From NCBI RefSeq assembly GCF_036785885.1, contig NC_092312.1:22524001-22588000 (forward strand): a stretch of 64,000 nucleotides of DNA, given 5' to 3'. Below are positions 1 to 64,000 of this stretch, piece by piece. The translations under genes were made by a program, and so were the position numbers. The notes under the pieces are model-generated. The model worked only from the letters and a program-made list of their open reading frames with translations. It was not told where the DNA came from and did not search any database. This DNA comes from Coffea arabica. Lineage: Eukaryota > Streptophyta > Magnoliopsida > Gentianales > Rubiaceae. Within the stretch, counting starts at the first letter, position 1; each line of letters begins with the position of its first letter.

Positions 1-244
1 TATTATGACTTCTCTCTTCTCTCTTTCCTCATCTTGTTTGTCATCTAGGCTACTTCTTTTGTTTATCTCAATAAGATAGATGAAGTTATTTTTGAGTCAA
101 ACTCCCATCTCCTCTTCCTTTTCGGGATCTTCTTAAAATTGTAGGGGAGGATAGGAGGGGAAAGTTAACTGTTGCAATGTAAATTCTTATATTTTGTTTA
201 TATAAAGCTCACCAATTCTCCACCAAAAAAAAAAAAAAAAAAAA
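1..244 (+). repeat. 3' end of a poly(A)-tailed retroposon (probable LINE)
   Basis: The window opens in AT-rich DNA that ends in about 20 consecutive A residues at 225-244, just after a stretch resembling the 3' untranslated end of a plant LINE. No reverse transcriptase is visible, so the body lies to the left of the window or was lost by 5' truncation. A chance A-run in AT-rich DNA is the alternative. Positions 245-537 hold nothing I can name. Confidence 0.35.
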
Positions 245-537
245 CCTAGCTATGTAGGATTTGCATTCAACGTTTTTGAATAGACTTTAATGAGTGTCAT
301 GGGGATTAAATTCTCTTTAATGCTTGAACTCGGTATGTCTATAATCATAGAACTTATGTTTAATTATAAATATTTTTTTCAAATGTATTTGTTTGAAGAT
401 ATGTATAAATTTTTAATCCCTTTTTTTGTTCAATTTTGTCCTATTTACTGTCCTCCATTGTCTTCGTGCTTCTTATTCTTTATCACTCTTGCACATCTTA
501 TTCCTCCAATCTCCATTTTAGTCAGCCATTCACAATA

Positions 538-1720
538 GGGAAAAAAGTCTCAGTGACCCTAGAACTTTTAGCCATGCAAAGTTTTAACCCTCCAACAATT
601 ATGAGAAAATTTTTAACCCCCAATTTATTAAAAGTACAATTTTTTTGCCCTTCTGTTAATTTTACCAGTTATGAGCAAATGAAAATAGCATCACGTGCGA
701 TGCACCAGGAAATTGCAAGGGCATTCTTGTCCAAAAGCCGCTGCTTCTCCCGTCCATCTTCAATCCCTAGTTGCAATAGAGCAAACTACCCAAAAACTCA
801 AACCACACACTCATAGTTCATTTCTTAATAAGGGAAAGGGAAGAAAAGTAAACCAAAGAGCAGAAATCAAGAAACAAGAATTGGACTTTTCACCTTCACC
901 ATAGCAGGGGGCTGTTCCATCTTGATCGGTCTTGGAAATCATTTGTATCTTCCTCTGAATGTGTCCAAAATACCCCACCACCTCCTCTCCTTAGCAGCCC
1001 GCACACCGTTTCAGCTATTAACAACAACAGCACTCAAATCAAAAAGGTTCTGCCTCCTTATCATCAGTAACATGCTTATCAATCTCTTTCCTTTCTTTTC
1101 TCTTCATTCTAAACTCTCTCATCTCCATCTCCAACGCCCTCAACTCCAAAGACCACATTAGTTTTGTCTTCCAATTAGATTGTAATAGTAATCACTCTCC
1201 TTTTTTTCCTCAACTCAACTTTGGATTTGTTTGTGCATGTCAAGAGTTTGTTTCAATTTCCTTTAGCGATCCTCAATGTGTTGTTTCTTTTTGCTTTCGG
1301 AGAAGAATTTTTGTTCTTTTATGTTAGAACAAGGTACCTCAGTTGGATAGAAAACCATTACTATGATCTCTTTCTCGTGCCAATAGGAATTTGTCTGTTT
1401 TGTACTATTCTTAAACTGAAAAGTCCCAAATCGAATTATGCAATGATAACGTTTCCCAAATCCCTAGGGATTGAAGGTGGATATGAGAAGAAGCAAGCAA
1501 ATTTTTACTTGATTAATACTCTCGCATGGACAAGAATGCCTTATTATTTTCTCGTGCGTCGCACATGATGATGTTCTCCGTCACTCATAACTATTGAAAT
1601 TGACAGAAGGGTCAAGAATTTGTACTTTTACTAGATCAAGGACCAAAAGTTTTCTCATAATTATTAAAGGACTAAAACTTTACGTGGCCAAAAGTTGGAG
1701 GGCCATTGAGACTTTTTCCC
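538..1720. mobile_element. Non-autonomous Pack-MULE with 195-bp terminal inverted repeats
   Basis: The element starts GGGAAAAAAGTCTCAGTG and its right end reads the same in reverse. The two arms (538-732 and 1528-1720) align over nearly 195 bp. The flanks carry a 9-bp target duplication with one mismatch, ttcacaata (529-537) and tttacaata (1721-1729), as expected for Mutator elements. The arms are clearly related to those of the transposase-bearing MULE at 50229-55902, with the same tip and the same order of blocks, so that family is the likely source of mobility. The interior encodes no transposase but holds a fragment like a host membrane-protein gene. Confidence 0.85.
1221..1445 (+). pseudogene. 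Captured fragment of a DUF716 (TMEM45-like) membrane-protein gene
   Basis: Inside the Pack-MULE a plus-strand frame reads in part EEFLFFYVR, then IENHYYDLFLVPIGICLF, then LKLKSPKSNYA. This matches my recollection of plant DUF716/TMEM45-like proteins, which have an EFLLFYLQ, GIENRYYDLLLVPI, FSTLLELKSPKSNYA series across hydrophobic helices. Only about 75 residues are recognisable, beginning mid-protein and losing similarity after about 1445 as the right inverted repeat approaches. There is no full-length gene and no credible start, so I treat it as a transduplicated fragment. The family call rests on memory, not a search. Confidence 0.55.
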
Positions 1721-1729
1721 TTTACAATA

Positions 1730-2420
1730 ATACTGTCTCATTTTCTATTTTAAATTTCTAGTATATTTGTATATAAATAAAATAAAGTTTACTTTTCCTA
1801 TTATGCATATGAGTAGCTGAGTAGGGCTGGTCACTTTCTTAATTTTCAGCTAATTAATATTGGCTTTTTTTTTTCCAGTTTAGAGTAATTTAATTTCGCT
1901 TCTTTTATAATGGAGTTTTTTTTTGGGTTCTCATTTGAATGTGAAAATAAATTGTCGGAGATTGAGATCAAAAAGTTGATTGCTTTGATCAGATTGACAC
2001 GTCGTTTAATTTGGGTTTGTTTGGTTACGTGCTTAATTAGTGGTGATTAATTTTTAGCAATGTCAAGTTCTATGGTTTAAGTGCTTAATTGGCTTGCAGG
2101 GTCCCTCCTTTTTTGTGTCAACCATGATAAATACTCTTTTGGGAATCATTTACTTTATAATTTTCTAATTATCCTTATCCAAATGCAAAATAACATTGCC
2201 CTTAAGCATTCTATATAAGCGCTCTCATGCAATCTATATATTATTGTCCTCATGCATTCTATATATTTCATAATTGTTAACCTTTAATAAAACGACAATT
2301 CCCTAATGATGTGCATGCATTGGATAATAACAGAGATTTATACTAATAAATCCACACAATAAAACACGATTAACACGGAAAATATTAGTCCCCCCGTGCA
2401 TAGTGCAGGCCATCTCACTA

Positions 2421-2425
<5 letters not shown>
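1730..2425. mobile_element. AT-rich stretch ending in a Helitron-like 3' terminus
   Basis: No gene is visible. The last 40 bases (about 2385-2420) look like the 3' end of a non-autonomous Helitron: a C-run, a short TGCA/TGCA hairpin with a TAG loop, then a spacer ending CACTAG followed by T. I could not fix the 5' TC end; a TC at about 1735 is one possibility. A (GT)n microsatellite follows directly. Confidence 0.35.

Positions 2426-2455
<30 letters not shown>
2426..2455. repeat. (GT)n microsatellite
   Basis: About 15 uninterrupted GT units sit between the Helitron-like terminus and the 3' end of dioxygenase gene A. Confidence 0.9.
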
Positions 2456-2456
<1 letters not shown>

Positions 2457-2479
2457 CATTTTGAGAAAGATTTCAAAAG

Positions 2480-4501
2480 TCAAAGACCACAATATTTCTT
2501 GGTGGTAGAATCAGTTGGCAGGCCCATTCGCTTTTCTTCGAGAAAGAAATCGAGCAATCCCAGGTTATCAAATGACTTAAAGCGCTGTGGATGTTCATCA
2601 TCAATCAACTCCTGAGGGATGTGTATGACCCCCTTATTGAAAGAGAACAACCCCAATGATAATCTTTTTGCATTCGCGTTCGTTAAAACTCGATGAAAAC
2701 AAGGTTGTATTCTGCTGTTTCTCCAGGCCTGCAAAAAAAAGGCTTGATTGTCTAAATTTTTGTTTTAAAAAATAAAGACGCCTTCTAGAGGACAAAAAAT
2801 ATCGATTAATTAAAAAATATAGAGGACAAAAAAGAATAACTATATCAAAATTATTTTAGAAAACAAATATAAAAGTTCTTCTACTAGAGAACAATTGTCG
2901 CTACTTCAATGAGGTCATTGATATACATGTTCACGTCACATGCCATCGCATACTCATTCTTGTTTTCTTTTTCCTCTTTCTTGTGGTGTGCAACTGTTTT
3001 GTTTATTATAATAAGAAGCATTTTTTATGTTTCTTCAATTTATTTAATTTTGCTCCCAACCCAAAAATATTCACCTTGTTTTAGACAATGAGCTAAAAAT
3101 ATTTTTCAGTTGGGGCAATAATTAACCCAAAAAATCTCTCTAAGCAAATACTTCTAAATAAGTTACTCAAATGATAGGTAAAAAATGTTGTGGGCCAAAT
3201 AAAGTCAATTTGCAACTTAATAATGATGTTAGAATTGCTCCATAGTTGATTCTCTTCAGCCATGATGCTAAGAATTGTTTCACAATTCAGTGGGAGCACA
3301 AACTGTAATTCCAAACAGATTCAAAGCCTATTGTAAGCATTTTCTTTTCCTATTACGAGGATTTGCTCCCACCGTATAACAAGTAGACTCATGACCCTTA
3401 TATTTACATCGTGAGCTGAAATTTTACTTTAAACACTTTGCACGCTTAATACATGCATGCTAATTTGGTTCAATTACTAATACTATCGATCTTTCAAGTA
3501 GTATAAATTCATGTGAAACCCTTTACCACTTCACACTAGTCGTTGAAACTGATAAGAACCCATGAACACTGCTGATGCCTTAAAAGTCACGCGAGTGGAT
3601 TTTTATTGTCAAAATTTCTACTTTTAGCTAATAAATTTAATAAAGTAAGAGGATATATATAACCTTACCATTGCTGCTTCTCCTGCCATAACAACAAATG
3701 ATGAAGGCAAGAAATCAACAGGGACCCATTGCCCATCCTTCAATTTTACCTCCAATCCATTTTCTCGACTCTCAGTAAGAATTGTGATGAAGGTCTTATC
3801 AGTATGAGCATTAGAACTGACGGTTTTCTCGTCAACTCCATGCGATATATATCTGTTGAACCGAAGCAAGTGCATGTTTGAATCTAGGTGAGAATCACAC
3901 TTCAGCTTCTCTACCCCGTAGCTTTCGTAAACCATTCTAATCACCACTTCTTCCAACTCCGACATCAGATTTGCACATTCATGGATAATCCCACTAGCAA
4001 TTATCCATAAAAGAAAACAAACTGAAGATTCAATTCACTTGGAATCATTTCAATGCATTGCGCGCTAATTAATTGTTGGATTTACTAGTAAGAATTGATA
4101 AGATAAGGATAAATCAAGCTGTACCTGAAATTGTCATCATTTCCTCGGGGCCACACGAGCTTAGATAATTTCTTGACTTCTTCTATGTCGGTTGAATTTT
4201 CGATTCCCATGCTCTCATGATTAGATGAGTCACCGTCAATGCTAAAATAACCAAATAAACCCCTATCAGAAGTGTTCTTCTTTTTTGTTTCCGCGGGAAG
4301 ATCGAACAGTTTTTCTAGCGCAGAAAATACTGAATCCCTCAACTTGAAAGAAACTGCATCATACACAGCAAGAAAGCAACCGCACTCTTCAAGAGCGTGG
4401 CGGACTTCGTTGCGTGCGAAGGACCAGCCATTTGTGCCATGCTGCAAATTCTCCTTGCCGAAGTTGATGACAGGAAGTTTTTGCAACTTTGGGTTATCCA
4501 T
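2480..4501 (-). CDS. AOP-like 2-oxoglutarate/Fe(II)-dependent dioxygenase, gene A
   Basis: Three exons, 4501-4125, 3993-3669 and 2728-2480, join in frame to 316 residues. Donors are GTACAG and GTAAGG; acceptors are CTAG and GCAG. The N-terminal half (KLPVINFG, the ECGCFLAVYD block, LFDLPAETKKKN) is the DIOX_N region. The C-terminal half is the 2OG-FeII oxygenase fold with H189-T-D191 and H246 to bind iron and R256-x-S258 to bind 2-oxoglutarate. It ends KKYCGL, the usual end of AOP-type proteins. The family (DOXC class, related to Arabidopsis AOP1-3) oxidises small molecules in the cytosol; outside Brassicales the substrates are mostly unknown. The start is the first ATG after a TATA box. Gene B is its closest relative here. 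No break was seen. Confidence 0.85.
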
Positions 4502-4504
4502 GAA

Positions 4505-4790
4505 ATTGAACTAGACGGATTTTGCAGCGCTAGGTCGATGCTTTTTCAGTGTATTGAGAAAACTACTATCTCTTCTGCTCCCATCAAGGGTGTAGGACGT
4601 GGATTTATAGCATAGGGCAAAAACTTGTGCAGGCCCGTACGGTCTGCGGTCTCGCGTGAAGAAATTGAACAAGACGGAATTTGCAGCGCTAGCTCGATGC
4701 TTAGTGTATTGAGAATACGATCTCGTTTGCTCCCGTCGAGGGCGTGGAATGTGGATTTAGACTTTAGAGCGTATGACTCGAGGGCGTGGA
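4505..4790 (-). promoter_or_regulatory. Promoter and 5' leader of gene A, partly duplicated in tandem
   Basis: On the minus strand TATAAAT lies at 4603-4609, about 100 bases upstream of the ATG. The leader (about 4505-4645) is followed by a second, diverged copy at about 4660-4770 that repeats the gacgga, tttgcagcgctag, tcgatgctt, gtgtattgaga, ctcccgtcgaggg series. Gene B carries only one such copy (15915-16065). The second copy therefore arose beside gene A, or was lost beside B. Confidence 0.6.
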
Positions 4791-4824
4791 GCGTGTTTTT
4801 TTGAAGAACCAAAAGGAACAATAC

Positions 4825-5140
4825 GCAGCCCTCAGCTGTTGAAAGGGATAGCGGAAGGGATAGTCAAGAATATCAAAATGGCTATTTTGACTGATGATAT
4901 TAACAATTTCAGAGCTTTATTCCAGAAATGCTCTTTTTATTTAGATAGGAGATTGGATTATAGATGTGAACTGATTAGTGATTATGTTTTAGGCATATTT
5001 TAAGATGAGGAATGGATCAATTCTCAGTATGTCTGACACTTTTATATAGAACTACTTGAGTCTTTCCTCGTATAAGTGTATATCCTTTTGCCTATCAATA
5101 CAAAAACTACCGTTACAGGAAAAAAAAAAAAAAAAAAATA
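4825..5140 (+). mobile_element. Short poly(A)-tailed retroposon with target duplication
   Basis: This segment ends in about 18 A residues and is flanked by aacaatac on both sides (4817-4824 and 5141-5148). The unoccupied sequence exists at about 5608-5650, where aaccagaaggaacaatac runs straight into ccatacaaaaagatgactc. That proves an insertion by target-primed reverse transcription. The body has a short open frame ending RRLDYRCELISDYVLGIF before a stop at about 5003, and a 3' leader-like tail. It is a 5'-truncated LINE or a retrocopied gene 3' end; I do not recognise the protein. Confidence 0.7.
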
Positions 5141-5269
5141 AACAATACCAATACAAAAAGATGACTCAGGCGCAGAACTACGAATGCATAAGATTACTTT
5201 ATTATGTTCCATTCAGTTAAGTATTTACTCCATTAATTTGTCAATGCATCGTGCACGTAATCTAAGCCA

Positions 5270-5475
5270 ACACAAGTTGATTTAATTAGTAAAAAGAATT
5301 CACTTTTTTACAAAAAGTCGTGTATTTAAATTCTATTGTCAATGTAAACGCTGTATTTATAAGCTATCTATAAAAATCCTTATAAATGACTTGTGATTTC
5401 AAGATATGTTTTGACTCTTGATTCATGATGATAATTAGAGTCAAATCTATTCAAATATTTTATTAAAAAAATAAT
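5270..5475 (+). repeat. Degenerate tRNA-derived SINE copy
   Basis: The stretch from the acacaagttgatttaattag region to an A-rich tail aligns with 16695-16885 upstream of gene B, where box-B-like gtgtttgaatttc is better preserved. Both copies occupy the same place relative to their genes, so the SINE inserted before the A/B duplication. Confidence 0.45.
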
Positions 5476-6600
5476 AATCCAAAGATTTAACATGTAAAAT
5501 TATACACGTCATTTTTTTTTAACATATCGTTTTTTAACGTGTTAATAACTCATTTAAATTTTCATTATGAATGAGTCATTTTGGTTTCCAAAAGCATATT
5601 ATAAATGTGTTTTTTTGAAGAACCAGAAGGAACAATACCCATACAAAAAGATGACTCACGAATACATAACATTACTGTATTATGTTCCATCTAGTTAAGT
5701 TAGCACGAATCCTAGGCAGAAACCAAAAATATGTTAATGTAGGAGAGATTAAACTATTCCAGGTTAAGGGAAAAAAAAAAAAAAACTATTCCAGGTTAAG
5801 GGTCCCCTGACCTCAATAAATAAAGCCTTCTAGTAATTCTTGGGCGGATATAACGTACTTATAAAACTGTAGAAATGCATATAATTAGAATCCAAGGTTT
5901 CTTGAATATTTTGTTGGAGTTACAAAATTACCCAGTAGGTTGAAAAACTTGCATGTATCAAAATATCTTTGGTGCGAGAGAATTCACAATCAAATGGTTG
6001 ACAGGAACTGTTGTCAAGAAAATGTGTTAGTAAAACTTTTGCAAACCGGAGAAAAGTTAAAATGGGATATTAAAGGGGCTTCAAAAGGAACTTCCAAAGA
6101 ATCAGCAGCTAAAAGAAATACATCAGCAAAATTTGGCCATTGTTAAATGATTTTCCAAGAGTATGACCGAAGATCTAGAGATGGTCCAATAGTACGGAGA
6201 CTTTCTCAGAAAAAGACAAAAAGGGCACGCACAGACGCAGTAGCATCGGCTGGCCTCAGCTCAGGACTTCAGATGATAGAAGATATCGGGCACATTCACA
6301 ATACTCAATAGATTCCAAGATACATTCCTAAGTTAACAGATCCTATACGTGTCTCATTTTCTCTTTAAATTATTAAAATATACATCTTCAAACTAAAATA
6401 TTGCATTTAAGACAGAAAAATTACAATTTTTAGCATGTATTTCAACATGCTTTTGTATTCTGTAATTGTAATTCAAAGCTAGTGATCTTTATGTTGTAAA
6501 AAAAAAAAAATTTAGGGTTATATTGTAGAATTCAAAATACAAGCACCAGCAGATTTAGATGTGGTTGGTACGCCGCCTTTCTTAACACTGTGTTAGAGAG
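5476..6600. other. Upstream region of gene A, duplicated upstream of gene B
   Basis: No gene is visible. The block around 5510-6000 (tcatttaaattttcattatgaatgagtcattttgg, then cctcaataaataaagccttctagtaattcttgg) recurs at about 16940-17340 upstream of gene B, so it moved with the gene. At 5751-5802 a 20-base direct repeat flanks a pure A run. The remainder is AT-rich and low in features. Confidence 0.6.
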
Positions 6601-6609
6601 AGAGGTACG

Positions 6610-6745
6610 GCCGTCGAGATATTTGACACGTAACCCTGTGCTCAATTTAGCTTTGACCAATTAACCAATAAGGCATAGCGAGCGCTGGTATTTTCATGCT
6701 GTTGTGAGATTGGATTCAAAGATTTGAAGAGCCGAGAGGCTAAAC
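6610..6745 (-). pseudogene. Relic of a dioxygenase promoter and exon 1 start
   Basis: The bases gagatatttgacacg at about 6617-6631 match the first codons of genes C-E in reverse (the VSNI region). They are followed by ctcaatttagctttgacc, the gagcgctggtatttt TATA-region block and gattcaaagatttgaagagcc. The same promoter block precedes genes C, D and E and recurs at 61030-61140. The rest of the exon is missing, so this is a truncated gene copy. Confidence 0.55.
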
Positions 6746-6774
6746 AATGACAAAGAAGTTGGTTAGGAATTATG

Positions 6775-7120
6775 GTGCAAATAATTCGAATCGAATTGAG
6801 TTTTGATTTAATCATATTAAATCTTAAATTATTTTTATGAAGTTTGAATTTGAATTCGAGTTCGATGAGTTCAACATGTAAGTTCGAACTCGAACTCGAT
6901 TTAAATTTACGTCGAGTGTGAATTCGAATTTGAGTTTAAAAAAATAAAAGGTAATTATTTTATTTTTAAAAAATAAATAAAATTTTTTTTCTTAATAAAT
7001 AATAAAATATTATAAATATATATAATTTTATTATTAAAATAAAAAATTAAAATATATATATAATCAAATCGACTCACAAGCCAACAGATGAATATCTTTA
7101 ACTTCGAATTCAATTCGACC
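6775..7120. repeat. AT-rich element with gaattcgagttcga-type repeats
   Basis: Several inverted and direct copies of the ttcgaattcgagttcga motif flank an A/T-only core (about 6950-7060). Such structure is common in plant hAT-type MITEs, but I found no clear target duplication. No coding potential is visible. Confidence 0.35.
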
Positions 7121-7194
7121 TCAATGTTGATGAACGACGACCTGTTTGCGTGCAATATGATTCGTTTGTATTAGAAACAATTCATTTGTATTAG

Positions 7195-7512
7195 CGTAAA
7201 CGCGGGAGTACTGCTAAGTTCTTCTCCAAATAATACATTTGTCAGACGTCAATTCGAGAGAGGCCGCCCTCATTCTTTCTTTTTCAACGGGGTAGGTGTA
7301 CGTTGACCAATTGCATGGTACTGGTAAGTTCTTTATGGGCCTACTGCTGGTCCCGTTCTTTCTTTTTCAATGAGGTAGGTGTGGAATGTACATCCATTAG
7401 CAGTTTGACAATTGTCTTATGACAATTGGCTATTTACAGACTATATAGATATTTTGAGTGCCCGTGAGGCTACCAATCTTGCTTAGCGGTCAGTCAACAT
7501 GTGATAGTTGTA
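7195..7512. repeat. Dispersed repeat block R, left part
   Basis: The sequence tactgctaagttcttctcc, then gtcagacgtcaattcgag, then the tttctttttcaa, aggtaggtgtggaatgtacatc and gacaattgtc blocks, recurs at 18690-18890, 20440-20520 plus 38241-38390, 39335-39545 and 41510-41590. It forms the left side of the duplicated unit found downstream of the dioxygenase genes. Its own origin is unclear; it has no coding potential. Confidence 0.6.
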
Positions 7513-8322
7513 GGGATAATTTCAGAAACCTCTCCTAAGGTTCCTAATAATTTTCTTGAGCTGTCTTAAAATTTAAAAAATTACACATACCCCTCTCATC
7601 ATTTAAAATAACAATTTTATCCATAAATATTTTAATAAAATTCCCTTATTTGTTATGTCTATATTTAGAATGAGTTTTAAAATTATTTTTTCATTCTTTT
7701 TCCTTCTTATTCCTTTCTTTTATTTTTTACCAATAAAACCATAGAACTATCACTATTGTTTTTAGTTTCTATTGTAACCAAATGTCGAACTAGTGATTTT
7801 TTTGACTATTTAATTTTATATGTAATCCAATGTTTTTGCTGATTATTTTCTATTTTTGGTACTAAAATTAACAATAAATCAAAAAGAAATTGTCCAAAAT
7901 TACTACCAAATTATGATAATTCTACTACCCAAAAAATTCACAAATTCTAAATGAATTATTTCAACATTTTCTTTTCTATCTTATAAATCTTTATCCATAA
8001 TAAAGTACCATCAAAAGTATCCTATCATAGTGATAAAATTATTATTATAGTTATTTATCAAATAGTAGGTATGAACATGAAAAATTTGGCACCTTTTCCT
8101 TATAATTATACTAGATAATCTTATAATCGTATAGAAAAATAAATTAAAACTCATTACACAAGAGCATTTTGGGTATTCATTTTAAAAATTGACCAAGTCA
8201 ATATTATTTTAAGATTTTGTTATTAAAACTATCAATCAAGGGAGGTAAGTGTAATTTTTCAAATGTCAAGAGAGCTCAGTGAAATTATCAGAAACCTCAG
8301 GAGAGGTTTCTAAAATTATCCC
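7513..8322. mobile_element. MULE-type MITE (family M3)
   Basis: It begins GGGATAATTTCAGAAACCTC and ends with the reverse complement. The flanks share agttgta as part of a 9-base target site (atagttgta, 7504-7512; taagttgta, 8323-8331; two mismatches). The unoccupied site survives in the related repeat at about 38565-38580, where cacatgattaagttgtattttctag is uninterrupted. No coding frame is present. Confidence 0.75.
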
Positions 8323-9290
8323 TAAGTTGTATTTTCTAGTTGGAGGAGGCAATTGGTGAGTTTAGATAATTTATGCTGAACTATTTCTATCTGAGATTGG
8401 AAAAAAATATCTCATCAGTTGCATCAACCTCCAAATACTTTTGTTTTGGTAGTAGATTATTTGTCAAATTTTATTTACCTGTATCATCAATATATTTTTT
8501 AACCACATTTTTATCTCACATATGTTACATCAAAACAGTATTATAGTATTCTTTTCAAAAAATTTATCTCAAATAATTTACTATCTAAACACAATTCTTT
8601 TTCCGATAAATAGAAAATGCATGATGCTCATTTGAGCTTTCCGAAAGCAAATGCCCTGATGCACGTGCACCACGCCTCAGGGAAAAGGGCAAAAAAAAAA
8701 AAAAACCTGTTAATGGACGAAAGGTGCACGACTTCAATTAAATAAACAAGTTAATCAATTCATTTGTTCAAGATTTTGCATCATTCATCTTGTTCCGAAT
8801 TGATTTCCAGTCGCATGGTCAGAATTTAACAAAGAAGTGGAAGTAATTGACTTAGGATTAAAGATGACTGACGTTTTCTTAAGTCTTCCTAGACACACTT
8901 AATAGGTAAAAGTCGTTCACTTCTTTCCCACTAATGATCCTCGCGGATGCTAATATATATTGGAGGAGAACAGATTAGCCTATTCCAAGGCAGGGGCCCG
9001 TGAACCTCCATAAATAAGGCCTTCTAGAAATTCTTGGATATAAGTAGAAATGCATATTATTCTACCCTCTCTTTCCATGCTTAATACAAAGGAAAAAAAA
9101 TCGTGGCACAACAATTATTATTTTTCTTTTGTTTTGAACACTAATCATGATTTTTTATCTCTCTCTCTCTCTCTCTCTCTCGACATAATTAAGCTAACAT
9201 ATCCTAAAAGTGTTCGATATCCTCTTTAAATTATTAATATACACGTCTTTAAACTAAAAGATTGCATTTATGATAGGACAAACATTGGGT
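8323..9290. repeat. Dispersed repeat block R, right part
   Basis: This continues the R block: tagttggagg, the cagttgcatcaacctccaaatac stretch, gatgctcatttgagctttcc, and ggacgaaaggtgcacgac. It aligns with 38575-39000, 39560-40060 and 57070-57960. A (CT)n microsatellite lies at about 9158-9181. It is non-coding and forms part of the duplicated unit associated with the dioxygenase genes. Confidence 0.6.
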
Positions 9291-10745
9291 CCGTTTGGAT
9301 TCCTTGTTTTTGTTTCTGTTTTTGAAAAACTATTTTTCACATTCCAAATGCTACAGTAAATGTGTATTTCCAAAATAACTCCAGAAACACCTTATCCAAA
9401 CATTATTTCAAAAACAACTCCATATGTATATTTCAATTTGTATATTTCAATTATGTATATTATATATATCTATTATTAATATAAATTGAAATATACAAAA
9501 TGAAAATTATATATTTATATATTTATATATTATATATATATTTATATACATTAATGTTATAAATAATATTGTATATTATACATAATATAATATAATATAC
9601 ATAATATATAATATTGTATACATAAATGTATAAATATTTATACATAATATATTATGTACATTATATTATAATATATACATTATTAATGTATAATATTATT
9701 ATGTACATTATTGTGTATAATAATGTATAATAATGTTATGTATAATATATATAATATGTAATAATGTATAAATGTATATTATGTATAATATATTATATTA
9801 TGTATATTATATTATATATGTACAATATTATGTATATTATATAAATTAAATATTATATATTATATATTTATATATTATATATTATATAAATATTTTTATA
9901 ATGAAATATACAATAAATATTACAAATTGAAATATTATATAAACACCATATTTGTAATATTATAATATTTATAATTAATATTAATGTATATTATATATTT
10001 ATATATTTATTTATGCATATTATAAATATTTTATTTTATTGTAAAAATATTTTTTATATATTTATAATATATTTATAATATATTTATATAAATATTATAT
10101 ATTATATAAATTATATATAATATAGTATATTATATATTATGTATATTATACATTTATATAAATGTACATTTATACATAATATATATATTAATGTACATTT
10201 ATAATATATATTTATATTATGTATTATATATAATATAATACATTTACAATACATTTATATATTTTTATATAAATATATTTATTTATAAATGTATTATAAA
10301 TGTATAAATGTATATTTATATAAAAATATAAAAATTATAAATTATAATTTATAATTTATACATTTATATAATATTCATTTATAATTTATACATTTATACA
10401 TTTATAAATATATTTATATTATGTACGTATTATATATAATATAATACATTTATATATTTTTATATAAATATATTTATTTATTAATATTTATAAATGTATT
10501 AAAAATGCATAAATGTATATAAATATAAAATTATAAAAATTATAAATTATAAAAATACTCAAAAATATGTTCTAAAAATACCTCTAAACATAATCCACAA
10601 AACATCTACAGTAAAAGTTTTTCATATAGTTTTTGAAAAACAACCCCAAAAACAACTAATCCAAACGGACTTGTATTTCAAAAATGAAATGCTACAGTGC
10701 TTTTTTTAAAAACAACCCCAAAAACAGTTAATCCAAATGGAGCAC
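9291..10745. mobile_element. AT-dinucleotide-rich element with TCCGTTTGGATT termini
   Basis: The left tip TCCGTTTGGATTCC and the right tip ending aatccaaatgga (with an inner copy ending aatccaaacgga at about 10670) are inverted. The relative at 57900-57970 lacks the insert, so a mobile origin is likely. The core (about 9430-10560) is almost purely A/T with countless overlapping TATA palindromes. No target duplication was settled and no coding is present; it is hAT-like by its tips only. Confidence 0.5.
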
Positions 10746-11095
10746 GTACTTCAACATACTTTTCTACTCTATAATATATGATTCAAAGCTAATGATTTTT
10801 ATGTTGTAAACTTAAAATACAAGCGCCAGTGGATTCAGATGTACAGTAAAACTTTATAAATTAATAATTTTGGAACCATAAATTTTATTAATTTAAAGAG
10901 GTATTAAATAATCAATAAATTAATAAATTTATTAATCTGTCGAGTGTACCTACAATTCAAAGAAACACCTATTTAAGCAACTAAATTTTATTTTATTTTA
11001 TAAAAAATATAAATTTTTTTATTCATAAATAGAGTTAAAAGTCTGAGGATTATAAATTAATCCATATTTATTTGATTTGTAAGTATAATTTAATT

Positions 11096-13135
11096 GGGTA
11101 AAATATCTGGATGGTCATCAAACATTAAGTTAGTCAACTTTTAACTCTCTAACTATTAAGTACATGTCTTTGCTCCTTAAACTTGTAAAATGGTATATTC
11201 CCACCCCTTTGGCTAGAGATAATTTTAGAAACCTCTCTTGAAATTTATGTTAATATTATTTATGATCTCTAAAGTTTCAAAAATATCACTAACCTGCCAT
11301 GAAACTATACCTTTGCAACAATCTCACCCTCATATTATTAAAAAATTCTTGAAATAATCATTTAATAATAAGAGAGAGACATTTTTCTCCAAATTCTACC
11401 GTTTTGTATTGTCTTATATTGAATTTTTTTACCAAATTGACTATGATATAAGATTTACATATTTTGCCTAAAAAATTTTTCTTCTATAATGTTTTATCTA
11501 AAATTTGTTAAAGTAGTGAATACAGTTTTATCAATTTGTATGTTGTGATAGAGTTAAGTGATATTTTTGAAATTTTAAGAATGTCGAATGATATTATCAC
11601 AAAGTTTAGGGGAGGTTTCTGAAATTATCACTAGCCAAAAATGTAAAAAGTATACCTATTTTATGAGTTCGAGGGATAAATGTATGTACTTAATAATTGG
11701 AGGTTAAAGGTTAATCAACTATATATTTTGTGCGGAAAATGGTTTAAAACGTCTCTCACATTTTGCAAAATAACTATTTTCGTCCCTCATTTTTTAAAGT
11801 ATATTTTTACATCCCTTACAAATTCATATTAATCAATTTTGGTCCCTATCAAAGTTTCGGACTAATTTTTTGTTAGAATCTACCACGTGCCTTGCACGTT
11901 ATCATGTTTGAAGGGTAAAATTGTCAAATCAAATTTACATAATTTGATCCATAGTCCCTCACATTTCACAAAATAATTTTTTTCGTCTCTCACATTTCAC
12001 AAAATGAATTGTTTCATTCCTCACAGTTTACAAAATGGATTTTTTCATCCCTTACATTTCACAAAATAAATTTTTCATTCCTCATTAATTATGTGTCCGA
12101 TAACTTTTTTTTGTTTTAAACTGATGTATATATCTATTTGATTTCACCTGAACAATACAAATAGCATGTAATATATCTCTATTTGATTTCGTCTGAACGT
12201 ACTGTTTATGTGAAATTAAATAGATATATATAAATTTAAAAAAAATTGTTAGTTTTTCACTCATGTTCATTTTTTTTTACTCAAAATTGAAAATAAAAAA
12301 GACATTTAATTCTAAACGTTAGTAAGTGTTTATATCGAATTAAATTTGGACAAAAAAATAAACAAAGGAAAAGTATGATAAAAAAAAGTAAGTGATTGAT
12401 ACTTTCAAATTTTAAAACAATCACAAGACAAGAAATTCAATTATTTGTCTTAAAGGTGGTGAGTAGAAATTTTAGATTGAAACTGCAATTTGTTAATATG
12501 ATTATAGAATTCAAATTAGGACCGATTAATTAAATAATCTTATTACACAACTCAATAAATGAATTATTACTAAAAAAGAAAAATCCTCAAATGTTAAAGA
12601 GATTCACATGGTAAATCAAATAGATATAGGTTTAAAACAAAATTGTTAGATTTAAACTCATGTATATATCTATTGAATAGCATATGTACAACTACAATTT
12701 GTTAGTTTAGATGAAATGAAATAGAGATATATTACATGCTATTCGTACTATTCGGGTGAAATCAAATAGATATATACATGGTTTTTAAAAAAAATTATTC
12801 GTACACATGGTCAATGAGGGATGAAAAAATTCATTTTGTGGAATGTGAGGGATGAAACAATTCATTTTGTGAAATATAAGGAACTGCAGATCGGATTATA
12901 TAAAATTTAATTTGACAATTTTGCCCTTAAAAATGATCACATGCAAGGCACATGATGAATTCCGGCAAAAAACTAGTCAAAAACTTAGGTAGAAACCAAA
13001 TTTGACCAATATAAATTTGTAAGGAACATAAAATTACACTTTTAAAAGTAAAGGATGAAAAAAAGCATTTTACAAAATATGAGAGACATTTTGAACGATT
13101 TTCCCTATTTTGAGGGCTATTCAGATTTTTTGCTT
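11096..13135. mobile_element. Composite MULE-like element (M2 tips, M3 inside) carrying a further MULE insertion
   Basis: The outer tip GGGTAAAATATCTGGATGG pairs with the inverted end near 13110-13135. The flanking 9-mers are aatttaatt (11087-11095) and aatttattt (13136-13144), one mismatch. M3-type tips lie inside at about 11219 and 11637 as inverted continuations of the same arms. A second element sits at 11733-13105. Relatives at 58318-58988 and 42916-43553 lack the 11733-13105 insert, which is therefore later. Confidence 0.7.
11733..13105. mobile_element. Non-autonomous MULE-like element nested in the composite element
   Basis: Long inverted arms start GGAAAATGGTTTAAAACG at left and the equivalent at right, including the gtgccttgcacg block (at right gtgccttgcatg) and a conserved aattgtcaaat stretch. 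Target duplications are tattttgtg (11724-11732) and tattttgag (13106-13114), 8 of 9 matching. The middle (about 12100-12790) holds a further inverted repeat. No coding frame is visible. Confidence 0.7.
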
Positions 13136-14486
13136 AATTTATTTATATTAATGTCTTCAATGTACTTACTTAACTCATATCAAACTATCAAAGCATGAGT
13201 AACTCCATAATTTTTTAATGTAAAATAAGAATTCAAGTCCAACATTTTTAGGAGGAGAGATGTGTTGAATTGTACAAGGGAGAGTGTATATGTGAGAAGT
13301 TGGGGGTTCGAAACTTTCCACTTATACTAAAAAAATTCAAAAGTTTTAGATCTGATAAGAAAAATTAGAAATGAGATTCCGGTAGATCTAATTTTTAGGG
13401 AACTCATTTTAAGAAAATATGATAGGTAATTTTAGAGAATTATTAATTTATGATATAAATGGGACCAAAGGATTATGTAAGGTTTTCAAAAAAAAATTAT
13501 CTTATCATTTCATCCAAATTATTAATTTAGTTCAAGTTAGGACCGAAAAAATTACTATTTAATAAAGATTATTAATTTATAGAGATTTTAGTGCAATGTG
13601 TATGTCCCTTTTCTAGCTAAAGGGACCGGCCATTGGGCCTAAGAAAGGGAGTAAAAAACCAGAGATCAAATAGACTGAATAGGTCTCCCAACTTAAATCG
13701 GGCCTAAACTGAAAATGATTTTCAACACCAATAGTTGTTAATTTATCAAGTATTAATTTACAAATGTTTTATTGCAATGGGTATGCCTCCTTTCTGGCTA
13801 AAGGGGCTGACCACAAAGCCTAAGAAAAGGGAGTAAACAACACAGATGAAATAGACAGACCAGTTCAGACTTTGGACTGCGTCTCTAGGCCCTTGCTTTG
13901 TTCAGTTTCTTTGACCCAACCAACGAACATTGAATTTCTTTCTTCTACTAGAATGAAAATTTATTTATTTATTTATTTATTTCTTCTTGGTATAAAACAG
14001 ATAGTGCATCAAAATAAATTATTTCATAGATTAATCCCGGAGGAAGCTACTCCCCTAACATCTTCTACAAAAACGAGGGCACAATGGGGGAGAAGAAAAT
14101 ACATCGACTCAAAAGAAGACAAAAAGCTTTTCACCCATCTCGACAAATAAGAAGACAAAAAAGCTTGGACTCAAGAATTAAGAATCCGTCACGCAGTACA
14201 TAAATAAATGTATTGTTTTTAGAAAGAAATAAAGCTGAAAAGAGTTCGCCTCACCATTAATGGACTTGAATTAGTGGCTTATTAAGGCCGGATATAATTT
14301 ACTTGTACTGAAAGATTCTCTTGATCTGAAGGGAAATTGATACCTGGTATTCAAATACTGGAAGGTTAATGAAGAGAGAAAATGATTGGTGGATAGTTTA
14401 TCTAAGATGGATATGCATGCTCTATCATGATCCGCAGCCATATGCACAAGAGATCCACCCCTCTTAAAGGATCATGGTACTTCAAT
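13136..14486. other. 3' flank of gene B
   Basis: No gene. The part at about 13885-14160 aligns with the 3' flanks of genes D (43735-44010) and E (59170-59450), including the cattgaatttctttctt and aaataaattatttcatag blocks. It contains repeated TTTATT (AATAAA on the minus strand), suitable for polyadenylation. A ttcgaaac box-B-like motif at about 13305 hints at an old SINE fragment. Confidence 0.5.
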
Positions 14487-14802
14487 TCAAACGCCACAAT
14501 ATCTCTTGATGGCGTCACACTGAAGGTGCTGCCCAGTTTGCAATTCTTTCTTTAAGAAATTATGGTATTCCAGGTGATCAAATGGCTTATAGCGCTGTGG
14601 ATTTTCCTCATCAATCAACTCCTGAGGAATGTGCACGACCCCCTTGTGGTAAGAGGTCATCAACACTGAGGATCTTCTTGCGTTCGCGTTCATATGAACT
14701 CGATGAAGACAAGGTCGTATTCTGTCGTTGCTCCATGCCTGCAAAACTAGATTGATTATCCAGATTTCTGTTTTTAAAAAATAAAGACGCTTTCTAGAGA
14801 CA

Positions 14803-14853
<51 letters not shown>

Positions 14854-15912
14854 TTTGAGAAAAGGAACAACCATATCAAACTTCAACTTACCATTTACAA
14901 ATCAAGCAGTATTAATTCATATGAAACCCTTACCATTTACCACTGGTTGTTGGAATTCGATGAGAAACCATGAACACTACTGATACCTTAAAACTCACTG
15001 GAGTGGATTCCTATCGTAAAAATTCCAACTCTTAGTTATTAATAAATTTAAGAAAAGGCAGAGGATGTAACCTACCATTAATGCATCTCCTGCCATAACA
15101 ACAAATGATGAAGGCAAGAAGTCAACGGGGATCCACTGCTCATCCTTCAAGTTTACCTCCAATCCGTTAACTTGACTCGGAGCAAGAATTGAGATGAGGC
15201 ACTTATCAGTATGAGGGGGAGCAATCACGGTTTTCTCGTCTACTCCAGGCGCCTTGTAGTTGTTGAACCGAAGCACGTACATGATTGAATCTATGTGAGA
15301 ATCACACTTCAGCTTCTCTACCCCATAGCTTTCGAAAACCATTCTAATCACCACTTGTTCCAACTCCGATAACAGATTTGCACATTCATGGATGATCCCA
15401 CTAACAATTATTCATAAAAGGAAACAAATTGAAGGTTCAATTCACTTGGGATCATTTCAATACACCGCGCGCTAATTAATTGTCGGATTTACTAGCAAGA
15501 ATTGATGAGATGAGGATAAATAAATCAAGTTGTACCTGAAATTGTCATCATTTCCTTGGGGCCACATGAGCTTGGAGAATTTCTTGACTTCTTCTATGTC
15601 GGTTGAATTTTCGATTCCCATGTTCTCACGAATAGATGGGTCACGGTCGTCGCAAATATAACCAAAGAAAAGCGTATCAGAAGTGTTCTTCTTTTTTGTT
15701 TCCACGGGAAGATCGAATAGCTTTTCTAGCGCAGAAAATACTGAATCCCTCAACTTGAAAGAAACTGCATCATACACAGCAAGAAAGCAACCGTACTCTT
15801 CAAGAGCGTGGCGGACTTCGTTGCGTGCCAAGGACCAGCTTTTTGTGCCATGCTGCAAATTCTCTTGGCCGAAGTTGACGACAGGAAGTTTTTGCAACTT
15901 TGGGTTATCCAT
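14487..15912 (-). CDS. AOP-like 2-oxoglutarate/Fe(II)-dependent dioxygenase, gene B
   Basis: Exons 15912-15536, 15400-15076 and 14738-14487 join in frame to 317 residues, with the same intron positions and phases as gene A. Iron ligands are H189-T-D191 and H246; the 2-oxoglutarate contact is R256-x-S258 (RSS). The first exon is near-identical to gene A; differences concentrate in exon 1's C-terminal part, around the HTD motif (IAPPHTDK here, SSNAHTDK in A) and in exon 3. This suggests divergence in substrate choice after duplication. An ATG three codons upstream (MNFMDNP) is in frame; I chose MDNP by analogy with gene A. A (TA)n microsatellite (14803-14851) lies in intron 2. No break was seen. 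Confidence 0.85.
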
Positions 15913-15914
15913 GA

Positions 15915-16240
15915 AATTCAACTAGACGGATTTGGCAGAGCTAGGTCGATGCTTTTTCAGTGTATTGAGAAAACTACGATCTCTTCTGCTCCCATCAAGG
16001 GTGTAGGATGTGGATTTGTAGCATAGGGCAAAAACTTGTGTAGGTTCGTACGGTCTGCGGTCTCACCTGTAGACCACGTGAAGTACTGAAGACAACAGAG
16101 TGGTCCATAATTTAAGAATTGTTTGGATTGCATTTTTTTTAATTTTTTGTAAAAAAGGTATTGTAGTAATTTAATATATGTGAATTAAAAAAAATAATTA
16201 AAAATATATTTAAAAAAAAATTGTAATGCAAACACACCTT
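15915..16240 (-). promoter_or_regulatory. Promoter and leader of gene B, with a MITE-like insert upstream
   Basis: The leader aligns with gene A's, but the TATA position reads CTACAAAT instead of CTATAAAT (about 16013-16020), so the core box is weakened. Upstream, about 16115-16240 carries gtttggattgc and a partial inverted counterpart with a T/A-rich core, resembling a Tourist-like MITE. Confidence 0.45.
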
Positions 16241-16694
16241 ATCACGTGGAGAATTTTTAATATTGAAGACAACAGAGTGTCGTTCGGCTTTCTTCCCAAG
16301 CTCCGTTTCTTTCTACTCTGTCTTTTTTTTTTTCCCGGTGATGAATTGATTGGTGAGGTAGTTACGTGTAGCTTGAACAATAAAAGTAACACTACGATTT
16401 GTCTATTTCACTGTACAATACCAGTTGCCGACTTTCATTCTATTCCATCATATCATCAACAAATCAGCACGGAGAATTTTCCCCCAAACTATTCCAGTTT
16501 ACTCTCAACTGCACATGCAAGATTACAAATTTTTCAGACCCCTATTACGTTAGAAACTACTTTAGAAGACTAAAGAATGAGTTACAATTTTTTAAGGAAA
16601 GAACAATAATGTTATGTTACTTTATTATGTTCCATCTAGTTAAGTCTTTACCCCATCAATTTGTCAATGCATCTTGCATGTAATCTAATCCAAC
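16241..16694. other. Upstream region of gene B, no gene seen
   Basis: Short open frames occur on both strands but show no recognisable domain or codon pattern. From about 16610 rightwards (tactttattatgttccatctag) it matches 5195-5230 upstream of gene A. Confidence 0.4.
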
Positions 16695-16895
16695 ACAAGT
16701 TAACTTAGTTAGAAGAAGCGGTCACTTTAGCACAAAAAGTCTTGTGTTTGAATTTCACGGTCGATGTGTACATTGTGTTGGTAAACGACATGTAAAAATC
16801 CTTATAAGCAACCTATGATTTGATATATATCTTGATTAATAATGTTGATCAGTTGAATCTATCGAAACCTTTTACCAAAAAAAAAAAAAAAGGTG
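16695..16895 (+). repeat. tRNA-derived SINE copy
   Basis: A body with an A-box-like ttagttagaagaagcgg and a B-box-like gtgtttgaatttcacgg ends in about 15 A residues at about 16877-16891. A decayed copy sits at the matching place upstream of gene A (5270-5475). Confidence 0.5.
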
Positions 16896-17403
16896 TAATC
16901 TAAGAGTTTAATATGTGAAATTATTGAACGTATCACTATCAACGCGTGGTTTTTTAACTTGTCAATAACTCGCTTAAATTTTCATTATAAATGAGTCATT
17001 TTGGTTCCAAAAGCACAAGTTAGCAGAACTCATTGGCACGATGCTTCATTTTGTCAAGTTATATGAGTAACTACAAAGCTGAAAGTGACTGTGGATTCTT
17101 TTTTTTTTTTTTTTTCTAAGGAAAAATATCTAAGAGGAGGAGTGATTAACCTATTCCAGGACAAGTGTCCATTGACCTCAATAAATAAAGCCTTCTAGTA
17201 ATTCTTGGATGGATATAACGTACTTATAAAACAGTAGAAATGCATATAATTGTATTTCATTTAGAATTCAAGGTTTCTTGAATATTTTGTTGGAGTTAAA
17301 AAACTAGCCAGCACCTTGAATTTGTTAGGAGAATTCAAAATCAATGGTTGACAGGAATCTCATTAAAATACTACTGTTCCCAAGAAAAATGTATTAAAAT
17401 TTC

Positions 17404-18562
17404 GGGATAATTTGAGAAGCCTCCTTTGAGGTTTCTAATAATTACAGAGAGCTCTCCTCAAGTTTTAAAACCTTCCTCGCTTTTAAGGTTATGTAACAAT
17501 ATAGACCCAATAGCCGATATTTTTTTCATAAATATCCTAAAATACCCTTTTTCTAGAGAACAAAACAAAATAAAAAAAGGTTTTAATCTTTAACTTTTTG
17601 TACGGGCATACTCACTAAAGCAAATATAGTCCAACGACTCCAACTTATTTCAAAATTCATTACTTATTAATTCATGACTAATGCAACTCACTACTACCAC
17701 TACTAATACTAAACCAAAAAATGCCCCCATGTCCCTAAAAACATGATTCATTATTACTCTAGCACTGTTAGAAATAGAGACAAAATTCTACCTTCATAGT
17801 AAAACCACAATCAATAGGTAAATAAAAGAGAAAACCAATGAATTTTTTTATTGCTAGACTTTGCTTAACAAACATAATAGTCATTTCTTTATCTTCCAAC
17901 TCTCAATTTCATTTTTTTTTTCTATATCACTGCCACCTTTTTCATCTTCCCCTAGTTTGACAATAAAATCTATAGTCCGCACCTTGTTAATTTGGTAACT
18001 TCAATTGGCTAACATTTGTAAAGAGTAAAGCTATTTTAAAAAAAAAAAAGAAAGAGAAAGGGTCTAAAATTTTTATAGTAAGAAAGAGACAGAAAAACAA
18101 AAAAGTACAAATAAATTTTGGAGATGGTAAAAAATTGATAGTGGTGTGACTGTTAAAATTTTTATAGTAAGAAAGAGACAGAAAAACAAAAAAGTACAAA
18201 TAAATTTTGAAGATGGTAAAAAATTGATAGTGGTGTGACTGTTAACAATGGAGCATGGTATTTGATAAGAGGAAAAAACGATTGTAAGAGAAAAGCGATC
18301 AAAGTATGAAAGAGGGATGGAGGGAGGGGGGAAGAGATGAAAATTAGAAAATTGATGGAAATTGTTCTTTAAGATTAGGAAATGACAAGTAGAATAATAA
18401 GAAGTATTTTTTGACTTTAAATGCTCCTTTATGAAATAAATATTAAGTGGAAAACATTTTAGTAATTTGATTGAATCAAGGAAGGGCTATGTAATTATTG
18501 AAACTTCAGAGGAGTTGAGTGAAATTGTCAAAAATCTCAAGGTAAGTTAATGAAATTATCCC
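17404..18562. mobile_element. MULE-type MITE (family M3) with perfect 9-bp target duplication
   Basis: It begins GGGATAATTTGAGAAGCCTC and ends attatccc. Both flanks carry taaaatttc (17395-17403 and 18563-18571). The upstream region of gene A (about 5985-6050) lacks it. Inside, an 87-base unit is duplicated in tandem (about 18066-18152 and 18153-18242). No transposase frame is present. Confidence 0.85.
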
Positions 18563-18689
18563 TAAAATTTCTGAGCATTCAAGGGGATAAAATATCTATT
18601 ATTATAGTTTAGGGGGTAAACTGCAACTGGGTATATAGTTTATGGGAGGGGTTTTTTGCATTTAACCCTAGGAACAATTCATGGTTTTG

Positions 18690-18911
18690 TATTAGCATAA
18701 ATGTGGGACCACTGCTAAGTTCTTTCCCGATTATATACTATACATTTGTCAGACGTCAATTCGAGGCAGGTCTCACATCAATTATTTTCTTTTCGAGGAG
18801 TCGGCGTACATTAATTAGCAGTGTACTTTCTTACGACGCAGATCTCACTGTCTTTTTCGATGAGATGGGTGGACATTAATTACATAGTGGTGGTAGGTTC
18901 TATGTGGAACT
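18690..18911. repeat. Dispersed repeat block R fragment
   Basis: This is another copy of the R block (actgctaagttctttccc, gtcagacgtcaattcgagg), interrupted on its right by the inverted-repeat element that follows. Its continuation appears at 20435-20520. Confidence 0.5.
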
Positions 18912-20434
18912 ACGGGCACGTCTACGGTGGAAAGTTCAGTGTTCTGCCCACGATGGGCCAGAAGCACTGCAAGGAGGCCAACTGTGTTCTGAGGAGACGC
19001 TCGAAGACAAACAGCAAAAAGATGTACCGGGCGCTAGAGAAAGCCGGTTGTGCATAACTGAAACAATGCAATACATTTTGAAATCATAATAAAAGCTCTC
19101 TTAAAAATTTGTTCATCATCTAATGTCTAATACTGATATTTGATAAATTAAAATAGTTAATTAAATATTCTATATTAATATGAACAATCATATGTCATTG
19201 AGTTAATTGAATAATATTTTTTTTCTTTTCAACTAACTGTTAATTAAGTTTCAATTGAAATAAATATTTTATAATTATTTAAATTATTTAACAAAAGTAT
19301 CAATTTTAGATGAACATAAATATAAATACATTAAATTGTATTATTGAAATATTTGGTTTAATATGAAGGAAATACAAGAAGAAACAGCAAGAAATTTTTT
19401 TAAAAACTCATATGAATCCTTCGTGTTGGTAATCACATTTACTTGTTAACATAATCACAATGTCTAACTACGTAACAATTGTGATACACTGTTTAGAATT
19501 AAAGTTACTATATACCAAATTAAAATTCTCTTTTTTGCACTAATTTTTTTAATATATGATTCATGTGTTGTCATTTGTTTGTAATTAATTTAACGAAGAG
19601 ACGCTCTTTAGACTAAATAATAGTGTTTGGACATTGTGGAGTACTTTTAAGGATTTTTATGAGATTTGAGAACATTTTTTATGCGTTTAATCTAATTCAC
19701 ATTTTATTTCATTTTGAAATATAATTATTTAAAATATAAGGGATCGTATTGATTAAATTTTCAAATATTAGGGACCAAAAAATATAATTCTAATTTGATT
19801 TTGACCGTTAGATATTTTTATTTTCTATTGGTTTGCCTAAAATAAAAAATTTTGGGACCATATTTATTTTAGTCAAATTATCAAGGACCAATTTAACTCC
19901 TAGACCAAACATTAAGGGACCAAAATTGCACATCTTCCTTTATTTTAATCATGTTGAGTTCCAAACTTTTCTTTTATATTTACACTTCAATTATTTCAGA
20001 TATCAAACTCAATTAAAAAAGAAAAACTACTACAACATTTGCTTCGACATACATAAAATTTACCAACTAATGTTGAAAATTTTACAAATTTTTTATTATA
20101 ACAATCTTGTCTACCTTTTCGTGCTTTTTTTTTCCATGACATTCACTTTTTTGCTCTTCCTCTTTCATTGGGACCCACATTTCGGTTAGAACGTTCACAA
20201 AATATTTCTAAGTACTGGGCATTAGATGATGAATACATTTTTAAGAGGGTTTTTATTGTACTTTTAAAGTATATTGCATTATTTCATCCACTCAAAATCG
20301 GCTTTCTCCGGTGCCCGGTGCATCATTTTGCTGTTTGTCTTTGTGCTTCTCCACATAACACAGTTGGCCTCCTTGCATTGCCCATGCTACTACCATGGGC
20401 AGAACAGTGAACTTTCCACCGTAGACGTACCCGT
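18912..20434. mobile_element. Element with GC-rich inverted arms of about 215 bp
   Basis: The left arm (18912-19125) and right arm (about 20217-20434) are inverted copies that begin acgggcacgtctacgg and acgggtacgtctacgg. The outer 150 bases of each arm are much richer in G+C than the surroundings; the middle is AT-rich with gggaccaaaa-type motifs. It interrupts the R repeat, so it is an insertion. The target duplication is ambiguous (gtgga/gtggg). Short open frames in the arms have no known domain. Confidence 0.6.
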
Positions 20435-20643
20435 GGGACGGGCTACTGCTAAGTCTTTTCCATTTACACAGTACATTATACATTTGTGAGACGTTCAGCT
20501 CGAATCAGGCTGGGGTCGTTTGTTAACATATATAGTTCAATGTGTGAATGCAATGGCCTCCAATTGAACCCAATTGCTGACGTGGCGCTCTCCCATTGGT
20601 TGATTGGTGGTAGTCCTCCAATTGATTCCAATTTGATGAGTTG

Positions 20644-23127
20644 TGTGACGCCCCGAAAAAAAAGAGTGTGAGAACCCGTAAAAACCCTAATATTTTCCTA
20701 GGGTTTTAGTTCCTTTAATTGCATAATTTTTGCATTTCTGGCTTAGAAATATTATCTGGGTGGATTTTATGAGCAACTAAAGTTTTTAGATGATTTTTCT
20801 AGCATTAGTGAGTTTTTAAAAAATTAAGAATATATATTGGACGTGGGACCCACTAGTGCGAAAAGTTCGGAAAAATTCGGCCAATTAGGTTAAATTCCGG
20901 ATACTGTGTAAAATTTATCGGGTGTTAATAGACAAGTAGAGTGTGTGAAATGATTGATGTGAGAGAAGAAAGAAAGGATAGGAATGCATTTAATGAGGTG
21001 ACAAGTGTCACATTCTTATTGGATGCCTTTTAAGAATTACTATTCACAATTTTGACTTTTTTGACCAAAGGTTAAATATCCAAAAATTGCACAAAATTCA
21101 CCATTTTTCTCCTCCTTATGGCCGGCCCTCTCTAAGCAAGAAGAAAGACAAAACTCTTCAACATTCTAGCAAACTCCTAGCTCAAATCAACTAAACCACT
21201 TGCTTAACTTAGTTTTCACTCCATAAAATTCTTCCTTCTAGAGCTAGTAAGTTGTTTGGTGAACTTTGTTTGAAGGATTAAGGTGCCCAACATCTTCCTC
21301 TCTCTTGGTTCTTGGTAAGTGAAGCTTGAAACACCCTACTACACCTAATGATGCTTATGTTGTGCTTATTAGTGATAAGAGTGCTGAAATTTCTGGTTTT
21401 AATCTTGGTTTGAAGTGATTTGGTGAAGTTTTCCATTTCATGATGATTTTTCTGGTTTAATTGGATTATGATGGTGTGGTTGTTTGTGATGATTGGCAAT
21501 GGACTATAATGGCTCTAGTGGATGTGAAATGTGGATAAATGCAACCAATTTTGGATTTGGTGTGAAAATTGAAAAGCTAGGGTTCTTAAATCCCCAATTC
21601 TGTCCGGTTTTGGATCATAGGGTTAGAGGCCGAATTTGACTTTGCTCAAAACATAAAAGTTGTAGGTATTGATGTGTTTGAGGTGCCTGTAAAATTTCAG
21701 GTCATTTGGATTAATGTAGAATGAGTTATGACGAAATTACTGTAGCTGTTCTGCTTTGGACAGAATGCGAAAACTGCGATAGTAATTGGCTATTTTGACT
21801 GGAATTGGTTTGGATTTTGGAGTTGGTGTCTTCTGATGAAATGTAGCTGGATGACTTAGCTAACTTATGCCTTTGGAATTTCGGCATTTGGACTTGTATG
21901 GACTGAGATATACAGATTACAGTTTTCTGTGTTTTGCAAACCTGTTTTGGTAATTCTGGTATAGTATTTGGCATTTTTGACCTAGTTGGGCTAGGAACTG
22001 GATTGAGTGACCTTCTACATTGTTGTAGCCCTGTTTCATAGCTTCGAAACGGTGGGTCTTACACTCCCAACCGATAATTGTAGTGAGAGTTGTGTCATTA
22101 CCGCATTATGACATCAAAACTGTTTTTCTGGTTTTGAGCTTACCCTTCATTTCCGGACTTTTCCCTAGCTTGACTTGTCTTTGTACTACTTGGAGCTTGC
22201 TGAATGGATATTAGATGAACTTATTTGTGTGACTTTGGGACTGGCTGGAGTAATAATGAAGCCATGATGGCTGGAAAAGTTAGCAAATGTAGGGGAAGTG
22301 CTGTCCGAACTTTGAAGGGACTTGTTTGCATTGGGTTTGTGATCTAAGGCTTGGAGTTGAGCAAGGCAATGATACATGATGGATGGTTTCTGAGCCGTGG
22401 AGGTGAGTGACCCTAAACTGTTTCCAAAGTTCTTATGAACCGTTTCTTGCACTATTTACTTGATTGCATATCATGAGTGCTTGCATGTGGCCCATGACAT
22501 GTTTTGGCTTAAATGAGTACTTGGAATTCGTATGCTGAACACCAACGTCTCCACCTCTGTGTACTGTTCATCTGGAGCAAATGGCTCCCCCACTGACTGT
22601 TTACTGTTTAATGTTTGTTTGGAGCGTTGGGTGTTTCAGTACAACGATTTCGCTGGCTCACGAGAGCAATAAATGTACAGTTGATCTTGAAATCATGACA
22701 TCACTGAAATGAACGACTGTAAAACTGAATTGATTACTGGTTTTAATGGTTACTCGCTGAGCTTCTAGCTCACCCAAAAATGTTTTATTTCCCCCCCACA
22801 GGGCTCAAGGCGAAGAAAAGCTTGGAGTGCTTATTCACGTGACTGGATGGCTTATATCGTGTATAGTTTAAGTTTGGATCTATTTGATGTACGAGTTGGT
22901 CTTGTATAAATATTTGAAATTGATATGGATGTAAGTATACGTTCCACGATTGGAATCAGTTTCCGCTGCATTTGTAATATGTAATCATTGGAGAATTTGA
23001 TGTAATTTTGAGGTTTATTCTTGTAATTCATTTGAGGATTGTAGTGAGCGACTGAGTTCCGGCGAGAGCTGGGCAGGCGGCCCGCCGAACCCTCTGGTTC
23101 GCCTTAGGGGGAGGTGGGGCCGTCACA
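20644..23127. mobile_element. Solo LTR of an LTR retrotransposon, probably Ty3/Gypsy
   Basis: A fossil about 2.48 kb long begins TGTGACGCCCCG and ends GGGGCCGTCACA. It is flanked by a perfect 5-bp target duplication, agttg (20639-20643 and 23128-23132). No internal domain or second LTR is present, so it is what remains after recombination between LTRs. The termini and the actcgctgagcttctagctcaccc block near 22750 fit Ty3/Gypsy LTRs. The intact duplication suggests moderate to recent age. It sits inside the Helitron's 5' region and so postdates it. Confidence 0.75.
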
Positions 23128-23132
23128 AGTTG

Positions 23133-24600
23133 TCCTCCTCTGATTGGTTAATTGGTGGTAGTCCTTCCAATTGTTTATAAAAAATAGTGATGTGGCCAGG
23201 TTTGATTGGTCAATTGTGATCAAATTTGTCCTTTTTTTTTCTTCCCCTACAGATTTATTTTTTTGGCTATACTCGGGTGAATTGTTTTGTTTTTTTTTGC
23301 TTTGTTAGATGTTAGTGCAGTATTTTTAAAATTTTTATTATCGGAAAAAACACCTTTTTCTTCTACAATTAATTGTTCATTGGTTATTTGGGTCTTTTTT
23401 TTTGGCATCCAGCGAATTATATTAAAAAAAATTGTTTTTAAAATCTCCTTATGTAATTTATTGTTCGTGTTTATTTAATAATGGTGAAAAGATCATATTT
23501 AATTGGTGATCTCTTGCAGTAAAACGTATTGAAAAAATGTTCCGTTTAATTGCCATTTTTAAAATTCCGTTTTTTCCCTTGCTGATGTAAGCAACAAAAT
23601 TGCTCTTTTTCTCTTTCGCGAAAATGCATCTATTTACCAATACTTTTCAGTTAATTGTTAATAGCTACTTAATAATGCCTTTCGTTTTTGCCATCAAATA
23701 GATAGTCTTTAATTAGCGATTTGTTGCTGTTGTTGGGAAAAAAACCTTTCTCCTAAAACAAAATGATTATCGATTTTTACAATTGATTATTAGCAATTAG
23801 TTATTGCCTAATTAGTGCCAGTATGTTGGGTTAACAAAATAGGTCCTTTTTCCTTTTGCTAGCGCCCATATTTACCTACTAATTTATCGCTGTTAATTGT
23901 TAGCAGTTGGTTAATTTTCGTTTCATTTATTCTATTGTCCAATAAAATTATGTTTACTTGTTGGTTTTTCCTTGTCATTTTATTTGTCATTGTTAATGGT
24001 TACTTAATTGGTTGTCCTGCCTTTTTACCTGTTATAAAAAAAAACCTCTTTATTAATCTTTTCCTGACAAAAAAACTTCTTCCGTATATTTGCCTGAAAA
24101 GTTGCACTTGCCCGTTGCTTGCATCGATTTTAGAATCTATTTTCTGCCTCGGCTATCACTTCCGATTACTTTCATTTGGTGGACAGTTGTATTTGATTGA
24201 CAAGTTAGGGCGTCTATTTTACAATATTACCCACCTTTGAATTTCAATCCGCTCTCTCTCTCTAATTGCGGTTCCTCTTTTTCTATTTCTTAATCAGGGT
24301 AATGTTTGTAAAAAAGCTATGCCGTCACTGTGGAGTCCTGTCAACAACCGCATTTCACCTTGCTCTCTTCAGGGAAAATCCGGTGCTTTACCTTTGCACA
24401 GTGGTTTTTAGCGTTGCCTGCCTTGCCCTAGCAGGACCTCGGCGGCTTACCATCATGATCGGTGGCCGATGTGCAGCTGCTGTGTCCTTTCTTCTAATCC
24501 TTTTCAGTTGTTCCTTCGGTCGACGCAAAAAAGGTGCCCCATCAACTTGCTTCTTCTCTTGCTCTCCCTTTTTCTAGACTTTCTCGCTGCTAATCTTCTT
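23133..24600 (+). other. T-rich 5' region of the Helitron
   Basis: After the solo LTR the sequence resumes the Helitron leader (gattggttaattggtggtagtcc, repeating the motif left of the LTR). It then runs T-rich with many short open frames but no recognisable domain. It may contain the promoter and untranslated leader of the transposase gene. Confidence 0.4.
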
Positions 24601-26860
24601 AATTTGTTTTAGCTTGCAAAGCTGCTGTTGCTGGTGTGTTGCTGGTGAGTGTCTAGCTCGGACCCCATTTGCTGTGTTTTTTCCCCAAAAATACTCAGCT
24701 TATTACCTTGTTATTTTTCTTCATTCATCCGCTCCATTCTTTTCTCGCGCATTGGTTTAATTTCCTGCATTTGTTTCGTCTTGCAGAGCTCCTCTTGCTG
24801 CTGTGTTGCTGGTAAATTTCTTCCTCCAACCTCATTTTACTTATTCCCTCCGCATTTGTTGTGTTTTTCTTTCCATAAATTAAAAGCTTATTCCCTTGCT
24901 ATTTTTCCTCCTTCACCCGCTTCTTTCTTTTCTCACTCACCTGTTTAATGATTGTTTAATGAACCAATCCAGTTTATTGAAACTAAGATACTCCTGGCAC
25001 AACTTGCATTGGACAACTACTGTTTCTGATGTACTTTTCGACGGGCTTGGAAGGAAATCTCATTCTAACTGATTTGGGTAACTTTTCTATATCAATAGTT
25101 ATGGTACAAAATCAAAGAGGGTTGCTGTATACACCAATCAATGACCTATAACAGTTTTTTCTGAGGCAATGGGTACAAGGTTCCCGACCAGGATGGGCAT
25201 GTAGATTCAGTAATGGATGTTGGGAGTCAGACAATTAAAGAATGATAGGATGGAGATAAAGGGCTTTGAGTTGCAGTGTTAGAGATGGGATAGTTTACCT
25301 ATATTTTCCTCCTCTTGTTCAGATTCATGTGCTCCTTTTTATGTATAACGGTATTTAGGTTAGACATCTTGCAGCACTGCTTCTAAGGAATGCCCCTTGA
25401 TTTTGTTTCCTCATTATATACTTGCGGTCTTCACTAGAAACTTCTCTTTCTGACTGCTCCCTCAGAACAACACTTATACCCCTACAAGAGTGCCAACTCC
25501 AGCTTCGCATTTGCACTCACAATGTTTTTGTTCTCTCTTTTGCCTGAGAAAAGAACATGTTTTATGATTGGTAGAATCAATTACGAAGTCAGGAAACTGC
25601 ACTGCATTAATTATTTGCATCTCATCAATTTCCCAGTCCATCAGGTACCTCAGAACAGCACTTATACCCCTACAAGAGTGCCAACTCCAACTTCACATTT
25701 GCACTCACAATGTTTTTGTTCTCTCTTTTGACTGAGAAAAGAGCATGTTTTATGATTGGTAGAATAAATTACGAAGTCAGGAAACTGCACTGCATTAATT
25801 ATTTGCATCTCATCGATTTCCCAGTCCATCAGGTACCTCGTAAACTTGGGTGTTTGATAACCCCATTAAGTACTTGACGAATTAAGTGCTTATGCTATTA
25901 AGTTTGTTTGGTAACAGAATTCTCCTATCTCTGAGTACATTGAGGGCCACTTAGCTTGTGTACAAAATTTAAAGTTAAAGTTTTATCACTTCATTTGTTT
26001 AATTTTTATAAACTTACACTTTCATGTACACACCTTACATACATATACACACACAGTTTCAAACATACACTTCTCTCTCTCTCTCTTTCGCTATTTCTCT
26101 CTCTCTCCCTCTCCCTCTCCTGCACAGAAATACATATTTTTCGCTAACGCACACTTAAAACATAATCTTTCTTGTACAAACACAAGAACTACATCTTTCT
26201 TTGCTCAAACATGGAGTATTGCACAAAACGCATTCTCTCTCACACATACACAAGCACACTTTCCATCTTAGTAGTTTATCAGTGTTAAAAGGTGATACTT
26301 AAAAGGTGGCCCATCAGCTTGCTTCTTCTCTTGCTCTCGCTTTTTCTAGACTTTCTCGTTGCTAATTTTCTCAAATTGTTTTAGCTTGCAAAGCTGCCAT
26401 TGCTGGTGTGTTGCTGGTGAGTGTCTAGCTCCAACCCCATTTGCTGTGTTTTTTTCCCAAAAAATACTCAGCTTATTACCTTGTTATTTTCCCTCATTCA
26501 TCCGCTCCTTTCTTTTCTCACGCATTGGTTTAATTTCCTGCATTTGTTTCATCTTACAGAGCTCCTCTTGCTGCTGTGTTGCTGGTAAGTTTCTTCCTCC
26601 AAGCTCATTTTGCTTATTCCCTCGGCATTTGTTGTGTTTTTCTTTCCAAAAATTAAAAGCTTATTCCCTTGCTATTTTTTCTCCTTCACCCGATTCTTTC
26701 TTTTCTCACGCATCTGTTTAATTTCCTGCGTTTGTTTCATCTTGTAGAGCTCATCTTGCTGCTGTGTTTCTGGTAAGTGTCTTGCTCCAAACTCATATTA
26801 CTTATTCTCTCTACCATTGTTGACGTTTTCCCACGAAAAAAATAGCTTATTACCTTGTTA
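24530..26860 (+). repeat. Duplicated intron/micro-exon units in the Helitron leader
   Basis: A block of about 420 bases (24530-24950) recurs at about 26300-26720, with a further partial unit to 26860. Each block holds 25- or 32-base segments centred on ttgctg(g/c)tgtgttgctg, bounded by AG upstream and GTGAGT, GTAAGT or GTAAAT downstream: 24613-24644, 24787-24811, 26385-26416, 26560-26584 and 26748-26772. They look like repeated micro-exons with T-rich introns of about 140-165 bases. No long frame runs through them, so they may be leader exons. Confidence 0.6.
25465..25837 (+). repeat. Tandem duplication of about 187 bp
   Basis: Two near-identical copies, roughly 25465-25648 and 25650-25837, each run from cagaacaacacttataccc to cagtccatcaggtacct. 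They lie between the two micro-exon blocks. A pyrimidine-rich (CT)n stretch follows at about 26071-26119. Confidence 0.75.
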
Positions 26861-27441
26861 TTTAACCCATTAAGTTCTTTAATTACTCTCCATCCTATTA
26901 ATGCGAGTTATTTTCTCTTGTTCTCTTTCTTCTCTTTTTTAGCTCTTGTCTGCTCGATTTTATTGTGGTGTCGTTGCTCTTCTTTGCTTCTGCCCTGTCC
27001 AGTTTCTGTAGCCAGACAGGTTGGTGCTTCTGCTTCTTCCCTGTTCCCTCTTTCTTTTATATCTTGCACTTTAAATTCCATCCCCATTTCTTGTATTCTC
27101 TACTATGCCGTTGGTTGCACCTTGTTTGCATCTCGCTTCTTTAACTTCTGAATTGCCGGGACTTAGTTACTTCTTCCCAGGACTTTTGAATGACTATTTA
27201 CCCTAACAAGGAGTTATTCATCTCCTGTTCTTGTACTATTACATTTAATGAATAAAACTTACATGCATCCTTGCATTGCATACTCAGCTGCCCTTGGTTA
27301 CTTACTTTATGCATCTATTTCATTTTTTCTGATTTTTGTTGCTATTAAATTTTGTATCTTTCTGCTCATTACTTGCTCAATAACTATAGCTTGGTATTTT
27401 ACAAGCCCTTTGCTATTGTACGCTCTAGACAATTAAAGTGA

Positions 27442-30400
27442 ATGGGTAGAAGTTCTACTCGCCGCAAAAGGTATGCAGAAATGCCAGACATAGAGAAAAA
27501 TGACCTTCTACGTCGTCGAAGAGAAGCTAGGGCCGTCAAGAAGAAAGAAAAGAGTTTTCCCTCGCGTATTCGCAAGGTTCCACTTGGTTATGTGGAAACA
27601 GGTGTTTCTTTCCCTGAAACACTTGCTGTCCCATGCGATAGTGGAAACCAACCTCTTATGCATGGCCAAATGTTAGAAACAGGGGGTTTTAAGGACGGCC
27701 ATGATAGCACCGATGTTATTGCTGAAGCGTTACAGTACATGTCATCTCATGAATCTGCTTCCGGTTGTCTCCATGGTCATTCTACTTCCCCTACTAGGGA
27801 AATGCATTCTTCACCAGCAACGGGTATACTAGGAGGTACTGTTAGTGTTACCAATTCCTGACCTTTTCTTCATGTCCATTTCCTCCTTTAGAGATCGTCT
27901 TTGCTCTCTTCTCCACGGATTGACCCTTCCGTGTTGTTGTTCTGTACGAGTAAAAAAATAAAGCTTATTTTCCGCCCTGCAGAACATCCGCTCGCTGGTA
28001 CGCCTAATCTTAGGAGCTGTCCACCTACACCCCTCCATGGGAAAAGGAAAATCTTAGGCTCTCATTCTCTTACTACTACGCCTGAACTTCATCTATTTAA
28101 CAAAAAGAATAGGCGCTCTGCCTCTGTATCAGTTATTGATGACCTAACAGATTCTCTGAAAACTCCTTACTGTGACAAAGAGCTCTTGCCTATGAACACT
28201 CTTTTTGAAAATGTAGTTCAGTATTGTCCTTTTACTGGATTTTCCATGAATTCTGATAAACTTTCTTCCCCTCTTCGTGAGTGCCAGAGTTCTGGAAAAA
28301 AAACTGCTTACTCTGAACCTCTTGTGTTACCTCACCAAACAAGCAGCTTTCCTCTTCTGTATGCCGGAGCCAGGCACCGCTTTTGCACTGACAAACAAGT
28401 CTTACCTGATAATGAGCTTTTTGAAAATATTGTTAAGTTCTCTCCTTTGCCTGATTCTTACAATGACTTTGAAAGAAATCAGTCTGCTTTAAATGATGTC
28501 CATAGAGAATTATATCTGCAAAATGAAACACCTATCTCTGAGAAACACTCTTCTGCACCAGCTTCTACTTCTCAAGGTATATATTCTATTGCCTTTTTCC
28601 GTGTGATTGTCGATACTTCTACGGCTGCCCTGTCCGCTTAGATCCTCTACAAAAACATTGTATTTGTCAGTTCTATTTGGATGGGCCTTTCATAGTTTCC
28701 TCGCTTTGCTGACTGTCCGCGGTCAAATGCTTCTGCATTTTTTTATTTAGCTTATTTCTTTGTATAGTTACAGAAATCCCTTCTGTTCGAGCTAGAACGT
28801 CTAACAAGTCTGCCAAAAAAACCCGTGTTCAAGGGAAAAAGGGTCACCATCGTAGTTCTTCTGCCCTTCTATCTAAAGATCAGCCTTCTGGTCAAAATCA
28901 TGGTTCTCATGGACGTGTCAGGAAGCAGGCTCCCGGTTGGCTTTTTAATTCTTCTTCACTTTGTATATCTCGCCAGCTTATGTTATTAATTGGATTAATA
29001 AAGTTCCGTTCTCACCTATAGTTTGGAATTAAATGCAGCTAGACCTCGCAGAGGTCGTCAACAGGGTCTTTTCCAGCTTGATGAGATCCCTCATGAAGCC
29101 ACTACCCTTCCAAATGTTCCTAATTGTGAACACTGTGGAGCTAAAACGTTCTATTTGGAACCTCCTAGCTTTTGTTGTTCTGGCGGAGAGATCTCTTTAG
29201 TTATTCCAGCAATGCCTTATGATCTTAAGCGCTTGTTTATTGGAAATGATGAAGAAAGCACTCACTTTAGAAACAATGTTCGAACCTACAATAATAACCT
29301 GGGATTTACGTCCTTTGCTGCAAGATATGACCCAGAATTGACCAAAAATACGAAAGGTGTTTATACTTTTCGTATTCAAGGCCAAGTCTATCACTTCCTC
29401 AACGGTTTGACGCAGTCAACCGACAAACCATCTGGAATTCAATTCTACTTCTTTGACACTGATGAGGAATTAGCAAAGAGAACTGGAAACTCTGAAAAGT
29501 TGCGCGAAGGCACTTTAAAATTGCTTATGCGCATACTTTTGAACAATCCTTACGCCAAATTCTTTAAAAGTCTCAGGGATATACCAAACCTTGATAGCTA
29601 TAGGATCGTTCTTAACTGTTACCCTGGTTTAGACCAGCGCGTCTATAACCTGCCATCTACCTCGCAAGTTGCTGCTATATGGACTGAAGATGAAAATGAA
29701 ACTGTAGACAGGAGTGCTCATATTCAGGTTTACACTCACTCGCATACCAGCCATAGAATTAATCATTGCTATGGCTGTTATGACCCTTTACAGTATCCTA
29801 TTCTTTTTCCTCGAGGTGAATGTGGATGGCACCATGGTATTAAGAGACTATATAAGAGGAAAAGAAATGTGGACTGCTGTGAAGGCGATTCTAATGTTGA
29901 CCCTTCTTCTGTTAGCGACCCTTCACACTTAATAGACTTAGAGCGCAGAGGCAAGTAAATCACTTACTGAATCTACGCTATTAAATATTCACCTTATAGC
30001 ATTTTCTTCATCGAGAAAATATTTCTGTCTTATATAGCTGTTGATCGAGGGAAGCGCGAGGGAGACACGGTGTCAGCTAGAGAGTATTATTGCTACAGAT
30101 TTCAAATAAGAGATGATGATGAATCAATGTTATTGCACTGCCTTAGGCTTCTACAACAATTTTCTGTTGATTCTTATGTGAAGATAGAGACTTCAAGGTT
30201 GGACTTCCATAGGCATCAACAAAATGTGATAAGATCGGAGATCCTCCAAGGTGTCTTGGACAGTGTTTCTATAGGGCAGTCCGAGGGGTCTAAAGTCGGT
30301 CGGAAGATTGTTCTCCCATCCTCTTTTATAGGTGGTCCGAGAGACATGAGACGCCGGTATCTTGATGCAATGGCGCTCGTTCAGAAATATGGTAAACCTG

Positions 30401-33400
30401 ATCTTTTCCTTACCATGACCTGCAATCCAGCATGGAAAGAAATTCAGGACAATCTAAAGTATCATGAAAAGCCACAGGATAGACCAGATCTTCTAGCCAG
30501 GGTTTTTAGAGCTAAATTTGAGATGCTCAAATCTGAAATTTTGAATAAACAGATTTTTGGTGAGGTCGCAGCATGTGTCCATGTTATTGAGTTTCAAAAG
30601 CGCGGATTTCCTCATGCTCATTTACTCCTGATCTTAAAACCTCAGTCCAAGCTGCTTAATCCAGAATCATATGATAGGGTGGTGTGTGCGGAGTTGCCCG
30701 ATCGTGCTCGCTACCCTCACTTATACAATCTTGTTGTCAAACATATGATCCACGGCCCCTGTGGAACTATGGATAAAACTTGTCCTTGTATGAGAGACGG
30801 TACCTGCAAAAGCCACTATCCTAAAGATTTCTGTCCGCATACAATTCATGCTGAAGATGGTTATCCACATTATAGAAGAAGGGACGATGGCAGAAAAATA
30901 AGGGTCCGAAGGTTTACTCTCGATAATAGGTGGGTTGTCCCTTACAACCCATACCTCCTTGCTTTGTTTGATTGCCATATAAACGTCGAGATCTGTTCTA
31001 CTATAAAACTGGTGAAATACTTGTACAAGTATGTGTTTAAAGGTCATGATCAGGCCTCCTTTAAGATTGTGACTGATGGCGGTCCTCCTGATATTGATGA
31101 AATTAATGAGTTTCAAAAGGGCAGATATATTTCGGCTCCCGAAGCTTTTTGGCGTATCTATGAATTCCATCTAAATGAGATGACTCCATCTGTTTATACA
31201 CTCCAAGTTCATCTTCCGAATCAGCAGTTCGTTTCCTTTGATAAAAACTCAGATCTCTTGCTGTTATTAGCCAAGGCTGATTTTTCGAAAACTATGTTAA
31301 CTGAGTTTTTCAAAATGAATGCAACAAATGCAGTCGCTGAAAATCTTAAATGCTTCTATAGAGATTTCCCTCAGCATTTCGTTTGGACTCCGAAGTACAA
31401 ACACTGGACAGAAAGGAAACGTCGAAAAGTGATAGGTAGACTTGTCAGTGTTAGTCCAACTGAGGGAGAGCGGTATTATCTGCGCCTTCTCTTAACTCAT
31501 GTTCTTGGGCCAACCTCGTTTGATGACCTCTTAACTGTGAACGGCAAAAAAATGAACTCGTTTAGAGACGCTGCTTTTGCACTTGGTCTATTACATTCTG
31601 ATTCGTATATAGAAGAGACACTTGAAGAAGCTGTTGCTTTCCAGATGCCATCTTCGCTCAGGCTTTTATTTGCCACTCTTCTGGTATATTGTTCTCCAAC
31701 TAATCCAAAAGTGTTATGGGACAAGTTCGAACCAGATTTCTCTAGAGATTATGAAAGACAGCAGCAATACCATCCATGCTCTCCCGAAGAAATTAGGGGC
31801 CTTGTTCTGACTGACATTAACAGATTGCTTGGGCAGATGGGTAAAAATCTTACTGACTACCAATTGGTACCACGCGAACTCATGAGTACATATACAACGT
31901 GCTTGACAAAGGAAGTTGAGTACGAGAGAAACATCAGCATACTGCCGGAGGATATATTATTGGCTTCCAAATTAAATTCTGAGCAGAAATATGCTTATGA
32001 TTTAATCTTGGAAGCATGTTTCTCTTCTCGTGGCCATTCTTTCTTTATTGATGGCCCGGGGGGTACCGGTAAGACATTTTTGTACCGGTCACTACTCGCT
32101 ACTCTGAGATCACAGGGTCATATCGCCATCGCTGTGGCGACATCTGGAATTGCAGCTTCTATCCTACCTGGAGGAAGAACTGCACATTCAAGATTTAAAA
32201 TACTCCTTGATTTTTCAAAGAGTAAAACTTGCCAACTTAGCAAGCAGGGTAGCGCTGCAAAGCTGTTGTCTGAATCCAAATTGATCCTGTGGGATGAGGC
32301 TTCAATGGCCAGACGAGAAACTATTGAAGCATTTAATGATTTATTGAGCGATATTATGGAATCTAGCCTGCCTTTCGGAGGCAAGGTTGTCGTTTTTGGT
32401 GGAGATTTTCGACAAACACTGCCTGTAATTGAGCAGTCAACAAAAGAAGTCCTTTTGCAGTCATGCTTACTTAATTCTCCTATATGGCCTGAACTTCATA
32501 AGTTGAAGCTGTCGGAAAACATGCGAGCTATATTAGATCCTCAGTTTTCAGAATTCTTGTTGAGTGTGGGCGAGGGAAAGGAACCTGTTGACCTGAATAG
32601 CGAAATAACTCTCCCCACAGATTTAGTCATTCCTTATTATGATAAAGAATAGTCCCTGAACAGGTTAGATAATACACTTTTAAGCTATCTTAGCTGCCTA
32701 CCTTATACCTTTATAGTTTCTAACTTAGTTCTTCTATTAACAGGTTAATAAGTTATGTTTTCCCAGATTTAACTCTCTATTCTCGGGATCCTTATAGTAT
32801 GATCTGTAGGTGTATTCTTACTCCTAAAAACAGTTCAGTTGATGAGCTAAATGATATCCTAATTAGGAGGTTCCCTGGAAAGCTCTATACCTACACTAGC
32901 ACGGACAGAACTGTTGACCAGCGTCACCAGGGTGATTATGAGGATTTTCTTAAATCTCAAAATCCAAAAGGCCTTCCTCCTCACAAGTTAATGCTAAAGG
33001 AAAACTGTCCAATTATATTGATGAGGAATCTTAATCCTCTAGAAGGCCTCTGTAATGGTACTAGACTCATATGTAGAGAGCTTGGCCATCACACTATTTC
33101 TGCTGAGATTGTTTTTGGCCAACATCAAGGCAAGATTATCCTGATTCCAAAAATGCCTCTACAAACTCCTGATAATGAGAGGAATGGCGTTGCCTTCGTA
33201 AGAACACAGTTTCCAGTCCGCCTTTGCTTTGCATTGACCATCAACAAGTCCCAAGGACAAACTCTCGACTATGTTGGCATTTATTTACGTGAACCTATTT
33301 TTTCTCATGGTCAACTCTATGTAGCTCTGTCCAGAGCCAGAACCTCATCTGCACTCAAAATTCTCATTGTTCCGGGGACCTTTGAGGGTACAAAAATAGA

Positions 33401-33449
33401 CTGCAAAACTAGAAATGTTGTATTCAATGAAGTTTTCCAGTTCAGTTAA
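27442..33449 (+). CDS. Helitron RepHel transposase, six exons, one in-frame stop
   Basis: Exons 27442-27835, 27983-28576, 28768-28935, 29039-29950, 30038-32663 and 32744-33449 join in frame to 1,800 codons. The N-terminus is basic ([22 protein letters not shown]). A C-x2-C pair (CEHCG) opens the Helitron_like_N region. The rolling-circle nuclease follows: PHAHLL (HUH, near residue 882) and [10 protein letters not shown] (Y2, near 1017). Then comes a Pif1-type helicase with GPGGTGKT (near 1360), [30 protein letters not shown] and YVALSRA. Intron 4 appears to use a GC donor (AGAG/GCAAGT). One TAG at 32650-32652 interrupts the frame between the helicase halves (DKE[17 protein letters not shown]); no splice site avoids it. 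Full activity is therefore doubtful although all motifs survive. Confidence 0.85.
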
Positions 33450-33578
33450 ATGTATATCTATCTTACATTCAGGTATATCTAGATAACCCCATCCCTTAGC
33501 TTACTTGTTCATGCGATTTCATCCATATCCAACTTTCCAGATTACAAATCTTTTGCCTTCTTTTTTTTTTTTGGCAGA

Positions 33579-35885
33579 ATGGCTGGCGTACTACCAATCA
33601 GAAATATCACTCCTAACATGAAAAATTGGTGTTGTCTTGTAACTATTCAAGAAAAGCAACAAGTTACTGATTCAATGGGGACACCAACCAAGAAACAAAA
33701 AATGATCTTCTATGACTCGGAGGTATTGTTTTAGAACACCTTTTCCAGACATAGCACTTCTTCGATCTTGCACTCACTTTAATGAACTCTTTCAATTAAT
33801 CTTCTTAACAGGGTTCTAGAGTAGAAGGCATCATTTTCAATGCTGACATTCCTAAGATGAGCCCTATTCTTCAAGTTTACAAAAAGCACAGGATCTCAAA
33901 TGCTGATGTCAGAAATATTCCAGAAAAATTTCAGACATCTGGCTTGACTATGCAATGGGTGATAACTGCTAGGACTGTTATTGAAGAAGTTAGCAGAGAA
34001 GAGGACATCATGCCTGTTAAATTTTCCTTCACAGAGTTTGCAGATTTAGCTCAATATATGGATGACAAAAGCAAATCTGTGGGTAAGTTTTAGCTACCTT
34101 TGAAGTGCAAGTTCGGCCTAATCAAACTTATCCTTACTTTTCTGAGGTGCCTTTGATGTCTCATAGATGTTCTCGGAGTTGTAATTAGTTCGTTGGACAA
34201 GAAAACGATAAGTAAGAGCACCAAACAGTCATGTGTTCAAAAATTTGTCCTCCTTAATGAAGAGTAAGCGTCATCTTTTTATAATCCTATCACTCCTTTT
34301 TACTAGATCTAGCTTGCTATTTTTGTCATCCTCTTTGTTTCTTTGAATGCTGACTTATGTATCAATGTCAATACTAGGTCTCAAACAGTGATGCTATCTT
34401 TGTGGGATAACTTCTTGAACAATGAAGGACAGATTTTATTGAATAACATTCAGACCTATCCTGTTGTTATCGGCCGAAGATTGAAAGTTAACAACTATAA
34501 TGGTTCGGTGAAATGCTGCCCTTCTGTGTGATAACATTTATTTACTTATTAAAATGCTTGCAAATCATCCCTGAAATCTTTTGCTGTCTATTTATCTTCT
34601 AGGAGTTTCGCTGTCTACCTGGTTCGATTCTGCAGTCCTTGTTGACCCGCCCATACAGGAAGCAAGGGAGTTGAAAAATTGGTTCAGTGCCTTTTCCTTT
34701 GCTTCTTTCATAAACATACAATATACCCTGTTCTCATTTCGTTTTCCTTATTCTCTTATTTCATCGTTCTTTCTGTAGGGCAATGAGAAATACTAAGTTA
34801 ATTGCGCAGCTCATTGAAACAAAGGCTTACATTAAATACAATCCTGAGCTCTTTCTGAAAGCTGACCAGAAGACTACTTTAATTTGTAATGTTTCTCTGT
34901 CGCAGAAGGTGCTGAGACTCTCTTGCTATTTATCCACTTTTCTTAAAATTCCTCATGCATATTTAGCTTTTGATCTCATTCCTCGTTACCTTTTAGACTG
35001 CACTGGTCAAGGCAAATATCTCTTTTGAAGACATTTTCCAGAAATATTGGTATATGAGCTGTGGAAAATGTAACCGTGCTACTGCAGCAGACTATGGCAT
35101 TGAGTTTACCTGCAATTCATGCAAAGAAAAGAGCCCTGCTGTGCCCAGGTGCTATATTATTAAATCATCAGCATTAAAATTACTTGTAAATTGTACATGA
35201 TTACGCCATGCTTAAATCGGTTACCTAATGCACTATATGTTTACTTTTCAGATGCCGATTCGACATTGATTTAAGTGATGGCAGTGGAGTTATACCAGCC
35301 TCCATCTTTGGAGACCTGGCAGAGAAACTTCTCACATTCACCGCACTTGAAGCAATGGATCATTTTAACCAGGTAATTTTAAATTCCTATCATTGTTAAT
35401 GAAACCAGCATTCTATTCCCAATTCTCATTCTTTTTTTGCGTTGCCTGTAGAATCGCGAACTTCCTCTTGAGTTTGTTCACAGTAGCCTGAAAACAAAGA
35501 CATTTCTGCTTCATATTAAACCAGTCCAAGCTCAATTAGCGGATGCTAGGCAGCGTTATACCGTTTTGCATTATTCTGAACTTGGACAAGAGATTGATTC
35601 TGCTCAGTTAATTGGCCAACCAGATGCTTTGCCTATCTCAGCTGAACACAGAGCTCAGACTGCTCAGCTGCTGACTCCAGGTTGGCCACCATAGCTAAAA
35701 TTTTATCAAATAGCTTCATATCTTACCAGCATATTTAGCCAATCTTTATTCTTGTAGGGGAGAGTAGCTCTGGTTCAAAGACTCGCCTCCGCCTTGCTGA
35801 TAAGTTTGATGAAGCAGAAACTACTGCCATTGATGACTTTGCAACTGCTACTGACAATTGCAGCAAAAGGACAAAATTAGGCTGA
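33579..35885 (+). CDS. RPA1-like single-strand DNA-binding protein of the Helitron
   Basis: Ten exons (33579-33722, 33812-34082, 34167-34263, 34378-34502, 34603-34681, 34779-34908, 34997-35148, 35252-35372, 35452-35680, 35758-35885) join in frame to 491 residues with GT-AG introns throughout. The order follows RPA70: an N-terminal OB fold (DBD-A like), a second OB fold with the GVSLSTWFDSAV segment (DBD-B), and a zinc-ribbon OB fold (DBD-C) with Cys304, 307, 321 and 324. The regulatory N-terminal DBD-F of host RPA70 is missing, which explains the short length. RPA-like genes are a known companion of RepHel in plant Helitrons and presumably coat single strands during rolling-circle transfer. 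It starts 130 bases after the transposase stop. No break was found. Confidence 0.85.
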
Positions 35886-36576
35886 AACACCTTTATCCCC
35901 TTTTGGCTGCTGGAAATTGGATATTTTTTGCCCATTTCATCTGCACTTCTATATGCAAAACAGATATAACTATAAACCTTTTGTCTTCTGTAAATGGTAA
36001 TCTATTAAACAACTTTTGCATCATCATTTAACATTGATGATTGCTTTTGTATCAGTGTTCGTGCCAGCCGTCCAAAGATGAACTGCAATCTTCAATCCTG
36101 AATAGCGGGGAGATTTTTGCAGAAATCTTTGGATTCCTTGCAAGAAACTTACTTTGTGCATCCTGTCAACTTTAAGATTTATATAATTTGAAGTGCTTTT
36201 CTATTCCTTTTCCCTTTTTTTATGCAAATATTCCATCGATTCTTTAAGCCTCCAGTTATGTATATACAGTTCCTTTGTTATTGCACCTGCCAGCTTCTTG
36301 GCTACATACACGTTATACATGCAAGTCCTATTGCTCCTATGTGTATTGATTCCTTGACTGCATATATGACAGACATGACAAACATATGTCTATTTATGAG
36401 TTCCCTTCAACCAATTAAACAGTGCAAGCCGAGGTGGATGTTAACTATATATTGTGGCCTTTTCATGCTGAATGGTCTTTTCATGTGTTGAATGGTCCCC
36501 TGCCTAATAAATACCATTGAATGGTCTTTTTTATTAATTGTTCTTTACCATCCTCTACTGCAATCAATAAATTTCT

Positions 36577-36762
36577 TCACTTATGATGGAAAACAGGTCT
36601 GCGCTCGGCATTAAAAACACCAGCAAAGGTGTTTGTCTGTGCTTTTAAATCTTCATAAACTGAAGCTGCCTTGCATTCGCATACTTTCTTCAATTGATGC
36701 CTTCTTTTTCTCCACTTCTTGAACCTTTCTTCTATTAGTTCAATGTCAGAAACAAGCTGCAC
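36577..36762 (-). other. Exon-like antisense frame in the Helitron, unknown product
   Basis: On the strand opposite the Helitron genes a 61-codon frame reads VSDIELIEERFKKWRKRR and continues QLKKVCECKAASVYEDLKAQ. It is highly charged and predicted helical, preceded by a good acceptor (tgctgttgtgcag at about 36755-36767) and ended by a stop. That composition is unusual for random AT-rich DNA. It could be an exon of a captured host gene. I do not recognise the family. Confidence 0.3.
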
Positions 36763-36933
36763 AACAGCACCAGACCTTCATCTCGCTAATAACAATTTAA
36801 CAGCTTGTTGTTTTCTTCTCAAATGCATCCATAGAGGACAGGTTCAACCTTTCTTTATGCACATCTAAATGATCTAATTTAAATGTTTACAGCAGACTTT
36901 ATCAACGTTATTTATATTCTTCTTGTTATCCAG

Positions 36934-37806
36934 ATATTTCCTTCTCAATTCGAATTATTACTTGCTCAACATCGATCCAGCACAATTAGTCTCAGAATTG
37001 GACTGCAACAATGGCCTATAATGGTCACTGACCATTCATTTGGAGATGGCTGGGATGCTTTCTGCGAACACAATAGCATTAAAAGACATGACATGCTATT
37101 ACTTCGCCATATTGGGAGTCTAATATTTGACATTATTCATTTTTCTGAACTACAGACCCAGGCTTACATGCGCTGGACAGCTCCCCTGCCAAATCTTTTG
37201 CAGACAAGCTTTTCTCCTTTACAAGGTTCAAACACCATACTACCTATCATATATTCTAATATATACAATATATTACTTCTAATTCGGTTCATGCTTCGTA
37301 ATTATTGTGAATAACTATTCAGGCGGTAGGCAACAGCATGTAGCTTCCTCAATGCAACCGGATCTCTATCAGAATTTATCAGCTTCTGTGTGCTTTTACC
37401 AAAATTTCCATTCAGCAACTCCGGACAGCTTGGTAAAAAAAAACCGCCCATATCTTCATTCTTTTAATCTCTTTTCAAAAAACCTTCTTCTCTTTCTGCA
37501 TACATTCTAATTTAAATCAATTACTACCAGCAAATCCCGCGCTTTGTTGATCATTTCGTAAATCACGAGAGAACTCCCACGTTGCTTATCAAAACTGGAT
37601 ATAGAACCACTCAGATTGGTGTCAAGCATTGCCGCCTTCAACGTAATTGGAGAACTTTCGTTCGTGAACACCAACTGCAACATAATGAAGTCCTTGTGTT
37701 TATTCCGGAATCAGAAACTGTCTTCACGATTTTAATCTTTGATGATACCGGTGTTGAAAAAATTTTCCCATGGTATCACACATTTAATATTTATTCGGAT
37801 GTCTAG
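36934..37806 (+). CDS. Protein with two B3 DNA-binding domains carried by the Helitron (5' exon unresolved)
   Basis: Exons 36934-37225, 37323-37432 and 37531-37806 join in frame. The first encodes a REM-type B3 fold: FPSQFELLL, ISLRIGLQQWPIMV, GDGWDAFCEHNSIKRHDMLL, LIFDIIHF. The last encodes a second, more diverged B3 fold: QIPRFVDHFV, TLLIKTGYRTTQIGV, NWRTFVREHQLQHNEVLVF, FTILIFD, ending at a TAG. A Q/S-rich linker joins them. The first exon starts in phase 0 at an acceptor, so at least one upstream coding exon is missing; a frame near 36222 (MQIFHRFFKPP) is a weak candidate. B3 proteins are plant nuclear DNA-binding factors. It is either a captured host gene or an accessory gene of this Helitron lineage. 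Confidence 0.7.
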
Positions 37807-38194
37807 AAATCCAACTTCAATATATGATGTACTCTGCTTATCATTAATTAAATAAAAACAATTTGCCATTTCCCATCAACTACAAGATTTACTTTCGTTA
37901 ATCGGTCAATGACAATATAAAAAATATATATATTCTTATGCCTCATTTTTTTAAAAAACAATTATACCCCATGTCTTCTTCCTGTGAAAAAATAAATTAT
38001 TTAAGCAACAGTAATGACAACATAAAAAAAAAATCCTTCGCCTATTTTTACTATTATGCATTACCAAAGTAGTCACATATTGCAGACTCATCAATCTTAA
38101 CAAATAAAACATACAATTTATTGGCTTTTGAATATTTTGTAACTCTTGTTATATTACCGCCAGTAAATTACGATTAAAGTGGGCATTACTGGGC

Positions 38195-38240
38195 ATAATA
38201 CATTCCTCCACCGCGCAACGCGCAGTGATTCCCCTCCTAG
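38195..38240 (+). other. Helitron 3' terminus: hairpin and CTAG
   Basis: A short GC hairpin, gcgc-aac-gcgc, lies about 14 bases before the terminal CCTCCTAG, with T as the next host base. This is the canonical right end of plant Helitrons. Confidence 0.8.
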
Positions 38241-39000
38241 TTCTTTTTAAACGAGCCAGGTGTGCAATTTCAAGGAGGTAGATGTGGAATGTACATCAAT
38301 TAGCAGTGTGACAATTGTCTCATCACAATTTGCTTTTTACAAAAGCCCTCAAGATATTTTGACGGCCCTCGAGATACTAAGCCCTTGTTTGGATTGCTTG
38401 TTTCCGTCGGAAAATATTGTCGTTTTCCGTAATCACATTTTCCTATCACCTTTTTTCCTCACATATATTAAATCGCTACAATAATTTTTTCATGAAAAAT
38501 GACGGAAAATGCAATCCAAACACAACCTAAATTTTGCTTAGTGATTAACATGTGTATCACATGATTAAGTTGTATTTTCTAGTTGGAGGAAGTATTCGGT
38601 CAGTTTAGATAATTTATGCTGAATTGTGTCCAACTGAGATTGAAATGGAAAAAAAAAAATATATCTCATCAGTTGCGTCAGCCTCCAAATCCTTTTGATT
38701 CACAGTAGATTATTTGTCAAATTTTATTTATTTGTATCATCAACATATTTTTTTAATTCATATATATTACATAAAAATAGCGTTGTAGTATTTTTTAGAA
38801 AATCATCCCAAATATTTATTTCGGTAAATAGAACATGCCCGATGCTCATCTGAGCTTTGCTGAAAGCAAATGCCTTGATACACCGCGCCTTAGGGAAAAA
38901 GAGAAAAACAAAAAAAAAGTGAAATTGTTAATGGACAAAAGGTGCACATGACTTCAATTAACTAAACAAGTTAATCAATCCATTTGTTCAAGATTTTGCG
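38241..39000. repeat. Dispersed repeat block R with a Tourist-like MITE
   Basis: This is the right-hand continuation of the R repeat broken by the Helitron. A 147-bp MITE (38381-38527) with inverted tips containing tgtttggattgc is flanked by TAA on both sides (38378-38380, 38528-38530), as in PIF/Harbinger MITEs. The copies at about 7465 and 39530 lack it. Around 38565 the block preserves the empty site of the M3 MITE seen at 7513. Confidence 0.65.
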
Positions 39001-39334
39001 TCATTCATCTTATTCCCATAAAACTATACTTTTTAATAATCTCACCCTTCGTAACATCACTAATCTCCCATAAAACACCCTTGGTCATTTGGAAGCTATC
39101 GATGGCACATTTTGTCACATCTACCTAAAAAAGGAGAGCAGTGTAATTTTCTATATTATAGGGCATTAAAATGTAATTATTAGAAACTTTGAGGCAGCTT
39201 TTTGATATGATCCCTTTTTTTTTTTTTTAAGGAAAAGAGATAGACAATAATAAAGATTAAGCAATTACAAGACGGGGCAAGAAGAGACCCTACAATTAGC
39301 ATCCAAAAGACTAATTGAGGGCACATGGGGGGTA
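39001..39334. repeat. Remnant of an M3-type MITE and AT-rich spacer
   Basis: Motifs such as ccataaaactatactttttaataatctcaccc and the tttgaggcagctttttgatatgatccc end match M3 elements, but one end is lost. A T run and a short unremarkable stretch follow. There is no gene. Confidence 0.45.
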
Positions 39335-40069
39335 CTGCTAAGTTCTTCTCCCATTACACCGCACATAGTACGGTGTCGTGAGACGCGAATTCGAGCCAGG
39401 CTGGGCTCGTTCTTTTCTTCTTCAATGAGATAGGCGCACATGTACATTAATCAGCAGTTTGATAACTGTCTCGTCACAATGGGCTTTTCACTTTAGGCCA
39501 CAGAATAAGTAGATCTTATTTTGAGAGCCCACGAGGATACTCATCTCGCTTAGTGATTAACGTCTGTATTTTCTAGTTGAAGCAAGAAACTGGTCAGTTT
39601 AGATAATTTATGCCCAACTATTTCCAACTGAGATTGAGATGGAAAAAGATATCTCATCAGTTGCGTCAACCTCCAAATACTTTTGATTGGTGGTAGATTA
39701 TTTTCCAAACTTTATTTAATTGCATTATGAACATATTTTCTGACTACCCTTTTATTTCACACATATATATATATATATATATCTCATTAAAACAGTATTA
39801 ATGGATAATTTACTATCCAAACACAATTCATATTTTTTTTTTCAATAAATAGAAAATGCACAATGCTTATCTGAGCTTTGCCGAAAGCAAATGCCCTGAT
39901 GCACCGCTCTTCAGGGAGAGAAAAAAAAACAGAAGAAATTGTTAATGGACAAAAGGTGCACGACTTCTAGTAAATAAACAAGGTAATCAATCCATTTATT
40001 CCATCCATCTTGTTCGGATTGATTTCCAGTTGCATGGTCAGAATTTTAAAAATCGATGCGTCTGGTGTT
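39335..40069. repeat. Dispersed repeat block R directly joined to gene C's 3' end
   Basis: This is a full R copy (tactgctaagttcttctccc through gttgcatggtcagaatttt) with an (AT)n tract near 39764-39781. Unlike the other units, the R block abuts the dioxygenase stop codon within about 20 bases. The 3' flank seen at genes B, D and E has been deleted here. Confidence 0.6.
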
Positions 40070-41353
40070 TTAGACGCCACAATAGGCCTTCAGTGGATTT
40101 TGAGCTTTCCGACCCTCATCTGTGCTTGTGAATCGTAGAAAACCAAAATTGTCGAATGGCTTATATAACAAGGGGTGTTCATCGTCAACCAGCTCCGTTG
40201 GTGCCTCTACCAATTTCTTGCAATAGGCAAACTGTGCAATCGAATACCTTCCTTTTCCCTTCATAGTTACTCTATGAAATGGGGAGTGCGCTCTACCGTT
40301 GCTCCACACCTGCATTTCATAAATGTATACAATCAAAATGTATCCACTATAGATGTCAGTATTTACAACAAAAATACCGAAAGTTAATGGCACAAATGCC
40401 ATGCCAACATTAGGTAGGAAACATCTGTGAGGCCATTATTGAATCAAGTTTTCTAATTGAACAAGATTGCAATGTTGTAACTAAGTTTAATATGATTCAG
40501 GCTTGCAGATTTAATGACAAAAAAAAAAAAAATATCTCACCGAGAATGCGTCTCCAGCCATGATTACTACGGAGGAAGGAGGAAAATCAACAGGAATCCA
40601 GCTTCCATTCTTCAACTGAACTTCTAAACCATCGGCATCACTCTGTTGAAGTATGGTTATGAAGTTCTTGTCGGTATGAGGAAGAACACCGACATTCGTC
40701 TCATTCTGTTCAGGTACTCTGTACTTTGTGAATCTAACAATATAAGTCACTGATCCCACATGAGATTCGTGGTACTTCTCCACTCCATAACTTTCAAACA
40801 CCAATTTGCTCACCATTTTATCTAATTCTGCTGCTTGATTTGCATAGCAGTGCAACAGTTCACTAGTCATGGCAGGGCATATTCAAAGGGGAAAAAAAAA
40901 GGTAAGCATTTCGGATATGAATAATGCATAGTAACAATAAACTATTAGAAGAATTACATATTAATGGAAACAAGTTTACCAGAAATGGTTATTTTTGGAG
41001 GGCCACATCTGATTTGTGAACTTCTGGACTGCTTCAAGATTTATTTCATCTTCAATGCTTGTGCTTTCGTAGAGGGGCAGGTAGGGATTTGGCCCATAAT
41101 AACCAAAAAGGGGAGTTTGAGAAGTGTTTTGGACTTTAATCTCCAACGGGAGGTTAAACAAATCTTGCAGCTCAGAGAATATGGAATCACTAACCTCTGA
41201 AGGATACTTATCATGAACAGCTATGAAACAGCCATACTCTTCAAATGCCCGTGTGACTGTGTTTCGCGCTTCAGTCCAAGAATCTTTTCCAGATCTTAGG
41301 ATTTCCTCCGTCAAATTTATGACCGGAAGCCTGATATTTGAAGCGGAATCCAT
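40070..41353 (-). CDS. AOP-like 2-oxoglutarate/Fe(II)-dependent dioxygenase, gene C
   Basis: Exons 41353-40980, 40862-40541 and 40309-40070 join in frame to 311 residues (donors GTAAAC and GTGAGA; acceptors CTAG and GCAG). Iron ligands are H187-T-D189 and H244; the 2-oxoglutarate contact is R253-Y-S255. N-terminal landmarks are RLPVINLTEEIL, the EEYGCFIAVHD block, LPLEIKVQNTS and LYESTSIED; the C-terminus is KAYCGV. The protein has the normal length for the family. Exon 1 differs from gene D at three residues. Its 3' flank is truncated by the R repeat, so its polyadenylation signal must differ from those of D and E. The substrate is unknown. Confidence 0.85.
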
Positions 41354-41357
41354 GGTT

Positions 41358-41500
41358 TTACGCAGCCTCTTTCCTCACACGCACTTCCCTGTCGTTCAAT
41401 TTAGCTCGATCAATTAACAATAAGGGCTAGCCATTGCTGGTATTTGAAGAGCCAATAGGTTAAACAATTCAGATTAGGTGTTGGGTTAAACAATTCATGC
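41358..41500 (-). promoter_or_regulatory. Promoter region of gene C
   Basis: The block ctagccattgctggtatttg aligns with the D and E promoters, but the TATA-like word on the minus strand is TTCAAATA rather than TTTAAATA (about 41440-41447). A second partial copy of the ggttaaacaattca end follows in tandem. Confidence 0.4.
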
Positions 41501-42915
41501 TTAGGTGTTGCGAGAACCGCTAAGTTCTTTTCCAATTACACAGTAATACACGGTACAATTTCAACGAGGTAGGTGTGGAGGGAGAAGGGCAGGAACGGTT
41601 GCAGGTAGCAACTGCTCCGGGTAGGGGAGGATAAAAAAACCCGTCGGTCCAAAAAATGATGAAATCAATCCGATTCGATCCGAAAAATAGGATATTCGAT
41701 CCGATTTTTCTTAGCGGGACAGATGAGGGTCGGGTACCCACAAAAATCGGGTACGGATACGGATTATAAAAATAAAAACTCGCAGGGTATATTTTACAAA
41801 TATTAAAAAATTAGGGATTGTAATTTTTAATTCTAAGTGCAAGTGAAGTGGCTCACAGCCTTATATTCTAATCCTATATTTCCACCTCTTCTCATCTTGT
41901 TTGAAGAAAGCGAATATTCTCAGTGAAATATGAACCAAATGAACAAAATGAAAAACAACTCTGTTATAAAAATTGTTTATCCCTTTCAACCTTTTTATTT
42001 TTATTCTACCTCCATCAATCTTTCCTACAAATTTTGCATCAATTCAATCAAAGATTTGTGTTTGGAGTTTCAATTTTCTGTTTGCTAGATAATTAAAACA
42101 TTTGTGTGTTTCATTTATTTATTTATTCGATTTATTTTATTGCAATTATGTCTCTTAAATTTGTCACTTTTATTTAGTGTAAGAAATTTATTTTTCTTTT
42201 TCATCACCTTTAATACCATAAGGTCTATTCCAAGGATGTAAAGAAGTTGGGAAAGATTTTTTAAGATTATTTTGGTTATATTTTTCCCAAAAATAATTAA
42301 TTCTATTCAATTCTTTTCCAAACTTGATTTCACAATCGACTTATTTGGGATGCAATCTTGTACCATAACATCCTTAAGGAAGTTGGGGAAGTTGCCAAAT
42401 ACTTATTATCCTTGTGTTTGTTGTGTTGTAGAAGGATGAACTGTGTGAGAATAGTGATGTACTCAAAATTATTATGAAACTTCGTTTTGTCCATTAATTC
42501 TAATATGTACTAAATTTATGAGATCGATTTGATTGTTGGATGAAATGTGTGAGAATGGTAATGTATGGATTTTAATTACAATATCTCTACCAATATTAAT
42601 TGGAAAAGCATGTTTTTTTTTTATTGAAAAACATGTTGATATTAAGTGGAAAATAATTTTTTTTATTGAAAATTAGTTTTTTAGAGGCGGGTATCCTATG
42701 ACTCGTCCCTTTTTTTCGGGTACCTGAAAACAATAGGAGTGGGTTAGGGTCGCAAAATGGCTGATCCGATATATTATGATCGGATCAGCCAAATCATGTT
42801 AGGGGCGGGTACCTGACCTGTGTCCAACCCTAGTTCTTGGCAATTTACGGTCAAGATTTGGCCAAAAAAAAAATGTAAAGTAAAGCAAAAAGGGGATAGC
42901 TGCCAATCTAGTTTT
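41501..42915. repeat. R fragment followed by a gggtacc-rich hAT-like element
   Basis: After a short R piece (41510-41590), 41615-42832 is bounded by GC-rich tips with repeated cgggta/gatccga words. It ends gtgtccaaccctag, a common end of plant hAT-type non-autonomous elements. The core is AT-rich and non-coding. I could not match a target duplication at the left end. Confidence 0.4.
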
Positions 42916-43553
42916 GCCCTCCAACTGTTAAGCATATCCCTTTGCACCCTCAAACTTGCAAAATGGTATATCCTCACCCTTTTGGCTAGAAATAATTTTA
43001 GAAACCTCTGTTGACATTTATGTTAATATCATTTAGGATATCTAAAGTTTCAAAAATATCACTAACCTCCCATAAAACTATACCTTTGTAATAATCTCAC
43101 CCTCGTATTATTAAAAAATTCTTAAAATAATCAGTTAGCAAGAGAGATATATTTTTCTCCCAATTCTACCCTTTTGTATTGTCTTACATTGAATTTTCTA
43201 CTAAGTTGACTATAATATAAGATTTACATGTTTTACCTAAAAATTTTCTCTTCTATAATGTTTTGCCTATATATTGTTAAAGTAGTGAAGAGAGTTTTAT
43301 TAATTTTGTATCCTATGATAGTGATTAATAGCGTCATCTCACTGATATAGGAGTTAAGTGATATTTTAAAAATTTCAAAAGTGTCAGAGTGATATTACTA
43401 CAAACCTTGGGAGAGGTTTCTGACATTATCTCTAGCCAAAAGTGTAAAAAATATACCCATTTTACAAGTTTGGGGAATATGTGTGTGTACTTGATAATTG
43501 GAGGTTAAAGGTTGATCAACTATATATTTTGAGAGCCATTCAGACTTTTTGCC
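42916..43553. mobile_element. Truncated composite M2/M3 element
   Basis: It is homologous to 58340-58988, but the left M2 tip is missing; sequence starts at the ccctccaactgttaag part of the arm. The right tip cattcagactttttgcct is kept. The M3-type tips lie inside at about 42988 and 43437. It marks the left edge of the D/E segmental duplication. Confidence 0.65.
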
Positions 43554-44081
43554 TAATTTAATTCGATCAATGTCTTCAATGCACTCTCGTAACTCATATC
43601 AAAGTATAAATAACTCATCATAATTTTTTATTGTAAAATGAGAATTTGAGTCCAAAATTTTCACATGGAGAGATAGGTTGAATTGTACAGGGAAGAGCGC
43701 ATAAGTGAGGCTCTTGCTTGTAATTTAGGCCCTGTTCAGGCTGTAATCTGTTTCTTGCACCCTACCAATAAACATTGAATTTCTTTCTTTTGCCAGAAAG
43801 AAAATTGATTTATTTATTACTTCTCGGCAGAAAACAGATAGTGCATTACAATAAATTATTTCATAGAATAATCCATAACATCTTCTAGAAAGCTACTCCA
43901 TAACATCTTCTAGAAAAAGTGGGCACAAAAGGGGAGAAGTATATACATCGACGGAACAGAAGACAAAAGCGTTTCATCCATCTCGACAAACATGTCTACA
44001 CAACGGTTGCGAATGGATGAGAAATGACAGCCCATTATTGCACAAAAGGACTGCAGTCTTGCGATCATTAAAAATCGTGTT
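43554..44081 (-). other. 3' flank of gene D
   Basis: This is shared almost unchanged with 58989-59515 downstream of gene E. AATAAA words on the minus strand lie at 43809-43818, about 270 bases past the stop, and fit a polyadenylation signal. A 20-base unit (cataacatcttctagaaa) is repeated in tandem near 43876-43918. Confidence 0.55.
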
Positions 44082-45382
44082 TTAGATGCCACAGTAGGCC
44101 TTCAGTGGATTTTGAGTTTTCCGACCCTCATCTGTGCTTATGAATCCGAGAAAACCAAGATTGTCGAATGGCTTATATAATAAGGGGTGTTCATCGTCAA
44201 CCAGCTCCGTTGGTGCCTCTACCAATTTCTTGCAATAGGCAAACTGTGCAATCGAATACCTTCCTTTTCCCTTCACAGTTACTCTATGAAATGGGGAATG
44301 CACTCTACCGTTGCTCCACACCTGCATTTCAAAAATGTATACAATGTATTAATATCCACTAGAGATGTCAGTATTTACAACAAAAATACCTAAAGTTAAT
44401 GGCACAAATGCCATGCCAACATTCTAGATGATTTAGGTAGAAAACATCTGTGCGGCTTTTTTCCAACTTAGATAATGTATGGCGAAGCCATTATTGAATC
44501 CAGTTTTCTAATTGAGCCAGATTGCAATGTTGTAACTAAGTTTGATATGATTCAGGCTTGCAGATTTAGTGAAAAAAAGAAAATATCTCACCGAGAATGC
44601 ATCTCCAGCCATGATTACTACGGAGAAAGGAGGAAAGTCAACAGGAATCCAGCTTCCATTCTTCAACTGAACTTCTAAACCATCAACTTCATTCTGTTGA
44701 AGTATGGTTATGAAGTTCTTGTCAGTATGAGGACGAACACCGAGATTAGTCTCATTCTGTTCGGGTGCTCTGTACTTTGCTAATCTAAGAAAATAAGTCA
44801 CTGATCCCACATGAGATTCGTGGTACTTCTCCACACCGTAACTTTCAAACACCAATTTGCTCACCATTTTATCTAATTCTGCTACTTGATTTGCATAGCA
44901 GTGCAACAGTTCACTAGTCATGGAAACAGGATATTCAAAAAAAAAAAAAAAAAAAAAAAGCACTTCGGATATGAATAATGAATAGCATATTAATGGAAAA
45001 AGGTTTACCAGAAATGGTTATTTTTGGAGGGCCACATCTGATTTGTGAACTTCTGGACTGCTTCAAGATTTATTGCATCTTCAATGCTCGTGCTTTCGTA
45101 GAGGGGCAGGTAGGGATTTGGCCCATAATAACCAAAGAGGGGAGTTTGAGAAGTGTTTTGGACTTTAATCTCCAACGGGAGGTGAAACAAATCTTGCAGC
45201 TCAGAGAATATGGAATCACTAACCTCTGAAGGATACTTATCATGAACAGCTATGAAACAGCCATACTCTTCAAATGCCCGTGTGACTGTGTTTCGCGCTT
45301 CGGTCCAAGAATCTTTTCCAGATCGTAGGATTTCTTCCGTCAAATTTATGACGGGAAGCCTGATATTTGACACGGAATCCAT
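44082..45382 (-). CDS. AOP-like 2-oxoglutarate/Fe(II)-dependent dioxygenase, gene D
   Basis: Exons 45382-45009, 44913-44592 and 44321-44082 have lengths identical to gene C (374, 322 and 240 bases) and join in frame to 311 residues. H187-T-D189, H244 and R253-Y-S255 are present. It differs from gene C mainly before the HTD motif (LGVRPHTDK here, VGVLPHTDK in C), at QQNEVDGLEV, and at the C-terminus (KAYCGI). A long A run lies just upstream of the exon 2 acceptor (about 44938-44959). The gene lies in a block of about 2.6 kb that is duplicated around gene E. No break was seen, so it is probably functional. Confidence 0.85.
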
Positions 45383-45384
45383 GG

Positions 45385-45520
45385 TTTTATGCAGCCTCTT
45401 TCCTTATACGCACTCCCCCTTAATTAGCTCAATTTAGCTTGAACAGTTAACAATGACGGCTAGCCAGCGCTGGTATTTAAAGAGCCAAGAAAGAAGATAA
45501 AACAGTGGGCAGCCAATAAA
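45385..45520 (-). promoter_or_regulatory. Promoter of gene D
   Basis: A TATA-like TTTAAATA lies at 45474-45481 on the minus strand, about 95 bases before the ATG, inside a block (ctagccagcgctggtatttaaag) shared exactly with gene E. Confidence 0.55.
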
Positions 45521-46842
45521 ATAAATTAGAAAAACTTCGCCTAAGGTTTAACCAATTTTGCATTTTACCCCCTAATGTTATATTTTTCTTACTTTATCTC
45601 CAAAACCAATAGTTAAATATTTTTTAATAAAAATATCAAAAAGACATGTACATCCCTTGAGGTTAACTCCAATATATGTCCTCAAGGTATAATGCATTTT
45701 GCACTTTTCACTCAAATATCAATTTTTTTTAATTTATCTATTTGTCCTTAAAATCACTCAAGACATATAATATTTAAAATTATCAATATTTCTAACATAA
45801 TAATAAAATAAGACTTTTGCGGTTCCAATATAAGACTTTTGCGGTTGCGGCTGGACCGCCGCATTCTACATCCTTCGCGCAGCCAAACGGGAATAAATTT
45901 GCCACGTCGGGTCACATTCCCAACCATGGTCTACACGTGTAGCAAAAATAGTCACAACCACACTCCCAGACCCGTACCAATAATGCCTCAATAAGTACAC
46001 AAAATTAACCGGCGCCGCACTAATAAATACACAAAATAAACTGCCTCAATAATTTTGTAACTTCCATTCGTGAGAGTTTTGTAACCAGTTGCCAATTTAG
46101 TTGCTGGTGGCTGGTTACTGTACTAATTATCACAATAGTAAAGGTTTGTTGAATGTTCTTAATTTGTGTTATAGTTTGACATCTTACTTTTTTCGTTCAT
46201 GGAATTACTATATGAATGGGACATAAATAACATTTGCAGCTAGTGAAATTCATTATGGTATATGCCTGTGATTGTTTTTGTAAAGTGAAGTGGGAATATA
46301 TTGATCAAGCTGGTTGACGGCATTTGAATTTGATCAAGTGAAGTGGGGATATATTAATCTGCTAATTAGATTTTGACCCTCGATTTGAAGATTTTTTGAG
46401 GAAGGAATAAGAGTACCTACTAGTTCCTTCCCTAGAAGAAGGGCCAAAACCATCATCTCATGATCGCTTTCAAAGCAGCAAGTGGGGAACGGCATCCCGT
46501 CTGGAGACGGCATCGACCACCACATTGCGTGAAAGATTCAGAACATTTACACATACCACCGACGACTTTGACAATAAGAAAGGCCCTCTTTGTCAATGCA
46601 TAATGACGTTGCTTGCCGTTGCGAAATTCGTAGGAGGGCTATCCAGTGGCTGTGGACCTCGAAATATGCGCTGTGTGAGGATGGGATTTGACAATTTGCA
46701 GGAGTTCTATGCTGGTACAGATCAGGGAGAACGAGAGGAAGTGATAATGGTGGCGTTTGCGGTGGTTCCTGACTGCAGAAGAGAGGGTGGTGGCGTCAGC
46801 CCTGCCGAAGCGAAGATGTAATGTCAACGGATTGGGTTTGGG
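45521..46842. other. Intergenic region without a recognised gene
   Basis: AT-rich DNA to about 45815 is followed by a GC-richer stretch (about 45820-46030). From about 46370 to 46820 the composition is more gene-like, and frames of 60-100 codons are open on both strands, for example minus 46334-46525 (HEMMVLALLLGKELVGTLIP). None has a domain I recognise. It may hold a decayed gene fragment. Confidence 0.35.
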
Positions 46843-47380
46843 TAGGCCTGTCAACGGGTCGGGTCTAGACCCGGATCCGGAGCGGATCCGTGAAATTATT
46901 GTGGGTATGGGTAGGGATTTAATTCCGTTTTCCGGATCCGGATCCGGATCCGTTTTGTCAAACAAAAAAACGGGTCGGATACGGAATATAGTATTCCGGC
47001 CCGTATTATACCCGGATCCGGATATAAATGAATTAATAATTTTAAATATATATATTTATCAATATAATTTGATTAGAGTGATGTATTTTAATAAAGTTAA
47101 TTTGATTTCTTTTCTTATTTGGTTTTTTCTTTGCATTAGTTAAAAATTAGTTTACAAATATATTTTTTTTCATTTTTATTAGAAATTATAAATTTTGCTA
47201 AATTTGTTCGGGTAGACCCGGATCCGGATCCGGGACCCGCCGGACCCGCCGGATCCGGATCCGGAACATAGAATAAAAGACCCGTCGGGTAAACGGGTCG
47301 GGTCCGGGTCCGGCATAGTAATTCGGGTCCGGGTCCGGAATAATGAATTCCGGCCCGGACCCGACCCGTTGACAGCCCTA
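46843..47380. mobile_element. hAT-type MITE with GGATCC-rich arms
   Basis: The tips TAGGCCTGTCAACGGGTCGG and the inverse of ccgacccgttgacagcccta pair. The 8-bp flanks are identical, ggtttggg (46835-46842 and 47381-47388), which is diagnostic of hAT elements. The arms are dense in ggatccggatccgg and cgggtccgggtcc repeats around an AT-rich core. It is non-coding. Confidence 0.85.
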
Positions 47381-47462
47381 GGTTTGGGGATCGCTTAGCT
47401 ATACTTGTATGGGATTTGACCCGAATACCCGAAGACTCTTGAACTTATTCTTTCGAATCTAG

Positions 47463-48462
47463 GGGCCTGTTAGAAATAGAGTTTTTTATCAAGTTTTTTA
47501 GTTACTAGTTTTTTAATAACTTTAGCTATAAGAATTCAAAAAAATTTATCAAGTTTTTTAACCTACACACTTCAAAATATCTAATACACAAAAAACTTTT
47601 TCTTTTCTTCTTCTTTCTCCTCCACCCCGATCCACCACACCTTCATCGCCGGTTACCACCTCCGCTGCTGCTTCCGGTGCCGACCTTCCTTTTTTTTTTT
47701 CCTTTCTCCCTCTCCCCCTTCCCCTCTCCATTTGACCGATCTGCAACCTCTCTCTTTTTTTTTTTTTTCTCTCCCTCTCCCTCTCTTTCCCTCCCCTCTC
47801 CCCTCTCCTCCCCCTCCCCTCCCTGGCCACCCTCCCCCTTCCTCTAGCTGCAATCTAGTTGCCAGACCGCATCTGCGATCTAGTCACGCGACTACATTGG
47901 GCAAAGGGGCATGGGGAAGGGGAGGAGAGTAGGAAATGGGAGGAGAGGGGGAGAGAAAAAAAAATAAAAATAAAAGAAAAAACCATGGCTGCTGGTTCTC
48001 TGCCTTCGGGAGGGAGAGGGGGAGGGTGAAGGGGAGTAGAGGGGGAGAGGAAGAAGAGGGGAAGAGAAAAAGAAAAAAAATGGGTAAGACCGTTGCTAGT
48101 TCTTCAACACTAGAGGCTGAGATGGCGGGGGAGGGGGAAGGAAGAAGAAGAGAGGAAAGAAAAGAAAAAGGAAAGAAAGAAAAAGAAAAAGAAAGTAAAG
48201 AAAAAAAAAATTATGGACCATCTTCTGGTTCTTCAATGTTGGAGATAGAGGTGACAGGGGAGGGGAGGGGGAGGGGGAAGGAAGAAAAAGAAGAAGAAGA
48301 GAGGAAAGAAAAGAAAAAGGAAAGAAAGAAAAAGAAAAAGAAAGAGAAAAAAAAAGAAAAGGAATAAAAACTTTTTCATCTTAAAAAATTTTTTCAAAAA
48401 CTTCTACAGTGCACTACAGTAAAGTTTAAACAAACTTCCAAAAAAGTTCCAAATGGAGCACA
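47463..48462. mobile_element. Element with opposed pyrimidine- and purine-rich halves
   Basis: The left part (47590-47860) is almost pure C/T; the right part (47930-48365) is almost pure G/A. The right half repeats a unit of about 135 bases (gttcttca, gagatggcggggg, then a GA/GAAA run) two to three times. The tips (cctgttagaaatagag; ttccaaatggagc) are weakly inverted, like the element at 9291-10745. Long frames in it (for example 47936-48367) are low-complexity K/E/G strings, not genes. Confidence 0.5.
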
Positions 48463-50228
48463 GGTTTGATTGGGTTTGACTACAAGTTGGATATCTCCGG
48501 CCAAAAATTTTAGGCAAAGAAATGAAGAAAAAATCTCTCTAAACAAATATTAATTGCACACCACAAATTCCAATTAAAAATCACAATTTACTTTAGGTAA
48601 TTATTCTAATGCCTACAAATTACAATTTCTAAAAAAATCCAAACAAATATTAAATACTCAAATACATAATCAAAATAATTACTTATTCAAATACGTTTGA
48701 GTCAAATTTGAGTCGAAACTTAATATTCCATATTCGATAAATTTTTAGATTAGCATAAATGGGTCCAGATCGGATCCAAGTAAATGAAATTATATCTATA
48801 TCCATATTCGGAAAAATATCATCATATTTCCCCAATATGACAAATTTACCCCTGCTTGATTGTTCATAAGATGTAGGGATAATTTTAGAAATCTCTCCTA
48901 ATGTTTTGCATAATATCACACAACGTCCCTTAAGTTTTTAAAATCTCATATATCTCTCTTGGATTGACATTTTTTGTAACATTTTAACCCCTTTGGAGAA
49001 AATGAGAGAAAGATAAAACTTTTATTCCAATACTACCTTTGTGTTATCCTACTTATGAAGCTTACACGAACAATAAAAAAATATGGTTAAAAAATACAAA
49101 AAAAGGAAAATATGAGAGGTTATAAATGCAATAATGAGTAATTTTATAGATATACAACAACTATTATATAATATAATGCATGATGTTCAACAAAATAAAG
49201 GATATTTCTAAATATATATTTGGCCATTAGATCATTTTTTTGATTATTTTTAAATTCTGACTTATTTAAAATTTTTTTTAGAAGTAGGATTTATATTACA
49301 AACTATGCATATTAGGAGATTATTTTAGTTTTCAGCACAACTTAAACTATATCATGTATTAAAATATATCTCCTAAAAAATTTTTTGACTCCTTATAACT
49401 ATCCATGATATTTTTCAAGGTGTTAATTACTTACTAAAAATTTTCGTAAGTAATTAAATTTGAATAAATTTAATTTATCCACGTCCTTTGTTGTTCCACT
49501 ATGACCTCGATATAGAAAAATACAGATAATTATTAGATAGCGATTTATTTTTTTAATCTACATTTTTAGTTTAAAAATTTTATTTTGTTTTGACTTTTGG
49601 TTAAATCCTAAGGGTATAAAAGAGCGAACGAGGAAATGAACAGTGAATTCGGCCCCTCATTGGCACCTTGAGTGTGTGGGCTTTTTGGTCATTTTGCAGT
49701 GATTTCCAAAGAGTAAAGCGGTGCCACTGGAGACATTTGTGGCTAGAATTTGTTTGTGGACTGTATACTGACCATTATATCCTTAGGTACCAATTTTGCC
49801 CCCGAGTGACTAATTGGTTATCAAAGCCAAGGCTGGCTTTTTTGTCTGATCGCCCAGCTTCTTGAATTGTCTTCACAGAGCAGACGGCGTGCTGCGCTTT
49901 TTTCAATGCAGTGGCTTCCTATTGCGTGGTTTTGTATGCTACATTTCATCGACTTGCCCTTTTCATTAGGACCACCAAGAACATTCATTCATATCTATAC
50001 AATATATAAGAGGTACTTTTGCCTTACTGTTCAAGGCCAGTTTCATCTGCTCTTCCAAGGCCTTACCCGTCATTTTGCCCTCCATCTGGTGTTGCTTGTA
50101 TATTTTCTCCTCCTCTTACGGAGGACAATTTTCTGTGTAAGAAGTGGAGATTTTTTACCTTCATATTACACTTTTGCCCTTGGTCTACTTATTGTTCCTT
50201 TGTTTACCCTCAATAAATTTTTTTTTTA
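48463..50228. other. AT-rich intergenic region with one M3-type tip
   Basis: An M3-like end (gggataattttagaaatctctcc) starts at 48875, but its partner was not found. From about 49620 the base composition rises and short frames appear (49668-50229) without a recognisable domain. No gene is called. Confidence 0.4.
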
Positions 50229-50527
50229 GGGAAAAGAGTCCCAATGGCCCTCTAACTTTTACTCAGGTAAAGTTTTGGCCCTCCAACAATTAAAGAAACG
50301 GTTTTGACCCTCGATCTAACAAAATGGCATATTCGTGGCCCTTCTGTCAAATCCAGCAGTTAACTATGACGGGAAGCTTCATCTCATGAGATGCGCGCAC
50401 AAATATGAAGGGCACTATAGTCTCTTAAGGATGGTTGACCAAACAAAGAGAGAGTAAAAAGGTAGCTTCTTCTCTTACCTTAAGTTAGAGCAACAAAGTC
50501 TGCAGCAATTCAAAGTTGGAGCTGAAA

Positions 50528-50989
50528 ATGCGAAGAATGAGAAGTTCCCCTCTACCGGTGTGCAGATGTGAGAAAGAGACTAAAGTGATTACTTCATGGA
50601 CTTCAAAAAATCCTGGACGAAGGTTTGCTGTGTGCGCTGAAGGTTGCTGCAGATATTGGGCATGGATCGATGAGGAGATGTGCCGACGGGCTACAGAAAT
50701 TATACCTGGCCTTCTTCGAAAGATTAATGCAACTAAAAAGGACAGAGATGAATATGAAGAAATAGCAAGAAGAAATGAAAGAAAGGTAACAAAATTGAAG
50801 GAAAAAGTTAAAGAATTGGAGAAAGACATTCGCAGCAAAAAATGGGTTAATAAGTTGCTAGGGAAATTGTTTTTTTTAACATGGATATTGATTTTTTTAA
50901 TTTTGATGAGTTGGGGCCAAAAAAGGGAAACCTTGTCAGTTTTCGACAAATACAAGGTGCTTGCAAACACCTGGCCCTTACCAAGTTGA
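50528..50989 (+). CDS. GRF zinc finger, coiled-coil, C-terminal membrane-anchor protein of MULE-1
   Basis: A single exon of 153 residues. The zf-GRF core spans about residues 12-45: C-x-C (VCRCEKE), TSWTSKNPGRRFAVC, then the CCRYWAW-IDEEMC block. IPGLLRKI follows, then a lysine/glutamate-rich coiled coil (about 60-110) and one hydrophobic segment (FFLTWILIFLILMSW, about 118-133) with a short tail. That suggests a membrane anchor close to the C-terminus. I chose the ATG at 50528, which sits about 100 bases inside the left inverted repeat boundary, so transcription probably starts in the repeat. GRF fingers bind nucleic acid in other proteins; the role here is unknown. A similar gene sits in MULE-2 at 61497. 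The frame is intact even though the neighbouring transposase is not. Confidence 0.8.
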   Translation: MRRMRSSPLPVCRCEKETKVITSWTSKNPGRRFAVCAEGCCRYWAWIDEEMCRRATEIIPGLLRKINATKKDRDEYEEIARRNERKVTKLKEKVKELEKDIRSKKWVNKLLGKLFFLTWILIFLILMSWGQKRETLSVFDKYKVLANTWPLPS

Positions 50990-51432
50990 AGTTTGCAGGG
51001 GAAGAAGATGATCCAAATTGTTCCTTTTAATGTAAATTTTTTATTTGTAGTTGTATGATGTATCCGCAAACCTTGTAATCAAATCTGTGTTTGTGCTGGT
51101 TCTAATGAAATATCTGCTCATCTCTTTTTATTAAATAAAAGTGCTGAAGTTCATTTGTTCGACTCAATGAATTGGTTTGGTATTGTGCTTAGAAAGAAGG
51201 CATAATAATGGTGTAAGAAGGAGTACATAAAGCCCTAATGTATACATCATATTAATCACTTGTCAATGAGTATCAAAAGGAACTGCTATAATACAAAGCA
51301 GAATCAGCATGTTACCAACAAGCAACTGCTAGACAAAAAAAACAGAGAAGAACTGCTAGACACAAAATGAATTGTCATCATCAGTTTACACAGGATAAGA
51401 CAAAAAGAGTTTGTCAAACAGAAATAAGTCTA

Positions 51433-54400
51433 TCATGGCTGAGTTCCTCTTCCAGTGGCTGTTCCTCTCATTTCTCTTTCACCTTGTCTTCCTCTTCCTC
51501 TTCCTCTTGCTCTGCCTCTTCCACTTCATCTCCCCCTCCAGTTTCCAACTGTGAATGGGGGTTCTTTACCCAAATAAGCATAGTTCGCATTGATAGCTCA
51601 TTTTTCGGCATCAGTAAGTAGTTTTGTAGCTGAGTTTTTTCTTCGCTGCGAATGATGATGATGTTGGCTCTGTTGCGGATGTTGCTGTCCAATTTCATCG
51701 TTAGCCTGTTGCATTTGTTGTTGCACATTTTGAGAAGACTGACCTGGTTCCTTATTCTTATCAAAATTGTACATGACACAAATAAGTACATGACGGATGT
51801 AAAATAGTGAAAAATTAATAGCAATTGCATGCACTTACTGTCCTCTCTTTTTCTACTGATTGCTGCCTCTGCTGATTACTCGGTTGAGCTTCGGATGACT
51901 GGTTAGAACCTTGTTGTGCTTCTTCATTGGAAGGCTTCTTGCACGTAGCTGCATTATGACCAACCTCACCGCATTTTCTACAATGAATAACAACTCTCCT
52001 CCTCAACCTTCTACCATGATCTCTCCCCTTAGTCACATCCCTTCTTCTAGCCTTTTTAGGCCTACCAGGTTGAATAACTGGTATTGGTGGATCCAACACA
52101 GGCATGGTGGATGAGGGCCAATGATCCTCACCACTAATTGGCTGCAAAACATTCTCATAAATCTGGAAGAAGAGGCCTCTGCTATAAGAACGATCCAGAT
52201 AAAAGTAAGGATCCTCTTCTCGCATGAAGATAGCAGCAATTGCATGACAGCAGGGAATTCCACTAACCTCTCATAATCTGCAAGTACAATATTTTTTTTG
52301 CATATCTACTGCAAACTGGGCCCCTCTTGGACCTTTGACTTGATAGCCATGCAGTGCATTCCAAATGGGCATCCACTGACTTGAATCCTTGACTCTAGTC
52401 TGAACAATCTCATCTCATTAATTAAAGGTCCAGTGGAGCCCTTGCATTTCTCCATTGCAGCACGTCTTCTTTGGATCCTCTCCATAAGATATTCCCTTAT
52501 AATTTCCAACATTGTGATGATAGGTTGGTCCCTTGCATCTTTAATGTGGGCATTGAAGGACTCGCATAGGTTATTCACTATCATATCACTCTTGACGTGA
52601 GTTGGAAAATATGCTTTGCACCAATGTCGAGGATGAGGAGTTTTCTTGACCCATTCATATGCATCCTTATCAAAAGCTTGAAGTTCTTCCATAGCTTTGT
52701 CATACATTTCCACTGTTGTGCAACATGCTATGTTCCATATCCTGTCTTTAAGAGCCAAACCAGGATGCTTTTTCTTGAAATTGCGATATATATGTTGGAC
52801 ACAGTACCTGTTTTTACAAAGTTATTTAAGTCATTGTTAAACAATTGCAAAACTTCAGTGGAAAAAAAACTTGATAAAAATTTCTTAGTTTTAAAGGAAA
52901 ACAAAATACCTGTGCTCACATCCAGGCAGAACTTCACTAAGTGCCCTGTCTAGCCCCTAAAATGAAATCATGATATAGACCGTTAGTTTCTACCATCATT
53001 TGAATCAAATGTTGAATTTCAAAGTTTTATATCATACCTTTTGCTGATCTGATATAAAGGTATAGTGGCACTGATTTTCGATTTCCAAGTCCTCACTTAA
53101 ATATTTGAGAAACCAAGTCCACTGCTCAGTTGCTTCTCTCTCCACAACAGCCCAGGCAATAGGCCACCATCCATTATTCGGGTCTGCAGCAATGGTAGTT
53201 AGTAACTGTCCTCTATAAACCCCCTTTAGATGGCAACCATCTTGGCCTATTATTGGCCTACAGCCATTCTTGAATCCCTTCTTCAATGGGTCTAAACAGC
53301 AGTATAACCTCATGAATTTAGGATTACCCCCTGATCCTCTAAATGGAGTAAACATTATCTCCATTGTACTCCCTTCATGTGTCTTCTTTATCTCAGTACA
53401 ATACTTCCAAAGTTTCTTATATTGTGCTTCGGCCGACCCCTGTATCATTTTCAGAGCCAATTTTCTCGCATTAGAAGCCACCCATTTAGAAATTTGGGTT
53501 TGGTACTCCTCATGCACTGTTTGCCTAATCTCCCGAGTTGGCATGTGAGTATTGGATCTAATTCTCTCCATATATCTATTTGACAACCAATTGGCCTTCA
53601 AATTTTTGTTTTTTCAGGCATGATTACAGTTTTCATGCTTGTCATACATTGTCTTCACCACCAAATCTGTTGTGCCAAGTGCCTTTTCAACTGATGCAAA
53701 CACATACCACGGACATGGATCTTTACACTTGACTCTCACCCTCTTTGGTTCATTCTTCTTTGTGTACACTGGTTTTCCCATCTTAATTCCATATTCTTGG
53801 ATAGCAGCTTTGAATTGGGCTCTTGATTCGAATTTCAAACCCAAGAAAAATCCTAAATTTTTCCCAAGAAAAATCTTTATACCTGCCAGCATACTGCTCA
53901 GGTTCTTCATCTTCCTCTGATGAACCAACATCACTTCTTAGATGATCTGGGATTGTATCTTCTGCCAATGCATCTGCTTCAGGTGTAGAATCTCTCTGCT
54001 GCTGCTGTTTTGTTTTTCTTCTTTGCCTTACTTGTTTTTTTTTCTGTTGTGCTTGTTGTTGTTCTGAGGACTGTTGTGTTTCAGGTTGTTGAGTAGTAGC
54101 CTGCTCAGTTGCAGCCTGCTCAGTTGCTTCTTCTTCATGCTGTGAAGGTCTTCCACTTTGCACCTCTTCTAATGTGCTTCTACACTGAGTTGGCTGCAAT
54201 GTCAAATCACCAAGAAGATCCTCATCTCTACAGTATTCTACATCACCACTGAATCTGTCACGTTCATTTTCTGATCCAGAATCTTCATCATCTCCTCCAT
54301 TTCCTTTATCTTCATTAGCCTGTTCACACCTCAATCCTTCTTGTGTTGCATCTCCTCCCTGCTGTGAAGGTCCTTCAATTGAAGAACCTACATGCTGCTG

Positions 54401-55545
54401 CTCAGGTTGTTGCTCAGGTTGTTGCTCAGGTTGCTGCTGCTGCTGCTCAGGTTGTTGCTCAGGTTGCTGCTCAAGTTGCTGCTCACTTAAGGACCCTTCA
54501 TGTTGCTCAGTTTGCTGCTCAAGTTGATGCTCCTGTTGCTCCTCACTTGAGGACCCTTCATGTTCCTGTTGTGCATCACCATTTTGCTCACCAATGTGCT
54601 GGCTCTTTGCTGTTCTTCTACTTCGACTCTATCCTCCAGTTGACCCTCTAATGAACAGCCTCCTCTTAGGAACTAGGTGAGAAAAAGATTCTTCTACTAC
54701 ACTACCCTCCTCATCCAACTCTTCTATCAAAACACCACTTTTCTTCTTCTCTGCTGGTTGGATCACTATGGGAGACTTGCAACAATTAATTTCTTCAGCT
54801 GTTAGATGGTTGCAATAGACTTCCATTACCTTGTACTTATAAGTCCAACCACAAAACTTGATAATGTCATCATCGGTACATAACTCTCTTAAACCATTTC
54901 TTAGATCCTTATTTGGTTCAAGGTAGTAGTACATTATGGCAGCGTTACGATGTCCCATTTTTCCCACCATTTTATTTAGTTCAATGGTTGGCATTCTTTT
55001 GGCATTACAAACATCTACATAGTCCACCTCTCCATTAGCATACCAGACATACTGTTCCCACATAATTCTACCCCCATGATGCATCCGAATAGTAAACCAT
55101 TCAGAATCAGTCTCTACAATAGCAATTAGGATAAAACAGTCAACAAAAAACAAACAGAGGCTGACAAATGAAATACTGAACTGGTCAGTATTCGAAAAAA
55201 AAAAAAAGATCCTAAACAAATAAAGTGTCCCTTTTCAGCCATTAAAATACATCACTTTCAAAATAACCTCCTTTGTCCGACATTATCAATTTACAACAAA
55301 CAAAGTAGGACCACAAAGTGGACCACAAACTGGACCACTTAGCCTCCCAACATCACCATTACCCAAACATATACACAAATAAGTCCCATTACACATGCAT
55401 ATACTAAACAAATAAGTTCCAGCACACATTGCCCAAACATATAAACAAATCTTAAACCCAAAAGGGTTAGTAAACAACAATTTCAATTACCGTAAACAAG
55501 GTACGGATCAAAGTAGTCATCCTTCCTCCTTATTCGCCACTTCAT
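51433..55545 (-). pseudogene. MURA transposase of MULE-1, broken
   Basis: Reconstructed exons are 55545-55491, 55113-53038, 52956-52910, 52807-51839 and 51756-51433. Order of parts: a PB1-like N-terminus (WFTIRMHHGG, VDYVDVCNAK), a long Q/E-rich linker, a MuDR-type DNA-binding region (VRVKCKDPCPWYV), the DDE core (IIGQDGCHLKGVYRG with the first Asp; FISDQQK with the second), a SWIM finger (C-x-C...C-x-H), a CCHC knuckle (CRKCGEVGHNAATC) and an RG-rich tail. Stops interrupt the frame after RGSTGG, after ENCNHA, within the SWIM finger (CRL-stop-EVSG, where MULE-2 has W) and twice in the tail. Frame changes lie near 53.87 and 52.41 kb. It matches MULE-2's protein closely beyond these points. It cannot make full-length transposase. 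Confidence 0.85.
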
Positions 55546-55911
55546 TTCTGCCTTTACAACCCCTCTCACGCCGGCAACTACCACTTTCGCTGCAGCGTCC
55601 GAATTGAACACTCTGATTTAAGTCGCACTAGGGTTTTACAGCAAAGGGGGTGAAATTGTTTGAGGGAAAATGGTTGGTGAAACTGTTTTTACTCTATCTT
55701 GGCCAAGAGACTATAGTGCCCTTCATATTTGTGCGCGCATCTCACGAGATGAAGTTTTCTGTCATAGTTAACTGCTGGATTTGACAGAAGGGCCACGAAT
55801 ATGCCATTTTGTTAGATCGAGGGCCAAAACCGTTTCTTTAATTGTTAGAGGGCCAAAACTTTACCTGAGTAAGAGTTAGAGGGCCATTAGGACTCTTTTC
55901 CCTTTTTTTTA

Positions 55912-56685
55912 TGGTGTTGTGAGTGTTATGAAATTGGGCTTTTTTGTCAATTCCTTTGACAAGATTGCTGGGTTAAATCAATTGGAGACATCTTTAAGGA
56001 GGAAAATGTAAATTGGAGACTGAGATTACTGGCACAAAAAGGTAATATTTTGTTACAGTAAAAAATTTTCCCAATCAATTTTATAACTTCAATCAATTGT
56101 CCAAATAAAATCTGTCACGGAATCAACAACCACCAGATGTGCTTAATGTCAGCAAAAGACTTGGAAAAGAAATTTTCCGCCTCCAAGTGAGGAAATTTAC
56201 TCATCCTCTCGGAAATAATATAGTAACAATGTACAACATAACAGCATGCCTACCAACTGAAGGAGCACTATTGCCAGTTCCAGCAAATCAACAAGAACCC
56301 ACCTGCACGCAACAACACCCCGGCCAAGTGACCAAAGACAAACTAAATCAACTTTCGACCATCACGATCACATTGTAGGGATCAACTTTTGCGGTTTTGC
56401 CTAGCTAATGTGTATAGTATGCACTTTATGCTGCCTTTGTCAAACTTAAAGCCTCATCTCCATCCACTGTATTTCTTACAGCTAGAAGAATCCTTTTGTC
56501 GAGGCTAATTAGCTCTTGCTAACTTTGATGGCCTACTGAGAATACTTACCAAAGGCCATATATAAATATATCTCATGTATGAATGCAAAAATAGAAATAA
56601 TTATAAGAACATCCCTGAAAATTCCTGAAAACTCAATTCCTGAAAATCTGCGCGAAGCCAGGGCCAACTAGTAACTATTAAGTGT
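55912..56685. other. Intergenic region, no gene seen
   Basis: One frame of 79 codons (56139-56378) is open but has no recognisable domain. The rest is AT-rich without repeats that I can name. Confidence 0.35.
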
Positions 56686-56700
56686 AAGGATAATGTCATC

Positions 56701-56905
56701 TTTTTTTTTTTTTTTTTGCCGAAAACGATAAACCTAATCTATCCTATACTAAGGGGAAGGAGACGGGTCTAAGGAGGTCCATGAATAAGTTGGAGGGGAC
56801 TGAACCACCACCGGACCAAACGGGTGCACAGCACATCCATCTGAATATTTTGAAGACGAGCCACAGAAATGTGACATTTTTTATGGGAGGCAAGGTTCGA
56901 ACCTT
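56701..56905 (-). mobile_element. tRNA-derived SINE
   Basis: On the minus strand it begins with AGGTTCGAACC, a perfect tRNA box B, and ends in about 18 A residues (T run at 56701-56718). A 15-base target duplication, aaggataatgtcatc, flanks it (56686-56700 and 56906-56920). Box A is not evident, so the copy is probably truncated at the 5' end. Confidence 0.8.
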
Positions 56906-56984
56906 AAGGATAATGTCATCAATTTATGACATTCGATAGAAATACTTAGTTTTGTCAGATTGATAGGGGAGGTCAAGCGGCCGG

Positions 56985-57075
56985 GGCTTTGAGATATTTG
57001 ACACGGAACCCATGGCATTGTGTAGCCTCTGGTATTTTCATGCTGTTGTGAGCTTGGATTCAAAGATTTGAAGAT
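56985..57075 (-). pseudogene. Relic of a dioxygenase exon 1 start and promoter
   Basis: The minus strand reads ATGGGTTCCGTGTCAAATAT (MGSVSNI), matching MDSVSNI of genes D and E. On its upstream side it carries the tgtgtagcctct leader and the ctggtattttcatgctg promoter block. The rest of the gene is absent. It lies at the start of an R-block copy, which fits an unequal-recombination scar. Confidence 0.65.
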
Positions 57076-57795
57076 CAGTTATGTCAACCTCCAAATACTT
57101 TTGTTTGGGTAGTAGATTATTTGTCAAAATTTATTTATCTGCATCATTAATATATTTTTTAATCATCTTTTTATCTCATATATATTACATTAAAACAGTA
57201 CTATAATATTCTTTTTAGAAAATTATCTCAAATAATTTACTATCCAAACACAATTATATATTTTTTTCGATAAATAGAAAGTGCATGATGCTCATTTGAG
57301 CTTTGCCGAAAGCAAATGCCTCAGGGAAAAGGAAAGAAAAAGAAAAAGAAACTGGTAATGGACAAAAGGTGCACGACTTCAATTAAATAAACAAGTTAAT
57401 CAATCCATTTGTTCAAGATTTTGCACCATTCATCTTATTCCGAATTGATTTCCAGTTGCATGGTCAGAATTTTAACAAAGAAGTGGAAGTAATTGACTTA
57501 GGATTAAAGATGACTGATGTTTTCTCAAGTCTTCCTAGACACACTTAATAGGTGAAACTTATTCACTTCTTACCCACTAATGATCCTCGTGGATGCTAAT
57601 ATATGTTAGAGGGGAAGAGATTAACCTATTCCAAGACAAGTCCGTGGACCTCCATAAATAAGGCTTTCTAGTAATTCTTGGATATAACGTACTTATAAAT
57701 AGTAGAAATGCATATTATTCTATCCTCCCTTTGCATACTTAAAACAAAGGAAAAAAAAATCGTGGCACAACAATTATTATCTTTCTTTTGTTTTG

Positions 57796-57845
<50 letters not shown>

Positions 57846-58317
57846 ATAATTAAGTTAACATATCCTAAATGTGTCCTATATTCTCTTTAAATTATTAAAA
57901 TATATGTCTTCAAACTAAAATATTGCACTTATGATAGAAAAAAGTACGATTTTTAGCACGTACTTCACCATACTTCCTACTCTGTAATATATGATTCAAA
58001 GCTGATGATTTTTATGTTGTAAACTTAAAATACAAGCACCAGCGAATTCATATGTACAGCAAAATTTTTATAAATTAATAATCTTGGATCCATACAAATT
58101 TGATTAATTTAAAGAGGCATTAATTAATCAATAAATTAATAAATTTATTAATCTATCGAGTGTGCTTACAATTAAAAAAAAACACTCATTTAATCAACTA
58201 AAATTTTATTTTATTTTATTTTATAAAAACATAAATTATTCTATGAATAAAAGGAGTTAAAAGTCTGAGCATTATATATTAATCCATATCTATTTGATTT
58301 GTAAATACAATTTAATT
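57076..58317. repeat. R block and A/T-rich flank, homologous to 8400-11095
   Basis: Sequence from cctccaaatacttttg through ctatcgagtgtgc aligns with 8420-10945, without the AT-rich element found at 9291-10745. A long (CT)n microsatellite occupies 57797-57843. There is no gene. Confidence 0.65.
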
Positions 58318-58988
58318 GGGTAAAAAATTTGGATGGCCTTCAAATATTAAGTTGGCCAACTATTAACTACTTACCTTTGCCCCTTCAAACTTGTAAAATT
58401 GTATATCCTTACCCTTTTGGCTAGAGATAACTTTAAAAACCTCTCTTAAAGTTTATGTTAATATCATTTAGGATCTCTAAAGTTTAAAAAATATCACTAA
58501 CCTCCCATAAAACTATGCCTTGTAATAATCTCACCCTCGTATTATTAAAAATTCTTAAAATAATCACTTAATAGGAGAGAGATATATTTTTCTCCGAATT
58601 CCACCATTTTGTATTGTCTTACATTGAACTTTCTACTAAGTTGACTATAATATAAGATTTACATGTTTTACCTAAAAATTTTCTCTCCTATAATGTTTTG
58701 CCTAACTATTGTTAAAGTAGTGAAGAGAGTTTTATTAATTTTGTATCCTATGATAGTGATTAATAGTCTCATCTCACTGATATAGGAGTTAAGTGATATT
58801 TTAAAATTTTCAAAAGTGTCGAGTGATATTACTACAAACCTTGGGAGAGGTTTCTGACATTATCTCTAGCCAAAAGTGTAAAAAATATACCCATTTTACA
58901 AGTTTGGGGAATATGTGTATGTACTTGATAATTGGAGGTTAAAGGTTGATCAACTATATATTTTGAGAGCCATTCAGACTTTTTGCCT
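58318..58988. mobile_element. Composite M2/M3 inverted-repeat element, complete
   Basis: The tips GGGTAAAAAATTTGGATGG and the inverse of ccattcagactttttgcct are flanked by aatttaatt on both sides (58309-58317 and 58989-58997), a perfect 9-bp duplication. M3-type tips lie inside the arms at about 58431 and 58870. They are flanked by ttttggcta and tagccaaaa, which are inverted rather than direct, so there is no separate target duplication for an inner insertion. It is non-coding. Confidence 0.8.
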
Positions 58989-58997
58989 AATTTAATT

Positions 58998-59515
58998 CGA
59001 TCAATGTCTTCAATGCACTCTCGTAACTCATATCAAAGTATAAATAACTCATCATAATTTTTTATTGTAAAATGAGAATTTGAGTCCAAAATTTTTACAT
59101 GGAGAGATAGGTTGAATTGTACAGCGAAGAGCGCATAAGTGAGGGTCTTGCTTGTAATTTAGGCCCTGTTCAGGCTGTAATCTGTTTCTTGCAACCTACC
59201 AATAAACATTGAATTTCTTTCTTTTGCCAGAAAGAAAATTGATTTATTTATTACTTCTCGGCAGAAAACAGATAGTGCATTACAATAAATTATTTCATAG
59301 AATAATCCATAACATCTTCTAGAAAGCTACTCCATAACATCTTCTAGAAAAAGTGGGCACAAAAGGGGAGAAGTATGTACATCGACGTAACAGAAGACAA
59401 AAGCGTTTCATTCATCTCGACAAACATGTCTACACAACGGTTGCGAATGGATGAGAAATGACAGCCCATTATTGCACAAAAGGACTGCAGTCTTGCGATC
59501 ATTAAAAATCGTGTT
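58998..59515 (-). other. 3' flank of gene E
   Basis: This is near-identical to 43563-44081. AATAAA words on the minus strand at 59243-59252 can serve as a polyadenylation signal. It is part of the D/E duplicated block. Confidence 0.55.
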
Positions 59516-60826
59516 TTAGATGCCACAGTAGGCCTTCAGTGGATTTTGAGTTTTCCGACCCTCATCTGTGCTTATGAATCCGAGAAAACCAAGATTGTCG
59601 AATGGCTTATATAATAAGGGGTGTTCATCGTCAACCAGCTCTGTTGGTGCCTCTACCAATTTCTTGCAATAGGAAAATTGTGCAATCGAATACCTTCCTT
59701 TTCCCTTCACAGTTACTCTATGAAATGGGGAATGCACTCTACCGTTGCTCCACGCCTGCATTTCAAAAATGTATACAATCAATGTATTAATATCCACCAG
59801 AGAAGTCAGTATTTACAACAAAAATACCTAAAGTTAATGGCACAAATGCCATGCCAGCATTCTAGATGATTTAGGTAGAAAACATCTGTGCGGCTTTTTT
59901 CCAACTTAGATAATGTATGGCGAAGCCATTACTGAATCCAGTTTTCTAATTGAACCAGATTGCAATGTTGTAACTAAGTTTAATATGATTCAGGCTTGCA
60001 GATTTAATGACAAAAAAAAAAGAAAATATCTCACCGAGAATGCGTCTCCAGCCATGATTACTACGGAGGAAGGAGGAAAATCAACAAGAATCCAGCTTCC
60101 ATTCTTCAACTGAACTTCTAAACCATTAACTTCATTCTGTTGAAGTATGGTTATGAAGTTCTTGTCAGTATGAGGAGTAGCATTGAGATTCTGTTCGGGT
60201 ACTCTGTACTTTGTGAATCTAAGAAAATAAGTCACTGATCCCACATGAGATTCGTGGTACTTCTCCACACCGTAACTTTCAAACACCAATTTGCTCACCA
60301 TTTTGTCTAATTCTGCTACTTGCTTTGCATAGCAGTGTAACTGTTCACTAGTCATGGAAACAGGATACTAAAAAAAAAAAAAGGTAAGCACTTCGGATAT
60401 GAATAATGAATAGTAGCAATAAACTATAAGAAGAATTGCATATTAATGGAAACAGGTTTACCAGATATGGTTATTTTTGGAGGGCCACATCTGATTTGTG
60501 AACTTCTGGACTGCTTCAAGATTTGTTGCATCTTCAATGCTCGTGCTTTCGTAGCGGGGCAGGTTCGGAAAATAACCAGAGAAGGGAATTTGAGAAGTGT
60601 TTTGGACTTTAATCTCCAACGGGAGGTCAAACAAATCTTGCAGCTCAGAGAATATGGAATCACTAACCTCTGAAGGATACTTATCATGAACAGCCATGAA
60701 ACCGCCATACTCTTCAAATGCCCGCGTGACTCTGTTTCGCGCTTCAGTCCAAGAATCTTTTCCAGATCGTAGGATTTCCTCCGTTAAATTTATGACCGGA
60801 AGCCTGATATTTGACACGGAATCCAT
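59516..60826 (-). CDS. AOP-like 2-oxoglutarate/Fe(II)-dependent dioxygenase, gene E
   Basis: Exons 60826-60462, 60347-60035 and 59755-59516 join in frame to 305 residues. Compared with genes C and D, exons 1 and 2 are each 9 bases shorter. Three residues are lost in the loop after QNTSQ (GYFPNLPRYES against GYYGPNPYLPLYES), and three just before the iron-binding motif (QNLNATPHTDK against QNETNLGVRPHTDK). H181-T-D183, H238 and R247-Y-S249 remain. Other changes include GCF to GGF in the N-terminal half. The in-frame nature of both losses and the intact ligands argue for a working enzyme with an altered pocket rather than decay. Confidence 0.85.
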
Positions 60827-60829
60827 GGT

Positions 60830-60966
60830 TTTATGCAGCCTCTTTCCTTATACGCACTCCCCCCTAGCTCAATTTAGCTTGACCAATTAACAATGAGGGC
60901 TAGCCAGCGCTGGTATTTAAAGAGCCAAGAAAGAGGATAAAACAGTCGGCAGCCAATAAAATAAAG
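60830..60966 (-). promoter_or_regulatory. Promoter of gene E
   Basis: TTTAAATA lies at 60914-60921 on the minus strand, about 90 bases before the ATG, in the block shared with gene D. Homology to D ends at about 60966. Confidence 0.55.
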
Positions 60967-61019
60967 ATAAGAGGAGAAGAGAATCCCGGGCGAGGGTCCG
61001 GCCTCAATTTTGCCTCTAT

Positions 61020-61140
61020 CCTTGTACGCACTTCCCCGTGGCTTGACCAATTAACAATAAGGGCTAGCCAGTGCTGGTACTTTCATGCTGCTGTGAGATT
61101 GGATTCAAAGATTTGAAGGGCCAAGAGGTTAAACAATTCA
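61020..61140 (-). pseudogene. Extra copy of the dioxygenase promoter block
   Basis: The blocks cgcacttccc, gcttgaccaattaacaataagggctagccag, tgctggtactttcatgctgctgtgag and ttcaaagatttgaagggcc recur here without a coding exon. They match 6640-6740 best. This is a leftover of an older duplicate. Confidence 0.55.
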
Positions 61141-61496
61141 GAATAGGGCAAAAAACCTGGGCGGCCATTAAACTTTTCTCAACATCATGTTTTGACCATC
61201 GAACTATTTTTTGTCAATTATTGACCACTAAACAACTTAATCAGTCCACCCGTGCCCATTTCGTCGGTAATGGCTGTTAATTTCTGAAATTAGCATTACA
61301 CGCGGCAAACCACAGGGGCAATTTTGTCCGTCAATCCACTGACCGTTCCCTTACATTAATACATCAACTGAAAAGAAAAAAAGAGCGGTAGAAACAAGCC
61401 AATCAAACAAACTGAAGTGTCTGGTCTTGTGGAGGAAACAATTGGGACTCAATTTCCAGCCCTAAATCCTATGTCAGAAATCGAAGAAGCCAAAGA

Positions 61497-62028
61497 ATGT
61501 CGAGACGCTCTCCTAAACCCATACCTAGATGCTCCTGCGGATTAACAGCAATGGTGAAGACCTCATGGACAAATTGGAACCCAGCAAGAAGATTTGTGGT
61601 CTGCACTTTAGGAGAGGTAAGATCTTAGAGAGGTAAGATGTTAGATTTGTAATGGAAATGTTATAACAAGAGGATTTAGTCTTGGAAAATGTAAATTGCA
61701 GGATAAGGGATGTGGTTTTTGGGAATGGTATGATCCAACAATGTGCGAAAGATCAACTCAAGTGATTCCTGGTTTGCTGCGAAGAATGAATAGAATGGAA
61801 AGTAATATGGAGGAATTAGAAACTTCAGCAAGAAGATGGGAAAATAAAGCTCAAAAATTGGAACTTAAAGTTGCAAAATTGGAGGGTGAAGTGAAAAAGT
61901 ACAAGACCAGAGAGCACTATCTCAAAAGAGCTCTTCTCGGTACATGGGCATTTCTATTGCTGTATTGTTTTTGCTGCTATCTGAAGACTGTTATTAAGAG
62001 TGACCATATGTTGGCCATCAAGGGATAG
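61497..62028 (+). CDS. GRF zinc finger, coiled-coil, C-terminal membrane-anchor protein of MULE-2
   Basis: Two exons, 61497-61616 and 61702-62028, give 148 residues. The zf-GRF spans the splice: RCSCGLTAMVKTSWTNWNPA, then RRFVVC from exon 1, and KGCGFWEWYD from exon 2. ERSTQVIPGLLRRM follows, matching MULE-1's RRATEIIPGLLRKI, then a coiled coil (about 68-112), a hydrophobic span (ALLGTWAFLLLYCFCCYL, about 118-135) and a short tail. MULE-1's copy lacks the intron. The donor region is duplicated (gagaggtaagat twice, 61612 and 61628). The second donor would put a TAG in frame, so the first must be used for a whole protein. Confidence 0.8.
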
Positions 62029-62536
62029 TTAATGTTGTTGGGTGATTGTGATGAAATGAGAGTAGTAAGGTTGAGTGGAGACAGCTTTTGGTGGTAGTGT
62101 CCGTAGCAATAGCAGACCAAAGATTCCCATGTTGTATTTTGTAGTGATTTTTTCATTGGTTTGCTTTCTTATGTAATGGAATCCCTACTGTAATTGTGTT
62201 ACTTTTTACTGAATGAATGGATGCAAGTTTTTTGTAGTTTCTGATGAATGCGGCATTATAACACAGAAAATTAAGACAAAAGGACCATTTCCATTAGATA
62301 AAACCAACTAGAAAAGTTTCCAATTTGCAAAAATACACAGCTTTCTGTTGAATAAGCAAAAAGATAGTGGATGAAAAACAAAAGGCATCCACCATAACAA
62401 AACAAAAGCCATCCACTATCAACATGAAGTGGATCCCATCAACTTAAATAAACTATTATAAGTCAAAAGACTTATGTACATATCAGTCACCATCATCAAC
62501 ATCTCGGATCACATCTAAAACTGTATCCAATTCCAT

Positions 62537-63988
62537 CTAACTTGCACCTGCACTTCTGCCTCTTGTAGATCTAGATCTAGATCTACCAGCATTTGCACCT
62601 CTTCTACCCCTCCACCTACCAACCTTGAAGGGTGGTTCCTTTCCCAAGTAGGCATAATTAGCATTAATCATCCCTTTGTCAGCATCAGTCAAGGGCCGTT
62701 TACCATTTCTGTTGAATTTCATGCCAGATCTAGAACTTGTAGCTGCTGGATCTGGTTGCTGAACTACTGGTATTGGCTGTTGAAGTGGTGGAGTTGGGTG
62801 TTGGGACATTAGATCTGATTGTTGAGTTGCAGATGCGATTGGTTGGCTTGGTTGGCTAGCTAATGGAGTTTCCTGTTGCTGTAGCCCTTGGGTCTCTATA
62901 CCTTGTGACTGGACTACTTTTGCTTGCTGTTTTCTTCTAGAAACCTTATACAAATGCCAGTTGATTAGAGACTATATGTATGTATACTATATGACATTTG
63001 AAATACATTGAACTGTATGTATACTCACATGTTTTTTCTTCTTTGGCTGGCCAGATTGTTGGTGCTCAGTCACCTCTTTGCATGTTGCAGCATTGTGCCC
63101 TGTTTTACCACATTTTCTGCAATGCATAGTGACATTTTTTCTAAGTTTTCTTCCATGGTTCTTCCCTTCTGTCTCATCTCTTCTCCTTGCCTTTTTTGGC
63201 CTCCCAGGCTGGACAGTGGGAATTGGAGGATCAAGTTGAAGCATGCTGGACTCAGGCCACAGTACTTGGCTGCTGATGGGTTGTAAGACATTATTATAAA
63301 TTTGTAAAAATAAGCTCTTGTAGTAATATTCCACAATCATTTCATGTGGATCATCCTCAGTTTGCTTTATTGCTGCAATGGCATGGGTACAAGGTAAACC
63401 AGATAATTCCCAGATTCGACAAGTGCAACTCTTCATTCTCAAATTCACAGCAAACTGGGAATTTCTTGGACCTTTTACCTGATAACCATCAATCCCATTG
63501 AACTGTGGGAACCACTGGAAAGATTCTTCAATTCTGTCCTCAACAATTTTTCTGATCAGAGGACCAGTTGAGTGTGGATATCTAGTCATGGCAGCCTTTC
63601 TTTTTTGAATTCTTTCCATCATCAGTTCTCTAATATTCTCCAAGCAAGATATAATTGGTTTATCCCTGGCCTCTAGTATATGTGAATTGAAAGATTCGCA
63701 CAGATTATTGACAATCATGTCACATTTAGTGTGAGGAGAAAAGTAAGCCTTACACCAATGCATCGGATGAGGAGCCTTCTCCACCCACTTGTATGCTTCA
63801 TTGTCATACTCTTTCAAGTCCTCAACAGCTTTCTTGTACATCTCAATTGTGCTGCTCCTAGCTATCGCCCACAGCATCCCTTTAAGTGCCTTTCCAGGAT
63901 GTTTCTTCTTGAAATTTTGATACATATGCTGCACACAATATCTATGCTCAGAGTTGGGTAGCACCTCGGATAATGCTCTGTCCAATCC
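62537..63988 (-). CDS. MURA transposase of MULE-2, C-terminal part
   Basis: Exons 63988-63029 and 62944-62537 give about 455 residues; earlier exons lie right of the window, since 63989-63990 is a splice acceptor. The protein resumes at GLDRALSEVLPNSEHRYC, just after the second catalytic Asp in this family. It continues through the helical insertion region, a SWIM zinc finger (SCTCRIWELSGLPCTHAIAA), a CCHC knuckle (CRKCGKTGHNAATC), a Q/P-rich stretch and a tail with LTDADKGMINANYAYLGKEP followed by an RG/RS-rich end. The same intron position and tail motif occur in MULE-1. No stop or shift was seen, so this copy could supply transposase for related elements. Confidence 0.85.
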
Positions 63989-64000
63989 CTGCACAAAAAC

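Follow-up and report, generated by a model that had tools for sequence, protein, structure and literature searches.

Convergent second genes are already known from Mutator-type elements, namely mudrB of maize MuDR and ORFR of Abermu. MuDR consists of two opposed genes, mudrA and mudrB, and the mudrB product MURB is reported to be required for insertion (PMC6446971, PMC9168764). Abermu ORFR is described as a fast-evolving gene, of function not known, opposite the transposase in plant Mutator-like elements (MULEs), and ORFR genes are reported to have no detectable sequence in common with mudrB or, over distance, with each other (PMC9168764). The plant MULE VANDAL21 (Hiun) has the additional genes VANB and VANC; VANC is reported to be an anti-silencing factor that has DUF1985/DUF287 domains and binds double-stranded motifs, and VANC21 alone to cause methylation loss of its own family (PMC5735166). 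PMD is reported as a second coding region, frequently antisense, in plant MULE clades (PMC6446971). The Abermu and VANDAL papers contain neither the word GRF nor the word transmembrane, PMC6446971 does not contain the word GRF, and no paper connecting GRF genes with MULEs was found by title or start of abstract among the open-licence PMC literature.

Here we describe the Coffea arabica genome (1.2 Gb) as carrying many MULEs that pair a transposase gene (MURA) with a small opposed gene for a GRF zinc ribbon. These elements resemble MuDR in having two opposed genes, and the GRF gene resembles Abermu ORFR as a quickly changing gene that opposes the transposase. VANDAL21 and PMD elements also have additional coding regions, but VANC has DUF1985/DUF287, which were absent from seven GRF-family sequences scanned, and PMD is a different domain. 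All counts and comparisons were made in this single plant genome (GCF_036785885.1), starting from loci in a 64,000-nt stretch of NC_092312.1, here called the window. Together, their sequence features suggest, with a probability of about 0.85, that the GRF gene is a genuine second gene of these MULEs and encodes a predicted C-terminal membrane tail.

Complete elements with opposed GRF and MURA genes

The initial annotation had placed a protein of about 150 residues in each of two elements of the window, adjoining the left inverted repeat and converging with MURA. Both loci proved to be complete MULEs arranged in this way, with GRF products of 153 aa (GRF1) and, after splicing, 148 aa (GRF2). 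MULE-1 extends from 50229 to 55902, with 198-bp TIRs (left, 50229-50426, plus strand; right, 55705-55902, minus strand) obtained by trimming a 199-nt inverted repeat of 96% identity (I1, 50228-50426/55705-55903) to the TSD. This TSD, TTTTTTTTA, is a perfect 9-bp repeat (50220-50228 and 55903-55911), of low complexity and weaker than those of MULE-2 and MULE-3. GRF1 (50528-50989, plus strand) is a single-exon ORF. The minus strand holds the MURA frames: a C-terminal frame with a zinc knuckle (51815-52225; zf-CCHC, 0.0062, under the cut-off), a frame 61% identical to the MULE-2 MURA over 109 aa (52306-52707), frames with the MULE transposase domain (53032-53571; PF10551, 1.2e-7) and the DBD_Tnp_Mut domain (53614-53931; PF03108, 1.7e-10), and an N-terminal frame without a Pfam match (54629-55084), which across 132 columns shows 51% identity with the N-terminal region of the MULE-2 MURA frame. 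Since PF10551 and PF03108 lie on the minus strand and GRF1 on the plus strand, the two genes converge.

MULE-2, also complete, runs from 61146 to C3:22590739 (window-equivalent 66739), 2.7 kb past the window end. Its left TSD, TTCAGAATA (61137-61145), matches the right copy beyond the window, TTTAGAATA, at 8 of 9 positions, and its left TIR (61146-61418, plus strand) belongs to 274-nt arms of 99.6% identity, trimmed to the TSD, with the partner at L061:5467-5739. GRF2 was confirmed at its annotated location, 61497-62028 on the plus strand, but not as an uninterrupted frame: in the spliced model, exon 1 (61497-61616) and exon 2 (61702-62028; linker, hydrophobic segment and stop) are separated by an inferred 85-bp GT..AG intron (61617-61701), previously missed, between the codons for the third and fourth Cys of the ribbon. 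The opposed C-terminal MURA frame (62987-64000, minus strand, leaving the window at 64000) has a SWIM domain (PF04434, 2.7e-8) and is preceded by a 699-aa frame situated past the window end. A third whole element, MULE-3 (locus L005 joined to L062), has 149-bp TIRs of 97.3% identity and is flanked at both ends by a perfect 9-bp TSD, ATATTTGTT; its GRF gene is at the left, and a 756-aa MURA frame is on the minus strand.

All three elements combine long TIRs and a TSD within the 8-11 bp of MULEs with a MURA, recognised by Pfam domains in MULE-1 (PF10551, PF03108) and MULE-2 (SWIM) and otherwise assigned in MULE-2 and MULE-3 by similarity to the MULE-1 MURA. Each shows the two-gene MuDR-type plan, a convergent second gene within paired TIRs, and the presence of MURA in all three sets them apart from Pack-MULEs, which have no transposase. 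In these elements the GRF gene begins immediately inside one TIR and is read toward MURA.

The GRF ribbon and the predicted membrane tail

A zf-GRF domain had been claimed for both proteins. This holds for GRF2, which as spliced scores 33.5 bits against Pfam PF06839 (4.6e-8; curated cut-off 25.9), whereas GRF1 alone (residues 10-49; 50555-50674, plus strand) stays under the cut-off at 22.3 bits (1.4e-4). Yet C12, C14, C36, C41 and W46 of the GRF1 ribbon are invariant in all 12 rows of an alignment that spans only two groups and takes in L005, a member above the cut-off. L005 (40.3), L065 (33.3), L066 (33.4), L070 (35.8) and an L064 exon (36.3) all exceed 25.9. Among solved structures, GRF2 comes closest to chains of the NEIL3 GRF (7jl5 and 7omk); APE2 and NEIL3 have the ribbon in common with GRF1 and GRF2, but theirs sits in repair enzymes. 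GRF1 and GRF2 are 41% identical across 127 aa. Both contain the IPGLLR box, as do the MULE-1 relatives, but the other GRF groups by eye do not; the box, annotated as conserved, is therefore a marker of a lineage and is ruled out as a hallmark of the protein type.

Matches outside the ribbon were weak. The top Pfam match of GRF1 is CHD5-like (PF04420; 7.4e-5, 23.1 bits, cut-off 29.3), a family that we take to be of the Get1/WRB type. It covers residues 72-133, the linker and hydrophobic part, was not found for GRF2, and probably reflects a common helix-plus-membrane composition. GRF2 residues 4-113, ribbon and linker, weakly match DUF730 (PF05325; 4.9e-4, 20.6 bits, cut-off 32), a model with zero matches in the genome and equally zero in controls. 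Three GRF proteins had no match in NCBIfam, and scans of viral contigs gave no relatives. As to the coiled coil that the initial annotation saw in both proteins, the GRF1 linker is predicted to be helical, from a low-confidence AlphaFold model (mean pLDDT 52.7) with long helices at 70-103 and 105-147.

The hydrophobic segment near the C-terminus, claimed for both proteins, is clear in GRF1, where a membrane segment is predicted at residues 110-128 (50855-50911, plus strand; mean Kyte-Doolittle 2.30), but borderline in GRF2 (residues 117-135; 61930-61986, plus strand; 1.63), which falls under the hydropathy threshold that we set. With this threshold, a rule asking for a single near-C-terminal hydrophobic segment and none elsewhere was passed by 6 of 7 GRF proteins, GRF2 being the exception, compared with 1 among the window's 27 other ATG-started frames 100-220 aa long. 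L068, outside the seven scored, would fail (best segment 1.84). Strong C-terminal segments are also present in frames from the second exons of L063, L064 and L069 and, by eye, in L025, L027 and L028. In six groups with a mutual identity of 17-46%, one of them including the third whole element, MULE-3, a GRF ribbon is combined with a single hydrophobic segment at the C-terminus or close to it, in agreement with the earlier claim that the architecture is kept while the sequences have diverged far.

Most groups have 1-3 residues after the segment, and the MULE-1/MULE-2 lineage has 13 to about 39; the tail of GRF1 beyond the segment is unlike that of its close relatives, most of which end after about 167 aa. 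Such a layout predicts a tail-anchored membrane protein whose ribbon would face the cytosol or nucleoplasm. Alternatively, the protein might be a MURB-like nuclear helper away from membranes, in which the helix packs on MURA or on itself and the ends of the element, or repair intermediates, are bound by the ribbon. The borderline segment of GRF2, with 13 residues beyond it, would suit such a helper, as would a convergent plan that is reportedly that of MuDR. However, the segments of the other groups reach 2.5-3.1 and end 1-3 residues ahead of the stop, which is typical of tail anchors and not of packing helices, and we regard a non-membrane helper as unlikely.

Linkage of GRF and MURA genes across the genome

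Several divergent families have GRF and MURA side by side in many of their copies, almost always convergently. Among the matches listed, at least 208 of 337 GRF places lie within 20 kb of a MURA, 202 of them convergent, so that the linkage asked for by the initial annotation is frequent, not rare, in this genome. For GRF1 matches, at least 84 of 150 (among those listed) have a MURA1b match within 10 kb, convergent in 84 of 84; for MURA1b matches, the reverse count is at least 109 of 150 with a GRF within 10 kb, convergent in 109 of 109 (among the matches listed). Pfam GRF matches have any MURA within 20 kb in at least 93 of 149 listed cases (90 convergent), and at least 14 of the 22 listed GRF2 family matches (77% or more) are MURA-linked, 14 convergently. 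A whole or partial MULE-1 TIR stands directly upstream of GRF in 29 of 30 GRF1-like loci (L031-L060), and 27 of the 30 have a convergent MURA part inside the 1.5-kb flank, the exceptions being L049, L053 and L056.

Such counts could arise from a few amplified families or a chance neighbourhood of repeats: several places are near-identical copies, and the places are the best-ranked among the matches listed. The near-identical elements carrying GRF have, by the same token, been recently copied. However, shifted-position controls gave a mean of only 0.475 (maximum 3) of 150 for GRF1-MURA1b at 10 kb and 3.1 (maximum 10) of 149 for Pfam GRF at 20 kb. PMD, another transposon-related gene used as a yardstick, was near MURA in 7 of 117 cases among the matches listed, in mixed orientation, which also rules it out as the usual second gene in this genome. 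The controls and this yardstick rule out chance neighbourhood, and with whole MULE-2 and MULE-3 MURAs just 66% and 37% identical to the MULE-1 MURA, an artefact of either kind is extremely improbable. Some matches stand without a listed partner: 129 of 337 GRF places are without a MURA within 20 kb among the matches listed, where lone genes and unlisted partners are indistinguishable, and, again among the matches listed, 41 of 150 MURA1b matches have no GRF from four GRF lists and 91 of 150 MURA3 matches no Pfam-list GRF within 10 kb.

Divergence and selection

The divergence of GRF tracks that of MURA: in 84 pairs, GRF identity and MURA rank correlate with a Spearman coefficient of -0.79, the copies being related. 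Between two MULE-1 subfamilies (11 copies of group A, 3 of group B), GRF dN was 0.214 and dS 1.348, a ratio of 0.16 by NG86, a crude method used here with dS of 1.3-1.9, near saturation. For the MURA C-terminal part the ratio was 0.13, from 10 of these group A loci and 3 of group B, and for the GRF hydrophobic part alone it was 0.48 in the subfamily comparison. Across this deeper split within the MULE-1 lineage, selection has maintained the GRF frame. The subfamily ratio of 0.16 supports the proposed selection on a real accessory function and is not the value near 1 that would have counted against it. Nearer to neutral were three members of a fourth group, with 0.31-0.45, and recent copies of the third family, MULE-3, with 0.68-0.78.

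These values bear on a further reading, a captured host gene carried as a Pack-MULE-like passenger, such as an APE2-type fragment, without a role in transposition. L029, a host APE2-like gene (nearest solved chain 5u6z, 1.4e-12), by eye breaks at the position of the GRF2 intron, and an ancient host origin of the ribbon is possible on this ground. However, the L029 frame after the break has no hydrophobic tail, the transposase gene is kept in three whole elements, and the place and orientation of GRF are constant across several families. Together with the ratio of 0.16 and the divergence in step with MURA, this disfavours a passenger gene, which we consider very improbable.

Discussion

The GRF gene looks like a widespread, little-studied transposon helper. 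As to its role, we tentatively propose, at odds clearly below even, that the ribbon would, like the GRF ribbons of animals, bind single-stranded nucleic acid, and that the hydrophobic tail would fix the protein at the ER or nuclear envelope. So tethered, it might hold the excised or nascent element, or the transposase complex, and help reinsertion, the part reported for maize MURB, apparently a different protein. To our knowledge, MURB carries no GRF annotation.

Alternatively, the protein may be an anti-silencing factor, acting like VANC or by membrane interference with the production or action of small RNAs, which are linked to membranes. Fast divergence with a kept plan is compatible with an arms race, and plant MULE second genes can act against silencing, as reported for VANC21 (PMC5735166). 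However, in seven sequences of the GRF family, including one lone exon, Pfam scans revealed no DUF1985 or DUF287, and the binding of double-stranded motifs, as by VANC, is not what one would expect of a zinc ribbon carrying a membrane tail. We find this role doubtful.

For the membrane-tethered helper, a broader reading, to which we give somewhat less than an even chance, is that a tail-anchored GRF protein is a general second gene of many plant MULEs that predates the split of their transposases, and that MuDR-type transposition passes through a step of single-strand binding tethered to a membrane. If so, many plant GRF-type genes annotated as of unknown function would be transposon helpers; genes of the At4g04775/At1g43920 type, so annotated, are presumably of the same protein type, and a large class of annotated plant genes may, we assume, belong in the transposon column. 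The role of Mutator second genes has been a puzzle since mudrB, reported to be needed for insertion, and a recognisable zinc ribbon with a recurrent membrane tail would give it a concrete experimental handle.

Two elements of the window and a third carry a GRF gene

In the searched genome (1.198 Gb, 131 contigs), where the window corresponds to G000:C3:22524001-22588000, its two Mutator-like elements (MULEs) were delimited by terminal inverted repeats (TIRs) and target-site duplications (TSDs). MULE-1 spans 50229-55902 (5674 bp; TIRs 96%, TSD TTTTTTTTA at both ends), and MULE-2 runs from 61146 to C3:22590739 (5594 bp; TIRs 99.6%, TSD TTCAGAATA/TTTAGAATA). In both, a small gene for a GRF zinc ribbon (PF06839), GRF1 and GRF2 respectively, starts about 80-100 bp inward of the left TIR's inner edge and reads toward the transposase gene MURA on the opposite strand, confirming the convergent arrangement proposed in the initial annotation. 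MURA is broken into pieces in MULE-1, with PF10551 and PF03108 present, and comprises a 699-aa and a 342-aa frame in MULE-2. The GRF2 gene at 61497-62028 is present as described but is not one frame, since an intron at 61617-61701 is required; GRF1 has no intron. The strong divergence claimed for the two copies was also evident, with GRF1 and GRF2 proteins 41% identical over 127 aa. At the DNA level, alignment of MULE-1 with the window part of MULE-2 is limited to two short stretches and an 881-bp section of MURA (65.6%).

Five 2OG-Fe(II) dioxygenase gene copies, all on the minus strand (3624-4501, 14995-15912, 40511-41353, 44508-45382 and 59990-60826; three by Pfam, the rest by frame likeness) form a local cluster around MULE-1 and MULE-2. 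A Helitron-type helicase (Helitron_like_N, PIF1) lies at 30127-33449 in more than one frame.

A third whole element elsewhere in the genome, MULE-3, covers 6.56 kb across locus L005 and the adjoining L062, with 149-nt TIRs (97.3%) and TSD ATATTTGTT at both ends. Its left end is marked by the onset of likeness to L005, between L005:1015 and 1028, in 17/17 other copies compared. The MULE-3 GRF protein has 135 aa and stops one residue past its hydrophobic segment, and its MURA, a 756-aa frame in this copy and stop-free over up to 952 aa in others, shares 37% identity with MULE-1 MURA across 178 aa. Between the two genes is a 250-bp tandem duplication (L005:2417-2924), found as a single unit in ten close copies.

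GRF genes are linked to MURA across the genome

GRF places were taken from 149 Pfam GRF matches (from the best 150 of 763 candidates), the best 150 of 156 GRF1 matches, and 162 GRF2 matches, which brought in 39 new places. MURA was represented by the best 150 candidates for PF10551 (of 2147) and for the queries MURA1b (of 1782) and MURA3 (of 1777). Among the matches listed, 208 of 337 distinct GRF places were within 20 kb of MURA (202 convergent, 4 tandem, 2 divergent) and 178 of 337 within 10 kb (174 convergent), consistent with the expectation that GRF commonly lies near MURA. Within 10 kb, 84/150 listed GRF1 matches had a MURA1b match, convergent in 84/84 and mostly spaced by 2.4-3.1 kb; when the MURA positions were shifted 200 times, such pairs averaged 0.475 and never exceeded 3. 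Listed Pfam GRF matches had a MURA3 match within 10 kb in 58/149 cases (58/58 convergent) and MURA from any list within 20 kb in 93/149 (90 convergent, 3 tandem; shifted control average 3.1, maximum 10). Starting from the transposase, 109/150 listed MURA1b matches had a GRF from any list within 10 kb (109/109 convergent), and only 59/150 listed MURA3 matches had one from the Pfam list. PMD, another transposon-related gene used as a yardstick, was within 20 kb of MURA at 7/117 listed places, 2 of the 7 being convergent.

Paired TIRs and TSDs were established in three elements, and the left TIR alone was examined in 30 GRF1-like loci and present, in whole or in part, at 29. One MULE group (e.g. 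L063, L064, L069) has convergent GRF-MURA pairs 13-16.6 kb apart, which points to larger elements.

The only tandem pairs closer than 6 kb among the linked places listed were L024 (C16:40868144), L025 (C15:48975434) and L027 (C8:47033774), with GRF 2.1-2.3 kb downstream of a same-strand MULE domain. At G000:C6:14110855-14130960, six consecutive MURA3-like matches at 3,915-bp spacing represent a tandemly repeated portion of a MULE, with a GRF match nearby at C6:14107238.

GRF proteins share a plan with a predicted tail anchor

Fully read GRF proteins form six groups (GRF1 with L058; GRF2; L005; L065; L066; L067 with L070) with mutual identity of at most 46%. In the six pairs among the four groups besides those of GRF1 and GRF2, identity is 48-68% in the ribbon and 21-31% in the remainder. 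As had been suggested, one plan appears to be kept despite this divergence: a hydrophobic segment lies at or near the end of the proteins in all six groups (ICVGACFAISVLSFLILMFK in L005, TFMRISVAVALLLLLIAIFR in L065, VIMILSLIICCLSLVIAAYRK in L066, and ...SILLLLISTK / CILLLLMSTR in L067/L070). For L063, L064 and L069, the second-exon frame terminates in LLLVLKP or LVLVLKP (hydropathy 2.99-3.13), and L025, L027 and L028 have a similar ending by eye. L068 is an exception, diverging from the plan past the linker (best hydropathy 1.84).

Our tail-anchor rule required a best 19-mer of at least 2.0 within the last 45 residues and no earlier 19-mer of at least 1.6. The rule was passed by 6/7 proteins tested and by 1/27 other window ATG frames of 100-220 aa, so the hydrophobic segment claimed near the C-terminus holds by this measure for six proteins, but GRF2 misses the rule. 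A soluble helper resembling MURB is the alternative on which these tails bear, and we consider it quite unlikely. The GRF1 tail past the hydrophobic segment differs from that of its relatives. Below the Pfam cut-off there are weak matches of the GRF1 linker and tail to CHD5-like, and of the GRF2 ribbon and linker to DUF730.

A GRF ribbon is also found in L029 (C14:9442388), an APE2-like host gene whose nearest solved chain is 5u6z; the hydrophobic C-terminal segment is absent from its frame after its break. By eye, the break in the L029 ribbon coincides with the GRF2 intron place, and the intron may therefore have been lost from intronless GRF groups. C13:7606948 resembles L029, by score only.

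GRF is constrained and diverges with MURA

Selection on GRF, as initially suggested, was seen when group A (11 MULE-1-like frames) was compared with group B (L058-L060): dN was 0.214, dS 1.348 and their ratio 0.16. The ratio was 0.17 for the ribbon part and 0.48 for the hydrophobic part, and was omitted for the linker because dS reached saturation in one or more pairs. Within-group GRF ratios were 0.29 (A) and 0.15 (B), 0.68-0.78 in the MULE-3 family at dS 0.07-0.11, and 0.31-0.45 among three sequences of a fourth group. The MURA C-terminus (10 of 11 A loci and the same 3 B loci) gave 0.13 between groups and 0.42 within A. Comparison of GRF ratios between and within groups indicates that constraint has acted on the frame across a deep split and that young copies drift, like MURA within A. 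GRF identity was negatively correlated with linked MURA rank (Spearman -0.79 over 84 pairs, a descriptive figure as the pairs are related), as expected where both genes descend together.

Function and novelty

The GRF gene is element-borne, convergent with MURA, divergent in step with it and constrained over a deep split. Its protein is predicted from sequence to have a zinc ribbon and a tail anchor, and we favor, at a probability of about 0.85, the reading of GRF as a MULE gene under selection whose product has such a predicted anchor. The ribbon might bind single strands, as a review describes for NEIL3 GRF ribbons; the protein would act at a membrane, and could help reinsertion by analogy with MURB, which PMC6446971 and PMC9168764 report as needed for insertion. 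This mechanism of single-strand binding at a membrane, aiding reinsertion, is tentative and on the less probable side. That the protein is instead an anti-silencing factor seems unlikely.

We found no report of a GRF tail-anchored MULE second gene in the open-licence literature, where most subscription papers and Repbase are missing. According to PMC6446971 and PMC9168764, mudrB, ORFR and antisense PMD are plant MULE second genes opposite the transposase, a position they share with the GRF gene. Opposite-strand second genes of plant MULEs are thus already known, and what appears new here is the GRF form with its predicted tail anchor.
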